This document shows positions 1 through 64,000 of a stretch of DNA of 64,000 nt, one piece after another. Both the position numbers and the translations under genes were made by a program. The notes beneath the pieces were generated by a model. That model had not been told where the DNA came from and ran no database searches. It worked only from the letters and a program-made list of their open reading frames with translations. The stretch spans positions 1 to 64,000 of the forward strand of contig NSJJ01000002.1 of NCBI GenBank assembly GCA_002632355.1. Direction: 5' to 3'. Position 1 is the first letter of the stretch; each line of letters opens with the position of its first letter. Origin of the DNA: Sulfuricella denitrificans. Lineage in GTDB: Bacteria; Pseudomonadota; Gammaproteobacteria; Burkholderiales; Sulfuricellaceae.

Positions 1-508
1 CCACCTGATCGAGCATGGCCAGTTCATCGACCGAGAGCACCCGGCTGACGTTGAGGAGAATGACGAAGCGCCCTCCCACCTTGCCCATGCCGCAGATGAA
101 GTCGGTACGGATCCGCGCGCCAAAGCTCGGCGGCGGCTCGATCTGCTCCGCCGGGATCTCCAGCACTTCGTTCACCGCATCCACCACCACGCCCACAACC
201 TGCTTCTCTTCTTCCGTCGCCACTTCGATGATGACGATGCAGGTGCGTCGCGTCAGTTCCGTCCCCGGCCGCCCAAAGCGCGCAGACAGGTCGACGACCG
301 GTACCACGCTGCCACGCAGGTTGATTACGCCGCGAATGTAGTCCGGCATCATCGGCACTTCGGTGAGGTTGCCGTATTCGATGATTTCCTTGATGGCGAG
401 TATGCCGATCGCAAAGATTTCTCCGCCCAGCATGAAGGTCAGGTATTGCTGCTGGTCCTGTCCTTCATTCCGTTCCGGCTGTGCTTCCTTTTTGACGAGT
501 GCGCCCAT
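1..508 (-). CDS. cheW: CheW coupling protein, first copy (C-terminus cut by window edge)
   Basis: CheW adaptor that links chemoreceptors to CheA at the inner membrane. The frame opens at 508 and runs off position 1, so about residues 1-169 of an expected 184 are present. Over this range it matches the complete cheW at 2600-3154 base for base at a constant offset of 2,646 bp. It begins 10 nt after the stop of the upstream MCP gene, preceded by a GAGG-type ribosome site, so the pair is probably co-transcribed. The beta-barrel CheW pattern is clear, including the conserved [16 protein letters not shown] segment. The last 15 residues cannot be seen. Confidence 0.93.
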   Translation of the reverse strand, partial: MGALVKKEAQPERNEGQDQQQYLTFMLGGEIFAIGILAIKEIIEYGNLTEVPMMPDYIRGVINLRGSVVPVVDLSARFGRPGTELTRRTCIVIIEVATEEEKQVVGVVVDAVNEVLEIPAEQIEPPPSFGARIRTDFICGMGKVGGRFVILLNVSRVLSVDELAMLDQV

Positions 509-1375
509 GTCACCCTCCTCAGAAGCGTACGAATTCGAGTTCGTCTTCTACGCCCAGCGCAGCTTTCGGGATGGGTTTTGCGCTGCTTTTTCTGGCGTTT
601 GCTGCCGGGGTGCGGGACGGAGCGGCTTTCTGTGCCGGGGAAGCGCCGCCTCCGTTCAGTTTGAAGAAGCCCATGGTCTGTTGCAGCTGTTCGGCCTGGG
701 CGCTCATTTCTTCCGCTGTCGCCGCCAGTTCTTCCGAGGCCGAGGCGTTCTGCTGGGTGATCTGGCTCATCTGGTTCATGGCGGTGTTGATCTGGCCGAC
801 GCCGGAAGATTGTTCTTCGGAGGCAGCGGTGATTTCCTGCACCAGGTCGGAGGTCTTTTTGATCGAGGGCACCATTTCGTCCAGCAGCTTGCCGGCTTTT
901 TCCGCCAGACCGACGCTGCCCTTGGCCACTTCGCCGATTTCCTGTGCCGCAACCTGGCTGCGTTCCGCCAGTTTGCGCACTTCCGCGGCAACCACGGCAA
1001 AGCCCTTGCCGTGTTCGCCGGCGCGCGCCGCTTCGATGGCGGCGTTCAGCGCCAGCAGGTTGGTCTGGTAGGCAATGTCGTCGATGATGCCGATCTTGTC
1101 GGCAATGGATTTCATCGCCGTGACCGTCTCTTTCACCGCCATGCCGCCTTCTTCCGCTTCGGTCGAGGATTTGGAGGCCATGCCGTCGGTCACCTTGGCG
1201 TTCTCGGTGTTCTGACTGATCGAGGCGCTCATCTGCTCGACCGAGGCCGAGGTCTCTTCCACGCTCGCCGCCTGCTCGCTCGATGCCTGCGACAAGGATT
1301 GCGCCGTCGCGCTCACTTCCTCAGACGCCGAAGACAGGTTGTCCGCCGCACTCCGTACTTCAGTAATGATCTGCG
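1..1375. repeat. Direct repeat, copy A (at least 1,375 bp, cut by window edge)
   Basis: Copy A matches copy B (2647-4021) at a constant offset of 2,646 bp. Wherever I compared the two, including overlapping reading frames on both strands, I found no difference. It covers cheW and the whole cytoplasmic signalling half of the adjacent MCP. Identity ends abruptly at 1375/1376, just after the HAMP-to-signalling-helix junction of the MCP. The left end lies outside the window, so the full length is unknown. Confidence 0.95.
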
Positions 1376-2531
1376 TCAACTGGACAACAGTGCCGCGCAA
1401 GTCACGCTGCATCGTGGCCAGCTCGTCGCGCCCCGGCGTTTCCGGAACTTCGATATTCAGGTCGCCATTGGCCAGCTTTTCCAGCCCGCCCGAGACGACG
1501 CTCGCAGAGCGGGTAAGGTTGCGCACCATGAGCACCCCAAGCACCACGCTGAAGAAGAACAGGATGCTGACACTGGCGAGCAGGGTGTACTTTTTCTTCA
1601 CCAGACGCTGGCTTTGCGCCTGCAGCGAGGCCGCGAGCTGGGTATTGGCCGCATCGGACAGCACGAACAGGGCATCGATCGCCTCTGTCATTTTTGCGGA
1701 GTAATCCTGAGGGGAATATTCCAGCGTTTCGGACTGGGTCACTTCCCGCTGCACCATGGCAATGGCGCTATTGGTCTGGCTTTCTGCCTTTTGAAAGCCG
1801 CTTTCCAGCATGTTTTTCAGCTTTTCGTCAGCGGCGTAGGCCTTGTCCAGCGCATCCCGGATGCCGGCCAGTTCGCGCTGCACCAGTCCGATATAGGCTG
1901 CCACACCGCTGCGTTCGTCAGCCGTTGCCTTGTGTCGGGTCAGCATGCCGCCACCCAGGGCGCGCACGCGGCCCATGTACTCGGTGATCATGGGCATGCG
2001 CCCGGTGGCGAGAGTGCCGAGCTGATAGCCATCCACGGTCGGGTCATAGGTAATGTTGGACTGATCGGCAATCGCCGTGATCAAGCGTATTTCAGCATCC
2101 ACCACTGCAGAATGACGCTTGTAGCTATCCTGCGGGCTAAGGCTGGCGACATCGCCCTTCACACCCTGCCAGCCCGACCTCACGTCCTGCCACTGTTTCG
2201 CCAGACCGAGTTCGGGAAAGCGTTTTTCCATTTCGTCGATTTCGGCCACGCTTTTGTCCACATCCTGACGCTTTGACTCCCATTTCGAGCGCATTTCGGT
2301 ATTGCCGTTCAGCACCAGTCCCGACATCCCGCGATGCTGCTGGGTGTTCTGCAGCAGGGCCATCACCGGCTTGAAATAGGTTGCGCCAGTGCTTTCGCGG
2401 GCGGCAAAATCGACGTTTTCGTTCAGCCCCGAGACGAACAGATATGTCGGTATACCGAACAGCGCAAGGACCATCAGTCCGAGGAGAACAAACTTCTGGC
2501 TCAGGGTAAATCTGTTTAGCAAAGCATTCAT
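519..2531 (-). CDS. Methyl-accepting chemotaxis protein with a large periplasmic helical domain
   Basis: Transmembrane chemoreceptor of 670 aa. I chose the ATG at 2531 because AAGGAACGG lies just upstream; an in-frame start at 2573 would add 14 residues. TM1 is about residues 13-33. A periplasmic helical domain follows (about 34-313) with an NTQQHRG motif at 62-68 that recalls NIT-type sensors. TM2 is 314-337, HAMP about 338-390, and the signalling hairpin tip ([18 protein letters not shown]) about 489-506. The last five residues EFVRF fit the x-aromatic-x-x-aromatic CheR-tethering pentapeptide. From about residue 384 to the end it is identical to the MCP at 3165-4796; only the sensor halves differ. 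Confidence 0.93.
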
Positions 2532-2599
2532 ATCCGTTCCTTTTTCGTTAATCACATCCATTGCCGTCCGCAAAGCAGTCGGCAGGTATTGCTGCTGCC

Positions 2600-3154
2600 T
2601 TATGCCGCTGCCTGATCCACCAGGCGCGGCGTATCCTGCACCCCTGCCACCTGATCGAGCATGGCCAGTTCATCGACCGAGAGCACCCGGCTGACGTTGA
2701 GGAGAATGACGAAGCGCCCTCCCACCTTGCCCATGCCGCAGATGAAGTCGGTACGGATCCGCGCGCCAAAGCTCGGCGGCGGCTCGATCTGCTCCGCCGG
2801 GATCTCCAGCACTTCGTTCACCGCATCCACCACCACGCCCACAACCTGCTTCTCTTCTTCCGTCGCCACTTCGATGATGACGATGCAGGTGCGTCGCGTC
2901 AGTTCCGTCCCCGGCCGCCCAAAGCGCGCAGACAGGTCGACGACCGGTACCACGCTGCCACGCAGGTTGATTACGCCGCGAATGTAGTCCGGCATCATCG
3001 GCACTTCGGTGAGGTTGCCGTATTCGATGATTTCCTTGATGGCGAGTATGCCGATCGCAAAGATTTCTCCGCCCAGCATGAAGGTCAGGTATTGCTGCTG
3101 GTCCTGTCCTTCATTCCGTTCCGGCTGTGCTTCCTTTTTGACGAGTGCGCCCAT
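2600..3154 (-). CDS. cheW: CheW coupling protein, second copy
   Basis: Complete 184-aa CheW, the receptor-kinase adaptor. It starts at 3154, 10 nt after the upstream MCP stop at 3165, behind a GAGGAGGGTGAC ribosome site. The MCP gene follows at 2531 after a 68-nt gap, giving the order MCP-cheW-MCP-cheW in one leftward unit. Only the 3' end (2600-2646) is not duplicated within the window; the rest is identical to the copy at 1-508. The two genes would make the same adaptor, which raises dosage rather than specificity unless the unseen C-terminus of copy one differs. Confidence 0.95.
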
Positions 3155-4021
3155 GTCACCCTCCTCAGAAGCGTACGAATTCGAGTTCGTCTTCTACGCC
3201 CAGCGCAGCTTTCGGGATGGGTTTTGCGCTGCTTTTTCTGGCGTTTGCTGCCGGGGTGCGGGACGGAGCGGCTTTCTGTGCCGGGGAAGCGCCGCCTCCG
3301 TTCAGTTTGAAGAAGCCCATGGTCTGTTGCAGCTGTTCGGCCTGGGCGCTCATTTCTTCCGCTGTCGCCGCCAGTTCTTCCGAGGCCGAGGCGTTCTGCT
3401 GGGTGATCTGGCTCATCTGGTTCATGGCGGTGTTGATCTGGCCGACGCCGGAAGATTGTTCTTCGGAGGCAGCGGTGATTTCCTGCACCAGGTCGGAGGT
3501 CTTTTTGATCGAGGGCACCATTTCGTCCAGCAGCTTGCCGGCTTTTTCCGCCAGACCGACGCTGCCCTTGGCCACTTCGCCGATTTCCTGTGCCGCAACC
3601 TGGCTGCGTTCCGCCAGTTTGCGCACTTCCGCGGCAACCACGGCAAAGCCCTTGCCGTGTTCGCCGGCGCGCGCCGCTTCGATGGCGGCGTTCAGCGCCA
3701 GCAGGTTGGTCTGGTAGGCAATGTCGTCGATGATGCCGATCTTGTCGGCAATGGATTTCATCGCCGTGACCGTCTCTTTCACCGCCATGCCGCCTTCTTC
3801 CGCTTCGGTCGAGGATTTGGAGGCCATGCCGTCGGTCACCTTGGCGTTCTCGGTGTTCTGACTGATCGAGGCGCTCATCTGCTCGACCGAGGCCGAGGTC
3901 TCTTCCACGCTCGCCGCCTGCTCGCTCGATGCCTGCGACAAGGATTGCGCCGTCGCGCTCACTTCCTCAGACGCCGAAGACAGGTTGTCCGCCGCACTCC
4001 GTACTTCAGTAATGATCTGCG
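2647..4021. repeat. Direct repeat, copy B of the cheW/MCP signalling-domain duplication
   Basis: Second copy of the repeat at 1-1375. It holds most of cheW and the signalling half of the MCP at 3165-4796. Identity stops at 4021/4022, where the MCP coding sequence passes from the shared signalling helix into its own HAMP domain. No inverted ends or transposase gene accompany it, so unequal recombination or gene conversion fits better than transposition. Confidence 0.95.
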
Positions 4022-4796
4022 AAAGCTTCTCAACCATGTTTTTCATGGCGGCTAGCAGCATACCGGTTTCGTCCCTGGAATCCACGTCGATGCGCGCATT
4101 CAGGTCGCCTTCGGCCAGCTGGTTGGCGACACTCACAGCCTGGTTCAGTGGCCGGGTGATGGAGCGTGTCACCCAAAAGGCAATGGCTGCGCCAAGCAGG
4201 GCTGCAGCGAGACCCAGAGCAATCATTAGCGAACGCGCAGCCTGGTAGGCTTCGCCTGCCGCTTTGCCGGTGCCTTCCATCAGGCTACCCTGGTAGTCGA
4301 TCAGGTTGCTGACGGCCTTGAAGTAGTTATTCTGTTTTTCCCGCACTTCGGTCAGCAACAGCACCTTGGCTTCACCCTGCTTGCCGTCGGCAATCAGCTT
4401 GAGAAACTGGTCCTGCCCGCCCACATAGGCGCCGCGCGCGTCAGCGATGGCCTTGAGCAATTCCTTGCCCTTGTCAGACCTGATCGTTGCATCCAGCTTA
4501 TCGAGATTTTCCTTGATGTTCTTCCGAGCATCCTGCACGCGCCCCAGTTCCTTCTCGACCTGCTCCCGCTTGTCCATGATCAGCATGTTGCGCATGGCAC
4601 GGCCAATCACGTTCACGCTGGCGTTGATATTGTTTGCCCACAGGGTTTTCGGATACTTGTCCTTGACCATGTCATCTATATCGGCATTCAGCGCCGACAG
4701 CCGCATGATGCCTATCATGGCAATCGCCGCCAGCAAGGCCAGCATCAGGCCGAAGCCCAGTCCCAGCCTCATGCCAATTTTCATATTCTTGAACAT
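3165..4796 (-). CDS. Methyl-accepting chemotaxis protein with 4-helix-bundle sensor
   Basis: Chemoreceptor of 543 aa. TM1 is about residues 10-30. A periplasmic four-helix-bundle-type domain of about 155 residues follows. TM2 is about 187-211, HAMP about 212-262, then the full signalling domain with the EAARAGE hairpin tip and the same alanine/proline-rich tail ending EFVRF, a likely CheR/CheB tether. The ATG at 4796 has an AAGGGAG site 10-15 nt upstream. It follows cheA (stop 4857) by 60 nt. Its signalling half is identical to that of the next receptor (519-2531), so two different sensors feed an identical output module. Confidence 0.94.
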
Positions 4797-4856
4797 TTCT
4801 CTATAACTCCCTTTTCCCAGGAAAATTTTGAATACAGCGGTTTACGATTCAGTCTT

Positions 4857-7028
4857 TCACTCTGCCATTGAACTTTCACTTGCCACCGACAGCTGCACCA
4901 GCGCCGGCACATCCAGAATCAGCGCCACTTCTCCGGTGCCCAGGATGGTCGAACCGGAAATGCCCTTGAGTTGACGGAAAATCGAGCCCAGTGGCTTGAT
5001 GACGGTCTGGAATTCGCCCATCAGTTCGTCCACCACGAAACCTGCCTTGAGACCGCCGTACTGCACGACCACGATGTTCTCGCGCTTGCCGGCGGGTTCG
5101 TTCACTTCGAACTGGTCGCGCAAGCGGATAAAGGGCAGCACCTCGCCGCGCAGGTTGACGTAGTTGCGCATGTCGGCGGCCTTGCGGTCTGCTTCGGACA
5201 GCTCGACGCACTCCAGCACCATGTCGAGCGGCACGACAAAGGCGGATTTTCCTACGCCCACAAGGAAACCGTCGATGATCGCCAGCGTCAGCGGCAGGCG
5301 GATGCGCACCGTTGTGCCGAGCCCTTCCTCGCTGTCGATGTCCACCGTGCCGCGCAGCGCCTGGATATTGCGCCGCACCACGTCCATACCGACGCCGCGC
5401 CCGGAGAGGTTGGTGACCTGGTCCGCAGTTGAAAATCCGGCTTCAAAAATCAGATTGAAGATTTCATGATCGCTGAGCGTTTGTCCGGGCGAGACGATGC
5501 CGCGCTCGATGGCTTTTTTCAGTATCCGTTCCTTCTTGAGACCGCCGCCGTCGTCCGCCACCTCGATGACGATGCTGCCGGAATCGTGATAGGCATTGAG
5601 CCGCAGCGTGCCGCGCGCAGGCTTGCCTGTTGCCGTGCGCACCTCGCCAGGTTCGATGCCGTGATCCATGGAATTTCGCACCAGATGCATCAGCGGGTCG
5701 CCGATTTTCTCCACCACGGTCTTGTCCAGCTCGGTCTCGGCACCGCTGATCTCCAGCCCGATATCCTTGCCGAGCTCCTTGCTGACATCGCGCACCACGC
5801 GCTGGAAGCGGTTGAAGGTTTCGCCGATTTCCACCATGCGCAGCTTGAGCGCGCCATCGCGGATCTCCTCCACCAGACGCGACATGACCGAAGTCGCTTC
5901 GTGCATGACAAGATCGCCCGAACGTTTGGCAAGCAGGGAGGCTGAAGCGCCGGCAATGACCAGCTCGCCGACCAGGTTGATCAACTCGTCCAGCTTTTCG
6001 GCATTGACGCGGATGAACTTGGCTTCCTGCGCCTTGTGATCGCGTATCTGGCGCTGTTTTTCCAGCGCGACATCGACCACTTCCTTCTGGACCACGCCCT
6101 CTTTCACCAACAGTTCGCCGACCGGGACTCGCGCACCGCTTTCCTGAGCGACCAGCTTTTCCTGCGCGGCCAGCGTTTCTTCCAGCTCGTGGGAAGTCAG
6201 GATGCCGGCTTCGATCAGCAATTGCCCGATCATGTCCGTATTGCCGCTCGCATGTTCGATACGCTCGATATAGGCCGCCAGATGGCTGGGCGGGGGGAGG
6301 ATGCGCAGGGTGCAGTCCTCGCGCACGAATTCGAATACATCCTCGATGGTTTTCTTGTCAGCCTCGCTCTTGAACTCGATCATGAAACCGAGGTAGCAGG
6401 ATTCCGGGTCGAGCTGCGCGAGATCGGGCAGCTCGCTGTCGTCGGTGGCAAGGGAAACGATGTCGCCGATGGTCGAAAGGTAGCGAATGAAGGAAAGCGG
6501 ATCCATGCCGTTGCGCAGCACGTCGCGTCCGAACTTCAGCGAGATGTTCCAGCAATCGCCTTCCATCATGCCGCCGCCACTGGCTTCGACCGGCGTATCA
6601 CGAACTGTTGGCGAGGCGGGTTCCATTGGGGCGACGCCCAAAAGGCCTCTGAGCGCTGCCAGCAAAGCTTCACCCGTGCGTTCCTGTTCGGCATCGAGCA
6701 ACTCGCCGGATTCCGCCACGACAGAAATCAGCAGCGCAATGTGGTCACGGCACTTCAGCAGCAGCTCGACGAGGTCGCCATTCACCGCCAGTTCGCCGTC
6801 TCTCAGCTTGTCGAGTACATTCTCGACCACATGGGTGAAGGACACGATGGCGTCGAGGCCGAACAACCCGGCCGAACCCTTGATGGTATGGGCGGCACGA
6901 AACAGGGCATTGACGGTATCGTCATCCTGCAGCGGCTCGTTTTCGAGCTGCAGCAGGATATCCTCCATTTCCTCCAGCAGACTTCGGCCTTCCTCGATAT
7001 AGGTTTGTAAAGCTTGATCCATGCTCAT
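4857..7028 (-). CDS. cheA: Chemotaxis histidine kinase CheA with an unusual middle region
   Basis: Core kinase of the left-hand chemosensory array, 723 aa. The HPt domain carries phospho-acceptor His47 in AAHTIKGSAG. Residues about 155-250 form a separate alpha/beta domain (CYLGFMIEF, VFEFVREDC). Residues 266-325 hold two tandem motifs resembling MshEN/GspE-N repeats (IGQLLIEAG...LAAQ and VGELLVKEG...LEKQ). Dimerisation, ATPase (N-box HLVRNSMDHGIE, G-box ADDGGG) and C-terminal CheW-like domains follow. There is no receiver, unlike the other CheA in the window. GGAG lies upstream of the ATG at 7028. Neighbours are STAS and CheY genes upstream and MCP/CheW pairs downstream. Confidence 0.96.
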   Translation of the reverse strand: MSMDQALQTYIEEGRSLLEEMEDILLQLENEPLQDDDTVNALFRAAHTIKGSAGLFGLDAIVSFTHVVENVLDKLRDGELAVNGDLVELLLKCRDHIALLISVVAESGELLDAEQERTGEALLAALRGLLGVAPMEPASPTVRDTPVEASGGGMMEGDCWNISLKFGRDVLRNGMDPLSFIRYLSTIGDIVSLATDDSELPDLAQLDPESCYLGFMIEFKSEADKKTIEDVFEFVREDCTLRILPPPSHLAAYIERIEHASGNTDMIGQLLIEAGILTSHELEETLAAQEKLVAQESGARVPVGELLVKEGVVQKEVVDVALEKQRQIRDHKAQEAKFIRVNAEKLDELINLVGELVIAGASASLLAKRSGDLVMHEATSVMSRLVEEIRDGALKLRMVEIGETFNRFQRVVRDVSKELGKDIGLEISGAETELDKTVVEKIGDPLMHLVRNSMDHGIEPGEVRTATGKPARGTLRLNAYHDSGSIVIEVADDGGGLKKERILKKAIERGIVSPGQTLSDHEIFNLIFEAGFSTADQVTNLSGRGVGMDVVRRNIQALRGTVDIDSEEGLGTTVRIRLPLTLAIIDGFLVGVGKSAFVVPLDMVLECVELSEADRKAADMRNYVNLRGEVLPFIRLRDQFEVNEPAGKRENIVVVQYGGLKAGFVVDELMGEFQTVIKPLGSIFRQLKGISGSTILGTGEVALILDVPALVQLSVASESSMAE

Positions 7029-7037
7029 GTGAGACTC

Positions 7038-7358
7038 CTATCTCTGTGCGGGGATGACCAACGGATCACCGAGCTGCGCAGCCATCTGAAACTGCTCGAT
7101 CACTTCCAGTGCCGACAAGCTGTGCGACACGAAACGCACTTGCTTGCCGAGGCGAAGTCCTTCCCGCTTGGCCGCAAGTAGCAACTGGCAGCCGGCGGTA
7201 TCCAGTTCAGTGACGCCGGCAAGGCTGATTTCCGTTTCATCGCAGCCGGGCAGGTTTTCCAGCAGGCAGCTCCTGAATTCAGGGCCGTGATAGATGGTCA
7301 GCTCACCCTCGATTTCCAGCCGGCAGGCGCCATTTTCACGCCGGACATTGATTTGCAT
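7038..7358 (-). CDS. STAS-domain protein (anti-sigma-factor-antagonist type)
   Basis: A 106-aa single STAS domain of the SpoIIAA/RsbV class, which usually works as a phosphorylation-switched partner protein in the cytoplasm. The conserved Asp-Ser/Thr-x-Gly site appears as LDTAGCQLL, so Thr would be the acceptor. An AGGAGG site sits upstream of the ATG at 7358. It lies between cheY (7392) and cheA (7028) with gaps of 33 and 9 nt. Small STAS proteins are found in some proteobacterial chemosensory operons, but their partner there is not established. I see no RsbW-type kinase nearby. Confidence 0.88.
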   Translation of the reverse strand: MQINVRRENGACRLEIEGELTIYHGPEFRSCLLENLPGCDETEISLAGVTELDTAGCQLLLAAKREGLRLGKQVRFVSHSLSALEVIEQFQMAAQLGDPLVIPAQR

Positions 7359-7391
7359 GTTTCGTACCTCCTGACGGGGGGATGACAGCCC

Positions 7392-7760
7392 TTAAGGCAT
7401 GATCAGCTTGGATACGGCGCCAAGCATCTGCGCAGGCTGGAAAGGCTTGACCACCCAGGCCTTGGCCCCTGCCGCCTGGCCCGCCTGCTTTTTCGCTTCC
7501 TGCGATTCGGTGGTGAGCATGATGATGGGCGTGAACTTGTAGGCCGGCAGTTTCTTTGCTTCGGTGACGAAGGTAATGCCGTCCATGTTGGGCATGTTGA
7601 CATCGCTGATGATGAGATGAATTTTCTGCCCATTGAGCTTGGACAGCGCATCCTTGCCGTCGCAGGCTTCGATAATGTCGAACCCGGCGCCCTTGAGCGC
7701 GATGCTCACGACCTGGCGCAGCGAGGCCGAATCGTCCACGATCAGGATTGTTTTTGCCAT
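7392..7760 (-). CDS. cheY: CheY-type single-domain response regulator
   Basis: A 122-aa stand-alone receiver. The acidic pair is in LIVDDSASLR, the phospho-acceptor Asp is in LIISDVNMPNMDG, the Thr switch is in IIMLTTES, and the Lys is in VVKPF. It is the likely phosphorylation target of the CheA encoded just downstream. An AGGAGG site precedes the ATG at 7760. It sits between an MCP gene (stop 7772) and the STAS gene. Whether it binds flagellar FliM or another output cannot be judged from sequence. Confidence 0.93.
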   Translation of the reverse strand: MAKTILIVDDSASLRQVVSIALKGAGFDIIEACDGKDALSKLNGQKIHLIISDVNMPNMDGITFVTEAKKLPAYKFTPIIMLTTESQEAKKQAGQAAGAKAWVVKPFQPAQMLGAVSKLIMP

Positions 7761-7771
7761 GATTTATCCTC

Positions 7772-8989
7772 CTAGAAAAAAGTGATGTCCGAGTCGTCTG
7801 CGCCCTGGCCGCCATCGCCAAGGTGCAGGTTCCGCTGCTCGGAAGTGGTATAGGTGTTCTGCAGTTCATCCAGCCAGGCCTGGGTGTCGATGGGCTCGCA
7901 GCGATTGGTGTTGAGACACTGGTCGAGATGCCCTTCCAGCTTGTTCATGTCGTCGCGGACGTGGGACAGGATCTGGCTCACGCGATCCTGGAACTGCAAC
8001 GACACCAGCACATCGGAAATCTCGTCGCGAATGCCGACGCTGGCATCCTGAAGAATGTGGGATGAATCGGTCAGCCTGCCGGCTGCGCCGTGAAAACGCT
8101 CGATTACCTCGCCGATGACCACTTCGGAATGGGCGACCGATTCTCCGTCGCGCTTTGCGGATTCCTCCGAGGCATCGATGGCGGAGCGGATCGCTGCGTT
8201 GACCAGTTCCACCCGCTCGCTGATTTTCCTGCCGGTTTCGCCGGAGAGCGTGGACAGCTTGCGCACTTCGTCCGCAACCACGGCAAAGCCGCGCCCCGCC
8301 TCCCCGGCACGCGCCGCCTCGATGGCGGCATTGAGCGCGAGCAGATTGGTCTGGCTGGCGATATTGGCGACGTCGGCCGCCATCTGCTTGAGCTCGCTGG
8401 TAAAGCCGGCCAACTGGCCCACTTCCTGCAACAGGGTTTCCTTGGACTGCATGGCGCTACGCAACGAGCCGACGATCGAGCCAAGGTCCCTGTGTCCGCT
8501 TTCGATCAGGCGAACCAGGCCACCTTCCGTGTCACTTCCTTCCATTCCGGCAGACGCTGCCTGCGAGACCTCAACTGCTTCCTCCAGTTTTTGTGAAAGC
8601 CCGGCAAAACGCGCGGACAGCGCCGTGATCGCGTCTTCGGTCTGGACACGCCCAGTCTCGATTTGCCGCACCCAGACTGGAAGCACACTTGCACACAGGC
8701 GGTCGAGATCGGCAATGCGGTTGTCGCTGAACTGCTTTTCACACTCGGCTCGAACCGCCTCGATTTCATCCTGAAAAGCGGCCTGACCCGCCGCCCTGAG
8801 ACGGGAAGCCTGCCATCCCAGTGCGGCACCGCAGACCGGCATGACACAGGCAAGCGCCCAGCTTGCCACGCCGCCGCTGCCGGCGGCCAGAACCATGAAC
8901 GCGCCCAGCACGCCCAGTCCGATGGGTAGTGCCGGGCCCATCCCGCAAGAGAACCTGGTTGAGTCGTTCCTGTTTGCCATATTTTCCAT
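7772..8989 (-). CDS. Short methyl-accepting chemotaxis protein without a periplasmic sensor domain
   Basis: A receptor of about 405 aa with two closely spaced hydrophobic segments at the N-terminus and almost no periplasmic loop, so it probably senses in the membrane or cytoplasm. The signalling tip ([18 protein letters not shown]) is intact. The C-terminal part carries [12 protein letters not shown], a motif seen in several non-canonical MCPs. I favour the ATG at 8989 because AGGAAAGAAAAGG lies directly upstream. An alternative ATG at 9016 overlaps the previous stop as ATGA and adds nine residues that encode this ribosome site. It has no HAMP-like region I can define and no CheR pentapeptide. 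Confidence 0.9.
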
Positions 8990-9012
8990 GTAGCCTTTTC
9001 TTTCCTGGATTT

Positions 9013-9396
9013 TCATGCCGCGGTTTTTGATGCCGCCGCAGATGGGATTTTCCTGATTACGTCCATCAGATCGTCAAGCTGGGAAGTCAGATCGAAACAA
9101 TGATCGGCCCCTGCATCCAGCCAGCGCCTGCGGTAGGCTTCCGCCCGTTCGCTGCCGGTCACGATGACGCACGCTGCCGGATACTGCGCCTTGAGCAGCG
9201 CAAGACAATGAATCGCCCTTGCATCGGGCAGGGGCGCATGCATCACGACAATACCTGGCGGCAAAGGACGCACCACTTCAAGCGCCGCTTCGGCATCGGC
9301 TGCGGTTTCCACCACCCCGACAACAGAAGTACCGGTGAGCATCATGGCCAGTCTCTGGCTTACCAGATCATTTTTTCCCAGCAGCAATATTTTCAC
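9013..9396 (-). CDS. Degenerate receiver-domain protein lacking the phospho-acceptor Asp
   Basis: A 127-aa protein with the length and alternating pattern of a CheY-like receiver. The usual Asp at the end of beta-3 is replaced by His ([13 protein letters not shown]). The acidic pair after beta-1 is lost (LLLGKND) and no Lys-Pro follows beta-5. It therefore probably cannot be phosphorylated in the normal way and may be a constitutive or ligand-controlled binding module. It is the first gene of the left-hand unit, after a 200-nt gap, and its stop overlaps a possible start of the MCP gene. Confidence 0.8.
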
Positions 9397-9563
9397 GGTT
9401 CAGGCGCAAATTAAGATTTGCGTGAATTTTCCGTTAGTTGCGGCAGGAAGATAAGTCGGTGCAATCGGATTTATGTAGCGCGTTCCGCCGACCATCAGGG
9501 TAGGAGGATTCCTAGAATTGCTCAGGCACGGGGAGCGGGAAGTAAGGCAAAGACAGTAGCGCA

Positions 9564-9587
9564 GCCTGCTGCATACTTGCAGCAGGC
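9564..9587 (-). terminator. Perfect 10-bp stem hairpin after the NarL-type regulator gene
   Basis: GCCTGCTGCA and TGCAGCAGGC pair perfectly around the loop TACT. The hairpin lies 9 nt past the stop of the leftward gene at 9597, where the long chemosensory unit ends. The following sequence on that strand has only a short T-rich run (TGTCTTTG), so it is a plausible but not textbook intrinsic terminator. Confidence 0.5.
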
Positions 9588-9596
9588 GAGGAGGAA

Positions 9597-10229
9597 TCAG
9601 CCTTCGATCAGTCCGTGACGGACAGCGTAGCGCACCAGATCGGAGGTGGTCTGCAGTTTCATTTTCTGCATCAGGCGAAATTTATGGGTACTGATGGTCT
9701 TGACGCTCAGGAACAGCTTGTCAGCGATTTCACTGACCGTTTCACCCGCGACCAGCCGGGTAAAAACCTGTAGCTCGCGCTCAGACAAGCGCTGATGAGG
9801 CAGGCTGCTATCGGCATCGCCATCGAAAACCAGGGTCTCGACCATGACCGGGTCGATGAAGCGACCGCCCGCGGCGACCTTGCGAATGGCAGCGACCAGC
9901 GCCTCCGGTTCGCTGTCCTTGGTGAGATAACCCGCAGCGCCGGCCTTGAGCGCCCGGCTGGCGACAGAGCCTTCGATATGCATGCTGAGCACCAGGATGG
10001 GAATCTCCGGGTAGCTGGCACGAACCTTTCCGATCAGTTCCATGCCGGAAATCCCCGGCATGTTCATGTCGAGCAGAACAAGACCGCAGTCAGTCCGCCC
10101 GAGCAGGTCCAGCAATTCCTGGCCGTCTCCGGCTTCCCCGGCAACCTCGATATCGGGAGCCAGTGCAAGAATCTGCTTGAGTCCGTGCCGGACAATGGCG
10201 TGGTCATCGGTAATGATGAGTCTGATCAT
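9597..10229 (-). CDS. NarL/FixJ-family response regulator
   Basis: A 210-aa transcription regulator. The receiver (about 1-120) has the acidic pair in IITDDHA, phospho-acceptor Asp in LVLLDMNMPG, and the Lys in YLTKDS. The C-terminal LuxR-type helix-turn-helix is seen as LSERELQVFTRLVAGE through LFLSVKTISTHKFR. It follows the sensor kinase gene by 28 nt and is its likely partner. It is the last gene of the long leftward unit and is followed by a hairpin. Confidence 0.93.
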   Translation of the reverse strand: MIRLIITDDHAIVRHGLKQILALAPDIEVAGEAGDGQELLDLLGRTDCGLVLLDMNMPGISGMELIGKVRASYPEIPILVLSMHIEGSVASRALKAGAAGYLTKDSEPEALVAAIRKVAAGGRFIDPVMVETLVFDGDADSSLPHQRLSERELQVFTRLVAGETVSEIADKLFLSVKTISTHKFRLMQKMKLQTTSDLVRYAVRHGLIEG

Positions 10230-10257
10230 GGTGTGGCCGTTCTCCTGGTCGGGGTAA

Positions 10258-13200
10258 TTATGCCACAGGCACGCAGACTTTCACCCGCGTGCCCTGTCCC
10301 GGGATACTCTCGAGCTGCATTTCACCCTGCAGCATTGCCACGCGCTCACGCATTCCGACCAGGCCGAAAGAACGGCGGCCAGCGGCGGCCAGCGGATCGA
10401 AACCCCTGCCGTTGTCGCGCACCTCGAAACACAACCGGGCTTCGTCCATGGTCACGATGATTTCTGCCTGGGTCGCCTCTGCATGGCGCGCGATATTGGT
10501 CAGCGATTCCTGTATGACGCGGAAGATCGTGGTCGCGGAAGCCTCGCTCAGGACCAGATCGCCATCACCCAGCACCAGTTCGCAGGGGATGCCAGCATAA
10601 CTGATAAACTCCTCCACCAGCCATTCCAGCGCTGCGGTGACACCAAGATCGAGTGCGGCCGGGCGCAGGCTCGAAGTCACATGACGGGCGACGCGGATGG
10701 TGCGGTCAACCAGCTGCGTCATGGACTGCAGGCGCTCCATGAGTTTCGGGTTGGATTCGCCGAAGCCGAGACGCGCCAGAGAAACATCCATTCGCAGGGC
10801 GGTAAGTGTCTGGCCCAGCTCGTCATGGATTTCGCGCGCAATATGCTTGCGTTCCTGTTCGCGCACGATTTCCAGATGCGCAGAGAGGTCGCGCAACATT
10901 TTCTGAGACTGGACCAGCTGCTCTTCATGCACCTTGCTTTCGCTGACGTTGATCGCCACCCCGTCCCAGATACACATATCATCCTCATGGCAGCGCGGAA
11001 TGGCACGCACGTTGATCCAGCGCAGCGAACCATCCCCAGCAGCCACGCGTCCCTCCCAGTTCCACAGCACGAGACTTTCCTGCGACTGCGAAAGGCTGTC
11101 GCTGAAACTGCGCCGGTCGGTTTCCGGCATGCGCCCGGTCAGCTCGCTTTGATCCCTCAGAATTATCGCCGGACTGAGTCCCAGCAGGCCCTCTGCGCCT
11201 TCGCTCACATAGGTGAAGCGTAGCCTGACCTCGCCGCTGCGGCGATAGCACTGGAACACCATGCCCGGTACATTCCGGGTGATGGCATGAAAGCGCGCCT
11301 CGCTCTCTCGCAATACCGTCTCGACCCCCTTCATGACGGAAATATCCCGCGCGATGGTCAGCACGCCCTCCACCTCACCCGATGTTCCGAATTCCGGCAC
11401 CGCCCTGACCTGAAAATGCCGGATGGCACCGCCCTGTGCGGAAAAATGGAACTCGAACACTTCCGGTTCTTCAGTGAACAAAACCCGCCTCAAGGCATTG
11501 GTCCATAATTCAGCCACTTCGGAAGAGACGCCGATCTCGAGATGCGTTTTTCCCAGCGCGGCATCACGCGGAATACCCGTCGCCCGCTCGAATTCCGGGT
11601 TGACATAGATGCGGCGCAATTCCCGGTCAAAGCGGGAAATGATGTCCGGCATATTCTCGGCCAGAGAGTGGAATTCACGTTCCAGACGCCGGATTTCCTC
11701 TTCGGCGCATACGCGCTCGGTAATGTCCAGTACCGTCCCGGAAGAGCGCAACGGCTTGCCGCCTGCATCGTAGAACGTTTCGCAGCGTTCGGTCACATGC
11801 TTGATACGCCCGTCCGGGAACAGCAGGCGATGCTCGATTTCGTAGGGTTCGCGCATGTTCAGGGAATCGGTATAAGCCTGGTTGACTCTTTCCCGGTCAT
11901 CGGGATGGATGGCCTTGAGGAAGGCCTCGTATGAAGCGTCGAAACGAGCCGGCTCCATCTCGAAAATACGGAATATCTCGTCGGACCAGTCCAGCGAATT
12001 CCTGACCAGATCCAGTTCCCAGCTACCCATGCGCCCGATGCGCTGCGCCTCGTCCAGCTTGGCTTTTTCCCGTCGCAGTTCTTCCACCATCTGCTTTTGT
12101 ACGGTGATGTCATCATAGACGCCCAGCACCCCGATGACTTTCCCGTTCGCATCGTGCAATGGCACCTTGGAAGTGCGCAGCCAGATCATGCGTCCGTCCG
12201 GCGTGATTTGCTGTTCTTCGTAACCGATGATCGGCATATCCGAGTCCATCACCCGACGGTCATCAGCACGGTAGCGCTCGGCCTGTTCGCGCCAGCCCAT
12301 CTGGAAATCATCCTTGCCAACCAGTTCCTCGGGAGACCTCATTCCAGCATCGTGGGCAAAGGCGGCATTGCAACCCAGGTAACGCAACTCCACATCTTTC
12401 CAGAACACGCGAACCGGTGCATTTTCCACGACCGAACGGAGCAGGTTCCGCGATGCATTGAGTTCATCCTCCGCCTGCATGCGCTCCGTGATGTCCTGAT
12501 CGACAGCGACCACTCCGGTGACGGCACCTTTCTCATCAAGCAAGGGCAAGGTGGAACTGCTGATAATCTTGCGGCTGCCGTCGAAACACTCGATATCGAT
12601 AATTTCATCAAGGGATGTTTCGCCGCGTTTGATGGCACGTGCAATTGCCCAGTCGTCCGGCTTGAGGCGCTCGCCTGTATCATGCCAACTGCCCTTGCAT
12701 TCGCAGCATTTTGGCGCTCCAGTCCAGTCTTCTCTGGCCCAGATTTGTTTACCCGCAGGATTATTCAGAACAAAGTTGCCGCTGGCATCTGTAACCCACA
12801 CACCAACCGGCAGTATATCGAGCACGCCGCTCAGTTGCCTGCTGCTCTCAATGGCACGCCGGGTCACACGCCGTACCCGCGCCTGTATCAGCGCAACGGC
12901 CACGGCGCCTATCCCCAGAACCAGCAGGATGGCCCGCCACAGGGTCACGCGCAAGGGATGGTAAAGCGTCTCGGCATCCACCTTGTGTTCCAGCTCCAGC
13001 CCCAGTTCACGCAGTTGCAGGCGCGCAACCACCACCAGCGCGCCCCGGTAATCGATGGCGACTCTCACACCCTGCCGTTCTTCATTCTCGCCCAGCACTG
13101 GAGCCATCCGGCCATCGAAGCGCGCAGGTGAAAGCAGCACTTCAGGAGACAGTCCATCAGGAAAACAGCGGAGCCTTCCATCATCGGCCTGTCCACACAA

Positions 13201-14361
13201 AAAGGTTTCCGTACCTTGAAACTCGTTGCCTGAAAACAACCTGTCCAACTCGTGCAGGCGTATTTGAGCCACGATGGTTCCCTGCTGCTGTGGAGCGGGA
13301 AAACGCATTTCCAGCCACCACACACCGTTCCATGCCAGCCAGGCATCTCCGGCACTGCGCAGGCGCATCAGCAGGCGCGCCTTGCGTGGCTCGACGCCAA
13401 CAAGCTGACGGCCCGAGGCGGCTTTCCCTTCCAGCCAGGCCACCCCATCCGTCCCGGCCAGATTGCGCAGCAGGTCTGCCAGGTTGCCGTGCGCAACGCT
13501 TTCGATGCCCTGCATCTGTACATGGAGCATAGCTCCCGAAACAGACTGTCTCAGTGATGCACCTTTTGCATTGACGGCGTCAGATATCGAATTCTCCAGC
13601 AAGCCCTGCATCTGATGGCCGAGCAAACCGATCACTGCAGCCCCGCCAAGCAGCAGAGCCGCCGCAAATCCACCCAATCCAAGGGCCAGTATCTGCCGTT
13701 CTTCGCGCCGGGCATAAAAAACGCGAAACCACGGCGTCCCGGCCAGCGCCGCGACGTATCCCATGACGAATACCAGCATGGCTGCCACCGTAGGAACGCT
13801 CATCGTGGCGTGAGACTCGAGTGTTGACGTAAGCAGCAAGCCATTGAGGCCGCGGTTGAGCAGGCCGCCGACAACAGCCACGAGGATCAGCCCGGGAAGG
13901 ATTTGCATTAGCACCTGCAGCCGCAACGACCTGGGCCGCTCCAGTAAAACCAGCGCCACACCGCAGCACAACAGGCTGAAAGCGGTCAGCGGCGCCATGC
14001 GGCCCGGCCATGGGAGTTCTCCTGTGACATTGAGCACGATGCGCCAGAGACCATCTGCGGGTGTCCATGCGAACAGATATTGTGCAATCACAGCCATGCT
14101 GGCCACAGCCACAAAACCGCCCAGCGAGCGCCTTGAGCGGGGGAAAAGCAGGGCAAGGCCGAGAAGCAGTATTTCCAGGGCGCTATTGAAGCCCAGACCG
14201 GAAAGCAGCGGTAGTTGCGCAAGCACATATGCCGGAGCAAGCAAGGCTCCAAGCAAAACTGCGGCCATAACAATGGCGATTGCGGCCCCTGAAAGCGAAC
14301 AGATCACGGCGCAGGTATGGCAGGAATGATCTGATTGAACTGTGCTGGATTGCATCTTCAC
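10258..14361 (-). CDS. Multi-PAS membrane sensor histidine kinase (NarX/DegS type)
   Basis: A 1,367-aa kinase. The N-terminus has several hydrophobic segments (about residues 20-260), followed by a further extracytoplasmic-type region and another membrane segment near 480. About five PAS/PAC units follow; the first carries a CCEC cysteine cluster. The C-terminal HisKA_3 domain has the phospho-acceptor in HIAREIHDELGQ, and the ATPase has an intact G-box (VRDNGRGFDP) and GLVGMRERV. The partner is the NarL-type regulator 28 nt downstream. It lies 84 nt after the diguanylate cyclase gene, the largest gap in this 19-kb unit, so an internal promoter is possible. The signal is unknown. Confidence 0.93.
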   Translation of the reverse strand: MKMQSSTVQSDHSCHTCAVICSLSGAAIAIVMAAVLLGALLAPAYVLAQLPLLSGLGFNSALEILLLGLALLFPRSRRSLGGFVAVASMAVIAQYLFAWTPADGLWRIVLNVTGELPWPGRMAPLTAFSLLCCGVALVLLERPRSLRLQVLMQILPGLILVAVVGGLLNRGLNGLLLTSTLESHATMSVPTVAAMLVFVMGYVAALAGTPWFRVFYARREERQILALGLGGFAAALLLGGAAVIGLLGHQMQGLLENSISDAVNAKGASLRQSVSGAMLHVQMQGIESVAHGNLADLLRNLAGTDGVAWLEGKAASGRQLVGVEPRKARLLMRLRSAGDAWLAWNGVWWLEMRFPAPQQQGTIVAQIRLHELDRLFSGNEFQGTETFLCGQADDGRLRCFPDGLSPEVLLSPARFDGRMAPVLGENEERQGVRVAIDYRGALVVVARLQLRELGLELEHKVDAETLYHPLRVTLWRAILLVLGIGAVAVALIQARVRRVTRRAIESSRQLSGVLDILPVGVWVTDASGNFVLNNPAGKQIWAREDWTGAPKCCECKGSWHDTGERLKPDDWAIARAIKRGETSLDEIIDIECFDGSRKIISSSTLPLLDEKGAVTGVVAVDQDITERMQAEDELNASRNLLRSVVENAPVRVFWKDVELRYLGCNAAFAHDAGMRSPEELVGKDDFQMGWREQAERYRADDRRVMDSDMPIIGYEEQQITPDGRMIWLRTSKVPLHDANGKVIGVLGVYDDITVQKQMVEELRREKAKLDEAQRIGRMGSWELDLVRNSLDWSDEIFRIFEMEPARFDASYEAFLKAIHPDDRERVNQAYTDSLNMREPYEIEHRLLFPDGRIKHVTERCETFYDAGGKPLRSSGTVLDITERVCAEEEIRRLEREFHSLAENMPDIISRFDRELRRIYVNPEFERATGIPRDAALGKTHLEIGVSSEVAELWTNALRRVLFTEEPEVFEFHFSAQGGAIRHFQVRAVPEFGTSGEVEGVLTIARDISVMKGVETVLRESEARFHAITRNVPGMVFQCYRRSGEVRLRFTYVSEGAEGLLGLSPAIILRDQSELTGRMPETDRRSFSDSLSQSQESLVLWNWEGRVAAGDGSLRWINVRAIPRCHEDDMCIWDGVAINVSESKVHEEQLVQSQKMLRDLSAHLEIVREQERKHIAREIHDELGQTLTALRMDVSLARLGFGESNPKLMERLQSMTQLVDRTIRVARHVTSSLRPAALDLGVTAALEWLVEEFISYAGIPCELVLGDGDLVLSEASATTIFRVIQESLTNIARHAEATQAEIIVTMDEARLCFEVRDNGRGFDPLAAAGRRSFGLVGMRERVAMLQGEMQLESIPGQGTRVKVCVPVA

Positions 14362-14445
14362 CGGCTCATCAAGAAAATTTTTCAGGGCATGCAGGCAAAT
14401 TGCATATTTCTTCCGCGCCGATTTCCCTGTTTTCGCGATCTTTTG

Positions 14446-15402
14446 TCAAACTGTGGACAAGGCCCCGGGCACAACCCGGTCGCGACCCCCTTGCTTGGCT
14501 TCATACAAACGCTTGTCGGCACACTTCAACAGTTCCTCGCCGGTCACGGGATGGCCGACTGTCCACCATGAAACACCGATGCTGCAGGTCACCTTCCCGG
14601 CAGGGAGCGCGCCGAATGCGGCCTTGCGAACGGTCTGCAGGATGGCCTGCGCGGCATCGATCGCATCCTGCGGCGAACAGTGGGGAAGCAGCGCTGCGAA
14701 TTCCTCGCCGCCATAGCGCACCAGGATATCCGAATCACGCAAGCGGTCCTGTGCCACCTGGGCAAAGCTCCTCAGGACCTGATCGCCTTCATCATGGCCA
14801 TAGGTATCGTTGATCATCTTGAAGTGATCGATATCGAGCAGCAGGCAACCCAGCGGGTGGGCGTGACGGTTGCATAGCTTGAGCTGCTGCACCAGCCATT
14901 CCCACATGAAGCGCCGGTTGTACAATCCGGTCAGCGCATCGCGGTTGCTGTCATGCTGCAGCTTCTGCGCGACTTCGATCAGGGCGGAGGAGCGGGTGAT
15001 GCTCTCCGTGACATCCATGATGCTGACCACAGCCTGTATGCGGCCATCACGCCCCGTCAGCGGCGCCACATGCACATGCTGCTGCATCATGGAAGTACCG
15101 TGGCGCCCGCTGAAACGGGTATGGATCGGGATGACGAACTGATTCAGCGCCTGCGACAGCACCTGCGGCGACAGGTGCGTGATGGCCTGTTCCACCGCCC
15201 ATTGCAGACGAGGACTGCGGAAATTCGGGAACAGCTCGGACAGGGTTTTGCCCTGCGCATCCTTCTCGCCGATCGCCGTTTTTTGCGCCAGCCAGCCATT
15301 CCAGTGCTGCACCCGGCATTCTGCATCCAGCACGACGATGCCGATAGGGACCTGATCCCATATCCTGTCCGACACGCTTCCTGTTGAAACAGGATCAATC
15401 AT
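14446..15402 (-). CDS. PAS-GGDEF diguanylate cyclase
   Basis: A 318-aa enzyme predicted to make c-di-GMP from two GTP. An N-terminal PAS domain (about 10-125) is followed by a short linker helix and a GGDEF domain. The active site is VRYGGEEF and the RDSD tetrad five residues upstream fits the RxxD inhibitory site, so product feedback is likely. The ATG at 15402 overlaps the end of cheC by 8 nt, implying translational coupling. In Wsp systems this output position is held by WspR, a receiver-GGDEF protein; here a PAS replaces the receiver, so control by CheA would need an intermediary such as the neighbouring CheY. Confidence 0.93.
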   Translation of the reverse strand: MIDPVSTGSVSDRIWDQVPIGIVVLDAECRVQHWNGWLAQKTAIGEKDAQGKTLSELFPNFRSPRLQWAVEQAITHLSPQVLSQALNQFVIPIHTRFSGRHGTSMMQQHVHVAPLTGRDGRIQAVVSIMDVTESITRSSALIEVAQKLQHDSNRDALTGLYNRRFMWEWLVQQLKLCNRHAHPLGCLLLDIDHFKMINDTYGHDEGDQVLRSFAQVAQDRLRDSDILVRYGGEEFAALLPHCSPQDAIDAAQAILQTVRKAAFGALPAGKVTCSIGVSWWTVGHPVTGEELLKCADKRLYEAKQGGRDRVVPGALSTV

Positions 15403-16024
15403 CGAGCTTTCCCAGCAACACGGCATTGATCCGCGCAATCAGCTTGCTCACCGAATCAACGCCCAGCAACAGAATCAGGGTACCGTGCACATCCCGCTGT
15501 GCAGCCCGTAAGGTAGCGAACATGACGATCACATTCATGTCATGCCGTTCTTCATTGCCGACACGTTCATTGATCAGGTTCTGCAGGTTGTCTTCGACAT
15601 AATTCGGCGTCGAAAGCATGATGGCGCCGCGCAACAGGTCGGAAATCACCGCCACGGCGGATGAAATGATGATATTGCCGATTTCGGTCATGGCTTCATG
15701 CTCGAAGGTGCGCATGTCAATGCCGGCCAGGCTTGGCACCGACCCCACCAGGGCATTGACCAGGGAACGGCTTTCCTGCGAAGGAAACATGAGCATCGCC
15801 GTTCCTGCGATCTGCCCGCCCAGCCCTTGCCACACGCAGACAGCCGCCTCATCCTTGGCATAACCCAGTGCGGATGCCACATCGTTCAGGGGAATGATAT
15901 GAACCTTCGGTACCGTCACCGCAATGGCATCGTTGAGCAAGGCGGAAAGCTGTGTTGCAGCCCGGTTCATGCCGATATTGGCGACCTCGATCAGCGCATC
16001 GAGCTCCAGTGCTGATAGTTTCAT
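15395..16024 (-). CDS. cheC: CheC-family CheY-P phosphatase
   Basis: A 209-aa CheC-family protein. Two active-site helices match the D/ExxxExxN signature: DALIEVANIG near the N-terminus, and EAMTEIGN in the middle, where Glu stands in the first position. The family removes phosphate from CheY-P. The start overlaps the cheY stop as ATGA at 16021-16024, a strong sign that the phosphatase and its substrate are made together. CheC is common in Firmicutes, Archaea and Thermotoga and is not part of the canonical Wsp gene set. Confidence 0.87.
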   Translation of the reverse strand: MKLSALELDALIEVANIGMNRAATQLSALLNDAIAVTVPKVHIIPLNDVASALGYAKDEAAVCVWQGLGGQIAGTAMLMFPSQESRSLVNALVGSVPSLAGIDMRTFEHEAMTEIGNIIISSAVAVISDLLRGAIMLSTPNYVEDNLQNLINERVGNEERHDMNVIVMFATLRAAQRDVHGTLILLLGVDSVSKLIARINAVLLGKLDD

Positions 16025-16380
16025 TGCGCAACACGCTCCAGCATGGCCTTGATTTTTTCCGCCGTGATCGGCTTCTCGACGATATCGACGAAACCTGCCG
16101 CCATGGCGGCATCGACCACGCTTTGCTGGGTGTTGGCCGTAAACAGCACCAGCTTTGCCTTGCTGCCCGCAGCGCGCAATGCAAAAGCGGTTTCCACGCC
16201 GTTGTAGTCAGGCATGTTGTAATCCAGCACCACGAGATCGGGGTCCGTTTCGCTGGCTTTGGCCAATGCTGAATGGTAATCGCTCGCCTCATGCACTTCA
16301 TAGGCTTCGTCCTTGGGCATGTAGGCCTTGAACAGCAGGCGCGATGTCGTGCTGTCGTCGATGATCAGTATTTTTTTCAT
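16021..16380 (-). CDS. cheY: CheY-type response regulator coupled to CheC
   Basis: A 119-aa single receiver with the acidic pair in LIIDDSTTSR, phospho-acceptor Asp in LVVLDYNMPDYNG, Thr in LVLFTANT and Lys in VEKPI. All catalytic positions are present. Its stop overlaps the cheC start by 4 nt. It probably takes phosphate from the CheA-receiver hybrid encoded upstream and is reset by CheC. As the only stand-alone receiver in this part of the operon, it is the best candidate to carry the signal to the cyclase. Confidence 0.92.
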   Translation of the reverse strand: MKKILIIDDSTTSRLLFKAYMPKDEAYEVHEASDYHSALAKASETDPDLVVLDYNMPDYNGVETAFALRAAGSKAKLVLFTANTQQSVVDAAMAAGFVDIVEKPITAEKIKAMLERVAQ

Positions 16381-16419
16381 AAAATTACCTTATTGAACAT
16401 GGATTCGTAAAACGACCAT

Positions 16420-16824
16420 TCATCCTCTGGCCGTTTCCATTTTCTGCTTCATGACGCTCATCAGGGCCGCCACCGCGCCTGCCGATTCAGAAAGACAGTG
16501 ATCCTCCCTGCCTTCGCATGCATTCGCCAGCACCACCCCCTGACGCAGCAGGTCGTGGGCTTTGTAATTCAGGCCGGAACCATCCGCAAGGGCCACGCGC
16601 AGGAAGCGGGCATACTGGGCCAGGGCACGAAAAAAACTTTCCAGTGTCGTTCTGTTGCAGGCCCGGGCTGCGCCGTACAGGGTATCGAACTCCTGATGAA
16701 TCTGGTCGTAGCACAGCCTGAGTGCAGCCGGGTCTGTACTCTCGCCCAGGATCATCAAAGCCCGCTGTGTGCGCTCGCGGCATTCCTGACAAAAGGCCTG
16801 CTGCAATCCCGCAACATTCAGCAT
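16420..16824 (-). CDS. Small HPt-like helical protein without the phospho-acceptor His
   Basis: A 134-aa all-helical protein that I cannot assign firmly. Its middle (DTLYGAARACNRTTLESFFR) can be laid over the HPt core of the neighbouring CheA (HNIKGAARGVEVSDVAEIAH), but the phosphorylatable His falls on Asp. It contains five cysteines. It lies between cheB (7 nt upstream) and cheY (39 nt downstream), behind AGGAAGTGA. If the alignment is right, it may bind a receiver without passing phosphate. The alternative is an unrelated small cytoplasmic protein. Confidence 0.65.
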   Translation of the reverse strand: MLNVAGLQQAFCQECRERTQRALMILGESTDPAALRLCYDQIHQEFDTLYGAARACNRTTLESFFRALAQYARFLRVALADGSGLNYKAHDLLRQGVVLANACEGREDHCLSESAGAVAALMSVMKQKMETARG

Positions 16825-16831
16825 GCGTGCA

Positions 16832-17878
16832 TCACTTCCTCACCAGGCTGGTCAGATAGGAGGGCATGGCCTCCAGCCTGACGACCTGGTCGACCGCATC
16901 GATCGCCACGGCTGCGCCCGGCATGCCGAACACGATGCAGCTTTCCTCATCCTGCACAATCGTATGGCAGCCCGCGCGGCGCATCTCCAGCAAGCCCTCG
17001 GCGCCATCCACGCCCATGCCGGTCAGGATCGCGCCGATGGCATGGCCACGACAGGCGTCCGCCACCGATTTGAGCAATGGCGTGGCCGAAGGGCGAAAGC
17101 CGTTGACCGGCGGATCCTGCGTCATTTTTGCCATCAGCCCGTCGGCTCCGCGCTGCACCGTCAGGTGGCGTTCATCCGCTGCAAAATAGATGGTTCCCGG
17201 CCGCAGCGGTTCGCCATCTTGCGCGACCTTGACATTGAGCAGGGTATTACCGCCCAGCCAGGTTGCCAGACCGCCGACAAATCCCTTGGATATATGCTGC
17301 GTGATCACGACAGGCACCGGAAAACCGATCGGCAGCAGGGAGATGATTTTCTGCAGCGCCTGGGGGCCGCCCGTCGAGCAGCCGATGGCCAGGATTTCAT
17401 AGGCCCGGGTGCGCTGTGGAATGGCCGCCTCGAAAATGTTCACGTCCCGGGCGGTTTCGGTGCGCCGGCGGCGTATGACCTTGACTTCGGCCATGGCACG
17501 CACGGTTTCCACCAGTTCGCGCCGGATCGAGTCGAACTCGGGATGGCTCAGGCCGCGCGGCTTCTCGATCACGGCCAGGGCGCCTTCCTCGATCGCGCGG
17601 AAAGTGGTGCGCAGCTCTTCGTCGTCCACGCTGGAGCTGATCACCACGATCGGCACCGGGTCCGTCGACATGATCATGCGCGTGGCCTCGAAGCCATCCA
17701 TCACCGGCATGCGGATGTCCATGGTAATGAGGTCCGGCTTGAGCTCGTGCGCCATCTGCACCGCTTCGCGGCCGTTCCTGGCCTGGCCGACGATCTGCAT
17801 GTCCGGCTCATGCTCGAAAATGGCCTTGAGCAGCATGCCCACTACCTGCGAATCTTCTGTGATCAATATGCGTATCAT
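16832..17878 (-). CDS. cheB: Chemotaxis response regulator methylesterase CheB
   Basis: A 348-aa two-domain enzyme that removes methyl groups from receptor glutamates. The N-terminal receiver has the acidic pair in LITEDSQVV and phospho-acceptor Asp in LITMDIRMPVMDG. The C-terminal esterase has the catalytic Ser in GCSTGGP, His in ITQHIS and Asp in GMGVDGAEG. It follows the CheA-receiver gene by 34 nt. In Wsp systems this place is held by WspF. Confidence 0.96.
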   Translation of the reverse strand: MIRILITEDSQVVGMLLKAIFEHEPDMQIVGQARNGREAVQMAHELKPDLITMDIRMPVMDGFEATRMIMSTDPVPIVVISSSVDDEELRTTFRAIEEGALAVIEKPRGLSHPEFDSIRRELVETVRAMAEVKVIRRRRTETARDVNIFEAAIPQRTRAYEILAIGCSTGGPQALQKIISLLPIGFPVPVVITQHISKGFVGGLATWLGGNTLLNVKVAQDGEPLRPGTIYFAADERHLTVQRGADGLMAKMTQDPPVNGFRPSATPLLKSVADACRGHAIGAILTGMGVDGAEGLLEMRRAGCHTIVQDEESCIVFGMPGAAVAIDAVDQVVRLEAMPSYLTSLVRK

Positions 17879-17912
17879 GAATACCTAGTCATTTTCAGCC
17901 GGAATTTATCGT

Positions 17913-20189
17913 TCATACCAGCTGTTTCACCACATCCAGCAAGACCTTGGTTTCGAACTGCCCCTTGACGATATAGGCATCCGCACCGACCTCGATGCCA
18001 CGCTTGCGATCGGCTTCGCTCGCCAGCGAGGTGACGATGATCACCGGCGTGCTGCGCAGGCGTTCGCTGTTCCTGATTTTATCAGTCAGCTCGAAGCCGT
18101 TCATATTGGGCATTTCCACATCGGAAACCACCAGATCGAATGCCCGTGTCTGCAGGATATCCCAGGCCTGCCTGCCGTCCACGGCTACCGTCACATCATA
18201 GCCGACGTTCATCAGGATGCTTCTTTCCAGTGTCCGGGTGGTGATCGAGTCGTCCACCACCAGAATGGCAGGCACCTGCGCCGTCTCCTCATCCTTCCCG
18301 ATCCGTCCCAGGGAAGCTGAAGTACCGGCGCGCAGCGCCGAGTCGACCAGGTCGGACGGGTTGAGCACCATGATCACCTCGCCATTGCCGGTCAGCGTGC
18401 CGCCCGTGACATTGCGCACCGAAAGCAGCGGGTAGCGGAACGGCTTGATGACGACTTCGCGTTCACCGACCACATCCTCCACCACAAAGGCAACCGCGTC
18501 CCAGCCCTTGGAAACCACCACCACCGACAATTGTTCCGGCGAAAAAGGTTCATTGCTTTCAACCTGCAATACTGCGGCCAGATCACGCAGCGGGATGGCT
18601 CGCCCGTTCAGCAGCAGGACCTGGCTGGCCTCGACTTCAGTGATCTCGGCCGGGGTGATTTCCAGGACGCGGTCCACCGAAGTGGTGGGAATGGCATACA
18701 CCGCCCCGCCTGCCTTCACCAGCAAGCCGTGATCGGTCGCCAGCGTGAGTGGCAGACGCAGTGTGAAGGTCGTGCCCCTGCCTTCCTCGGTATCGATATT
18801 CACCGATCCCTTGAGGCTGCGCAGATTGGAAAGCACGACATCCAGCCCGACCCCGCGCCCCGAAATATTGGTGATGATTTCCTTGCTCGAAAAACCCGGA
18901 CGGAAAATCAGGCCAAGCACCTCATCGTGCCCCATCGCATCCAGTTCCGCCTGCGTCACAATTTTTTTCCTGAGCGCAGTGGTGGAAATTTTTTCCGCGC
19001 TGATTCCGGCGCCGTCATCCTCCACCCTGATGACGATATGGCTGCCCTCGCCGCGCACGCGCACCGCCAGACGGCCAGCCGCGTCCTTGCCCGCCGCCGT
19101 TCTCTGTTCAGCGCTTTCCAGGCCATGATCCACCGCGTTGCGCAGCAGATGCACCAGCGGATCGCGCAGGCCGTCCAGCACCACGCGATCCATCTCGATC
19201 TCGTCGCCGGTGATTTCGAATTCAACCTGCTTGCCAAGCTCGCGGGCAATGTCCCGGACCGAGCGGATCATGGGCCGCAACAACGTGGACACCGGCACCA
19301 GGCGCATCATGCGGATATCGTCCAGCATCGAAACCGACAAAAGGCTGAGGTGGTTGGTGCTGGAACGCATGTTGCGATGCATCCTCGTCGCCGCATTGTC
19401 CAGTTCGAGGATCCTGTCGGTGGTGCTTTTCAGCAGGGTTTCCACCTCGGCCGGCAGGGAATCCGCCCGGGAACCAGGGTTGCGCGATTGCGCTGCGTGC
19501 TTCCACATGCCGGACAAAGCCTGAATCTGGCTGCGCAGTTGCTGCATGCTGACCATGTGATCTTCCATCTCGATCTTGGCGCCCTGCAGCTCCTCCACCT
19601 GCGCCGCCATCTTCTCCAGCTTTTCCAGGTTGATCTTGACCCCTTCGTTCCGGGCCTGTACGCCCGCCGTTTCCGCTTTCGCCATCGAAGCAGGTTCGAC
19701 CTGGGTGTTCTTTGTGACCGGTTCGGTTGCTGGCACAGGCCCGGCAGGTGCCGGAGCAAGCTCACTGACTGGCGCCTGTTGCGCTTTTTCAAAGCGATCC
19801 AGGCGGCCTATCAGCGACGGCAGATCGAAAGCGGCGGGCTTTTGATCGCTGAAAGCCAGCATTGCCTCGCGCATGCGGTCCAGGCTTTCCAGGCACAGGT
19901 CGATCACTTCTGGCGCGGGCCGGGTATTCTGGCGCTTCAGCACGCTGAACAGGGATTCCAGATGATGGGCAATCTCGGCGACATCGCTGACTTCAACCCC
20001 TCTGGCCGCGCCCTTGATGTTATGCGCGGCACGGAAAATCGCGTCCAGCGTATGCTGGCGATTTTCCCCTTCGATCCCTTTCTCGATCTGCAGCAGCCCA
20101 TCAGTGATGATCTGCAACTGCTCTTCGAGCTCCACCCTGAAGGTGTCCATCAACAGCCGGATCAGTTCCGGATCAAAATCCATCGCCAC
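17913..20189 (-). CDS. cheA: CheA-type kinase fused to a receiver domain (WspE-like)
   Basis: A 758-aa hybrid kinase. The N-terminal HPt has phospho-acceptor His56 in AAHNIKGAARG. A proline/alanine-rich linker near 135-175 and a coiled-coil dimerisation region follow, then the ATPase (HLLRNAVDHGLE, VEDDGAG, ISGRGVGLDVV), a CheW-like domain, and a C-terminal receiver (VVDDSITTR, phospho-acceptor in LVVSDVEMPNMNG). This HPt-kinase-CheW-receiver order is typical of WspE and other alternative-function systems. A GTG at 20189 has GGAG six bases upstream; an ATG two codons later is possible. Confidence 0.96.
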   Translation of the reverse strand: MAMDFDPELIRLLMDTFRVELEEQLQIITDGLLQIEKGIEGENRQHTLDAIFRAAHNIKGAARGVEVSDVAEIAHHLESLFSVLKRQNTRPAPEVIDLCLESLDRMREAMLAFSDQKPAAFDLPSLIGRLDRFEKAQQAPVSELAPAPAGPVPATEPVTKNTQVEPASMAKAETAGVQARNEGVKINLEKLEKMAAQVEELQGAKIEMEDHMVSMQQLRSQIQALSGMWKHAAQSRNPGSRADSLPAEVETLLKSTTDRILELDNAATRMHRNMRSSTNHLSLLSVSMLDDIRMMRLVPVSTLLRPMIRSVRDIARELGKQVEFEITGDEIEMDRVVLDGLRDPLVHLLRNAVDHGLESAEQRTAAGKDAAGRLAVRVRGEGSHIVIRVEDDGAGISAEKISTTALRKKIVTQAELDAMGHDEVLGLIFRPGFSSKEIITNISGRGVGLDVVLSNLRSLKGSVNIDTEEGRGTTFTLRLPLTLATDHGLLVKAGGAVYAIPTTSVDRVLEITPAEITEVEASQVLLLNGRAIPLRDLAAVLQVESNEPFSPEQLSVVVVSKGWDAVAFVVEDVVGEREVVIKPFRYPLLSVRNVTGGTLTGNGEVIMVLNPSDLVDSALRAGTSASLGRIGKDEETAQVPAILVVDDSITTRTLERSILMNVGYDVTVAVDGRQAWDILQTRAFDLVVSDVEMPNMNGFELTDKIRNSERLRSTPVIIVTSLASEADRKRGIEVGADAYIVKGQFETKVLLDVVKQLV

Positions 20190-20208
20190 GGCTAGCTCCG
20201 TTCCAGGA

Positions 20209-22422
20209 TCATAGCTTGTATATCCCCACGCTTTCCTGCAGCTTGTCCGCCATGACGGAAAGATCCGTTACCGCGCGCCGGGTCTGCTCGGTGCCGGAGA
20301 CGAACTGCAGCGTCACCTGATTGATCTCGGACATGGCTGCCGTGACCTGATCGATACCGTTGGCCTCCTCGCGCACGGCGGAGACGATGCGCTGGCTCGC
20401 CAGCGAGGTCTCCCGCACCACTTCGCTCAGGTTGCGCACCATATCCCCGGTACGCTGCACCAGCAGCACCCCGGCATCGACGCCCTTGGTGCCTTCTTCC
20501 GTCGCCATTACGGCCCGGTCGGTCGCATGCCGGATGTCCTGCAGAATGACTTGCACCTGGGCTGTCGATTGCCGCGATTGTTCCGCCAGCTTTCTGACTT
20601 CGGCCGCCACCACGGCAAAGCCCTTGCCCGCTTCACCCGCTTTCGCGGCCTCGATCGAGGCATTGAGCGCAAGAATTTTCGACTGCTGCGCCAGATTCAT
20701 GACCACGCCGGTAATTTCCCCGATCTGCTGGGTCTGCTCGGAAAGCGCCAGAATCGTCTGCGCGATTCCTTCGACACGCCCGCGGATCGCCTCCATGCCC
20801 TGAATCGCCTTCTCTACCGAATTCAGTCCCTGATCGCTCTCGCGCCGCGCCTGCTCGGCCGATTCCCCCAGCCTGCGGGCCTGCTCCAGCGTCTGCGCCG
20901 AAGTTGCCTTGATCTCGTACATCGAAGACGTGGTCTGGTTCACCGACGCGGCCTGCTCGGCTGCACCGGCCGACTGCGCATTGATCGCACTCTGGAACTG
21001 CGCCAGCGTGGTGCTCATGACCGAGCTCGCTTCCTTGATCTCGCCGGCCATGCGCGACAGACTCCGGGTCATGCCGTTGAGATTCATGCCCAGTTGCGAC
21101 AGGTCGTCATCACCCGCCACGTTCACATGCCGAGTCAAGTCGCCCTGGGCAACCTGCTCCACATAGGCGCGGAACTGGGCGATCTTCTCCTTGAGCTCGG
21201 TTGCCACCTGCTGTTCGCGCTCGGCCAGATTCCTGATCTGCAGGGTGCTACCCCTGATCTTTCCGGCCAGTGCATTGAATTCGGCGCCCAGCACGCCGAT
21301 CTCGTCATGGGAATCGCGCTCGATGGTGCGATACAGATCGCCTGCTGAAAAGGACTGCATGGCCTCGGTCAATTCCCGTGTCTTGTAAGCAATGCGCCTG
21401 ACGATGATATACATCAGCCACAGCGAAGTACCACTCCCCAGCAGGATCAGCGCCAGGAATTCCAGAGACGAATTCCGCATGTCCACCTTCTTGCCATCCA
21501 GCGAATCCAGCAGTTTGCCAGCCAGCCGGGATTCAACCTGGCCGAGCAGATCGATCCGGCAGGTTGCCTGCCTGAACGCATCGGCGGAATCCACCCCGAA
21601 TGCGCCCCCGGCCTTTTTCTCCAGTGCGATCCGGCGCTGCGCCTCGGTCTTGCTCACGCAGTCGGCACCCATCTGCTGCTGATAAAACGAGCGGGATTCA
21701 TCGCTTGCGTTCAACAGAAACTGCCCGGAAAAAATCCCCTGAGCAACCACAGAAAAAGCCAGGCGGTCGGCCAGGGCTGGCGACATCTGATCGACGGCGA
21801 ACACCTCGGCCAGAATGGCCCGCTCGATGCCGGCCTGCTCCTTCAGCTGGCTGAGGCTGTCATATGCCTGCAAATGGCGTGTCATGACGGGGTCCTGGCT
21901 CAGGACGATGAGCTGTTCGTCGAGCTTCAGAAAGGCACGATGCAAATCCGAATAGTAATTCAGCATTTCGCCCGAAGTGGTGGTCAGCTTATCGGCGCCC
22001 GCCCGCTTCTCCGGCAATTGTGCGAGCAGTTCCAGCGCACTGCGCAACTGCTGCTCAAATTGCATCCCGTAGTCTTTGCCTGTCCGCCTGGCCAGGCTGG
22101 CTTTCAGGAGTGCAATCTTTTCGTCAACCGCCTTGCGCCTGACCGGCAACTCCTCTGCAAACGTCTTGCCCCGGGTCGCCACGTAGGCAACCGATCGGCC
22201 ACGCTCCCGCTGCGATTCACTGACCAGGGAATTGATCGCGACCGATAGCTGCACGACTTCTTCCAGTTGAGTCACCGACACCCACGCCGCCCTGCGGCTG
22301 ATCGCACCATCGAGCGTGAACACGAACAAACCCAGCACCGGAACCACCAGCAGCAGGATCAGCTTGTCCCGCATCTTCATGTTGTTGATCAGACGAATCA
22401 GGTATTTATGCAGCATGGACAT
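20209..22422 (-). CDS. NIT-domain methyl-accepting chemotaxis protein
   Basis: A receptor of about 737 aa. TM1 is near residues 20-40. The extracytoplasmic domain has the NIT signature (ESQRERGRSVAYVATRG, followed by a VRRKAVDEKI helix); this family is proposed to sense nitrate and nitrite. TM2 is near 330-350, followed by HAMP-type regions (the second with GDDDLSQLGMNLNGMT) and a signalling domain with LALNASIEAAKAGEAGKGF. There is no pentapeptide at the C-terminus (GIYKL). Starts at 22425 (GTG), 22422 and 22416 lie almost on top of the stop of the preceding MCP gene, so translation is probably coupled. Confidence 0.93.
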   Translation of the reverse strand: MSMLHKYLIRLINNMKMRDKLILLLVVPVLGLFVFTLDGAISRRAAWVSVTQLEEVVQLSVAINSLVSESQRERGRSVAYVATRGKTFAEELPVRRKAVDEKIALLKASLARRTGKDYGMQFEQQLRSALELLAQLPEKRAGADKLTTTSGEMLNYYSDLHRAFLKLDEQLIVLSQDPVMTRHLQAYDSLSQLKEQAGIERAILAEVFAVDQMSPALADRLAFSVVAQGIFSGQFLLNASDESRSFYQQQMGADCVSKTEAQRRIALEKKAGGAFGVDSADAFRQATCRIDLLGQVESRLAGKLLDSLDGKKVDMRNSSLEFLALILLGSGTSLWLMYIIVRRIAYKTRELTEAMQSFSAGDLYRTIERDSHDEIGVLGAEFNALAGKIRGSTLQIRNLAEREQQVATELKEKIAQFRAYVEQVAQGDLTRHVNVAGDDDLSQLGMNLNGMTRSLSRMAGEIKEASSVMSTTLAQFQSAINAQSAGAAEQAASVNQTTSSMYEIKATSAQTLEQARRLGESAEQARRESDQGLNSVEKAIQGMEAIRGRVEGIAQTILALSEQTQQIGEITGVVMNLAQQSKILALNASIEAAKAGEAGKGFAVVAAEVRKLAEQSRQSTAQVQVILQDIRHATDRAVMATEEGTKGVDAGVLLVQRTGDMVRNLSEVVRETSLASQRIVSAVREEANGIDQVTAAMSEINQVTLQFVSGTEQTRRAVTDLSVMADKLQESVGIYKL

Positions 22423-22426
22423 CACC

Positions 22427-23968
22427 CTATAGCTTGTAAACGCTGATACTCTGGCGCAATTTTCCGGCCACGGAAGTCAGGTCGGAAGCCGCGTTCTTGC
22501 TCTGCTGGGCGCTGGTGACGAACTGCGCAGTCAGGCTGTTGATCTCCGACATCGCCATCGTCACCTGGTCGATCCCCGTGGCTTCCTGGCGCACCGCCGC
22601 GACGATCTGCTGGCTCGCCATCGAGGTTTCCCGCACCACTTCGCTCAGCTCCCGCATCACATCGCCGGTGCGTTCCACCAGCGCCACGCCGGCATCCACG
22701 CCCTTGCTGCCTTCCTCTGTCGCCATCACGGCCCGGTCGGTAGCGTGCCGGATATCCTGCAGGATTTTCTGCACCTGTGAGGTGGATTGCTGCGACTGTT
22801 CCGCCAGTTCGCGTACCTCGGCCGCCACCACGGCGAAGCCCTTGCCTGCTTCACCGGCCTTGGCCGCCTCGATCGAGGCATTCAGCGCCAGCATCTTGGA
22901 CTGCTGCGCCAGATTGGTCACCACTCCGGTGATCTCGCCGATCTGCTGCGTCTGCTCGGACAGCGCCAGAATGGTCTGGGCGATGCTCTCCACCCGCTCG
23001 CGAATGCCGCCCATGCCATGAATGGCCTGCGCCACCGCATCCAGGCCCTGTTCGCTTTCGCGCCGGGCGCGTTCAGCCGATTCGCCCATCTTGCGCGCTT
23101 TTTCCAGCGTCTGGCTGGAGGTCGCCTTGATTTCCTCCAGCGTGGAAGAGGTCTGGTTCACCGAGGCCGCCTGCTGGGATGCACCGGCAGACTGGGCGTT
23201 GATCGCACTCTGCAGCTCTTCCAGCGTGGTATTCATCGTCAGGCTGGCTTCCCTGATTTCCTTGGCCATGTGCGAAAGGCTTTCGGTCATGCCGTTCAGG
23301 TTCGTGCCCAGCCGGGACAAATCATCGTCGCCATCCGTTTTCACGCGCCGCCGCAAGTCGCCTTCCGACACCTCATTGATGAATGCCTGATAATCCGACA
23401 CCCGTGCCTCGATTTTTTCCTTGGACATGCTGACCCCCTGCAGGTCCGTCATCAGCCCATGGATGTAGGTATCCATCGCCAGTTGCGAATCGAGGAAGAT
23501 GATCTTGTTGAATGCCTCCAGCGCACGGTCGCGCTTGCCCGGGCTGAAGCGGTACTTCTTCATGATCAGGGGAATGACCGCCAGGCTGTATACGCTGTAG
23601 CTGCCAAGATACCAGCGCGGCGTCAGGCCGATTCTGTTATGCACCACGCCGATCATCAGGCGCCGGTCAAAATACGATTCGCCATACTCGCCATCGAACA
23701 GTTCGAGCAGGTAGCGCTTTTGCGCCTGCTTGAGCCGGTCCAGGCTGGAGCCCGCATCATCGATGATTTTCATCAATTCCTGATAGCGTTCGATATTGGC
23801 GTAGAACAGATCCACGATGTCATCCGCGTTGGCCTCGATCAACGGGCGCATTTCCTTGAGCAATTCGGCATCTTCGCTGCCAAAATCGATGAAACGCTTG
23901 CGCGAAGCCTGTTCTGCGGCATCGATGCCCATCTGTCGGGCCAGTGACTGTTCTTTGTTCATTTCCAT
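22427..23968 (-). CDS. Globin-coupled (HemAT-like) aerotaxis-type chemoreceptor
   Basis: A soluble 513-aa receptor with no membrane segments. Residues 1 to about 180 are a protoglobin-type heme sensor; His110 in MIGVVHNRIGLTPRWYLGSY is the expected proximal ligand. A HAMP-like linker (GDDDLSRLGTNLNGMT) leads to a signalling domain closely similar to that of the following NIT receptor. The family binds O2, and sometimes CO or NO, and signals to CheA. GGAGAG stands six bases before the ATG at 23968. Its place between the CheW and CheA-receiver genes makes oxygen a probable input to this module. Confidence 0.95.
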   Translation of the reverse strand: MEMNKEQSLARQMGIDAAEQASRKRFIDFGSEDAELLKEMRPLIEANADDIVDLFYANIERYQELMKIIDDAGSSLDRLKQAQKRYLLELFDGEYGESYFDRRLMIGVVHNRIGLTPRWYLGSYSVYSLAVIPLIMKKYRFSPGKRDRALEAFNKIIFLDSQLAMDTYIHGLMTDLQGVSMSKEKIEARVSDYQAFINEVSEGDLRRRVKTDGDDDLSRLGTNLNGMTESLSHMAKEIREASLTMNTTLEELQSAINAQSAGASQQAASVNQTSSTLEEIKATSSQTLEKARKMGESAERARRESEQGLDAVAQAIHGMGGIRERVESIAQTILALSEQTQQIGEITGVVTNLAQQSKMLALNASIEAAKAGEAGKGFAVVAAEVRELAEQSQQSTSQVQKILQDIRHATDRAVMATEEGSKGVDAGVALVERTGDVMRELSEVVRETSMASQQIVAAVRQEATGIDQVTMAMSEINSLTAQFVTSAQQSKNAASDLTSVAGKLRQSISVYKL

Positions 23969-23995
23969 TCAATCTCTCCAGAGAGAAGTTATCGT

Positions 23996-24715
23996 TCAGG
24001 CTGCGGACCGGTTCACGACCAGCCCCGGGTCGGCCAGCATGGCCCGGATATTCAATAGCGTGACTTTTCCTTCATAGATGCCCTGTACATATTCGATGTT
24101 GGAAACGCCGTCGGAAGAAAGGGGTGCCGCCACCCTGGCGGGCACGTAAAACTCATTGCCTTCCACCGCATCCACCAGCAGCCCGACCCGGGCGCCATCC
24201 GCCTGCACGACGATGATTCTGGCCTGGCTGGCATCCTCATGCGCATCGGTACGAAAAAACTGTCTGAGATCCAGCACGCTCAGCAGCTCGCCACGGCGGT
24301 TCACCACGCCAGCAATCGCCCGAGGTGTTCCCGGCACGCGCGCGATGCTGCCCACGTACATGAGTTCCTCCAGACAGGCATACGGAATACCATAAAGCTC
24401 GTTCGGCCCGAGCCGGAAGCACAGGTACTGGTCGCGCGCTTCCTCCACCACGCCCGTTTTCTGCAACCGAGCCAGCAACCGGGCCCGGCTGCGCAGGACT
24501 TCCTGAACATTTTCATCCCTGGGCATGAGCTGGACAGCGCCGACGGCCGGTGCAATGGCGGGTGGCAGGCCGGCAGCGGACGGACGTGCATGAGGCGTCC
24601 CCGGAGAGGGCGTCTTTGCGCCCGGCGCCGTCTCTTGCGCAAATGCCAGTGCCTCTTCAAAAACCGGCTTCATGGCGCTGACTTTATCCGTCCGGCCTTT
24701 ATTTTCTTTTCCCAT
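23996..24715 (-). CDS. cheW: CheW coupling protein with N-terminal extension (WspD-like)
   Basis: A protein of about 239 aa. A disordered, proline/alanine-rich N-terminal extension of about 85 residues precedes a CheW domain (YGIPYACLEEL, IAGVVNRRGELLSVLDL). I chose the ATG at 24715, six bases after AAGGGA, over a TTG five codons upstream. It scaffolds CheA with receptors. Wsp operons encode two CheW proteins (WspB and WspD) around a CheR-TPR gene; the same pattern appears here with a ParA-like gene added between CheR and this CheW. Confidence 0.93.
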   Translation of the reverse strand: MGKENKGRTDKVSAMKPVFEEALAFAQETAPGAKTPSPGTPHARPSAAGLPPAIAPAVGAVQLMPRDENVQEVLRSRARLLARLQKTGVVEEARDQYLCFRLGPNELYGIPYACLEELMYVGSIARVPGTPRAIAGVVNRRGELLSVLDLRQFFRTDAHEDASQARIIVVQADGARVGLLVDAVEGNEFYVPARVAAPLSSDGVSNIEYVQGIYEGKVTLLNIRAMLADPGLVVNRSAA

Positions 24716-24749
24716 GCGTATTCCCTTCAACCCGGCTGCGCGCTTCCGG

Positions 24750-25397
24750 CTATGCCAGCGCAGCCTTCACTTCCGCCACCAGCCCGCCAAATTCGTCACG
24801 CGCCAGCCGGTCCGTCCATTCCGACACCGACAGCCCGCGCCCCAGCGCCTCGCCATAAGCCACCCGGTAACCCAGACGGGCCTGCATCTCCTCCAGACCG
24901 AGCTGGGCATGCACCGCCTCGCTCAGCTCCCGGGCCGAGCGCGTATGCTCCCGAAACCGGTTCCATACGATACGCACATCGATTTCCGGGCGCCTGCGGC
25001 GGGCAGCCTCCACCGTCTGCACCAGATCGCCGGTCGCCCATACCTCGGCCGCGCTCGCCCCGAGGGGCAGCAGGCAGAGCCGGCTCATGATGAGCATGAC
25101 CTTGGTGATCTCCGCAATGCGCGGCGGCCCGTCGATCACGATGTAATCCTGCGAGCCGACCAGCTGCCGGGCCTTGTGCACCAGCTCGACATGGTCCTGA
25201 GCGGTCGTGACCGTCAGATTGCCAAGGCGCCCCGCCTCCCGGCGCAATGCGCCCCACGAGGCGCTGGTGCCCTGCGGCACATCGCCATCGATCAGCGTGG
25301 TCGCTCCCTCGAGCGACAGCGCTGCGGCGAGATTGGTGGCCAGCGTGGAGCGCCCCACCCCGCCCTTGACCTGCACGACGCCAATGATTTTAGCCAT
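24750..25397 (-). CDS. ParA/ParC-like ATPase with altered P-loop
   Basis: A 215-aa MinD/ParA-superfamily protein. Relatives in chemosensory clusters (ParC of Vibrio, PpfA of Rhodobacter) position receptor arrays in the cell. The deviant Walker A is present as VKGGVGRST: the signature Lys11 is kept, but the P-loop Lys before Ser/Thr is Arg16 (codon CGC). The Walker B-like YIVIDGPP is normal. The gene sits between cheR (10 nt upstream) and cheW (34 nt downstream). Loss of the P-loop Lys often impairs hydrolysis, so this may be a nucleotide-binding or slow version. Confidence 0.9.
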   Translation of the reverse strand: MAKIIGVVQVKGGVGRSTLATNLAAALSLEGATTLIDGDVPQGTSASWGALRREAGRLGNLTVTTAQDHVELVHKARQLVGSQDYIVIDGPPRIAEITKVMLIMSRLCLLPLGASAAEVWATGDLVQTVEAARRRRPEIDVRIVWNRFREHTRSARELSEAVHAQLGLEEMQARLGYRVAYGEALGRGLSVSEWTDRLARDEFGGLVAEVKAALA

Positions 25398-25407
25398 GAT
25401 TCACCCT

Positions 25408-26985
25408 TCAGCCGAACTTCGGATCATGTGCATTGCGGTGAACGCTCTGTACGCGCCGGGTGTCCGTTCCGACACCGGAATACATGCTGATCTCGTTCCT
25501 GAGAATCTCCGCGAAGCGGTGGTAAGTCATGTCCTGGGCATCATGCATTTCGCGCCCGGGGTCCCCTTTTTCCGCCAGACTCAGGGCATTCTCGAGGCTT
25601 TTCAGTCCGCCGCGCCGGTCTCCCCGCCCCAGCTGGAGCACACCCAGCTGATAGTGCGCTTCGACGCACAGGTAATCCAGGTAGATCGCCTTGCGAAGGG
25701 CTGTCTCGGCTTCCTGATTGCGCCCCGCATCCATCAGGACAAGCCCCTGAATCAGGTAAGTATGCTTGTCGGCCGGGTCCAGCGCCAGGCTTTGCCCGCA
25801 TGCCGCCAATGCCGCCTCGTAGCGGCCGAGGTTTGCCAGCGCCTTGGCCTGAAACTGCGACAGCAAGGCGCTTTCGGCAACTTTTCCACCCTGTTTCCCG
25901 AGCAGCTCGACTGCCGCTTCCCAGTGCCTGGACTTGAGCAGCGCGATGACATCCTTCTCTTCCGGACTGAAGCCGCCGGTCTGTTTCTTATCAGGCACGG
26001 CTACCGGTTCAGCCAGCGGCACAGCCGGTTTCGGCGCTGCAACATCATCATGCAGGAACGATTGCGCCTCACGCATTTCGTCATTTGCTTCAGTGCCCTG
26101 CCCGCTCAGGCGATAGTACCCTGTCTCACCCGCCCGGACATGGCAGAACGCATCCGGACATTCCACCAGGTCAGACGGACCCAGCAGCAGAACGCCTTCC
26201 GGCTGCAGGCAGGCAGCGAATTTCTCCATCACACGCCGGATCACATCCCGGTCCAGATAGATGAACACGTTGCGACAGAAAATCATGTCGAGGGCATTCG
26301 TCTCGGTCATGATGGAAGGAAAGCTGTCCTCGGTCAGGTTGAGGTAGGTGAAGCGCACCAGGCTGCGTGTCTGGGGCGCCAGCTCGAACTCGCGTCCCAC
26401 AGGGGTAAAATACTTCTCGCGCACGGCTACCGGCGTGGCGCGGAACGACCACTCGCTGTAGCGCCCGATCATGGCAGCGGTCAGCACTTCGGCATTGATG
26501 TCCGTGCCGAGCAGATGGATGGTCCAGTTCCGGATATCCGGCAACAGCTCCTGCAGCAGGAGCGCAACGGTATAGATTTCCTGCCCGACCGAGCACCCCG
26601 CGCTCCAGATACGCAAGACACGATCGCCGGCCAGACGTTTGCGCGCGATCATTTCGGGCAACAGGGTGTTGCGCAACAGCCCGATCTGTTCGGCATCGCG
26701 AAAGAAATAGCTTTCGCCGACCGTAATGCCGGAAACCAGAAACTCGAGTTCGGGCGCAATCCGGGGCTGGTTCTGCAAGGCCAGCAGATAAGCCTCGCAA
26801 CAGTCATGACTGAAATGCCCGCAGGCACGCGCCACGGTGGCGCGCAAATTGCCGAGCTGGTGATCCTGCAGCACGATGCCGGTGCGCTGGCGGATGAAGC
26901 GAAGCAGCGATTCCTCGCAACTTGCGCTCATTGTGAACTGAGCAGACTGATGGTGCTTGGTGTGATTCGACTCGGCCATCTTCAT
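25408..26985 (-). CDS. cheR: CheR methyltransferase with C-terminal TPR repeats (WspC-like)
   Basis: A 525-aa protein that methylates receptor glutamates with SAM. The N-terminal helical CheR domain is about 20-85. The methyltransferase has the SAM loop in WSAGCSVGQEIYT, and CRNVFIYLDRDV further on. A linker (about 300-345) leads to roughly three TPR-like helix pairs (about 345-475). CheR-TPR proteins are typical of Wsp-type systems, where the receptors lack pentapeptide tethers; both receptors in this operon lack one. It starts 3 nt after the upstream cheW stop. Confidence 0.95.
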   Translation of the reverse strand: MKMAESNHTKHHQSAQFTMSASCEESLLRFIRQRTGIVLQDHQLGNLRATVARACGHFSHDCCEAYLLALQNQPRIAPELEFLVSGITVGESYFFRDAEQIGLLRNTLLPEMIARKRLAGDRVLRIWSAGCSVGQEIYTVALLLQELLPDIRNWTIHLLGTDINAEVLTAAMIGRYSEWSFRATPVAVREKYFTPVGREFELAPQTRSLVRFTYLNLTEDSFPSIMTETNALDMIFCRNVFIYLDRDVIRRVMEKFAACLQPEGVLLLGPSDLVECPDAFCHVRAGETGYYRLSGQGTEANDEMREAQSFLHDDVAAPKPAVPLAEPVAVPDKKQTGGFSPEEKDVIALLKSRHWEAAVELLGKQGGKVAESALLSQFQAKALANLGRYEAALAACGQSLALDPADKHTYLIQGLVLMDAGRNQEAETALRKAIYLDYLCVEAHYQLGVLQLGRGDRRGGLKSLENALSLAEKGDPGREMHDAQDMTYHRFAEILRNEISMYSGVGTDTRRVQSVHRNAHDPKFG

Positions 26986-26988
26986 GCG

Positions 26989-27540
26989 TCAGGCCAGAGC
27001 ACGCTCTATTTCCGGCCCCCACAGTGCCATGTCGGCATTTTCCTGATCTGCCAGACTGAAATCGATGGCGATCACCCGGCTCACATCCAGCAGCAGCGCC
27101 AGTCCCTGGGTCACATTCAGGGTCGCCAGGAAGGGCGGCGCGCTTTGCTCGAAGGCCGGACGGAGCTGAATGTCCTGCTGCGCCACCGCCTGAATACCGA
27201 GAATGCTGCTGACCAGCAGTCCCATCCTGCGCTCACCTTCACTGCAAACAACGATTGGCGTATCCAGTGTATAGGCTTCCGCATCCGGCAGCCCGAGGCG
27301 AATGCCCAGATCCAGCACCGGCACGCTGGCGCCGCCCATACTCATGAAACCGGCCAGGTACGACGGCCCGCCGGGCAGCGGATGCAGCGCCACGAGGGGC
27401 AACGCGCGCTCGACAAAACTCAGGGGAATACAACAGAGCAGATGCTGGGTCTGGATCACCAGCACCTGGCACACCGCCTCTGCATCCAGGCATCCATTTG
27501 TCAGGCCATTCCGGGTTTCAGAAGAATCAGGCTGGGTCAT
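26989..27540 (-). CDS. cheW: CheW-like coupling protein (WspB-like)
   Basis: A 183-aa CheW-domain protein, more divergent than the others here. It keeps the CheW layout (CCIPLSFVERALPLV, LAGFMSMGGASVPVLDL), but Met-Gly replaces the usual Asn-Leu-Arg-Gly part of the motif. Its start lies inside the 3' end of the HD-GYP gene (14-nt overlap), so the phosphodiesterase and the array genes are translationally linked. By position before cheR-TPR it corresponds to WspB. Confidence 0.9.
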   Translation of the reverse strand: MTQPDSSETRNGLTNGCLDAEAVCQVLVIQTQHLLCCIPLSFVERALPLVALHPLPGGPSYLAGFMSMGGASVPVLDLGIRLGLPDAEAYTLDTPIVVCSEGERRMGLLVSSILGIQAVAQQDIQLRPAFEQSAPPFLATLNVTQGLALLLDVSRVIAIDFSLADQENADMALWGPEIERALA

Positions 27541-28624
27541 CCCCCGCCTTTCTGTACCAGTCCAGCACGCCCGAATTCATCATATGCTCGAGCAGCACTG
27601 CGCTGCGGTCCTTTTCCATGGTTTCATACTGTTCCAGATCTTCCGGCCGGTTCCTGAGAATCTCCAGGAAGACCTTCATCAGCCGGGCATCCCAATAGCC
27701 GCGCGCGGTTTCTTCCTCCATGATCCGGATCACCTCTTCCCGTGGGAAAGCAGGCTTGTAGGGGCGTTCGCTGGAAAGCGCATCGAAGATATCGAGTATC
27801 TGGAACACCCGGGCCAGCAAGGGAACTTCCTCGCCCCTGAGGCCATCCGGGTAGCCCGAACCATCCTGCCGCTCGTGGTGGGAACGAACGATGTCCACAG
27901 CCTTGGTCATGGTACGCAGCGGACTGCACAATTGCGCACCGATGACAGTATGCTGTTTCATGATCAACCACTCTTCCGGCGTCAGCTTGCCCCGCTTCAG
28001 CAGGATGGAATCCGGGATGCCCAGCTTGCCGATATCGTGCAACACGCCGCCGCGGCGCAGCGCTTCCAGTTCATTGAAGGAAAGCCCCAGTGCCTTTCCG
28101 AATACCAGGCCGTAGTGAGAAAGCCGGCTGCAATGATCGCCGGTGTTTTCGTCCCGCGCCTCCACCATGCGCGCCAGGGAAAACAGCACCGATTCGGTAT
28201 CGTCAAGCCGGTCGGTCAAGCGCTTGCGCTCGATCGCCGCATGCACGCGCGCCGACAGTTCCAGCATATTGAAAGGCTTGGTCACGTAATCGTCGGCACC
28301 GACATCCATGCCGCGCACGACATTATCCGGCTCGCCCAGCGAAGTCAGAATGATCACCGGCAACAGGGTCAGGCCAAGGTCCTTGCGGATACGGCGGCAG
28401 GTCTCGAAACCGTCGATCCCCGGCATCATGATGTCCATCAGCACCACATCGACCTGGGTGACTTTCAGGATGCGTAGCGCCTCTTCACCGTCACACGCCT
28501 CGATCACCTCGTATTCCGGGGGTTTCAAAGCGTAGTGGAGCAACTTGCGGTTGGTCGCCATGTCGTCCACCACCAGCACCTTTGCAGGCGCAAAATCTGA
28601 AATGGATCTTGCGTCACCCTTCAT
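27527..28624 (-). CDS. Receiver-HD-GYP response regulator (c-di-GMP phosphodiesterase, RpfG-like)
   Basis: A 365-aa protein. The receiver (about 13-130) has VVDDMATNR, phospho-acceptor Asp64 in VVLMDIMMPG, and Lys in YVTKPF. The HD-GYP domain has HDIGKLGIP and HHERQDGSGYPDGL, the metal and substrate residues expected for c-di-GMP hydrolysis. It is the first gene of the 19-kb unit, with GGAG upstream of the ATG at 28624, and overlaps the CheW gene. It could be phosphorylated by the array CheA, so that the array controls c-di-GMP breakdown directly. Confidence 0.94.
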   Translation of the reverse strand: MKGDARSISDFAPAKVLVVDDMATNRKLLHYALKPPEYEVIEACDGEEALRILKVTQVDVVLMDIMMPGIDGFETCRRIRKDLGLTLLPVIILTSLGEPDNVVRGMDVGADDYVTKPFNMLELSARVHAAIERKRLTDRLDDTESVLFSLARMVEARDENTGDHCSRLSHYGLVFGKALGLSFNELEALRRGGVLHDIGKLGIPDSILLKRGKLTPEEWLIMKQHTVIGAQLCSPLRTMTKAVDIVRSHHERQDGSGYPDGLRGEEVPLLARVFQILDIFDALSSERPYKPAFPREEVIRIMEEETARGYWDARLMKVFLEILRNRPEDLEQYETMEKDRSAVLLEHMMNSGVLDWYRKAGDDPA

Positions 28625-28684
28625 GTGTTCTCCTGCGCCTAAAATGTTTGAAATGACCGTATGCTTATCTGACCAGTATTAAAC

Positions 28685-28697
28685 TTGCTTAAAGCAA
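28685..28697. promoter_or_regulatory. Palindrome TTGCTT-A-AAGCAA in the leader of the 19-kb unit
   Basis: This perfect palindrome lies 61 nt before the ATG at 28624 in the 162-nt gap between the hybrid kinase gene and the HD-GYP gene. The gap is AT-rich, unlike its surroundings, and holds a TATAAACT stretch on the minus strand that could serve as a -10 region. It is a candidate operator or promoter element for the long unit; the regulator is unknown. Confidence 0.35.
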
Positions 28698-28786
28698 TAC
28701 AGTTTATACCTTCTTTTTGATCGGCAACACTGTACCAAAGTCCGGTCGCGCACAAATGTTGCCGCCTGAACAGGACCGCACCCGCC

Positions 28787-31700
28787 TCATGTGCTGGCAT
28801 TTGCTGCCAGGGCTGCACGAGCAGTTTGCAAGGTTTCCAGCGCCTGCTCGTAAGCGAAATCCCCGATCTGCTGTTCCAGCGTCACGGTCGCCAGCTGCCC
28901 CAGAACGCTGCGCAGCGAGGACGCATTCTCGTGAAAAAGCGTATTGGCCTGCATATTACCTCCGGCCAGCAGGGCTTCGAGTTGGTCCAGCAGGGCCCGC
29001 AGCTGCGTGCTGTCCAGCTTTCCGGCCGGGGCGGCAGGCGCACCTTCGGGCAGAACTGAGAGCAGTGCTGCCGCAAGGGTCGCCTGTTCGGCTTCGAGCG
29101 CAGCGGAAAGGGTGACGATATCTTCCGCATGACGCTGTTCACGTATCGCCGCTTCCAGCCCGCCCGCCAGGGCCTGAACCCGGATGGCGCCGAGGGTACC
29201 GGAGACCCCCTTGAGCGAGTGCGCCAGGCGCAGGGCATCGGCAGTATTTCCTGCGGCATGGCTTGCGCGCAGGGCGGTCATGTCATCGCCATGGCTCTGC
29301 ACATATTGCCGCAATAGCCGGACCAGGCTTTCCATTTTGCCGCGCACGCTTCTCAGGGCGAGCGTCGAATCGAATCCGGGAATGCTGTCCAGTTGTACCC
29401 GCATGGCGTCTTGTCCAGTGTCGACCGGCGTTGTCAATGCGGCAGAAGCGGCCAGGGGCTGTTCGCGCTTCGGCAGCCATTTCAGCAGCGTACTGAAAAG
29501 CACTTCCGGATCGACCGGTTTGGCGATGAAATCATTCATGCCAGCGGCTTGGCAGCGCTTGCGATCCGTATCGAAGGCATTGGCAGTCATGGCCAGGATC
29601 GGTGTCGCATCACGCCCAGACAGGCTGCGAATGATCCCCGTCGCTTCTAATCCGTCCATCTCCGGCATCTGAATGTCCATCAGGATCAGGTCATAGGCTT
29701 TCCGCTGCGCCATTTCGACTGCTGCCTGTCCGTTATCTGCCAGCTCGACAGACAATCCGGCACCTTGCAACAGTTCCAGCGCCACTTCCTGATTGATCGG
29801 ATTATCCTCGGCCAGCAAAATTGTCATGCCCTGGCATTGCTGCGCAAGAAGAAACTCCGTCGAAGAGGCTGGCGGGCTCGCATCCGGAACCATGCCGGTT
29901 CCCATCAGCAGGCTGACCAGCAGGTCATGCAGACTGGACAAAGTCACCGGCTTGACCAACTGGGCAGTGATTCCGGCATGGCGGACCTGTTCCTGAATAC
30001 CGATATCGTCCGGAACCATGGCGACCACATGAGGCGGCAGGCTGTTGTGGAGCGGTAGCGCTGAAACCTGTTTCGCCACCCCGGAGAGATCGGGGCCGGT
30101 TGAACGCCAGTCGAAAAGGGCACAATCGAAAGGGGTATTTTCACTGTCAGCGACTTCCATTGCTTTCAGCGCCTGATTGACCGAATTCACGCTGGTGACG
30201 TGCAAACCCAGCGTTTCCAGCATTTTCCTGGCCACCCCTCGCGTACTGAGCAGTCCATCCACCAGCAATACGCGCCGGTCAGGCAGCGTGCCGCAGATCT
30301 GGCGCGCATCCGGATGATCCGGTTTGCCCAGACGCGCGGTAAACCAGAAAATGCTGCCTTTGCCGGGCTCGCTTTCCACACCGGTCTCGCCGCCCATCAG
30401 TTGTGCCAGGCGCTGGGTAATTACCAGCCCCAGCCCGGTGCCGCCGTATTTCCGGGTAATCGAGTTGTCCGCCTGTTCGAAGGGAGTGAACAGGTGATCC
30501 AGTGCTTTCTGGCTGACGCCGATGCCGCTATCCTGTATTTCGAAGCGCACCAGCACTTCGGCCTCGTTTTCTTCAACGATTCTGGCGCGCACGATCACTG
30601 AACCCTGCTCGGTAAATTTGACCGCATTGCTGGCATAGTTGAGCAGGGATTGTCCCAACCGCATCGGATCGCCCCGTAATACCCGCGACAGGGCCGGATC
30701 GATGTCTACCACCAGCTCCAGTTCCTTGGCCAGCGCTTTCTCCGCTACCATGGAACACACATTTTCCACCACCCGGTCCAGTTCGAAGTCGGATTGTTCC
30801 AGCGCAAACTTGCCGGCTTCGATCTTGGAAAGGTCCAGAATATCGTTGATCAGCACCAGCAAATGATGTGCGCTATCTTCAATCCGGCTCAACTTACGCC
30901 GCTGCCCGGCATCGAGGCTGCCCCGCCGCAACAGGTGCGCAAGTCCGATGATGGCATTCATCGGCGTCCTGATCTCGTGGCTCATGTTGGCGAGGAAGGC
31001 GCTCTTGGCTTGGGTGGCGGCCTCGGCCTGGTCCCGCGCTTCGGCCAGTTGCTGCGTGCGCTCCGCCACCAGTTCTTCCAGATGGTTGCGGTGCTGGTCC
31101 AGTTCCATGCCGATACGTTTCTTCTCGGTGATGTCCTCCTTGATGGCCAGGTAATGGGTGATGCTACCGTCGGACTGGCGTATCGGCGTGAGGCGGGCGA
31201 ATTCGGCATATTCGCTGCCATCCTTGCGCCGGTTGATCATTTCGCCCTTCCATGGCCGCCCGTGCGTCAGCGCCTCCCATAGCTCGACATAGGTTGAACG
31301 CGGCGTCTTGCCCGATTGCAGAATGCGCGGGTTCTTGCCCATCACTTCCTCTCGGCTGTAGCCAGTGGCCTGGATGAAGGCTTCATTGACGTACTCGATA
31401 TTGGCGTCGAGATCGGCAATCACGATGCTCTCCGGGCTCTGCTCCACTGCAAGGGAAAGCTTGCGAACAGACTCTTCGGCCTTTTTTCGACTGGTGATGT
31501 CGCGCACAATGCCGACTGCCTGCCAGCGCTCGCCGACCTGGATGCCGGAGAGAGAAAGCTCGATGGGAAATTCGTGACCATCCCTGTGCAGTGCCGTCAG
31601 TTCGAGCGTCCGGCCAATGGCCGCTCCTGATCCGTTCCGGGAAAAATCCGGAAAGGCGTTATGGTGGGCTGCGTGAAAACGCTCGGGCGCAAGCTTGTTG

Positions 31701-32923
31701 TGCAAATTGCGACCGATGATCTCGTCACGGCGGTAACCGAAAATGCGTTCCGCAGCCGGGTTCCATTGCAGGACCGTGCCTTTTTCCCCGTCCATGACGA
31801 TAAAGGCATCCTGGATGCTATCCACGGCGGAGTGATAGCGGAGCTCGCTTATCTCCAGCTCGGTTTTTGACTGCTGGGACAGCATGGCCTGCTCCAGTTG
31901 CTGCTGCAGGATCGTCGAGCGATAGCGGTTATCCTGGGCACGCCACCAGAACCAGATTGCGGTTCCCGCGCCGCCGAGCAGCAGCACAGTGGCCAACCCC
32001 ATCCAGAACAGTTGTCGCTGCAGCGGCGCATCGACCTCGATCTGGTCCTGTTTGGCGACCAGCAGCCAGGACGTGCCCGGGACGCGATTGGCATAGGCCA
32101 GCACCAGCTCGCCAACATAGTCGCGCGAGTACCTGAGGATGCCGCTCTCGCCTCGTTCAAGCCGTGCAACAGCCAGATCCGGTCGGCTGGCCGCAGCACG
32201 GACACTCATCGGCGGCGCCTTGCGCGTAACGAGAAAATGAATCTCGTTGCCATCACGCCGCGCCAGCACGGTTTCTCCACTCGCAGAAGGCAGCGGCCAT
32301 TTCCGCAACAGGGGGAATATTTGCTTTTCCGCCGCCATGCCCAGGTACAGCGCACCGATGGCCTGACTGCCCTGAGCATCGCTCAGCTTCAGGGGCGCGA
32401 TCATGCCAAGCTGGATGGCCTGTCCGTCATGCTGGTGAAAATCCACCAGCAGCGGCTGATCCTGCCGCATCGCGGCAATGGCTTCCTCGCGGTGAGCTTC
32501 ATCCAGTGGTGCGGTCGTGTTGCTTCGCAGGCGGACACGCCCCTCCCGGTCGAACAGGATGATGTCCTCGTAGCCGTAGCTTTCCTGCAGGAAAATCATG
32601 CGCTGCTGCAACAGCCGGACCGCTTCGCTGTCCTCTATGCCATTATCCAGCCAGTGTTTGAACATCTGAGGGAAGAGGGAGTCCGTACCAAGGAATGTGG
32701 CGTCGGATCGCCGCTCGGCAAGCCAGTTTTCGAGCTGGGCCGTCTTCAGTTCAGCGACTGCCTGCAGGCTGGCTTCAACGCTGGTGCGGCGCTCGTCGCG
32801 CAAGCTCTGGTAGGCGATCAGGGCGAGCAGCAGCAGTGCGACGGCGCTGGCGAAGAAAGCCAGCAAGGGCAGGAGCGGACGGGCCGGGACCGGGACATCG
32901 CTGGCTACCGTGGCTGGGATCAT
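28787..32923 (-). CDS. Hybrid sensor histidine kinase (Cache-PAS-PAS-kinase-receiver-receiver-HPt)
   Basis: A 1,378-aa kinase. TM1 is near 18-40, then a Cache-type periplasmic domain (about 45-305), and TM2 near 308-330. Two PAS/PAC units and a coiled coil lead to HisKA ([17 protein letters not shown]) and an ATPase with QDSGIGVS and KYGGTGLGL. Receiver 1 is diverged ([11 protein letters not shown]) but keeps Asp in ALFDWRS and Lys in LVKPV. Receiver 2 is canonical ([31 protein letters not shown]). A C-terminal HPt has its His in [13 protein letters not shown]. The full relay could phosphorylate the HD-GYP regulator encoded 51 nt upstream or others nearby. Confidence 0.95.
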
Positions 32924-32974
32924 GTCAGGCCCCGATCAGGTTTGCTGTGCGCTTGCCGGCCTGTAAAATCAGGG

Positions 32975-34093
32975 TCAGCCCTTCGCGTTTTGCTGGCTGG
33001 CGAAGGCATAGGCTTTTTCCCTGAACAGTTTCAGGCAGGCGTCGACAGCTACGGGGTCGAACTGCACGCCCCTGTGACGGGAAATTTCCTCCAGTGCGGC
33101 CTCCACGCCGAGGGCGGGCCGGTAGGGGCGATGCGAGCTGATGGCTTCGACCACATCCGCCACCGCCAGGATTTTTGCCTCGATCAGGATTTCGTCCGCT
33201 TTAAGGCCCAGGGGATAGCCGGAACCGTCCAGCCGCTCATGGTGTTGCATCACCATTTCGGCAATCGGCCAGGGGAAATCGATCCCCTTCACGATTTCGT
33301 GGCCGACCTCGGGGTGAGTCCGGATCAGATCCAACTGCAGATCTGAAACACGTCCCGGCCAGCTCAGGATTTCCGCCGGAACGTAGATCTTGCCGATATC
33401 GTGAATCAGCCCGCCCAGGCGCAGGCCTTCGATCTGCTCCGGCGGCAGGCTCATTTCACTGCCGATAGCGACGGCGAGTTCGGAGACCCGGTGCTGGTGT
33501 CCGGCGGTATAAGGGTCGCGTTTTTCCAGCGCCAGGGCGATCGCCTCGATGGTTTCGACCAGAGTCAGTTGCAGTTTTTCAAGATTCTTCAGCCGCTCCA
33601 GATCGATACGCAGGTTTTCCGCTACGCGCCGCGCCACTTCGGCTTCGAGGAAGGCATTCTGGTCGCGTAACCAGTCGCGGGCGCGCTTGGCTTCCAGCTG
33701 TGTGCGAACCCGAGCCATCACAATAGAGGGACGCAGGGGTTTGGTGATGTAATCCACAGCGCCCAGGTCCAGGCCGCGCTGCTCGTCCTCGCTGGCGTCC
33801 ATGGCGGTAACGAAAATGACGGGAATGTCGCGCGTGGCCGAATTTTCCTTGAGACACGCCAGAACGGCATAACCGTCCATTTCCGGCATCATCACATCGA
33901 GCAGGATAAGGTCAATTTCCGGGTTGGCCTCAAAGAGATGGCAAGCGCGCTGGCCGGAATTCGCCACCAGCACCCGGTATTTTTCCTGCAGGATTTCGCC
34001 CAGCACCGCCAGGTTTTCAGGACGGTCATCGACGATCAGGATCGTGGCGGCACGAGTTTCTTCCACTGGAACGGCTGAAACGGATAAGGCCAT
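32975..34093 (-). CDS. Receiver-HD-GYP response regulator (c-di-GMP phosphodiesterase)
   Basis: A 372-aa protein starting at the ATG at 34093, behind CCGGAGG; a TTG one codon upstream is possible. The receiver has IVDDRPENL, phospho-acceptor Asp in LILLDVMMPEMDG, and Lys in YITKPL. A coiled coil (about 140-175) joins it to the HD-GYP domain with HDIGKIYVP and HHERLDGSGYPLGLK. It is probably the output of the hybrid kinase encoded next. It is the first leftward gene of the 34-kb signalling region, and its leader holds two adjacent hairpins. Confidence 0.94.
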   Translation of the reverse strand: MALSVSAVPVEETRAATILIVDDRPENLAVLGEILQEKYRVLVANSGQRACHLFEANPEIDLILLDVMMPEMDGYAVLACLKENSATRDIPVIFVTAMDASEDEQRGLDLGAVDYITKPLRPSIVMARVRTQLEAKRARDWLRDQNAFLEAEVARRVAENLRIDLERLKNLEKLQLTLVETIEAIALALEKRDPYTAGHQHRVSELAVAIGSEMSLPPEQIEGLRLGGLIHDIGKIYVPAEILSWPGRVSDLQLDLIRTHPEVGHEIVKGIDFPWPIAEMVMQHHERLDGSGYPLGLKADEILIEAKILAVADVVEAISSHRPYRPALGVEAALEEISRHRGVQFDPVAVDACLKLFREKAYAFASQQNAKG

Positions 34094-34112
34094 CAAGCAA
34101 ACCCTCCGGAGT

Positions 34113-34154
34113 GACTGAAAATACTTCAGTCAGCTTCAAACAGAAAATTTGAAG
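34113..34154 (-). promoter_or_regulatory. Two adjacent perfect 7-bp hairpins in the leader of the HD-GYP gene
   Basis: GACTGAA/TTCAGTC (34113-34131, 5-nt loop) and CTTCAAA/TTTGAAG (34134-34154, 7-nt loop) lie two bases apart, just upstream of the ribosome site and ATG at 34093. They could fold in the leftward mRNA or be paired protein-binding sites. The surrounding 345-nt gap (34094-34438) is AT-rich and otherwise holds only promoter-like sequence for the two diverging genes. Confidence 0.4.
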
Positions 34155-34271
34155 TTTATTGATAAAAAACAGTTCAAATAATACGCTTTTCATGCTGTAT
34201 TCATAGTCTTTTGTCAGATGGAATCTGTTTCCGGGTTAGCAAAACAGCCAAAATCTACACACAATACCTGA

Positions 34272-34299
34272 TTGTTTTAATCATCTTTTGCTCTATATT
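34272..34299 (+). promoter_or_regulatory. Possible sigma-70-type promoter for the rightward small genes
   Basis: TTGTTT at 34272-34277 and TATATT at 34294-34299 are 16 nt apart in an AT-rich stretch upstream of the gene at 34439. This would leave a leader of roughly 130 nt. Visual match only. Confidence 0.3.
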
Positions 34300-34438
34300 T
34301 GATACATGAACATCGGCTGCCGGTTCAGCGGTTTTCAGCCTGATGAACCGGAATCCGGTGCAAACGGGGCGGCGGGATTTGCGCATATCACACGAGGTTG
34401 CGCATTTCCGCCACGGCATGAATCGCAAGGAGATTAAA

Positions 34439-34855
34439 ATGAAATCAGCTCACATCGACTATTCGGGCATGGACCTGGACTACAGGATGGCAAGCAGCCT
34501 GGCCGCCACGCTTGCCGACAAGGATCCCATGATCATCGATCCTGTCATGGTTGCATGGCACGACAAAAAGGCGGCGCGGATGTCCCCCACCATCGAGGGC
34601 GCCAATCTCAACACGCGCTGGCACGACTATGGAGAAAGCCATGGCGGCAAGCTTGAGATCGACGTCAATGGCGAATTCGATTTCATCTTCGGGGATTCCA
34701 GCGCCTTCGAGCCCTACGGCCCCAGCCCTTACATCAATCTGCACGACAAACGCGGCAACGAGTACCTGTGCCAGATCAACGCCCTGCGCGATCCGCACGA
34801 TCCGAGCAAGGAAGCGTGCGTGGAACTGGACGACTGGACCAGCAAGCTGACTTAG
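34439..34855 (+). CDS. Small conserved protein, AF1514/DUF5619-like
   Basis: A 138-aa soluble protein of unknown function. I chose the ATG at 34439 because AAGGAGATTAAA precedes it; a frame from 34343 lacks a ribosome site. The LDLDYRMASSLAATLADKDP opening, the MVAWHDKKAARMSP segment and the ESHGGKLEIDVNG-FDFIF core resemble the DUF5619 (AF1514) family as I remember it, a family of small proteins with no assigned role. It is followed by a strong hairpin and then a second small gene. Confidence 0.75.
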   Translation: MKSAHIDYSGMDLDYRMASSLAATLADKDPMIIDPVMVAWHDKKAARMSPTIEGANLNTRWHDYGESHGGKLEIDVNGEFDFIFGDSSAFEPYGPSPYINLHDKRGNEYLCQINALRDPHDPSKEACVELDDWTSKLT

Positions 34856-34859
34856 CATT

Positions 34860-34882
34860 GCCCCTGGGGGTGTCCCCGGGGC
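34860..34882 (+). terminator. GC-rich hairpin between two small genes
   Basis: GCCCCtGGGG and CCCCGGGGC can pair around a short loop with one bulged T, 5 nt after the stop at 34855. No T-run follows, and the next gene starts 46 nt later. It could be an mRNA-stabilising or attenuating hairpin rather than a full terminator. Confidence 0.45.
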
Positions 34883-34927
34883 ATCCAAAACTGAATAAAT
34901 CGGCATTCTTGGCGTTGGAGATAAATC

Positions 34928-35302
34928 ATGTCCGAACACAATTCACTTATCGCTTCCTACGCGAACCACAATCTGGCCAGGGACACCGTCAGAAAGCTCC
35001 AGGGCACGGGGTTCGACATGGACAAGCTTTTTGTCGTCGCGAGGGATGGGGAAATGTCTCTGGAAAGCGCTGGCGCTGCTGTGGTGAGCACCCTGAGCGA
35101 TCTCGGAGCCGAGCAATTCGGCTGCATTCCCAGGGAAAACATTCCCAATTACGAGGACGAGCTGAAAGTCGACCGGCTGCTCATTGTGGCCCACGGCACG
35201 CCCGACGAGATCGAGCAGGCCCGGAGTGTCATCGACGCCACTCATCCCGAGGGGTGGGACGGGAATGTGGGCTGCGCGATTTTCTACGGCTGCGTCGATT
35301 AG
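34928..35302 (+). CDS. Small soluble protein resembling YflT/DUF1269-type stress proteins
   Basis: A 124-aa protein with an opening typical of the YflT general-stress fold: IASYANHNLARDTVRKLQGTGF, then KLFVVARDGE, then a second half beginning VDRLLIVAHGTPDEIEQA. This is an inference from pattern. It has a GGAGA site upstream of the ATG and no signal peptide or membrane segment. It follows the DUF5619-like gene in the same direction, separated by the hairpin, so the two may share a transcript at different levels. Confidence 0.7.
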   Translation: MSEHNSLIASYANHNLARDTVRKLQGTGFDMDKLFVVARDGEMSLESAGAAVVSTLSDLGAEQFGCIPRENIPNYEDELKVDRLLIVAHGTPDEIEQARSVIDATHPEGWDGNVGCAIFYGCVD

Positions 35303-35465
35303 GGCGCACGGATAAACCTGTCCTTACGCCATTGCGAGCACAGCGAAGCCATCTGGTTTTGGCTGAAACCAACATTCCGGATGGCTTCAGATTCAGCTTG
35401 TCCCGCAGGAAAAACTGCTGCAAAGTGAAATGCAATCGTCACAAGTCTCAAGCCGTGGGAGCCAT

Positions 35466-36809
35466 ATGTTCAAATTGCTGCGCTTCTACTCGATAGCAAG
35501 CTTCGTCAGTATTTTTATCACGGCAGCCCTGCTCACCCTGTTCTATCGCCAGATCACCATTCAGTGGAATACCCAGCTTGCGGAAAAGAACAACACCGCC
35601 CTGGCCCAGACAGTGCTGAATTCCGTCAGACCTGTACTCATGCAATACCTGGACGGAACTGAACGGCTGAAAAGCCACCCACAGGACTTTCCGGCTGAAG
35701 TGGCTGCAGTCATCGAAAACGTGGTGCGGGATACGCCTGTCGTCCGTTTCAAGGTTTACAACCGCGAAGGCAGGATCAGCTTTTCGTCCAATGCCAGCCA
35801 GATCGGCATGGACCAGAGCCGGAACACCGGCTTCATGACGGCAATCGGCGGCAAAAGTGTCAGCCGCCTGATTTACCGCGACAGTTTCAACCCCTTCGAT
35901 AAAGTCACCGAGGAAGATAACCTGTTGCAGTCCTACATCCCGGTACGCATCAGCCCGGACGAACCGGTCCATGGCGTGTTCGAGATATATACCGACGTAA
36001 ACCAGATGGTGCGCGAGAACAATTTCATCGTATTCATCGCACTGCTGGGCGCAGAACTGATCATGGCCGTTCTTTTCGTGGCCCTGGTGCTCATCGTCCG
36101 GCGCGGCAACCAGCGCCTCGAAACGCAGCAGCAAGGCATTCACAAAAGGGCCCTCACGCTCGAAATGCTCTCGAACCGCCTGCTGAACAGCGACGAAGAG
36201 GAGAAACAGAAAATCGCCTTCGATCTGCACGAGGGTCTAGCCCAGACCCTGAGCGCGATCAAGGCCAATATCGAGAGTAGCCGGATGCTCATCGGTAGCG
36301 ACAATAAAAATGCCAGGGCGCTGGAATCGATCGTCCCGGTCATCCAGGGCGCGATCCAGGAGGTCAGGAGCATCGCGACGGGGCTGCGGCCATCCAGTCT
36401 GGACGAACTCGGGCTGATTCCGACGATCAACTGGTTCTGCCGCGAATTCGAGCGCTCGAATCAGGATATCCGGGTCGAACTGGCGCTTTCAGGCGAAGAA
36501 GAGCGTATCCCCACGGCGCTGAAAATTGTCATTTACCGCATCATCGAGTCGGCATTCAACAACATCGCGCAACATGCCCATACCGACTGGATCCTTCTCG
36601 ATCTGCGGATCGAAAATGATACCCTCGCCCTGAAAATCAGCAGCGCGCCGGACACCTCTCCGGCGGGGCAGGACCCGGCCCCGGATCTTCAATTGCGCTT
36701 TGCCGAGGCACAGGAACGCACGCTGCTTTCGGGCGGGATTTTCCAGGCAGCAGAGGACCTGATCGGGACGATGACGCTCACTTCAACGTGGCCAGTCCAG
36801 AAGGGATAA
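35466..36809 (+). CDS. Membrane sensor of the NarX/DegS kinase family with a degenerate ATPase domain
   Basis: A 447-aa protein from the ATG at 35466. TM1 is near 10-32, a periplasmic domain about 33-190, and TM2 near 193-218. The HisKA_3 box keeps the His (IAFDLHEGLAQTLSAI) with Glu after it in place of Asp. The ATPase keeps an N-box-like IIESAFNNIAQHA, but the DxGxGF box is replaced by an SSAPDTSPAGQ stretch, and the GLGL/GMRER segment is not recognisable. It is probably catalytically weak or dead, perhaps acting only as a phosphatase. It converges with the regulator gene at 36810 with no gap. Confidence 0.87.
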   Translation: MFKLLRFYSIASFVSIFITAALLTLFYRQITIQWNTQLAEKNNTALAQTVLNSVRPVLMQYLDGTERLKSHPQDFPAEVAAVIENVVRDTPVVRFKVYNREGRISFSSNASQIGMDQSRNTGFMTAIGGKSVSRLIYRDSFNPFDKVTEEDNLLQSYIPVRISPDEPVHGVFEIYTDVNQMVRENNFIVFIALLGAELIMAVLFVALVLIVRRGNQRLETQQQGIHKRALTLEMLSNRLLNSDEEEKQKIAFDLHEGLAQTLSAIKANIESSRMLIGSDNKNARALESIVPVIQGAIQEVRSIATGLRPSSLDELGLIPTINWFCREFERSNQDIRVELALSGEEERIPTALKIVIYRIIESAFNNIAQHAHTDWILLDLRIENDTLALKISSAPDTSPAGQDPAPDLQLRFAEAQERTLLSGGIFQAAEDLIGTMTLTSTWPVQKG

Positions 36810-37469
36810 CTAGGTCACGACCAGCCCCTTTTCTATCGCATAGGCGGTCAGCGTGGATGCATTGTGCAGATCGAGCTTTTTCATCAGGTTGGAGCGGTGC
36901 TTCTCTACCGTTTTGACGCTCAGGCAGAAGTAGTCGGCGATGAATTTATTGGGGTGCCCTTCGGCCACCAGTTTCAGCACCTCGCGTTCGCGGTGGGTGA
37001 GCGAATCCCAGGCGCTTGAGGTGTTTGCCGAAGCGTTGCTGGTGCCAAGATAGCCGTTGATGACCTTGTCGGAGATATCGGGGGAAAGATAGGTCTTGCC
37101 GTTCAGCACACTGCGGATGGCCACGCGCAATTCGTCGTGGGTGGCATCCTTGAGGATATAGCCGTCGGCCCCGGCTCGCAGGCTTTCGTGGATATATTCA
37201 TCGGTCTTGTGAATGGTGAGCACCAGCACGCGGGTATCCGGGTAACGCCGCTTGATATCGCGTATGGCCTCGATGCCGTTCATTCCCGGCATGGAAAGAT
37301 CCATCAGCACGAGATTCGGCGCCAGCGTACCGATGGCCTGAACCGCATCACGACCATTGTCCGCCTCTCCCACGATCTCGATATCCGGGTCCTGGGTCAG
37401 CAGTGCCTTCAAGCCGGCCCGGAGCAAGGTATGATCTTCAACGATCAGAATGCGCTGTTTTTTTAGCAT
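36810..37469 (-). CDS. NarL/FixJ-family response regulator
   Basis: A 219-aa regulator. The receiver has the acidic pair in LIVEDHTLL, phospho-acceptor Asp in LVLMDLSMPGMNG, and Lys in YILKDA. The C-terminal LuxR-type helix-turn-helix spans LTHREREVLKLVAEG to LSVKTVEKHRSNLMKKL. It lies tail to tail with the sensor gene at 35466-36809; the stop codons are directly adjacent. It may pair with that sensor or with another kinase. A GGGAG site precedes the ATG at 37469. Confidence 0.93.
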   Translation of the reverse strand: MLKKQRILIVEDHTLLRAGLKALLTQDPDIEIVGEADNGRDAVQAIGTLAPNLVLMDLSMPGMNGIEAIRDIKRRYPDTRVLVLTIHKTDEYIHESLRAGADGYILKDATHDELRVAIRSVLNGKTYLSPDISDKVINGYLGTSNASANTSSAWDSLTHREREVLKLVAEGHPNKFIADYFCLSVKTVEKHRSNLMKKLDLHNASTLTAYAIEKGLVVT

Positions 37470-37512
37470 GGTTGACTCCCGTCTTGCCTTAAATAATCGC
37501 TGACAGCCTGTT

Positions 37513-38208
37513 TCACGGCTTTTTCAAAAATCCGCCGGAAACCTGCCCCTGGTCATACATGAACACCCATTCCGAATACTTTTTCCGTCCCTCGAACTTC
37601 GCTTCCGCCAGGCTGAAGCCAGCCTTCTTCAGCGGCGCTTCTTCCGACAGGCTGTGCACTCCGTATATCTCACCGTTCGGCCCCCTGATCAAGCCCCAAA
37701 CCGTGCCGCCGGTCATCGGGTCGGCGTAAATCTTCCGCAGATAGCGTTGCACGCCGGGAGCGCGCGGGTCTCTCAGCAAATCTTCCAGATTCATCGGATA
37801 ACGTCTGGCGTTGCCCGGCGTATGCAGATTATACAAATTGAAGGCGCGCCGGAACTGGTCGCCGATAAAAAGCAGTTCCTGTTCCTTCTCGCGCTTCAGC
37901 ACCGTGTGCCAGACTTCTCCTGTAGCCGCGAGCGCAACGCCCATGGCGGCAACGACAGCCAGCAGCACGAGATAGGTGAAACCGCGCTCGCGGCAAAACA
38001 CGACAAAAGCCGGTTGCTGGCGATTCTCCCCTGAAGCGGGGTAAGCAGGCAATCCGTGCAGCGGATGCTCGTACAAGGGGGGAATGAGATGGGTTGCGGT
38101 TTTGCCATGGGCATTAACCCCCCAGGCCCCGCTTGTCAGGGGGGGGTGCTGGATTGAGCTGCCGACCGGATGGGAGCAGCCCCTTTCAGTATGTCCGGTT
38201 TCTATCAT
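37513..38208 (-). CDS. Pseudopilin-like protein whose reading frame runs through a dispersed repeat
   Basis: A frame of 231 aa from the ATG at 38208, which overlaps the previous stop as TGATG. A prepilin-type segment (RERGFTYLVLLAVVAAMG) begins only at about residue 74, far beyond a normal leader of 6-30 residues. The following part (VLKREKEQELLFIGDQFRRA) is typical of pseudopilins. Residues of about 44-61 are encoded by repeat sequence (38026-38080). A GTG at 38001 would give a short leader (MFCRERGFTYL) but has no good ribosome site. Either the start is at 38001 or the repeat lengthened the leader. Confidence 0.75.
   Translation of the reverse strand: MIETGHTERGCSHPVGSSIQHPPLTSGAWGVNAHGKTATHLIPPLYEHPLHGLPAYPASGENRQQPAFVVFCRERGFTYLVLLAVVAAMGVALAATGEVWHTVLKREKEQELLFIGDQFRRAFNLYNLHTPGNARRYPMNLEDLLRDPRAPGVQRYLRKIYADPMTGGTVWGLIRGPNGEIYGVHSLSEEAPLKKAGFSLAEAKFEGRKKYSEWVFMYDQGQVSGGFLKKP
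38026..38080 (-). repeat. Dispersed repeat copy inside the pseudopilin 5' region
   Basis: Read on the minus strand, this 55-bp stretch matches 57762-57816 with about six differences. The inner ATCCG...CGGAT hairpin and the CCCCTT and GGGGAG ends are kept. A further C/G-run hairpin lies nearby at about 38120-38150. Similarity to intergenic copies elsewhere suggests that this was non-coding sequence. Confidence 0.75.
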
Positions 38209-38591
38209 CACCAGTCCTTGTATTCCGTGCCGTCGCGCGCTTTTCCCACTGCGCCGCTTCTGAGGTCGAACACCCCGCCTTTTTCTGCAGCATCAGGGGC
38301 CACGACGATCCATGTCGCACTGCTGTCGGTAATGGGGTCCTGCGGCAGGTTGCGCAGATATTTCTTGCTCACCAGTTGATCCAGCGTTTCGGGATAGATG
38401 CCGTTGTCTCCATAATACTTGTCCAGCGCCTGCCGGGTCAGGGCAAGATTCTCGCGCAGCACGGCTTCTTTTGATTTGTCCACGCTGCTGTAGTAGCGCG
38501 GCAGGGCAATACTCAGCAAGAGCGCGATCACGGCCATGACGACCAGCAGTTCGATCAGGGTAAATCCGGATTTCACGCGCACTTGATTCAT
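38208..38591 (-). CDS. Type II secretion-like pseudopilin (GspG-like)
   Basis: A 127-aa pseudopilin. The leader MNQVRVKSG is followed by a canonical N-methylation segment, FTLIELLVVMAVIALLLSIA, with Glu at the fifth mature position. The C-terminal part (NGIYPETLDQLV, YLRNLPQDPITDS) matches the GspG calcium-loop region. It starts 17 nt after the previous pseudopilin and its stop overlaps the next gene. Expected processing by a prepilin peptidase, which is not in the window. Confidence 0.92.
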   Translation of the reverse strand: MNQVRVKSGFTLIELLVVMAVIALLLSIALPRYYSSVDKSKEAVLRENLALTRQALDKYYGDNGIYPETLDQLVSKKYLRNLPQDPITDSSATWIVVAPDAAEKGGVFDLRSGAVGKARDGTEYKDW

Positions 38592-38607
38592 GGTCTGTCC
38601 GTTTTTC

Positions 38608-39078
38608 TCACCAGTTCCTGTAGCGGATTCCGTTCAGCCCCGTGCCGGGGGAGAGCGAGTACACATCGAAGACATCCTCGCCCTCCTCAGGGGAATCCGG
38701 ACTGCTCGCATAACTGCGCTTGCCCCAGGTTTCATCGTCGGACTTGCCCGCATCGTTGAGCATCGGTTCGCGCGGAATGCGCCGCAGGAAGTAGATGCGA
38801 CGCTTCTTGTCCGGGCTGCTGGCATCCGGCACCCCGTCCACCAGCACTTTCAGCGAGGGCGGATAGCCGGATTGCGCAAGGCTGTGGGTGACGCGCCCCT
38901 CGTCCACTGCCTGCCTGTAAGCATCCAGCGCACTGCGTATCTGCCGCAAAGCCAGCCGCAATTCCTGCTCCTTGCTGCGCTGCACCGCCACCTCTGCCAT
39001 CGGCAATACCACGCTGGCCAGCAGGCTGACGATGGCCACGGTGACGACCAGTTCGACAAGGGTGAAGCCGCGGCTCAC
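38608..39078 (-). CDS. Type II secretion-like pseudopilin
   Basis: A 156-aa pseudopilin with a very short leader: GTG start, then SRG, then FTLVELVVTVAIVSLLASVV with Glu5. The GTG overlaps the secretin stop as GTGA, so translation is coupled. The body has a QELRLALRQIRSALDAYRQA helix and YPPSLKVLVDGVPD and FLRRIPREP segments like those of GspG/GspH-type proteins. It ends in a DLNG-type C-terminal region (GTGLNGIRYRNW). Confidence 0.92.
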   Translation of the reverse strand: MSRGFTLVELVVTVAIVSLLASVVLPMAEVAVQRSKEQELRLALRQIRSALDAYRQAVDEGRVTHSLAQSGYPPSLKVLVDGVPDASSPDKKRRIYFLRRIPREPMLNDAGKSDDETWGKRSYASSPDSPEEGEDVFDVYSLSPGTGLNGIRYRNW

Positions 39079-41390
39079 TGCACCACCGCCAGCGTATGCG
39101 GCTCAGGCGCGGCAAATGCCAGCGCCTCGCCACCGGTGCCGGATGAAACGATGCGACTCACCGTAATCTGCGACTGCGGCGCTGCCGCCGTCACTTCGAA
39201 TACCAGCGTGACCACGCTGCCGCCCGTGCTCGCGCCATCGCTCCCCGTGCCGGACAGATCGACCAGCACCTGCCCGCCGGCCTGATCGATGGTTTTGTTC
39301 AGCGTGGATGGCATATTGCTCTGCTTCATGAAACTGCCTTCGGCCACATCGACCGCCTTGAGCACCGACGGGTCGAAACCGACGAGAAAACCGATGTTGT
39401 CGACCTCCTGTGACGACTGGGCGCTGAGCGTCAGGCTGATCCTGTCACCCACTTTCGCCTGATTGGGGCCTTGCCATGAAAGCGCCAGCGGCGGCGTCTG
39501 AACCGCTTTTGCAGGGGCGGACGAACGCGGCGCAGCGGGCGGGGTGCGCCCCGCAGCGGCGGCTGTTCCTGAACTATTGAGCGCTACCGTGCCCAGCGGA
39601 CGCAACAGCAGGGGATTGCTGCGCAGGCTGGCCTCGGTGCCCGCCCAGAATTCCACTTCACGGGCATCGGGGAGGCGGCTGGTGCCGACGATGCGCGGCG
39701 TGATGGAAAGCACGATTTCGGTCTTCTTGGTGTCGTCCTTGTGGCTGGCAAAGAGGCGGCCGAGCATCGGCATCTGGCCCAGGCCCGGCACCTTGCTGGC
39801 GATCTTGCGGTCTTCATCATTGATCAGGCCCGCCAGAATCTGCGTTTCGCCGTCTTTCAGGCGCAGTACGGTGCTGGCGTTGCGCGTGCCGATTTCATAG
39901 GCCAGCGTGCCGGATTGCACATTGGGCACTTCCTTGATGATGGAGCTGACATCCAGCGCCACCTTGATCGAGACTTCGCTGTCGAGATGAATATCGGGCT
40001 CGACTTCCAGCTTGAGGCCGACATCCAGGTACTGCACACTGCCGGTAATGACCGGGGTGCCGGTCGAAACCGGCGTGATCGCATTGGTAATCACCGGCAC
40101 CCTGCTGCCGATCATGATTTTTGCCTTCTCGCGGTTACGCACCCGGATGCGCGGGCTGGCGAGGACGTTGGTATCGCCGTCCTCCAGCTTGAGATTCAGG
40201 GTGGTGGAAAACACCGGGCTGATGGCGAAATCCTGCCAGTAGAATTTTCTCAGCTGGGCAATCGTGGGGCCTGCCGCGCCTTCGCTGCCTTTCAGGCCGG
40301 TGAAGGTGAACTGATTGGGGAATTTGAGCCCGAGCTCGCTCAGGCGCGAAGAGCTGACTTCCATCACTTCCACTTCCAGCATGACTTCCGGCTCGGCGAT
40401 GTCCTGGTCGGCAATCATTTTCTCCACCAGGCGAATTGCATCGTTGGTATCCCGGATCACGATGGAATTGGTCTTTTCGTGAATGAAAATGTCCTTGGTT
40501 TTCAGCAGCGTCTTGATCATCACCAGCATCTGCTTGGGATCGGCATTGGTGAGATGAAAACTCCTGATCTTGAGATCCTGGTAATCCTTGAGTTTGGCCG
40601 CGGTATTGGGGTAGATGAACAGGGTGTTGTCGCTGATAATTTTTTTCTCCAGCTGGCTCTGCAACAGGATCAGGTCGATGGCATCTTCCACCGAAACATC
40701 CTTGACGAAAATCGAGGTCTTGATATCGGGCTTCACATCCTTGTCGAGAATGACGTTGATGCCGCTGGTGCGCGACAGCGCCTCGAATACCATTTTAAGA
40801 TTGGCATCGCGGAACTGCAGGGTCACCGGCTTCTTGAACTTGCCCTTGAGGACCGGCTCGGCCACGAGCATCCTTGCCGCCTGCTCGTCGATCTGGCGCA
40901 GCAGCAGCGACGCCTTGCCATGCCTGGGGTTTTCCAGAAAAACCGGCTTGAGGGACGCCCGCGCGGCATCGAAATCCCCTTTCTTGAACAGGCGTTCAGC
41001 CTCGGCGACCAGGGTCGCGTGACGCCTTTCCATGACCAGCGACTCCAGACCTTCACGCGCGTTGGTGCTGGCGGGGTTGATCGCGAGGATACGCTCGTAA
41101 ATCGCCTGCGCCACATCCGGATGATCGGTCGCACGCGCGCTGTTTGCGCTGGAAAGCAAACGATTGACGACCTGATCGCGGTTGCGCACCAGTGCGGCGC
41201 GATAGGACAGATTGTCGGGTTCGGCCTTGCTCGCCTCGCCCAGCTTTGCCAGACCTTCCTCGATGCGCCCTTCTTCCAGCAAGGCCTGTCCCTCGCGCTG
41301 CAGTCGTTGTCCGGCGCATCCCGCGAGCAAGGCCGTGGCCAGCAGGAGCAGCGCCAGCTTGTGCCGGCACGTAAAATTCAGTCTGAGCAT
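39075..41390 (-). CDS. Secretin (GspD/PilQ-like lipoprotein) with C-terminal cohesin-like domain
   Basis: A 771-aa outer-membrane secretin. The ATG at 41390 is preceded by AGGGAG. The lipobox is LLAGC. About 150 residues of TPR-like helices follow, then N-domains (VTLQFRDANLKMVFEALSRT, IDLILLQSQL) and the secretin pore (VPVITNAITPV; VPGLGQMPMLGRLF). The C-terminal 130 residues after a proline/alanine linker form a cohesin-like fold (VGDRISLTLSAQSSQEVDNI, GFDPSVLKAVDV), unusual for classical GspD. It forms one unit with the PilM/N/O/P-like genes upstream. Confidence 0.94.
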   Translation of the reverse strand: MLRLNFTCRHKLALLLLATALLAGCAGQRLQREGQALLEEGRIEEGLAKLGEASKAEPDNLSYRAALVRNRDQVVNRLLSSANSARATDHPDVAQAIYERILAINPASTNAREGLESLVMERRHATLVAEAERLFKKGDFDAARASLKPVFLENPRHGKASLLLRQIDEQAARMLVAEPVLKGKFKKPVTLQFRDANLKMVFEALSRTSGINVILDKDVKPDIKTSIFVKDVSVEDAIDLILLQSQLEKKIISDNTLFIYPNTAAKLKDYQDLKIRSFHLTNADPKQMLVMIKTLLKTKDIFIHEKTNSIVIRDTNDAIRLVEKMIADQDIAEPEVMLEVEVMEVSSSRLSELGLKFPNQFTFTGLKGSEGAAGPTIAQLRKFYWQDFAISPVFSTTLNLKLEDGDTNVLASPRIRVRNREKAKIMIGSRVPVITNAITPVSTGTPVITGSVQYLDVGLKLEVEPDIHLDSEVSIKVALDVSSIIKEVPNVQSGTLAYEIGTRNASTVLRLKDGETQILAGLINDEDRKIASKVPGLGQMPMLGRLFASHKDDTKKTEIVLSITPRIVGTSRLPDAREVEFWAGTEASLRSNPLLLRPLGTVALNSSGTAAAAGRTPPAAPRSSAPAKAVQTPPLALSWQGPNQAKVGDRISLTLSAQSSQEVDNIGFLVGFDPSVLKAVDVAEGSFMKQSNMPSTLNKTIDQAGGQVLVDLSGTGSDGASTGGSVVTLVFEVTAAAPQSQITVSRIVSSGTGGEALAFAAPEPHTLAVVQ

Positions 41391-41415
41391 AGTGTGATCT
41401 CCCTTGTCCATCTGG

Positions 41416-41946
41416 TCATGATGCGGCACCGGTACTGAGGGTTTGCCTGATATTCAGCGGCAGATAGGTCAGCTCCACCATGCCTGCCGAGACGCGTTCC
41501 ACGCGGTAGGTGTTTTCGATCACATCACCTTCGCTCACGGTATAAACCCGGTCGCCCTTGACCAGCATGATGACCAGCGCGGCATCCTGGTAACGGCCGA
41601 GATAGCTGAATGGCAGCGGCGGCGCAGTCGGCTTCGGCGGCGGCGCGGGTTTGGCCGGGGGGGGCGGCGGAGGCGGAACATACCAGGAAGTGGCGCTGAA
41701 CACATTGCTGCTTCCGGATTCTCCCTCCTGTTGCTGCAGCTGCGGCCGGTTCATGCGTTCCAGCTCGACGTGGAGGGCATCGGGCGCTGGCTGGGGCCTT
41801 TCCGCCGCTCTGGCATGTAGCGGCGCCCCGACGCGCTTCGTCTGGGCCGTGCCGCCGTCGTCAGAGATTGCGGTAAACACGATCACGCCGACGGAGGCGA
41901 AGAAGAACGCCCGCTTTCCCCAGCGCAGCCATGGCCGGGCACTCAT
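41416..41946 (-). CDS. PilP/GspC-like inner-membrane protein with polyproline linker
   Basis: A 176-aa protein. One membrane helix lies near residues 12-28, followed by a disordered region with a PPPPPPPAKPAPPPKP tract (about 90-107) and a small C-terminal beta domain (FSYLGRYQDAALVIMLVKGD, VYTVSEGDVIENTYRVERV) like the PilP/GspC homology region that contacts the secretin. The start overlaps the previous stop as ATGA. Some databases name such proteins 'secretion system X translation initiation factor', a misleading name; structure and place fit a secretin connector. Confidence 0.85.
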   Translation of the reverse strand: MSARPWLRWGKRAFFFASVGVIVFTAISDDGGTAQTKRVGAPLHARAAERPQPAPDALHVELERMNRPQLQQQEGESGSSNVFSATSWYVPPPPPPPAKPAPPPKPTAPPLPFSYLGRYQDAALVIMLVKGDRVYTVSEGDVIENTYRVERVSAGMVELTYLPLNIRQTLSTGAAS

Positions 41947-42581
41947 GATTCATGCTCCAGAAAGAGCACCAGCCTGATTCTGGCTTCCACATTCGGGCTG
42001 GCCACCTTCTGGCGCTCGAACTGCACCTGTTTCAGCGCAACAGCGGGAATCTCCGCCGGGAGCGCCGCAAGCAGGCTGCGAATCTGCGGGTACTGGCCAT
42101 TCAGCGGCAGCGTGATCTGATAGCTCACCAGCCTGCCAACCTTGTCGCGGGTGGCCTTGTATTCACCTTCATTCAGGCTGATGCCATGGCTTTCCGCCAC
42201 TGATCCCAGTTTTTCCAGCCACTCCGGATAACTGTTCTCTTGCGGGAAGATGCGGTAGAACGCTTCCAGCTGCGCGGCCGGGGTGTGCGCCTTGCTGTCC
42301 GACGCCGTGCCGGACAGCTTCAGTTGCTGCGCGGCAGCGACGCTGTGCCGCGCCAGCGTCAGCCGTTCCTGAGCCGGCCGGATGGCGGAAAAATAGAATG
42401 CCGGGCAAATCGCCAGTACGCCCACAGCCAGCATGCCGGGCCAGCCCATGAGTGCGGCCCGGCGGCGCAATGCCCAGCGTATCCGGGCGGCCAGCGGCAA
42501 CGCAGGCGCAGGCGAAGCCACGGGCCGCGTGAGCATGCGCCGGAAAGCCGCCTGCAGGCGCGTGAACAGGGCGATCTTCAT
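41943..42581 (-). CDS. PilO/GspM-like assembly protein
   Basis: A 212-aa protein with one membrane segment near residues 47-68 (GMLAVGVLAICPAFYFSAI) and a ferredoxin-like periplasmic domain: AQLEAFYRIFPQEN, LVSYQITLPLNGQYPQIRSLL, then a final RIRLVLFLE strand. This is the PilO/GspM pattern, a partner of PilN in the inner-membrane platform. Start and stop overlap both neighbours by 4 nt (ATGA), which fixes the start at 42581. Confidence 0.85.
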   Translation of the reverse strand: MKIALFTRLQAAFRRMLTRPVASPAPALPLAARIRWALRRRAALMGWPGMLAVGVLAICPAFYFSAIRPAQERLTLARHSVAAAQQLKLSGTASDSKAHTPAAQLEAFYRIFPQENSYPEWLEKLGSVAESHGISLNEGEYKATRDKVGRLVSYQITLPLNGQYPQIRSLLAALPAEIPAVALKQVQFERQKVASPNVEARIRLVLFLEHES

Positions 42582-43111
42582 GGTTGGTCCAGCCAGTCGG
42601 CAAGCAAGGCAAAGCGCACTGGTTTGTCCGGGTCCTGCAACAGGATCTGGTGGTTTTGCAGATAGACGGCGCCGAATACATCGCGCTGCTTCAACTGTTT
42701 GATGTAATCCAGCAATGTCGCCATGTTTTTTGCCTCGCCGCTGATCTTGACGCTGTGTTTCTCCGTGTCCGGTTCCAGCGCCAGCAGGGCCACATCCTTG
42801 CCGCCAGACAGCTCCACCGCCCGGAACAGACGTTCCCAGGGCAGATTGAGCTGGCGCAGCACCTCGTTGGCGCGTTTCACCTCGAGCGCCAGGCTTTCGC
42901 TGCCGCGCCCACCGGAACCGGCTTCCAGTGCCGGCTGCCGGGAAGCGCGTTCAAGCTGCGCCGCCCTGGCCTCCCAGTCTTCCGCCTGGCTGTCCATATC
43001 GCGGTAATAGGCGCCGGTCGCACCCAGCACACCCAGCGCCAGTGCAAGCAGCGCCAGACCGCCCCATGGGAACGCCTTGCGCTGCTGATAATCGAGGCGC
43101 AGTCCGGGCAT
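42578..43111 (-). CDS. PilN-like assembly protein
   Basis: A 177-aa protein from the ATG at 43111, 5 nt after the PilM-like gene. A short cytoplasmic N-terminus (MPGLRLDYQQRKAFPWGG) is followed by a membrane helix near 18-40, a coiled-coil region (QAEDWEARAAQLERAS) and a PilN-type periplasmic domain (DVALLALEPDTEKHSVKISG). It probably binds the PilM-like protein inside and the PilO-like protein outside. An upstream in-frame start at 43204 would overlap the previous gene heavily and lacks a ribosome site. Confidence 0.85.
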   Translation of the reverse strand: MPGLRLDYQQRKAFPWGGLALLALALGVLGATGAYYRDMDSQAEDWEARAAQLERASRQPALEAGSGGRGSESLALEVKRANEVLRQLNLPWERLFRAVELSGGKDVALLALEPDTEKHSVKISGEAKNMATLLDYIKQLKQRDVFGAVYLQNHQILLQDPDKPVRFALLADWLDQP

Positions 43112-43116
43112 GTCGC

Positions 43117-43962
43117 TCACCCGCTCAGGGCCATGGCAAAGCGGCCCTCGTATGCCTGCACCAGTCCTGGCTGCACGAGCGGCTGAAGGTATTGCATCTG
43201 CCACCTTCCGCTGTCAGGAAACGCCATGTTCTCAAGTGTCGGCGCCCACACGAACACCCCTTCCGGCACGCTCTCCGATACCCCCATGCAGGACTCCCTT
43301 TCCAGCAGGTTCGGCAATTGCTCGCGCCAGTCTGCGCCGACGCGCATATTGCGCACGCTTGACCAGTGCCCATGCTGCAGCAGGGCAAGACACAGGCAAC
43401 CCGGTTCGTACAGCACGAACCATGCGCTCTGGTGCCGCAAGCGTGCACGGCAGTTGTTGTATGCCGCCATCAGGCCGGGCTGCAGCGACGTGAGCAACAC
43501 GCCGCAGGACGAGAACGCCGTGCGCAGCGCCTGCAGCAGCCTTGCATCGACTGCGCTGGCCAGTTGCGGCAGCCCTGCCGGGCCGGGACTGAGGCGCAAT
43601 TCCCAGTGTTCTGCGGCGGGGCCATAAGCCTGGCGGAAACAGTGCAGCGCGTAGGCCAGCTGTTCTGCATCGCTGCTCAGCGCATCGCTCCATGGCACCA
43701 TGAGATAACGCATGAAGTGACTGGAGAGCACCAGCGTGGCGGCATCCTTGCATTTCGCCATGCCGGAAAGTGCCGCCTCGAGCGTCCGGACCGCGCCTTC
43801 CCATGGCGCTTCGCCGCTGGCGGCGGGGTCGCAATGGATGAGTTCACTGGCGAGCACGCGGCGCACCAGGCCGCGGCGCGTGAATTCCCGGGCAACGCTG
43901 ACCAGCACCAGCTGGTCAGGAGACAGGACGGCACGCCATTCCTTACGCAACAAAAGTGACAC
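43117..43962 (-). CDS. PilM/GspL-like cytoplasmic actin-fold protein
   Basis: A 281-aa protein. I chose the GTG at 43962 because AGGAGA stands six bases upstream; the ATG at 43992 would extend the overlap with gspE to 50 nt. It lacks membrane segments and has features of the actin-like PilM/GspL N-domain (MRYLMVPWSDAL, LLTSLQPGLMAAYNNC). Its expected role is to connect the ATPase to PilN/PilO. Sequence identity to known PilM looks low. Confidence 0.75.
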   Translation of the reverse strand: MSLLLRKEWRAVLSPDQLVLVSVAREFTRRGLVRRVLASELIHCDPAASGEAPWEGAVRTLEAALSGMAKCKDAATLVLSSHFMRYLMVPWSDALSSDAEQLAYALHCFRQAYGPAAEHWELRLSPGPAGLPQLASAVDARLLQALRTAFSSCGVLLTSLQPGLMAAYNNCRARLRHQSAWFVLYEPGCLCLALLQHGHWSSVRNMRVGADWREQLPNLLERESCMGVSESVPEGVFVWAPTLENMAFPDSGRWQMQYLQPLVQPGLVQAYEGRFAMALSG

Positions 43963-45640
43963 GATTGATCTCCTGCAGACTGGTTTCGCCATGGATCACC
44001 ATCTCCACCGCGATCTCGCGCAGAAAGCGCGTGCCGTTGCGCCGCGCCGCATCGCGAATGAGGCGGATCGGCTCGCGGGCGATGATGAGCTCGCGAATCT
44101 GGTCGTTGAGAAAGAGGATTTCACCGATGGCCTTGCGGCCCTTGAAACCGGTGCCGCGACACTGGCCGCAGCCCTGCCCGGCACGAAAAACAATCCCGTT
44201 CGCCTCATGGATCTTGATGCCGGAATCGCCGAGCAGCTGTTCGTCGGGGTGAACCTGTACCGTGCAGTGAGGACAGTTCACGCGCACCAGCCGCTGCGCC
44301 ATGATGCCGTTGATCGCGGAGACGAAGCTGTAGGGATCGACGCCCATGTGCATGAAGCGGCCGATCACATCGAACACGTTATTGGCATGCACGGTGGTGA
44401 ATACCAGATGACCGGTCAGGGCGGACTGTACGGCGATCTGTGCGGTTTCCGTATCGCGGATCTCGCCCACCATGATCTTGTCCGGATCGTGGCGCAGGAT
44501 GGAACGCAGACCGCGCGCGAAGCTCAGCCCCTTCTTTTCGTTGACGGGGATCTGCAGCACGCCCGGCAACTGGTATTCGACCGGATCTTCGATGGTGATG
44601 ATCTTGTCCTGGCCATGATTGATTTCACTGATCGCCGCGTAGAGTGTCGTGGTCTTGCCGCTGCCGGTCGGTCCGGTCACCAGCACCATGCCATAGGGCG
44701 CGCTGGAGAGGCGGCGCAGCATGTCGATGGAATCGTCGTCGAAGCCGAGATAGCTGAGACGCAGGCCCTTGATCTGGTCGGTCAGGGTCTGCTTGTCGAG
44801 AATCCGCAGCACCGCGTCTTCGCCGAAAATGCTGGGCATGATGGAAACGCGGAAATCCACTTCGCGGCCGCGCACCGTCACCTTGAAGCGCCCGTCCTGC
44901 GGCACCCGTCGTTCGGCGATATCCAGCTCGGACATCACCTTGATGCGCGAAATCACCTGCTCCGCCAGTTCCAGCCCGGCCATCGATCCGATCGTGGTGA
45001 GCACCCCGTCGATGCGGTATTTGATGGCCAGCCCGGCCGGTCCGGTTTCCAGATGGATATCGCTGGCTGCGATTTTGAGCGCGTCGTAGACCGTCGAGTG
45101 CACCAGCTTGACCACGGGGCTGGTGTCTTCGCTGATGGTCCGGAACGAAAGGTCGTCGCCTCCGGCGCCGTCCGCTGCGGCCTTGCTATCCACCGGCAGC
45201 AGGCTGTCCATGGCGTGCAGGGTTTCCTCGTAGCGTGCCAGGTAGGCCGCGACGTCGGCGCGGTGGGCAAGCCCCCAGCCGAAGGTCTCGGCGATACGCT
45301 GTTCCGCCCAGCCCTGCATCCCGGCATCGAACGGATCGCTCATGACCAGGACCAGGGCCTCGTCTTCGTCACGCAGCACGATGCATTCATGCTCGACCGC
45401 CTCGGCGAAGGGCAGCACATCGAAGGCCGTGCGCATGCGGTTGAGGTTGTCCATCGCCAGCATGTCATAGTGGAGCGTGCCTGCCAGTGCCCGGACAAAG
45501 GATGCCGCATCCAGCCCGGAACTTTCTTCCAGCATTTCGACCACAGGACGCGCCGCGTGCTGTGCCGCAACGCGCGCCGCATGCACCTGCCGGGGCGTGA
45601 ACAGCATCTCGCCAGCCGGAATGGTTTCGGCGAGACTCAC
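43943..45640 (-). CDS. gspE: Type II secretion/type IV pilus assembly ATPase (GspE family)
   Basis: A 565-aa hexameric ATPase that drives pseudopilus assembly. After a diverged N-terminal domain of about 140 residues it has Walker A GPTGSGKTTTLYAA, an aspartate box, Walker B IMVGEIRDTETA and a His box (VFTTVHANN). A four-cysteine zinc motif (CPHC ... CGQC) is present. The GTG start at 45640 overlaps the gspF stop as GTGA. It is followed by the PilM-like gene. Confidence 0.96.
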   Translation of the reverse strand: MSLAETIPAGEMLFTPRQVHAARVAAQHAARPVVEMLEESSGLDAASFVRALAGTLHYDMLAMDNLNRMRTAFDVLPFAEAVEHECIVLRDEDEALVLVMSDPFDAGMQGWAEQRIAETFGWGLAHRADVAAYLARYEETLHAMDSLLPVDSKAAADGAGGDDLSFRTISEDTSPVVKLVHSTVYDALKIAASDIHLETGPAGLAIKYRIDGVLTTIGSMAGLELAEQVISRIKVMSELDIAERRVPQDGRFKVTVRGREVDFRVSIMPSIFGEDAVLRILDKQTLTDQIKGLRLSYLGFDDDSIDMLRRLSSAPYGMVLVTGPTGSGKTTTLYAAISEINHGQDKIITIEDPVEYQLPGVLQIPVNEKKGLSFARGLRSILRHDPDKIMVGEIRDTETAQIAVQSALTGHLVFTTVHANNVFDVIGRFMHMGVDPYSFVSAINGIMAQRLVRVNCPHCTVQVHPDEQLLGDSGIKIHEANGIVFRAGQGCGQCRGTGFKGRKAIGEILFLNDQIRELIIAREPIRLIRDAARRNGTRFLREIAVEMVIHGETSLQEINRVTFVA

Positions 45641-46827
45641 TGTATGCTCTCCGCCAGTTCGAAAATCGGAAAATACATCAGCACCACGATGCCGCCGATG
45701 AGCAGTCCGATAAATGTCATCAACAAGGGTTCGAACAGCCTGGTAAAGCGCTCCACCCAGCGCGCCGTTTCTTCTTCATAGAAAGTCGCGATACGCTCCA
45801 TCATTTCGCCCATGCGTCCGCTGCGCTCGCCCACGCGCAACATGCGCAGCGCCACCGGCGTGGTGAGTCCGTAGCGTTCCATGGAATTCGAAATCGTCTG
45901 ACCTTCGCGGATGCTCGCCGCAGCCAGCGCCAGTTGCTCGCGCAGGGAGAGCTGCAGCAGCTCTGCGACCATCTGCAAGGCTTTGACCACCGGCATGCCG
46001 CCACGCAACAACATGCCCAGGGAACGGTAAAAGCGTGCCAGCTGGTAGAGGTGCAGGCGCGCCCCGATGGTGGGAAGCTGCCACAGCCGGCTGGTCAGCC
46101 ATTGCCGGAAAAGCGGCCGGGTGCCCGCGTAGCCCAGCATGGCGACCATGACGATCACCCCGGCCAGAAATACCTTGCCGTATTCGCTGACAAAGCTTCC
46201 CCAATGCATCAGCAGGCGCGACATGAAAGGCAGCTCTCCGCCGATACCGGCATAGATATGGCTGAAGCGCGGGACCACATACAGCATCAGGAACATCGCC
46301 ACCAGGCCGCCCACGACGGCCAGCAGCACAGGATAAATCGAGGCGCTGATGACCTGCCGCCTGACCCCGTCCATTTGCGACTGATAGGTGACATAGCGGG
46401 CCAGCGCTTCCGTCAGCGCACCGGTTTTTTCGCTTGCGCGCACCGAGGCGACATAAAGCGGCGGGAATTTCGCGTCAGAATGCTGCAGGGCGTACGACAG
46501 CGGATGCCCCTCATAAAGCCAGGAGACGATTTGCGTCAGGGTTTTCCTGAGCTCGGGCCGCTGCTCTTTTTCTGCCAGGGTTTCCAGCGATTCCACCAGC
46601 GCCAGGCCAGCATCCAGCAGCGCCAGAAGTTCCTGGCTGAACAGCACGAGCGGAAAATCCGGATTGCGCGCCGGATGCCAGAGCTGCCACGACTGCCTGG
46701 CCTGGATCGCGATCACCGTATAGCCCTGTGCCACGGCCTGGGCCGACGCATCGCCGGCATCAGGCGCATCCAGCATCAGGGCGGTCGGCCCCTCGCTTCC
46801 ACGCAGTGCCTTGACTTCGTAGCGCAT
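45637..46827 (-). CDS. gspF: Type II secretion inner-membrane platform protein GspF
   Basis: A 396-aa polytopic protein with the two-lobe GspF/PilC pattern: FSQELLALLDAGLALVESLE and KTGALTEALARYVTYQ, a membrane helix near 169-195 and a second lobe with FYRSLGMLLRGGMPVVKALQ, LRVGERSGRMGEMMERIATFYEEE and a final helix (LMTFIGLLIGGIVVLMYFPI). It forms the rotor-like platform under the pseudopilus. GAGAAGG precedes the ATG. It is separated from gspG by a 197-nt region with an inverted-repeat element. Confidence 0.95.
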   Translation of the reverse strand: MRYEVKALRGSEGPTALMLDAPDAGDASAQAVAQGYTVIAIQARQSWQLWHPARNPDFPLVLFSQELLALLDAGLALVESLETLAEKEQRPELRKTLTQIVSWLYEGHPLSYALQHSDAKFPPLYVASVRASEKTGALTEALARYVTYQSQMDGVRRQVISASIYPVLLAVVGGLVAMFLMLYVVPRFSHIYAGIGGELPFMSRLLMHWGSFVSEYGKVFLAGVIVMVAMLGYAGTRPLFRQWLTSRLWQLPTIGARLHLYQLARFYRSLGMLLRGGMPVVKALQMVAELLQLSLREQLALAAASIREGQTISNSMERYGLTTPVALRMLRVGERSGRMGEMMERIATFYEEETARWVERFTRLFEPLLMTFIGLLIGGIVVLMYFPIFELAESIQ

Positions 46828-46858
46828 CGCACCTTCTCCCGGTCATCTTAAAAACGTA

Positions 46859-46995
46859 GTTCATTAACCGCAAAGGCGCGAAGGCGCAAAGCAATCAAGA
46901 ACATGAAAACGATCAGCCAATCACCCAGCGTTTCGAGCAAGCGGGTCTTGATAGCACCCTGCTTTTCCTCTGCGCTTTTGCGCCTTTGAGGTTCA
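46859..46995. repeat. Inverted-repeat element (about 137 bp) between gspG and gspF
   Basis: The arms at 46859-46891 and 46963-46995 are imperfect inverted copies of a 33-bp sequence with the core GCAAAGGCGC repeated in each arm. About 70 bp lie between them. Similar CGCAAAGGCGCAAAG units are common intergenic repeats in betaproteobacteria. It may be a MITE-like or REP-like element, and could act as a hairpin between the two genes. Confidence 0.65.
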
Positions 46996-47024
46996 ACTGA
47001 TTTTTCCGGCTGCAGCATCATCAA

Positions 47025-47471
47025 TCACCAGTTCGTGATATCCGCCGCTTCCCCTGCTCCGCCCGGCTTTCCGTCCTTGCCATAGGAAAGGAGATCGTAT
47101 TCCCCATGTTCTCCGGGCAGCCTGAACACATAAGGAAATCCCCACGGGTCCAGCGGAACATCCTTTTTCAGGTAAGGTCCGTCCCACTTGGCCTCGCTCG
47201 CCGGGCGCGTCACCAGCGCTGCCAGCCCCAGTTCCATGGAAGGGTAATGCCCGGTATCCAGCCAGTACTGGCCGAGGGCTTTATCCAGGGCATCGATCTG
47301 CGCCTTCGCCACCTTGATTTCGGACTTGCCGACCTGGGAAAAGTATTTTGGCCCAACATATCCGGCAAGCAGCCCGATGATCACCATGACGACCAGAAGC
47401 TCGAGCAGGGTGAAGCCCTGTTCTGCCTGTGGAAGGCGACGCAATGCAGCATTCGATCCAGCGTTTCTCAT
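47025..47471 (-). CDS. gspG: Major pseudopilin GspG
   Basis: A 148-aa pseudopilin from the ATG at 47471; a TTG four codons upstream is possible. The leader of about 18 residues ends in EQG, followed by FTLLELLVVMVIIGLLAGYV with Glu5. The body carries the GspG signature GLAALVTRP, WDGPYLKKDVPLDPWGFPY and YDLLSYGKDGKPGG, the calcium-binding C-terminus. It is the best match to the main subunit of a type II pseudopilus in this window and starts the 10-kb secretion unit. Confidence 0.95.
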   Translation of the reverse strand: MRNAGSNAALRRLPQAEQGFTLLELLVVMVIIGLLAGYVGPKYFSQVGKSEIKVAKAQIDALDKALGQYWLDTGHYPSMELGLAALVTRPASEAKWDGPYLKKDVPLDPWGFPYVFRLPGEHGEYDLLSYGKDGKPGGAGEAADITNW

Positions 47472-47730
47472 TTCGACCCGCAACGGTGACTGACAATGAC
47501 CCTACCTTAGCGCTACGGCTGCAAACTTTATCTGGGTCGATACCTGTATTCGTTTGTACGTAATACACCGTATTTTTTCATCAGGCTAAACACGTAGTCG
47601 CGCAGCATTCAGGCGAACCGGAAACTACAGTTTTCCGGAATGGCAAAGCAGGGAAATTGCTGATTTGTATGTCATATGGCGTGGGTTAAATTAACCATCC
47701 CAGCCCGAAATCCGATCACAAGGAGCCGCC

Positions 47731-47931
47731 ATGAAACTGCAGGACATCCGCACCTTCACGTATAACGCCCAGCCCAAGCCCAACGTCGATCAGAAAACCA
47801 TACTGATCAGAAAAATTCAGGTTCTGCGTGGAGACGATCCATGCTTTGCCAGCGACAAGAGTCAAGATTGCGCTGAAATCTGCCAGTGGCGCCGCGACTG
47901 CCGCAAACTCAAGGCCGTATGGCAGCGCTAG
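47731..47931 (+). CDS. Small cysteine-containing protein of unknown function
   Basis: A 66-aa soluble protein starting behind AAGGAGCCGCC. I do not recognise it. Its C-terminal half has four cysteines spaced C-x8-C-x3-C-x5-C within a basic region ending CRKLKAVWQR, which could bind a metal or form disulfides. The downstream diguanylate cyclase gene begins inside its 3' end. The 259 nt upstream are AT-rich and form the divergent promoter region shared with gspG. Confidence 0.75.
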   Translation: MKLQDIRTFTYNAQPKPNVDQKTILIRKIQVLRGDDPCFASDKSQDCAEICQWRRDCRKLKAVWQR

Positions 47932-49433
47932 GCCACGGGTTGCTCGGGAAGATGTTCGGATCACTCGCAAAGGCCGATATGCTTTCTGACGATGACAATC
48001 CGCCAGAGCGAACCTCACCGTGCAGTGTGAGCGATGCGCAGTGCCTGTTGCAAGAGCTGCGATTGCTGCAGGACGAACTCGGGCGCTGCAGGCAGGAAAC
48101 CAGGGAAGTCCGGCGGCAGATGGAAGAATTACGCAACCGCCATGCACAGCTTTATGACCTGTCGCCTGTCGGTTACCTTTCGCTGGACGACAAGGGCCGC
48201 GCCCTGGAAATCAATCATTCGGCTGCAGCCCTGCTGGGCCGGGAGCGCATGAGCCTGTCCGGCAAGCATTTCATCGCCTGGCTGGCGGAAGAAGAAAGAC
48301 CCCTGTTCATGAACCACTTGCGCCAGGTTTTCCATTCCCGTGACAAGCAGGTCATCGACCTGAGAATCAAGACGCCCGGCGGCATCCTGCGCGACCTGCA
48401 TCTGGAAAGCCAGGTCATGGAAAGACCGGACCAGCAGCGCTACTGTCATTCGGAACTGACTGACCGCAGCGACCAGAGAAAAGCGGAAGAAGCCTCCTGC
48501 CTGACAGCGCGCGTGATCGAAAGTGCCGCCGAAGGCATCATGATTACCGATGCCCACCGCATCATCCGTCTGGTCAACCCGGCTTTCGAGAAATCCACCG
48601 GTTACAGCGCGCGCGAAGCCATCGGCCGCACCCCTGCACTGCTGCAGTCCGGCCGCCACGACGAGCATTTCTACAGGGAAATGTGGGCGACGCTGGATCT
48701 GCACGGAAAATGGCAGGGGGAAGTGTGGAACCGCAACAAGAGCGGCGATATCTACCCCGAGTGGCTAAGTATCAGTGCCGTCCGCGACAGCAGGCAAAAG
48801 GTGACGCACTATGTAGGAATTTTTTCCGACGCGCACACCCAGGAGCAGATCCTGGAACGCCTGCACTACCTGGCCTATTACGACGGCCTCACCGGCCTGC
48901 CCAATCGCCGCCTGTTTCTCGACCGGCTGACCATTTCCCTTGCCCAGGCCAGACGGGACGGGCATATGCTGGCGCTGATGTTCATCGATCTCGATCACTT
49001 CAAGCAGATCAACGACCGCCTCGGGCACAAGATCGGAGACGGCCTGCTGGTGGCAGTGACAGAGCGGCTGAAAACCTGCCTGCGCGATGGCGACACGCTG
49101 GCAAGGCTGGGCGGCGACGAATTCACGGTGATTCTGCCAGCCATCACCCACCCGAATGCTGCCAGCCATGTCGCCCGCAAATTTCTGCAGGGTTTCAGCC
49201 ATCCGTTGATCATCGAGGAACATGAATTGCAGATCACCTGCAGCATCGGCTTCGGCATTTTCCCCGATGACGGCGAGGATGCGGACAGCCTGCTCAACCA
49301 TGCAGATATTGCCATGTACCAGATCAAGGAATCGGGGAGAAACAGCTATGTACGCTATCTTGCCGGAATGGGAAACGACGCGCTGCATGAAACGGCCGGT
49401 TTGACCGACCGCTGGAGAAACACCGAAAGCTGA
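47919..49433 (+). CDS. PAS-PAS-GGDEF diguanylate cyclase
   Basis: A c-di-GMP synthase of about 504 aa. The start is uncertain: GTG 47886, ATG 47919 (used here) and ATG 47952 are all in frame. An N-terminal coiled coil (CLLQELRLLQDELGRCRQET) leads to a PAS (LYDLSPVGYLSLDD...), a second PAS (VIESAAEGIMITDAHRII) and a GGDEF domain with active site ARLGGDEF and an RDGD inhibitory site five residues upstream. There are no membrane helices. It overlaps the small cysteine protein gene, suggesting coupling. Confidence 0.92.
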   Translation: MAALGHGLLGKMFGSLAKADMLSDDDNPPERTSPCSVSDAQCLLQELRLLQDELGRCRQETREVRRQMEELRNRHAQLYDLSPVGYLSLDDKGRALEINHSAAALLGRERMSLSGKHFIAWLAEEERPLFMNHLRQVFHSRDKQVIDLRIKTPGGILRDLHLESQVMERPDQQRYCHSELTDRSDQRKAEEASCLTARVIESAAEGIMITDAHRIIRLVNPAFEKSTGYSAREAIGRTPALLQSGRHDEHFYREMWATLDLHGKWQGEVWNRNKSGDIYPEWLSISAVRDSRQKVTHYVGIFSDAHTQEQILERLHYLAYYDGLTGLPNRRLFLDRLTISLAQARRDGHMLALMFIDLDHFKQINDRLGHKIGDGLLVAVTERLKTCLRDGDTLARLGGDEFTVILPAITHPNAASHVARKFLQGFSHPLIIEEHELQITCSIGFGIFPDDGEDADSLLNHADIAMYQIKESGRNSYVRYLAGMGNDALHETAGLTDRWRNTES

Positions 49434-49436
49434 AAC

Positions 49437-50243
49437 TCAGACTGTTGCTGCGCCCCCCAGCGGCCACAGCACGCAGATACTCGTGCCCGCCCCCGGCGCC
49501 GAAGCCAGTTCGTAATGTCCGCCGGAAAGCTTGGCGCGCTCTTTCATGCTCATGAGGCCCAGCCCCTTGTTGAGGGGGCAAAAATTTGCCATTTCCGCCA
49601 GATCAAAGCCGTCGCCGTCATCCTCGATCAACAGGTACAGCGCATTGCCGATTTTTTTCAAACACACCCTGATGCATCCGGCATTGGCATGTTTGACGAC
49701 ATTGCTGGTGGCTTCCTGAATGATGCGAAAGATGGTGATCTTGAGCGGAATCGGAACATGCCCCTCTTCAATACTGATCTCACGCTCCACCTTCATATCC
49801 TGACACGCGGCGCCAAATTCGCGGAAAAACCAGGAAAGCGTGGCCAGAATGCCGAGATCATCCAGCGTCGAAGGGCGCAGGTCCATGGCAACGCGGCGCA
49901 CTTCGTTGCACGCATCCTTGGCCTTGAGTTTCAGGCGCTGCAGTGATTCGATGGCACCGCCGGTGTCTTTTGCGACCAGCAAATGCAGCGACTCTTCCAC
50001 GCCCAGCTTGATCATGGTCAGCGACTGGCCGAGCACGTCATGCAGATCGATGGCGATCCGCTGCCGCTCGCTTTCCTGAATCTCCAGCAACTGGGCCGAC
50101 AGCCGCTGCAATTCGTCCTGCGAGGCGCACCAGTCAGCGGTGGTCACGCCGCACTTGCTTGTACATGTTTCGATTTGATCTTTCTCCGAGCGCATAGAGG
50201 CTGGAATTCTCATATCTTTGATCGCTGGATTGATTGCATTCAC
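49437..50243 (-). CDS. Soluble NarX/DegS-type histidine kinase
   Basis: A 268-aa cytoplasmic kinase with no membrane segment and only a short N-terminal region (about 50 residues, two Cys). The HisKA_3 box is ERQRIAIDLHDVLGQSLT. The ATPase is intact: FRIIQEATSNVVKHA, EDDGDGF and KGLGLMSMKERA. The GTG start at 50243 has a GGGGGGAG ribosome site. It converges with the cyclase gene (4-nt gap). No obvious regulator is adjacent in the same transcript; the FixJ-like gene lies 203 nt upstream in the same direction. Confidence 0.9.
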   Translation of the reverse strand: MNAINPAIKDMRIPASMRSEKDQIETCTSKCGVTTADWCASQDELQRLSAQLLEIQESERQRIAIDLHDVLGQSLTMIKLGVEESLHLLVAKDTGGAIESLQRLKLKAKDACNEVRRVAMDLRPSTLDDLGILATLSWFFREFGAACQDMKVEREISIEEGHVPIPLKITIFRIIQEATSNVVKHANAGCIRVCLKKIGNALYLLIEDDGDGFDLAEMANFCPLNKGLGLMSMKERAKLSGGHYELASAPGAGTSICVLWPLGGAATV

Positions 50244-50446
50244 GGCACTCCCCCCTTATCCGCGAGCAGATGCCCTGTATCAAATAAAAACCCGCCTGGG
50301 TGAATGGACATCTGCCAGTAAAATGAATCACTTAGGAACATCATGTAGCGAATGCAGAACCATTCCAATAGGTAAAAACACCTAAGGAAGGCCAGTCCGG
50401 TATCCAGCAACAAACCCGTCGGCATCGGGAGGAGGGTCAATGCGCT

Positions 50447-51067
50447 TCAGGCATCGCGCAGGGACAGGCGTAGCTGGACCATTTCGGCGACAGTCCTCAC
50501 ATCGAGTTTGCGCATGATGTTGGCGCGATGGATGTCGACGGTCTTCGGGCTGATGCCGAGCGTTCTGGCAATAATCTTGCTGGGATTTCCGGCCACGACC
50601 AGGTCGACCACCTCCATCTCGCGATCGGTCAGGGTCATGAAAAGTGCCCGGCACTGTTCAGTTTTGTTGCGCTGGAGGCGATTTTTCCGGTCCTGTTCGA
50701 GTGCGGCATGCACCCGGTCGAGCAGTTCCCGAGCATTGAAAGGTTTCTGGATAAAGTCGAAAGCGCCCTGTTTCATCGCACGCACCGCCATGGGAACATC
50801 CCCATGACCGGTGATCATGATAACCGGCAGCACAATGCCGCCGGATCTGAGCGCATCCAGAAGCGTCATGCCGCTCATGTCCGGCATGCGCACGTCCAGC
50901 AGCAGGCAACCGGACTGATGCCGTTCGAAGGCACCCAGGAAAGACTGCGCACAACTGAACACCCTGGCATTCAGGTTCACCGACTCCAGCAGCAAACACA
51001 GCGAATCGCGCATCGCCTCGTCGTCGTCCACCACGAATACCGTGGCCTGTTCTGTGTCGTTACTCAT
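50447..51067 (-). CDS. FixJ-family response regulator
   Basis: A 206-aa regulator from the ATG at 51067, which overlaps the kinase stop by 8 nt. The receiver has VVDDDEAMR, phospho-acceptor Asp in CLLLDVRMPDMSG and Lys in FIQKPF. The LuxR-type helix-turn-helix (LTDREMEVVDLVVAG, LGISPKTVDIHRANIMRKL) is typical of FixJ/TodT-like activators. The overlap with the PAS kinase gene makes them a clear pair. Confidence 0.94.
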   Translation of the reverse strand: MSNDTEQATVFVVDDDEAMRDSLCLLLESVNLNARVFSCAQSFLGAFERHQSGCLLLDVRMPDMSGMTLLDALRSGGIVLPVIMITGHGDVPMAVRAMKQGAFDFIQKPFNARELLDRVHAALEQDRKNRLQRNKTEQCRALFMTLTDREMEVVDLVVAGNPSKIIARTLGISPKTVDIHRANIMRKLDVRTVAEMVQLRLSLRDA

Positions 51068-53180
51068 GGTCCGCCCCGAGCGGAAGCGTAAAACAGAATT
51101 CCGCACCGAATTCCCGGTCTTCATCCACCCATATCCGGCCGCCGTGGCTTTCGACAATGCTGCGGCAGATCACCAGTCCCAGGCCCAGCCCATCTTTTTT
51201 TGTGGAGTGGAAAGGATTGAACAGGTTCACCCGCTCTGCCGCCATGACGCCCTTGCCGCTATCGCTTACCGAAATCAGCACATCGCCGGATTCGTTCAGG
51301 CGCGAGGAAATGCGCAGGTCGCGTTGTGGCCAGGAATGCATGGCTTCGATGGCATTCCTGCAGAGGTTGAAAAGCACCTGTTCGATTTCAACCCTGCAGA
51401 TCATCATCGGGGGGGTTGGCGATAATGTCATGTGCACGGTTATGCCGGAACGCTTGAGTTCGCTTTCCAGCAGGCTCATGACATCCCGGATCAGCTGTTT
51501 GACGTCGGTGAGGGCACGTTCGTGACCATTCTGCCTGACCATCTCGCGCAGATGGCTGACGATATTGCCGGCCCGTTCGGCCTGGGCGGCGGCCAGTTTC
51601 AGGGTGCTTCGCAACTTCTCCTGGCCCCATGCTTCTTCATCCATGCGGCGCAGGCAGACATCCAGGTAATTATTGCATGCCGTGAGAGGCTGACTCAGTT
51701 CGTGAGCCATGCCTGAAGCCATTTCCCCGGCAATGTTGAGGCGGCCGGCATGCTCGATCTTGGCGCGCATCTCCTCCAGTTGCTTGTGCTCGGTAAAATC
51801 GCGGATGATGCTCTGCATGAAGCGAACACCTTGCACCTCGATAACGCGCGCACTGACTTCCACTGGAAAAATGCTGCCATCCTTGCGCTGGAAACGCCCC
51901 TCCATGCGGCATTCACCTTCCATTTTCAGCATTCCAAGCTTGTCTGCGACAGCCTGACTTTCATGTGGATCGTGCAGCGCCACGATATTTATTTGCAGCA
52001 GCTCTTCCCGGCTATAACCCAGTGCCTGCTGTGCCTTTTCATTTGCCTCGACAATCCGCCCGTCTTCGTTGAAAACGATGATCATATCGTTCGCATAGCG
52101 GGTCAGATATTCGAAATACCGGACCCGCATCTCGCGCTGCTGCGCCGCATCGCGTTCCGCCCTGAGCTGCCTTTGCCGTGCATAAAATCCCTGCAGCCAG
52201 ACGAAAAAAAATGCGCCGCCAAGAATAGCAAGACCCAGCCCCAGGCCGGCAGCCCACCACTTGATCTGAAAAATTGACGCAAAAAGTTCGTCCTTGTCGA
52301 CCTTGGCAACCATGTGCCAGGAAGTGCCGGGCACCTCGCGCATCGCCGCCACCACGGGAACACCCCGATAATCGACACCGTTCATGGTATTGACTTCCCC
52401 GCGAGTTGCCATCGCTGCCGGCAGGTCCGAGTTGCTCACCGGGATACGCAGGGATAACGCGGTACCTTTCTGGTGGCGCAGTTCGTTGAGGAATACCACT
52501 TCGTCACCCTCTTTCCGGATCAGCAGGGTTTCGGCGCTCGGGCTATCGCGCGGCCAGAGCTGGACCAGTGGATAGAAGTAATCATAGGGGTCGATTTGCA
52601 GCAATACAGCGCCCACGACCCGGCCATTCCCGTTATCGGCATCGATCAGCGGGGATGCCATGGAAAGAATAATCGCCCGGTTTTCATGGCTGCTTCTATG
52701 AAGATCGGCAAAAACCGGGCGCCGGCTGTTCATGGCTTCGACGACCAGTTTCTCCTCCGTCGCATCCGGTTTTTCGTCTGTGCCGGTGGTAATTCTGACC
52801 ATTCCCTCCCGGTCGAGCAAGGAGGCTTGCACATAACCGTGCGAAAGCTGCAGCCCCGCAAGCATGCGCAGGATTCGCTCTTCCAGCTCGTCCGATGTTG
52901 CGCCCGAATTCAGCCAGCGATTGAATTCGGCGACCAGGGCAGAGCTCGTGGAAAAAGCGCTGACGCGCCTTTTGTGTCCATTTTGCCAGGATACGACCTG
53001 TCCGACTTTGACATCCGCAATCGCCCCGAGGTCGTGAAGTTTTTCAACTTCGATCAGATTTTCAATCTTGTGAAAAACCTGATAACCCGCCACGGCTATG
53101 AGGCAGGCAAACAGCCCGTACACCAGCAGCGGGAGGTAAGGGACCAGATTCTTCCGGGCTGCGGGGGCAAACACGTTCAT
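51060..53180 (-). CDS. Membrane Cache-PAS sensor histidine kinase (FixL/DctB type)
   Basis: A 706-aa kinase from the ATG at 53180. TM1 is near 15-37, a Cache-type periplasmic domain about 40-305 (similar in layout to that of the hybrid kinase at 28787-32923), and TM2 near 308-330. A PAS/PAC unit (YANDMIIVFNEDGRIVEAN) leads to HisKA with MASGMAHELSQPLTA and an ATPase with SDSGKGV and GLGLGLVICRSI. The partner is the FixJ-like regulator, overlapping by 8 nt. No heme-binding PAS His is evident, so I do not call it an oxygen sensor. Confidence 0.93.
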   Translation of the reverse strand: MNVFAPAARKNLVPYLPLLVYGLFACLIAVAGYQVFHKIENLIEVEKLHDLGAIADVKVGQVVSWQNGHKRRVSAFSTSSALVAEFNRWLNSGATSDELEERILRMLAGLQLSHGYVQASLLDREGMVRITTGTDEKPDATEEKLVVEAMNSRRPVFADLHRSSHENRAIILSMASPLIDADNGNGRVVGAVLLQIDPYDYFYPLVQLWPRDSPSAETLLIRKEGDEVVFLNELRHQKGTALSLRIPVSNSDLPAAMATRGEVNTMNGVDYRGVPVVAAMREVPGTSWHMVAKVDKDELFASIFQIKWWAAGLGLGLAILGGAFFFVWLQGFYARQRQLRAERDAAQQREMRVRYFEYLTRYANDMIIVFNEDGRIVEANEKAQQALGYSREELLQINIVALHDPHESQAVADKLGMLKMEGECRMEGRFQRKDGSIFPVEVSARVIEVQGVRFMQSIIRDFTEHKQLEEMRAKIEHAGRLNIAGEMASGMAHELSQPLTACNNYLDVCLRRMDEEAWGQEKLRSTLKLAAAQAERAGNIVSHLREMVRQNGHERALTDVKQLIRDVMSLLESELKRSGITVHMTLSPTPPMMICRVEIEQVLFNLCRNAIEAMHSWPQRDLRISSRLNESGDVLISVSDSGKGVMAAERVNLFNPFHSTKKDGLGLGLVICRSIVESHGGRIWVDEDREFGAEFCFTLPLGADHE

Positions 53181-53337
53181 CTCAGGCTTCCTGACCACAA
53201 TGCAAGCTGATACTACATGGTTTTCTGCCACGAAATAAGTAGTGTTATGCAGGCATAAGGGGAAATCTGCTCATGGAACCTTGCCCAGTAAAGCGGAATA
53301 CTGTGCGTATGAGAAGCACTGGACAAGGAGAAAAACC

Positions 53338-53637
53338 ATGAAAAACGAAGCCTTTGACCGGGATGGTTTTCTGGTCGATCCGGGAAGCTGGAGCGAAGAC
53401 CTGGCGCGGCGTATCGCAGCGGAAGACGGCGTCGGCGAACTCAACGAGGGGCACTGGTCGATCATCAACTTTCTGCGCGAGAATTACCTCGAGGGGGGGC
53501 TGCCGGCCGTCTCTCACGTCTGTCACATTCACCATTTCGAGCACCACTGTCTTCCCGAACTGTTCCAGAGTGTGAAGTCGGCCTGGCGCATCGCCGGTCT
53601 GCCCAACCCCGGCGAAGAAGGGAATGCCTACATGTAA
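53338..53637 (+). CDS. DsrC/TusE-family protein without the C-terminal catalytic cysteine
   Basis: A 99-aa protein from the ATG at 53338, behind AAGGAG. It has the DsrC fold pattern (FDRDGFLVDPGSWSEDLARR, LNEGHWSIINFLRENY). In DsrC and TusE the chain ends near ...GLPKPTGCV, whose penultimate Cys carries the sulfur; here the end is GLPNPGEEGNAYM with no Cys. Two other cysteines remain (HVCHIHHFEHHC). It may be a regulatory DsrC-like protein (RspA class) rather than a sulfur carrier. It converges with the DUF4426 gene. Confidence 0.88.
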   Translation: MKNEAFDRDGFLVDPGSWSEDLARRIAAEDGVGELNEGHWSIINFLRENYLEGGLPAVSHVCHIHHFEHHCLPELFQSVKSAWRIAGLPNPGEEGNAYM

Positions 53638-53643
53638 TGCGCT

Positions 53644-54081
53644 TCAATAGCGCTCGAAGTTGCGCTGGAATTCGATCTTGTAAGGGCTGGCCGCGCCGGC
53701 TTCGGCAATGTTGAGGGTGAAGCGCATGAAATCCGGCGAGGTAAAGCCGAAATCACCGATATAGTAAATGGCCTCGCCCTCGTTGATGCTCCTCATCCTG
53801 ATCGGACGCTGCTGCTGGATCATGTTGACGCTTTGAGCTGTAACATCCGCACTGACCGGCCTGGGAATACCGCCGCCATCCGGCCGCGTTACCACGACAG
53901 TGAGCAGCATGCGGTTCTTGCTGCGCGAAATCCCATAGGCCTTTGCCACTTTCGGGGAAAGGGTATCGGTCGTCACCACGTTGTAGTTGATTTCCACGTC
54001 GCCGAATTTCTGGACCTCTGCACACACGGGAAACGAAAGGCCTATCAGGCACGCCATTAACAAGCTGGTCCGGGTTTTCAT
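53644..54081 (-). CDS. DUF4426 periplasmic protein
   Basis: A 145-aa exported protein. The signal peptide is about residues 1-22 (TSLLMACLIGLSFPVCA). The mature part has the DUF4426 pattern: FGDVEINYNVVTTDTLSP, AYGISRSKNRMLLTVVV and EAIYYIGDFGFTSPDFMRFTL. The function is unknown. It uses the ATG at 54081; five upstream in-frame codons are not needed. It stands alone, convergent with the DsrC-like gene. Confidence 0.88.
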   Translation of the reverse strand: MKTRTSLLMACLIGLSFPVCAEVQKFGDVEINYNVVTTDTLSPKVAKAYGISRSKNRMLLTVVVTRPDGGGIPRPVSADVTAQSVNMIQQQRPIRMRSINEGEAIYYIGDFGFTSPDFMRFTLNIAEAGAASPYKIEFQRNFERY

Positions 54082-54167
54082 TTTGCACCTCCGCAATGAA
54101 ATGTTGATCTGCGCCGGGCGATTGGGTTAGTCAATTATGGCCATACCGTCATATGCAAACAATAAGT

Positions 54168-54205
54168 GGAATTACTGATTATTCAAGGTGGATTACCTGA
54201 TTATC
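54168..54205. promoter_or_regulatory. Paired ATTA-CTGATTA direct repeats
   Basis: GGAATTACTGATTATT and GGATTACCTGATTATC are near-identical and spaced about 21-22 bp apart, two turns of the helix on the same face. They lie between the divergent genes starting at 54081 and 54320. This is a candidate tandem binding site for a regulator such as a FixJ/NarL-type protein. Confidence 0.35.
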
Positions 54206-54319
54206 CGGCCAGATAAAGACTGCAAAAATACAAAATACAGTGTTTGCCGCAATGCTTTTCCACGCTGGCTTGCCTAAACTTCCTATTCGTAAACACCACG
54301 CATCGACAGGAGGCATGAC

Positions 54320-54673
54320 ATGAACGTTGACTCCCTATTCAGCCGCACGATTCTGGCGCTCGCTTTCGGGCTATTTTCGGCCTGTGCTGCGGCGGCAGAT
54401 GCGCCCTACGCGCGAATCCTATTTCCGGCGGATGGCGCAAAGCTGGACGCCATGTCCCAGAACCGCATCGATTACGAGGTTGCTCCCGGTCCGCGCGGCG
54501 ATCACATACATCTTTACGTGGATGACAAGGAAGCCGCCATCATTCGCAAACTCTCCGGCAGCCACGCCCTCGAATCCCTCTCGCCGGGACCGCATGCGCT
54601 GTGCATCAAGGTCGTGAGCAAGGCGCATGTACCGATCGGCGTGGAGCAATGCATCAAGGTAAAAGTCGAGTAA
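54320..54673 (+). CDS. Small periplasmic protein (DUF6130/DUF4399-like)
   Basis: A 117-aa protein with a signal peptide (about 1-25, ending CAAAADA). The mature domain is a small beta sandwich with GDHIHLYVDDKEAAIIRKLSG, LSPGPHALCIKVVSKAH and VPIGVEQCIKVKVE, like DUF6130/DUF4399 proteins of unknown role; the His residues could bind metal. GGAGG stands upstream of the ATG at 54320. A palindrome and a repeat follow the gene. Confidence 0.82.
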   Translation: MNVDSLFSRTILALAFGLFSACAAAADAPYARILFPADGAKLDAMSQNRIDYEVAPGPRGDHIHLYVDDKEAAIIRKLSGSHALESLSPGPHALCIKVVSKAHVPIGVEQCIKVKVE

Positions 54674-54706
54674 TACAGTGGATCGTTCACCAGGCCTAAT
54701 CCCGAT

Positions 54707-54730
54707 TTGTGCGAGCAGATGCTCGCACAA
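54707..54730 (+). terminator. Perfect 11-bp palindromic hairpin after the small periplasmic gene
   Basis: TTGTGCGAGCA and TGCTCGCACAA pair around a 2-nt centre 33 nt after the stop at 54673. It could act as a transcription barrier, but a GGGGAGG run rather than T-rich sequence follows. It overlaps the repeat at 54720-54749. Confidence 0.4.
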
Positions 54731-54749
54731 GGGGAGGCTGGGAGGGGTT
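54720..54749 (+). repeat. Dispersed repeat, partial copy
   Basis: This 30-bp stretch (TGCTCGCACAAGGGGAGG through GGAGGGGTT) is exactly complementary to 57747-57776, 3 kb away. Both copies are intergenic. The flanks differ at once on either side. Confidence 0.8.
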
Positions 54750-54809
54750 GAGAAGCTGCGAATGGTCCTGACTCTGACTTTCTCAACAGGTCTGACAAGG
54801 ATATAAATC

Positions 54810-55220
54810 ATGGACCTGCAGAATCTGGGATATGCCCTGACCCAGGTCGTGCATAACTTCGGCGCCAGTGCCGTCGTCGGAGGGGCGATTGCGGCCCTGT
54901 GGCTGGGGCCTCGTCCGGAGCCGAGGCACGCCATCGCCTGGCTGGTGGTATCGGGGTGGGTGGCCCAGATCGTGAGCGGCGCCACCTTCGGGGCAATCAG
55001 TTTTCACTATTACGGACAGTTTCCGGATATCAGCACAGTTGCCATGATTGCGCTGACGATCAAGGTGGCATGCGCCGCATCCGGCCTGGCACTGGCGTTC
55101 TACTATATCATCCATGCAGCAAGCCGTCCCGAGTCATGGCGCCATTCCATCTGGCTGATGCTGGCGGCGCTGGGCGCCATCGCCCTGATCTCTGCTGCTT
55201 TTTTGCGCTGGTTTTCCTGA
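54810..55220 (+). CDS. Four-helix integral membrane protein, unknown function
   Basis: A 136-aa protein with four predicted membrane helices (about 20-32, 40-62, 73-100 and 110-132). It carries one His at 15 (VVHNFGAS), one at 38, and two farther on ([17 protein letters not shown]), so heme or metal binding is conceivable but unproven. AAGGAT precedes the ATG. It lies 11 nt upstream of wrbA and is probably co-transcribed, suggesting a role near quinone chemistry in the membrane. Confidence 0.8.
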
Positions 55221-55231
55221 GGAGAAATGAT

Positions 55232-55861
55232 ATGAAAGTTCAGGTCGTTTTTTACAGTATGTACGGACACATTCATCTCATGGCGAAGGCCATTGCAGAA
55301 GGCGCGGAAATGGCAGAAGGCGCCGAGGTCAGCCTGTGGCGGGTGCAGGAGCTGGTGCCCGAAGACAAGCTCGGTGGCAATGGCGCCAAGTCGGCACGGG
55401 ATGCTTTTTCCAGAATCCCGCTCATCGAGCCGCAACAGCTGGCGGAAGCGGATGCCATCATCTTCGGCACGCCCACCCGCTTCGGCAACATGGCTGCCCA
55501 GATGCGCAACTTCCTGGACCAGACCGGAAAATTGTGGCTGGACGGCAGCCTGATCGGCAAGGTGGGCAGCGTTTTCACCAGCACTGCGACCCAGCATGGC
55601 GGACAGGAGAGCACCATACTCAGCTTTCACACCACACTGCTACACCACGGCATGGTGATCGTCGGCTTGCCGTATAGCGAGCAGCGGCAGATGACCATGA
55701 GCGAAATCAGCGGCGGCTCGCCCTATGGCGCCAGCACCATCGCTGCTCCCGACGGAAGCCGAAAACCGAGCGAAAACGAGCTGGCCATGGCCCGTTTTCA
55801 GGGCCACCACGTGGCGCAGATTGCAGCCGCGCTGGTGCGTGGACGGGAGACGCGGCACTGA
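55232..55861 (+). CDS. wrbA: NAD(P)H:quinone oxidoreductase WrbA
   Basis: A 209-aa flavodoxin-fold FMN enzyme that reduces quinones by two electrons and limits semiquinone stress. The phosphate-binding loop is [13 protein letters not shown]. The typical [20 protein letters not shown] and [20 protein letters not shown] segments are present, as is [15 protein letters not shown] precedes the ATG at 55232. Length and motifs are full. Confidence 0.96.
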
Positions 55862-56054
55862 GCGAAACCGTGGAGGAGATCATGGGCTATGGGAATCAGC
55901 CTTTTCGCCACGGGAGCCGCTGAGAGCATGAGGGAAGGAATTAGTTGGCGGCAGGAAGGCTGGCTGGCACCACCAGATGAGCGGCTCCGTTGGGGGGCCA
56001 GCTGGCCAAACCAATAACAGCACGAGAGCGCCGCCCCAATCTCCTGCAATTGAC

Positions 56055-56441
56055 TCAGGCTTTCACTTTTTCAATCATGTGGTTGATCACATGGCTGTGT
56101 TCATGCTGCGGGCTGAACATGATGATCTCCGCATCCGCATCCACCTTGACGTTATGCCCAGGAGGCCAGTAAAACAGATCATTCGCATTGACGGTCTCCT
56201 TCGCGCCATTCGCGTCAGTCGTGGTGAGCTGGCCGCTCATGACGAACCCCCAGTGCGGGCACTGACACGAATTTCCTTCCAGGCCCTGAAACAATGGTGT
56301 GGTATCGACACCCGATGAAAGGCTGAAGTACTCGCCGCTGATCTTTCCCAGCCCAGTTGCATCCCCGAAATCCGTTTGTTGACGGATGACGGCACCTGGA
56401 ATCTGCATCTTGACCTTCACGTCTTCTTTAGCTATTCGCAT
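56055..56441 (-). CDS. Cupin-domain protein
   Basis: A 128-aa single-cupin protein. I chose the ATG at 56441, behind GGAGGGACGCGAA. Cupin motif 1 appears as CPHWGFVMSGQ and motif 2 as YWPPGHNVKVDADAEIIMFSP. The His-rich tail (QHEHSHVINHM) and two vicinal cysteines (SCQCPH) may bind metal. The function is unknown. It lies 63 nt downstream of the flavoprotein reductase gene in the same direction. Confidence 0.88.
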   Translation of the reverse strand: MRIAKEDVKVKMQIPGAVIRQQTDFGDATGLGKISGEYFSLSSGVDTTPLFQGLEGNSCQCPHWGFVMSGQLTTTDANGAKETVNANDLFYWPPGHNVKVDADAEIIMFSPQHEHSHVINHMIEKVKA

Positions 56442-56504
56442 TTCGCGTCCCTCCATTGTGGATGTGGTGGTAAAAAAATGGCTCACTGCTTTACAAAGCC
56501 CAAC

Positions 56505-57701
56505 TCAGCGGATCTTCCCGCGCAGGCTTTCAGGCGACACGCGCTCACCTTTCCTGATCAGTTCCCGCGCCGCATCGATCCGGTCCCACAGGTTGCACAT
56601 CATGACACCCTTCACGCGGCCATCACGCAGGTAGTAGATGACGCCAGTCTGGTTTTCCTTCTGCCAGTCTGAAAAGGTTTCCAGGCTGGTGTCCACCTCG
56701 CCCGTGGCCTCGTAACCCAGCTCGAACAGGTCGGAAAAGAAATACGGCTGGTAAGTATAGGCTTCGCGGGCGCCCGCCATATTCCACCCTGCCCAGCGTC
56801 CCTGAACCATGGCATTGTCCCAGTGCTCGATACGCATGCTTTTCCCCAGCGCCCGGTAAGGGAAAAAGGCAATATCGCCCGCCGCATAGATATCAGGATG
56901 CGTGGTTTCGAGAAACTCATTGACCACGATACCGTTTCCCACCTCAAGTCCTGCCTCGCGGGCAAGCTCGATACGTGGCTCAACGCCGATTCCAGCGATC
57001 ACCAGGTCCGTTTCCAAACTCTTGCCGCCGACGGTTTCAGTACGGTAACGCTCGCCGGTCTTGCTGATCGAGGCGGGCGTATCCGAAGGAATCACACGGA
57101 TGCCGCGCGCCTGAAAATGGTGCTGCACCGCGAGGCCCAGCGGCTCCGGGAATACGCGACGGCAAAGCGTGGTCGAGGGAAAGACCATGGTGACTTCAAG
57201 ACTGATATTCAGCGCAGCAGCAAGCTCTGAACCGATAAATCCGCCGCCGATGATCAGTGCAGACTTTCCGGGCCGGGCCTCGCCGTACAGGCGCTGGAAA
57301 TCATCGAGCGTGCGGAAATAGCTGATGCCATCGATATCACCGCCAGGAATGGCCATGTGCCGCGGGCGGGTGCCTGTTGCCAGGAGCAGTTTGCCGAAAC
57401 GGTAAGTGCTGCCGTTCGAGTCGGAGACGGACTTCGCGCCGGGGTCGATTTTTTCCGCTCTTGCTCCCAGTGCCAGAGTCACGCCATGTTCATCGTAAAA
57501 ATGCTGCGGATGAAGGTAGATCTCCGCCACCTTGGTCTTGCCGAACCACAGCTTCTTGGAAAGCGGCGGACGGTCGTATGGCAGGTGGAGTTCCTCTCCG
57601 AGGAGCAGGATGCTGCCCTGGGTGTCGTGCTCACGAATGCCCTGAATGGCAGAGTCACCCGCCAACCCGCCGCCCACAATGACATAATCAAAATTTTTCA
57701 T
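56505..57701 (-). CDS. FAD-dependent NAD(P)H oxidoreductase (rubredoxin/ferredoxin reductase-like)
   Basis: A 398-aa AIF-type flavoprotein. The FAD site is VIVGGGLAGDSAIQGIRE, with a LPYDRPPLSK motif after it. The NAD site is ALIIGGGFIGSELAAAL. The second FAD contact is IYAAGDIAFFPY. The C-terminal reductase domain ends with GVMMCNLWDRIDAARELI. It lacks a CxxC active disulfide, so electrons probably pass to a separate protein. GAGG precedes the ATG. It is followed by the cupin gene. Confidence 0.94.
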   Translation of the reverse strand: MKNFDYVIVGGGLAGDSAIQGIREHDTQGSILLLGEELHLPYDRPPLSKKLWFGKTKVAEIYLHPQHFYDEHGVTLALGARAEKIDPGAKSVSDSNGSTYRFGKLLLATGTRPRHMAIPGGDIDGISYFRTLDDFQRLYGEARPGKSALIIGGGFIGSELAAALNISLEVTMVFPSTTLCRRVFPEPLGLAVQHHFQARGIRVIPSDTPASISKTGERYRTETVGGKSLETDLVIAGIGVEPRIELAREAGLEVGNGIVVNEFLETTHPDIYAAGDIAFFPYRALGKSMRIEHWDNAMVQGRWAGWNMAGAREAYTYQPYFFSDLFELGYEATGEVDTSLETFSDWQKENQTGVIYYLRDGRVKGVMMCNLWDRIDAARELIRKGERVSPESLRGKIR

Positions 57702-57746
57702 CTTGAAGCCTCAGTTCTGCAGCATGGCGAGCATGGTAAAGAGGCA

Positions 57747-57816
57747 AACCCCTCCCAGCCTCCCCTTGTGCGAGCATCCGCTACGCGGATTGCCTGCTTG
57801 ACCCGTTTCAGGGGAG
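57747..57816 (-). repeat. Dispersed repeat between two reductase genes
   Basis: The right part (57762-57816) matches 38026-38080 with about six differences in 55. The left part (57747-57776) is an exact complement of 54720-54749. It contains the hairpin ATCCGC-TAC-GCGGAT, whose stem is maintained in the other long copy despite base changes. Confidence 0.75.
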
Positions 57817-57865
57817 GGGTAGACCGGGGAGGAGTCACCCTCCACAGTGATCTGCATTTTCAGCG

Positions 57866-59329
57866 TCATGTTTCACCTGCCGCTGTTTCAGCCAGCCTGC
57901 CCCGCAAATAAAACAGGCGTTTGAGCCATTTTTTCACCCCCGGCGTCAGCGTTTCCTCGCGATAGACCTCCGCGACCCGCCTGTTGATCTGGGCCATGGT
58001 GGGATAGACGTGAAGCATGCCGGACAGGCTGGAAAGCCTGATCTTTGCGGCCATCGCCAGTGCGTACTCGTGAATCAGTTCGCCCGCATGGGGGCCGACA
58101 ATAGCGGCACCCAGCAAATATCCGCGTGGCGTGGTGAGTATCTTGACGAAGCCTTCCGTTTCGTCACTGGTTTGCGCCCGGTCGATATCCGTAAATGGAA
58201 AGGTGTAAACCTGGTGGGCGATACCCGTTAGACGGGCATCGTGTTCGGACAGCCCGACACGCGCCAGTTCGGGATCGGTAAACGTGCACCACGGAATGAC
58301 GCGCTCCTCCACCCGTGCGGGAAGATGAAACAGGATATTCCGCAGCACCACCCGCGCATGGTGTTCCGCCACATGAGTGAACTGGTAGCCTCCGGTGGCA
58401 TCACCGCAGACAAAGACACGCCGGTTACTGGTGCGCAAATTCCGCCCGGCCACGATCTTGCCATGGCGCAACGCTATTCCAGCCTGCTCCAGCCCCAGAT
58501 CGTCGATGTTGGGCTGGCGGCCGGTAGCCAGCAACAGATGGTGGGCTTCAAGCATGAGTTCGGAGCCATCCGGCGCGGTCACCCAGAGCCGCACGCTGGT
58601 TTCCTGTTTTTCCACCCGCACGCAGGAGTATCCCAGGTAGAGGCTGACGCCTTCGGCACGAATCCGGTTGGTAACGACACTGACGAGATCGCTGTCTTCG
58701 TTAGGTAAAAGCTGCGGACTGCGATTGACCAGCAATACACGGCTGCCCAGGCGCGAAAAAGCCTGCGCCATTTCCACCCCGATCGGCCCGCCACCCAGCA
58801 CGATCAGGCTGGGCACCTTTTCGCGCAGGGCAAACACATTCTCGTTGGTCAGATAGGGCACCCGATCCAGACCCGGAATGTCCGGAATCGCCGCACGAGA
58901 CCCGGTCGCCAGCACGAAATTCCGCGCCGTGATCTTCCTGCCGCCGACCTCCAGCGTGGAAGGATCGCAAAACCTGCCGTGCCCTGAAACCAGCTCCACC
59001 CCGAGCGCGCGGAAACGTTCTGGGCTGTCATGCACTTCTATCGTGCGGATCACGCGCTGCACCCGCTCCATGACGGCAGTCATATCGACATCCGGCGCAC
59101 AGGGCGCGATCCCGAAGCGCTCCGCGCGGCGCATGGTCTGCGCCACTTTGCCGCAGTAGAGCAGGGCTTTGCTGGGAACGCAGCCATAATGCAGGCAGTC
59201 GCCGCCCAGTCCGTTTCTTTCGACCAGAATGACCTTTGCGCCCATGTTTGCCCCGTCTGCGGCAACCACCAGCCCCGCTGCGCCTCCGCCAACGACGCAA
59301 ATGTCAAATTCAGCTCGTGCAAAGTTCAT
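57866..59329 (-). CDS. Pyridine nucleotide-disulfide oxidoreductase (mercuric reductase/dihydrolipoamide dehydrogenase-like)
   Basis: A 487-aa FAD enzyme. The FAD site is DICVVGGGAAGLVVAADGAN. The redox disulfide is GLGGDCLHYGCVPSKAL. The NAD site is LIVLGGGPIGVEMAQAF, and the second FAD motif is RRVFVCGDATGGYQF. The C-terminal HVYPTMAQ segment supplies the catalytic His. There is no HMA domain and no C-terminal Cys pair as in MerA, so the substrate is unknown. It starts at 59329 with a weak ribosome site and is divergent from the gene at 59682. Confidence 0.93.
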   Translation of the reverse strand: MNFARAEFDICVVGGGAAGLVVAADGANMGAKVILVERNGLGGDCLHYGCVPSKALLYCGKVAQTMRRAERFGIAPCAPDVDMTAVMERVQRVIRTIEVHDSPERFRALGVELVSGHGRFCDPSTLEVGGRKITARNFVLATGSRAAIPDIPGLDRVPYLTNENVFALREKVPSLIVLGGGPIGVEMAQAFSRLGSRVLLVNRSPQLLPNEDSDLVSVVTNRIRAEGVSLYLGYSCVRVEKQETSVRLWVTAPDGSELMLEAHHLLLATGRQPNIDDLGLEQAGIALRHGKIVAGRNLRTSNRRVFVCGDATGGYQFTHVAEHHARVVLRNILFHLPARVEERVIPWCTFTDPELARVGLSEHDARLTGIAHQVYTFPFTDIDRAQTSDETEGFVKILTTPRGYLLGAAIVGPHAGELIHEYALAMAAKIRLSSLSGMLHVYPTMAQINRRVAEVYREETLTPGVKKWLKRLFYLRGRLAETAAGET

Positions 59330-59681
59330 GGGTGGATTTCCGCATTAGGCACACCTGAATTTTTGCGTAATTGCAGGCAGAACGACATAAGGTTTTGGGC
59401 TGCATATGTGGGGGGGAAACTAGGTAGAAACCGTCAGGAACATGCCCGGCCAATTTCAGACGGCCAGGGTGGAATGGCCGTATCCATTGCCTGGATTGCG
59501 CCATGGCGTTCATGTACGACCCGTAATGAATGCTTGAGAAAAAATATGCTCAAATGAATCCCATCACGTCGACATATCTCACCCCCGCATTTCATTTTCA
59601 CACCATTCGTGCAGGCCACCGGAACCCATTTGAAACAGGGCGTTCCATACGCACCGAATATCGCTGACAGGAGATTCGATC
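59330..59681. other. Divergent intergenic region, 352 bp
   Basis: This gap lies between the leftward reductase and the rightward membrane protein gene. It contains a seven-G run near 59411, and an interrupted palindrome TTGAG-N10-CTCAA at 59534-59553 in an A-rich stretch that may be an operator. I see no RNA gene, no coding frame with a ribosome site, and no clear promoter pair. Confidence 0.4.
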
Positions 59682-60599
59682 ATGAATCAAAACATACACT
59701 TTCCCGGTTTTTCCCATACCCTGAAACACATCTTCAGCCATGCCGCGGTCACGCTCGTGGCGGTGGGAATCGCATTTTCACTGCCGTCGGCAGCGAGCTT
59801 CATCCTCTATACATGGTGGCCCAAGGTGGCCGAAAACTCGCATTTGCTGCTGATTAACGAAATCAGTTTTGCGGCCGTACTGGTATTGCTGTTCAACCTG
59901 GTCCTGATCGCCGAGGAAGGCCGCCGCAGCCTCCGCATGAACCGAATCGCCTCGCTGGTTCATGTGCGCGAAGGCAACAACTGGCTCTCCCGCTGGAGCG
60001 GTCGCGATCTGCTGAAAAAAATCAGCGGCACGCGGGATGTCTCGGTGATCTCCGTTACCGGCTACGACACCTTCGTATCGGAAAGGCGAAATCTGCACCG
60101 CTTCATCGAAGACAGCTACGAGATCAGGGTCATGCTGATGAACCCCTACGGTGCCGGCGCCAAACGACGGATAGAATCCCTGGGCAAACAGGCATCCCTC
60201 GCAAGCTATCGTCAGGAAACGGAAGCCACTATCGAACGTCTGGCGGCCCTGGCCGCAGCAGGCAAAAAAGTCACGCTCAAATTCTATGAGGAACAGCCAT
60301 TCTGGAGCCTGATCGTTACCGGGGAATACGTCTGGGTACAGTATTGCCATGATGGACAGGAGTTGAGAAACCAGCCGGAATACGTCTTCGCCCTGCGTAA
60401 GGACAAACCCGCACAGGGGCTATTCTCGGCGTTCTACGTGCACTTCCTTAATCAGTGGAATGACCCGCGCCACCCGGAATACGACTGGAACAGCAAGGAG
60501 CTGATCTATCGCAACAACAAGGGAAACGAAGTCGGCTGCCTCCCCTACCCGCCGCGGGAAGACCGGCGTGCAGAGGCAAGGCTGGTGATGGTGGGCTAG
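59682..60599 (+). CDS. Membrane-anchored protein of unknown function
   Basis: A 305-aa protein with two membrane helices near residues 18-40 and 58-80 and a cytoplasmic domain of about 220 residues. The domain has ISVTGYDTFVSERRNLHRFI, EIRVMLMNPYGAGAKRRIES and FWSLIVTGEYVWVQYCHDGQ, which resemble phospholipase D-like folds in outline, but the HxKxxxxD motif is absent. AGGAG precedes the ATG at 59682. I do not assign a function. Confidence 0.8.
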   Translation: MNQNIHFPGFSHTLKHIFSHAAVTLVAVGIAFSLPSAASFILYTWWPKVAENSHLLLINEISFAAVLVLLFNLVLIAEEGRRSLRMNRIASLVHVREGNNWLSRWSGRDLLKKISGTRDVSVISVTGYDTFVSERRNLHRFIEDSYEIRVMLMNPYGAGAKRRIESLGKQASLASYRQETEATIERLAALAAAGKKVTLKFYEEQPFWSLIVTGEYVWVQYCHDGQELRNQPEYVFALRKDKPAQGLFSAFYVHFLNQWNDPRHPEYDWNSKELIYRNNKGNEVGCLPYPPREDRRAEARLVMVG

Positions 60600-60606
60600 T
60601 AATTGA

Positions 60607-60834
60607 TTACAAACCCACCTTCTGCGCCACGATACCGCGCTGGCTGACTTGATCCATCACCATGCTCGAACTGACGACGTCGGGGTTGTAAGTCACCTCC
60701 ATCATATGGGGATGGCTTGGGCTGAAACAGGCGGACATCACACCCTCCAGATCACACATCTCGGATTCCAGCTGTGCTCGCTGATCCAGAGGAAGCTCGG
60801 TTTTCAGGTGAATCATAAAGTCTACGATGCTCAT
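60607..60834 (-). CDS. Small HMA-like protein lacking the CxxC metal site
   Basis: A 75-aa protein from the ATG at 60834, behind AGGAGAG. It has the beta-alpha-beta-beta-alpha-beta size and pattern of heavy-metal-associated (ferredoxin-like) domains (VDFMIHLKTELPLDQRAQLE, MMEVTYNPDVVSSSMVMDQV) but no CxxC; it has only two single cysteines (EMCDLEG, SACFSP). It is probably a regulatory or assembly protein. It converges with the membrane protein gene, with stops 7 nt apart. Confidence 0.78.
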   Translation of the reverse strand: MSIVDFMIHLKTELPLDQRAQLESEMCDLEGVMSACFSPSHPHMMEVTYNPDVVSSSMVMDQVSQRGIVAQKVGL

Positions 60835-60988
60835 GATTTCTCTCCTTGTATCAAGGATATGGCTGCCGCTGGCGGCCATATCGTCAGTCCCGCGCTCGCT
60901 GAAAAGCCAAGTCCTGTACTGGACAAATGCGCAGGGATTGGTCTTGGTTAGGCATCATTTGATGCATAACGTTCACTGAAGGAATCGC

Positions 60989-61333
60989 TCACGCTTCGAA
61001 CAGGCTGTCGATTTTTGCCGCGCAAATAAAATCGTTTTCAGACAAACCACCGATCGCATGGGTGGAATAGCGCACACGGCAGCGGTTGTAGCCGACTTCC
61101 AGATCGGGATGATGATCTTCCCGATGCGATATCCAGGCGATGGCATTCACGAAAGCCATGGTTTCATAGTAATCCTTGAAAATAAAAGTCCTGACGATTT
61201 CCTTGCCTTCAAGTTCCCATCCAAACAAGGTCTTCAGCCCCCGCTCGATTTCTGCCTGTGGCAGCGGCAAAACATCCCCCTCGCAGGGTTGACAGGTTTT
61301 AGAAGTCAAATCGTGTGAAAGCGCTGCATCCAT
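60989..61333 (-). CDS. phhB: 4a-hydroxytetrahydrobiopterin dehydratase (pterin carbinolamine dehydratase)
   Basis: A 114-aa enzyme that dehydrates the 4a-carbinolamine formed during pterin-dependent hydroxylation. The active-site motif is EDHHPDLEVGYNRCRVRYSTH, with the final GGLSENDFICAAKID. I chose the ATG at 61333, behind AGGAGAATAACC, over an in-frame start 33 codons upstream. No phenylalanine hydroxylase gene is in the window. A GCATCA-TT-TGATGC hairpin lies past the stop at 60952-60965. Confidence 0.94.
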   Translation of the reverse strand: MDAALSHDLTSKTCQPCEGDVLPLPQAEIERGLKTLFGWELEGKEIVRTFIFKDYYETMAFVNAIAWISHREDHHPDLEVGYNRCRVRYSTHAIGGLSENDFICAAKIDSLFEA

Positions 61334-61622
61334 GGTTATTCTCCTGATCTGGCAATTACGGTTAGATTTACGCTGCCAGTTCGACAACAATACCCGAGTA
61401 TGGTTGTCGGATAACCGGGAATATGACATCAAATGAAAAAAATTTCATTTTCAACATGCTGGAATACGGAAAAAATGCTGCACGGGGGATTCAATCCTCG
61501 CCGTTTAACAAGCCTTTTATTCCGGATGTTCGGGCGAGATATGCTCAAGAGGAAAAACTGACGCCCTCCCTGACAGGGGCTCCGGACGCATTTATCGAAA
61601 CACCGGCCTGGCAGGCCCGTTT

Positions 61623-61994
61623 TCATTTCATCGAATGCAGGCCCAGCATGTTTCCTTCAGTATCGAAGACCAGAGAGATAAAACCGTATTCGCCGATGGA
61701 CATCTTCTTCTGTTTGATTCGCCCCCCGGCTTTTTCGGCACGGCTTTCCTCTGTCGCGCAATCCTCGCAACCGAAGTAGGCCAGCGTGCTGTTGCCGCCG
61801 GAGGGAACGCCATCCATTTTGACCAGCGCACCGCCTGCGCCCCAGCGCTCCATATCCGCAGGAAAGCTCCACATTTCCATTTCCGGGCCATCCAGCTTTT
61901 CCAGCTTGAGCTGGAAGACGGATTCGTAAAATTGCTTCGCACGATCGATATCCTGCACATAGATTTCAAACCAGACGACAGGGTTGTTTTTCAT
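61623..61994 (-). CDS. VOC-family (glyoxalase/dioxygenase superfamily) protein
   Basis: A 123-aa single-domain protein from the ATG at 61994, preceded by TGAGGAG. It has the start VVWFEIYVQDIDRAKQFYES, a central PADMERWGAGGALVKMDG and an end FISLVFDTEGNMLGLHSM, typical of small VOC proteins. The substrate is unknown. The 289 nt between it and phhB hold no gene I can support. Confidence 0.9.
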   Translation of the reverse strand: MKNNPVVWFEIYVQDIDRAKQFYESVFQLKLEKLDGPEMEMWSFPADMERWGAGGALVKMDGVPSGGNSTLAYFGCEDCATEESRAEKAGGRIKQKKMSIGEYGFISLVFDTEGNMLGLHSMK

Positions 61995-62032
61995 CGCAAA
62001 ACTCCTCAAGTTTATTAAACATAATCATGGCA

Positions 62033-63664
62033 TTATGGAACAATCCACTCGCTTACCGGCATCAGCATGGTTTCACCCCCGACAGGAAATCTGGCCACGT
62101 AGCTGCCCCTGGATGCAAAACGCTGCCCTGGCCCGAGGCTGAGGCGGGGATAAACGGCGGATGACAGGGATTGTTCGGTCATGTTTTCCACGCGCTCGAT
62201 GAAATAATCGCGCGAGAAAGTGTCCCCCATGTGAGAAAGCGCATCACCGGCAACGGTGACGGCGAAATAGGTGCTGGACTGGATGCGCTCGTCCAGCAGC
62301 GCAATGTTTCTGGCTTCGAGCCAGTGCTTGGTGCGTGACAGCCGCTGCGCACGGCGCTCCGTCAGCTCGAAGGGGTAAACCAGGCGCATCCTGTCCAGCC
62401 AGGGCCCGAATAGCAGGACCTTGCAGGGCCGCGCGATCAGGCTGCCAGACAGGTATACATGCTCCATTTCAGGCGGAGTGCTTTCCTGGGAATGCAGGCT
62501 TGCGATGTCTTCATCCCCCAGCCACAAAACCAGCACGCCGGGCCGGGTTTCTTCCAGCAGTTGCGACCAGAATGCAGACGACACAGGAGATTCGCCTGCC
62601 ACCGGACGATCAGAAATTTCATCGATGCCGCGACGCAGCAAGGCAGCACGCATGGCCTGAGCCGGCACGCGCCCGGCGTCGTTATCGCGGAACACCTGCA
62701 CGATCCGGGCTGAACGGCCGGCCTTCCTGTTCTCCGCCAGGTGTTTTGCCAGCACCTCGGCCTCCAGCATAACGCCACGTGAAAAATACAGCGTCGAATA
62801 ACCGGGCTGCCCGGTTTCAGGGTAATCCACATTGGGGAACAGGCAGGGGACCCCGGCCTGCTCGCAGAATTCATGCACCGGGCGCCAGCTTCCCTCACCA
62901 ATCCCGCTCAGCACGGCAAACACCGGCTGCTGCCGGTAGCGTTCTTCAAGCTGTTTTTGCCAGCGATCAGGAGGGCCGGACAAGCTCCACTCATGCAATA
63001 CCCATTTGCGGTAAACGCGGTACATCTGGTCCGTACCGGCGGATTTGCGGCGGGCTTCCTTGCGGGTGCCGCCGTTTTTGTCGCTGAAGAATGCCTGCAG
63101 CACGCCCCGCATCGCCTCCACCCGGAAAGGGTCGACGCCCGGCGTGATGATGGTGGCAAAATGGATTTCGTTTTCCGTCACGCCCGGCGCAGGATTCAGC
63201 GACAGCCCCTGCAGATAGGCGGCCAGCGGCGCAATTTCGGCATCGCTCAGGGCATAGCGCGGCATCAGCGGGTCCAGCTTGCGCCCGGCGGGATCAATGC
63301 CCTCGCGCAATGCGCGCTTCAGGCTTTCAAGCGTATAGGGCTCACGAACGGCATCCACATTGAAAAGCGCGCGGGAGCGTTCAGTGCTGCCGATCTTCCG
63401 GTTGGAAAAAAGCAGACGCCCGGCAATCGGGCGAATCTCGTTTTGCCCTTCGCTGCTGCCCAGTCCGCTGCGGCGATGGCACTTGACGCAGGCGGCATCG
63501 CCGCCGCTCAGCTCGACACCGGTCTGGGCCATGCCACGCAAGGGCATTCCGGAAGGCAGCAGGCCTTCACGATAGATGCGCTTGCCCGCCTGCTCAGGCA
63601 TGATGTCCGCCGCCGCTGCCGCCCCGGAAAGCAGCATGGCCAAAATCAGGATCCGTGGACTCAT
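62033..63664 (-). CDS. Cytochrome c fused to a periplasmic ligand-binding protein
   Basis: A 543-aa exported protein from the ATG at 63664. The signal peptide is about 1-19. A class I cytochrome c domain follows with heme motif CVKCH at 59-63 and a likely axial Met in LDPLMPRYALSD. The remaining 370 residues resemble type 1 periplasmic binding proteins of ABC transporters (IHFATIITPGVDPFRVEAMR, VLVLWLGDEDIASLHSQ). The fusion of an electron carrier to a ligand sensor is unusual. It lies 13 nt after the SCO1 gene, so a role in periplasmic redox sensing or oxidase assembly is possible. Confidence 0.88.
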   Translation of the reverse strand: MSPRILILAMLLSGAAAAADIMPEQAGKRIYREGLLPSGMPLRGMAQTGVELSGGDAACVKCHRRSGLGSSEGQNEIRPIAGRLLFSNRKIGSTERSRALFNVDAVREPYTLESLKRALREGIDPAGRKLDPLMPRYALSDAEIAPLAAYLQGLSLNPAPGVTENEIHFATIITPGVDPFRVEAMRGVLQAFFSDKNGGTRKEARRKSAGTDQMYRVYRKWVLHEWSLSGPPDRWQKQLEERYRQQPVFAVLSGIGEGSWRPVHEFCEQAGVPCLFPNVDYPETGQPGYSTLYFSRGVMLEAEVLAKHLAENRKAGRSARIVQVFRDNDAGRVPAQAMRAALLRRGIDEISDRPVAGESPVSSAFWSQLLEETRPGVLVLWLGDEDIASLHSQESTPPEMEHVYLSGSLIARPCKVLLFGPWLDRMRLVYPFELTERRAQRLSRTKHWLEARNIALLDERIQSSTYFAVTVAGDALSHMGDTFSRDYFIERVENMTEQSLSSAVYPRLSLGPGQRFASRGSYVARFPVGGETMLMPVSEWIVP

Positions 63665-63677
63665 GGCGGGCACGCGC

Positions 63678-64000
63678 TCATCGGGATGCCAGCTGATGGT
63701 ATTCCCTGATGATATCCGGCGCACTGGCAAATCCGTCCAGCCTGACCCATGGCCGGCCAGCGCCGCCTGCCCGGATGAAGGTGGCAGGCGCATGATTCAT
63801 CTTGTCGCCGCGATAGACGCCGAAAGCGCGCTGCACTGCGATGCTGTTTTCGGCGCTGCCGGTCAGCATGGTCCATTGCGGCCCGGCGCGATATTTGCCG
63901 GCATATTCCATGAGTTTTTCCGGGGTATCGTTTTCAGGATCGATGGAAATCGAGATCATGCGCACCTTGCTGCTTTCTGCCCCAAGACGGTCCTGCACAT
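63678..64000 (-). CDS. SCO1/SenC/PrrC-family protein (N-terminus beyond window)
   Basis: The last 107 or so residues of a thioredoxin-fold copper chaperone for cytochrome oxidase. It has MISISIDPENDTPEKLMEYA, WTMLTGSAENSIAVQRAFGV and KMNHAPATFI; the latter His is a copper ligand in the family. The CxxxC copper site should lie in the unseen N-terminal part. It precedes the cytochrome c fusion gene by 13 nt. Confidence 0.9.
   Translation of the reverse strand, partial: VQDRLGAESSKVRMISISIDPENDTPEKLMEYAGKYRAGPQWTMLTGSAENSIAVQRAFGVYRGDKMNHAPATFIRAGGAGRPWVRLDGFASAPDIIREYHQLASR

Follow-up and report, generated by a model that had tools for sequence, protein, structure and literature searches.

Thirteen densely packed genes on the minus strand, running from 28624 to 14446 in the window (the whole 64,000-nt stretch of Sulfuricella denitrificans DNA analysed here), form one operon whose CheA is neither flagellar nor Wsp. 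The operon is a member of a rare yet widespread chemotaxis-like family distinct from Wsp. Judging from gene content and CheA descent, we consider it reasonably probable that it encodes a complete alternative-function chemosensory pathway, with a CheA clade apart from Wsp, that would connect O2 and nitrate to c-di-GMP. The sequence-only reading of this DNA had proposed a non-flagellar system of the alternative-function type in which O2-type and NIT-type receptors are combined with c-di-GMP enzymes of both kinds, and our analysis supports that proposal. In the open-access literature, most subscription journals lying outside its scope, we found no published description of this combination, in keeping with the earlier remark that no such described system was known.

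Neighbouring genes in the operon are spaced by -44 to +39 nt, with flanking gaps of 162 nt before and 84 nt after; scans for its promoter and terminator gave no signal above chance level. The leading gene encodes a 365-aa REC-HD-GYP c-di-GMP phosphodiesterase (27527..28624; all genes here are on the minus strand) with intact HDIGK and HHExxDGSGYP motifs. Behind it lie CheW1 (26989..27540), a CheR methyltransferase with C-terminal TPR (25408..26985), a ParA/MinD-like ATPase (24750..25397) and CheW2 with an extended N-terminal tail (23996..24730). The two receptors, a soluble protoglobin-HAMP-MCP (22427..23968) and a NIT-HAMP-HAMP-MCP with two membrane helices (20209..22425), precede a CheA that has a P1 domain with His56, a kinase domain, a CheW-like domain and a receiver at its C terminus (17913..20189) and a CheB, a REC-methylesterase with its catalytic Ser, His and Asp motifs present (16832..17878). 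The operon continues with a 134-aa protein (16420..16824), a stand-alone CheY-like single receiver (16021..16380) and a CheC-type CheY-P phosphatase (15395..16024) that retains both ExxN active sites (E13/N16 and E114/N117). It ends with a PAS-GGDEF diguanylate cyclase (14446..15438) that has intact GGEEF and RxxD I-site motifs and no receiver domain; its start coordinate is a mechanical call, an in-frame ATG lying 36 nt further downstream. Catalytic motifs are intact in the Che enzymes as in the c-di-GMP enzymes. The Che, receptor, HD-GYP and PAS-GGDEF genes named by the sequence-only reading are all found at these coordinates with strong Pfam support; its gene list had overlooked the ATPase and the 134-aa protein and does not name the stand-alone CheY. 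The flanks of the operon are also rich in kinases and response regulators and include a second HD-GYP.

The conserved linkage that the earlier reading had suggested looking for was found when synteny was compared across about 20 relatives, drawn from other families, orders and classes, whose CheAs are 42-58% identical to that of the window. Clade members include Zetaproteobacteria, Methylococcaceae, Motiliproteus and unnamed Pseudomonadota, and the shared layout is CheW–CheR-TPR–CheW–globin-MCP(–NIT-MCP)–CheA-REC–CheB–output. The globin-MCP is present in 15 of 20 relatives, and at least 13 of the 20 have a c-di-GMP enzyme within the cluster or directly next to it. The REC-HD-GYP architecture recurs in relatives L046, L125-L127, L227 and L229, and in some clusters the HD-GYP occupies another slot. 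Three relatives (L125-L127) carry the full set of globin-MCP, NIT-MCP, REC-HD-GYP, CheY, CheC and PAS-GGDEF, with weak NIT scores in L126 and L127. Since three relatives have this full set and c-di-GMP enzymes stand in or next to most clusters, the linkage is selected and no product of chance. Some clade members have other outputs, namely histidine kinases or, in L185 and L231, a REC-adenylate/guanylate cyclase; c-di-GMP is therefore the common output of the clade, not a universal one.

In CheA trees the window protein sits in its own clade (support 99/100, and 96/96 after members were added), apart from the Wsp, flagellar and Chp CheAs, and flagellar and Chp CheAs are encoded elsewhere in the same genome. 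The nine CheAs whose clusters were recognised as Wsp by gene order, and not by name, group by themselves at 100/100, the window CheA lying outside; in a second tree the Wsp and flagellar CheAs stand together, across a supported branch from the window clade. The operon had earlier been called Wsp-like, which is apt for its gene types and for its 40H receptors, a class that Wsp-order clusters also have, and fails for its descent. It shares with the Wsp systems of Pseudomonas and Burkholderiales the CheW pair, CheR-TPR, CheA-REC, CheB, a 40H receptor and a c-di-GMP output, and this identity of parts is what a Wsp system with exchanged receptors would predict, the globin and NIT receptors here standing where Wsp has WspA. 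We nonetheless regard such an origin as highly improbable given the position of the CheA and the absence of a REC-GGDEF protein (WspR), the operon cyclase being a PAS-GGDEF without receiver. The operon also has the additional CheC, CheY, HD-GYP and 134-aa protein, none of them seen in the Wsp-order loci read, and ParA.

A flagellar role in aerotaxis or nitrate taxis, with CheY-P acting on the flagellar switch, CheC as its phosphatase and the c-di-GMP enzymes merely modulating motility, would account for the stand-alone CheY and CheC, and the genome does encode FliM and has an F7-like CheA only ~10 kb from the operon. We judge it unlikely, however. A flagellar-class CheA had been set beforehand as grounds for abandoning the proposal, and the tree puts the window CheA outside the flagellar group; the flagellar CheA of this genome lies on C33 among CheY-like and CheW-receiver neighbours; and many members of the clade keep c-di-GMP outputs without having a stand-alone CheY. 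CheR-TPR is moreover a general feature of alternative cellular function (ACF) clusters, as are multidomain response regulators (PMC3447774), and the operon has both, the latter as REC-HD-GYP, together with a CheA outside the flagellar and Tfp classes. That unrelated signalling genes simply came to lie side by side here by chance, as the signalling-rich flanks might suggest, we consider a negligible prospect, for the set recurs in distant genomes with CheAs of 42-58% identity, even where the HD-GYP lies elsewhere.

Within the alternative-function pathway that we favour, the two receptors both have 140-residue (40H) arms and may share the one array that the sequence-only reading suggested, although the globin receptor is soluble and the NIT receptor has two membrane helices. 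The protoglobin domain of the soluble receptor has the proximal His (His110) and distal Tyr (Tyr56) of globin-coupled sensors, both aligning with HemAT, and we infer that it senses O2. Because Ala stands at the position of HemAT T95, ligand kinetics may not be the same. The NIT domain scores 151 bits against Pfam, and its Arg76 and Arg265 align with R77 and R264 of NasR chain 4akk (R49 and R236 if the chain has 28 additional N-terminal residues), which we take to be residues of the NIT pocket. Its ligand, on this resemblance, is probably nitrate; NarG and NapA are encoded in the same genome. An MCP tree requires at least three label changes to join NIT sensors to the signalling halves of this clade, and the signalling halves of the two window receptors are 74% identical; the NIT pairing has therefore either recurred or been homogenised.

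The 134-aa protein has no match in Pfam or NCBIfam. It is an Hpt homologue in which the His is replaced by Asp: hhalign gives 96.4% against CheA P1 and 93.4% against the ChpA Hpt, with ten unrelated control families at no more than 0.9%, and the phosphoacceptor position is Asp47, invariant in 12 of 12 homologues. With the phosphoacceptor His changed to Asp, this pseudo-Hpt therefore cannot take phosphate at the usual site. A single-sequence AlphaFold2 model (pLDDT 65) has five helices, and searches with it by Foldseek and VIA-align returned generic helical bundles and no significant match. The clade usually carries this small Asp-for-His protein, and across 274 class genomes strong matches to its HMM fall only within the loci of this CheA clade, the weaker ones including true HxxKG Hpts. 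It is fused to a CheY receiver in L125-L127; the window CheY shares its frame and begins 39 nt downstream. Globin receptor and pseudo-Hpt occur together in 12 cases, the globin alone in 2 and neither of them in 5 (Fisher p 0.0018), but the association loses significance when shared ancestry is accounted for (p 0.25 from 3 independent pairs), and we give it no weight. For this one component, an active Hpt working through His43, one helical turn before Asp47, is a doubtful alternative. His43 is retained in 11 of 12 homologues, and a true Hpt gene adjoins the homologue in L182, which makes a relay in this system plausible; against this, the L184 homologue has Tyr at that position, in both profile alignments the residue that falls on the phosphoacceptor is Asp47 and not His43, and the Lys of HxxKG is replaced in the family by Tyr, His, Ser, Asn or Ala.

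In the proposed pathway, whose ligands, phosphotransfer routes, c-di-GMP direction and pseudo-Hpt and ATPase roles we infer, the soluble globin receptor would bind O2 or another heme gas ligand and the periplasmic NIT receptor would bind nitrate or nitrite, either event altering CheA autophosphorylation at His56. Phosphate could then pass to the receiver of CheA itself, as a sink or timer; to CheB, which would serve adaptation jointly with CheR-TPR; to CheY, from which CheC would strip it; and to the HD-GYP protein, whose receiver would accept it with a change in c-di-GMP hydrolysis. The array would thus drive REC-HD-GYP, CheY and CheC and through them c-di-GMP. The cyclase has no receiver and is therefore beyond direct control by CheA phosphorylation; it would supply the opposing activity, driven by its own PAS input. 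The pseudo-Hpt most likely docks on receivers, buffering or directing phosphate flow, as its fusion to CheY in three relatives suggests. The plant protein AHP6 likewise lacks the phosphoacceptor His. This Hpt-type protein inhibits the cytokinin-signalling phosphorelay (PMC3572949); it is eukaryotic and offers an analogy only for possible action. Tentatively, and with less than even confidence, we suggest an undescribed chemosensory class, thinly spread across Pseudomonadota, in which a His-to-Asp Hpt homologue, free or fused to CheY, would regulate how phosphate moves from an array that senses O2, and in some lineages nitrate as well, to c-di-GMP enzymes of opposite sign. The operon would allow signals from two electron acceptors and c-di-GMP control in either direction to be tested together, and the family is recognisable by a small signature protein that has no Pfam or NCBIfam model. 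A conserved Asp-site Hpt would be a regulatory element of a new type for chemosensory signalling in bacteria.

Other known systems resemble the operon in part. Chemosensory cluster 2 of Halomonas titanicae, going by the available part of its description, shares the 40H receptor, CheA-REC, CheR-TPR, a c-di-GMP output and an Hpt domain adjoining receivers; its output is a single Hpt-REC-REC-GGDEF protein with phosphorylatable residues present, its gene order differs, and that part describes no globin, CheC or HD-GYP (PMC5907407). A Halomonas plasmid match to the window CheA is only 33% identical. The Cc-5 aerotaxis cluster of Corallococcus coralloides likewise has a soluble globin-bearing MCP within a che cluster, but this is a PAS-Bac_globin MCP accompanied by ABC1 and ABM-domain genes, and the seven-gene cluster has no c-di-GMP enzymes and no CheY found nearby (PMC6194562). 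HemAT and the globin-GGDEF sensors share the protoglobin with proximal His and B10 Tyr, whereas the receptor here belongs to a che operon of its own that also encodes c-di-GMP enzymes.

The ParA-like ATPase invites comparison with PpfA of Rhodobacter sphaeroides, where a ParA-type ATPase, a che operon and a soluble receptor also occur together, in a chemotaxis pathway to the flagellar motor (PMC2829493). The window ATPase departs from the PpfA-type P-loop KGGxxK, its own reading KGGVGRS with Arg for the usual second Lys, and its location within a che operon that encodes a cytoplasmic receptor is particular to the window, the ATPase being absent from the clusters of all of the about 20 relatives. 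Its nearest relatives in 250 genomes of the order are at most 37% identical, and no che genes lie near them in the five loci read over 13-20 kb; ParA is therefore no conserved part of the system. In this lineage, the ATPase and CheW2 may together position the soluble receptor cluster; the N-terminal tail of CheW2 is ~40-60 aa longer than in its relatives.

The operon proposed in the sequence-only reading is borne out: the minus strand carries thirteen genes between 28624 and 14446, with intergenic spacing of −44 to +39 nt, and every domain named there is supported by Pfam. Its named genes are all present, and to these we add a ParA/MinD-like ATPase (24750-25397), a 134-aa protein (16420-16824) and a stand-alone CheY (16021-16380), all on the minus strand. 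Motifs are intact across the Che and c-di-GMP enzymes, including P1 His56 and the N and G boxes of CheA, the Ser/His/Asp motifs of CheB, GCSVGQE in CheR, two ExxN sites in CheC, both the HD and GYP motifs of the phosphodiesterase, and GGEEF with an RxxD I-site in the diguanylate cyclase.

We favour the reading that the operon encodes an alternative-function pathway, its gene content and homologies being observed, while its ligands, phosphate transfers and directions are what we infer. Oxygen and nitrate receptors would set the activity of CheA, which would pass phosphate to CheB, CheY and the HD-GYP receiver; CheY would be reset by CheC, the phosphodiesterase would be opposed by the PAS-GGDEF cyclase, and the receivers would offer the docking site of the 134-aa protein. 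Clusters with CheR-TPR typically serve alternative cellular functions, often with c-di-GMP regulators (PMC3447774).

A tree built from 74 CheA cores puts the CheA of the window in a 12-row clade (support 99/100), apart from the nine CheAs of clusters recognised as Wsp by gene order (their own group, 100/100), from flagellar CheAs including that of E. coli, and from Chp CheAs. A second tree, which includes further loci found by searching across the phylum, enlarges the clade to 21 rows (96/96), with Wsp and flagellar CheAs grouped on the opposite side. The arms of both receptors extend 140 residues from the hairpin tip, placing them in the 40H arm-length class, as are receptors of the Wsp-order clusters. 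Together these results mean that the label "Wsp-like" fits the types of gene and the class of receptor, whereas the kinase itself is no WspE.

The globin receptor, which has no membrane helix, retains the proximal His (110) and B10 Tyr (56) of HemAT in alignment, with HemAT T95 replaced by Ala. The NIT receptor has two membrane helices, and its NIT domain aligns with NasR, retaining two arginines, Arg76 and Arg265. NarG and NapA score well over their cut-offs in the genome, which also encodes FliM. The signalling halves of the two receptors share 74% identity, against 50–58% to other NIT receptors, and supported branches of the receptor tree force at least three changes of NIT label. Either the NIT sensor joined the system several times or gene conversion has kept receptors of the same operon alike; both routes suggest that the globin and NIT receptors serve the same kinase.

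A linkage search recovered the common order CheW1, CheR-TPR, CheW2, receptor(s), CheA-REC, CheB in most loci; TPR was not recognised in the L185 CheR, one or both CheWs in L059 and L230, or CheW2 in L125-L127. Globin receptors occur in 15 of 20 (the window, L046, L059, L125-L127, L181, L182, L184, L227, L229, L231 and L233-L235), NIT receptors in the window, L125-L127 and L230-L232, CheC in the window, L059, L125-L127 and L184, and REC-HD-GYP, in two different slots, in the window, L046, L125-L127, L227 and L229. The clade members with names are Motiliproteus, one Methylococcaceae genome and one zetaproteobacterium. At the thresholds used the clade is rare, with 4 members among 200 genomes of the order, about 6 among 369 of the class and 12 among 398 of the phylum. 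Enzymes of c-di-GMP synthesis or breakdown lie within or directly adjoin 13 or more of the 20 clusters, in forms varying from PAS-GGDEF, REC-GGDEF and REC-REC-GGDEF to GAF-PAS-GGDEF-EAL and a separate globin-GGDEF; other clusters have histidine kinases or REC-adenylate/guanylate cyclases in their place. Cyclases of the latter kind in two clade members (L185:6807-8123 and L231:13164-14972) suggest that the output second messenger is switchable. The globin-GGDEF protein (L232:4577-5791) lies near a clade member with a NIT receptor and no globin receptor.

The 134-aa protein has no match in Pfam or NCBIfam. Twelve homologues each follow cheB immediately, with fusion to the CheY receiver in L125-L127. 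Profile comparison matched the family to CheA P1 domains (96.4% probability, E 1.2e-9) and ChpA Hpt domains (93.4%), with ten unrelated control families all at or below 0.9%, and both alignments place Asp47 at the phosphoacceptor His position, hence our name pseudo-Hpt. Asp47, E14, R18, Q44, E45, R54 and A69 are invariant. Across 274 class genomes its HMM gave three strong matches, all in loci of this CheA clade, and weaker ones to long ChpA-type or CheA frames, the five inspected carrying HxxKG Hpt motifs. A structure predicted from the sequence alone was too poor to establish the fold. The protein occurs with the globin receptor in 12 loci and without it in none, a co-occurrence that is not significant once relatedness is controlled. 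Directly after the pseudo-Hpt gene, L182:2326-3246 encodes a separate Hpt with HxxKG and His intact, then a degenerate-receiver-like segment.

The ParA-like gene was found in none of the relatives' clusters. Its P-loop reads KGGVGRS, without the second Lys that 15 of 15 order relatives compared retain, and CheW2 of the window has a tail 40–60 residues longer than in relatives. By analogy with PpfA, a positioning protein (PMC2829493), the ATPase may have a positioning role.

We found no description of this gene combination in the open-access papers searched, the nearest described analogues that we found being Halomonas cluster 2 (PMC5907407) and Corallococcus Cc-5 (PMC6194562). Methylospira mobilis reportedly has one NIT MCP, one protoglobin MCP and seven CheAs, with no operon described in the sections consulted (PMC6956133); a 2026 aerotaxis review mentions neither NIT nor CheC.

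Immediately upstream, on the same strand, 28787-34096 encodes a dCache-PAS hybrid kinase (HisKA, receiver, Hpt) and a second REC-HD-GYP protein. A secretin with a cohesin domain, a T2SSE ATPase and a T2SSF protein lie nearby (39075-46827) and form a candidate c-di-GMP target, the MshEN domain of the ATPase being a possible c-di-GMP receptor. The contig begins with another chemotaxis cluster (29-7028), truncated by the contig end, that holds two CheWs, an F7-like CheA (4857-7028) and two MCPs whose C-terminal lengths resemble those of E. coli. At 7772-9396, a 414-aa MCP with no recognised domain beyond the signalling one and a short receiver-like protein lie beside a large histidine kinase with PAS and a regulator of the LuxR type. 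Elsewhere in the genome, contig C13 carries a stand-alone CheR-CheB pair (L145:9676-11200), its CheB lacking a receiver.
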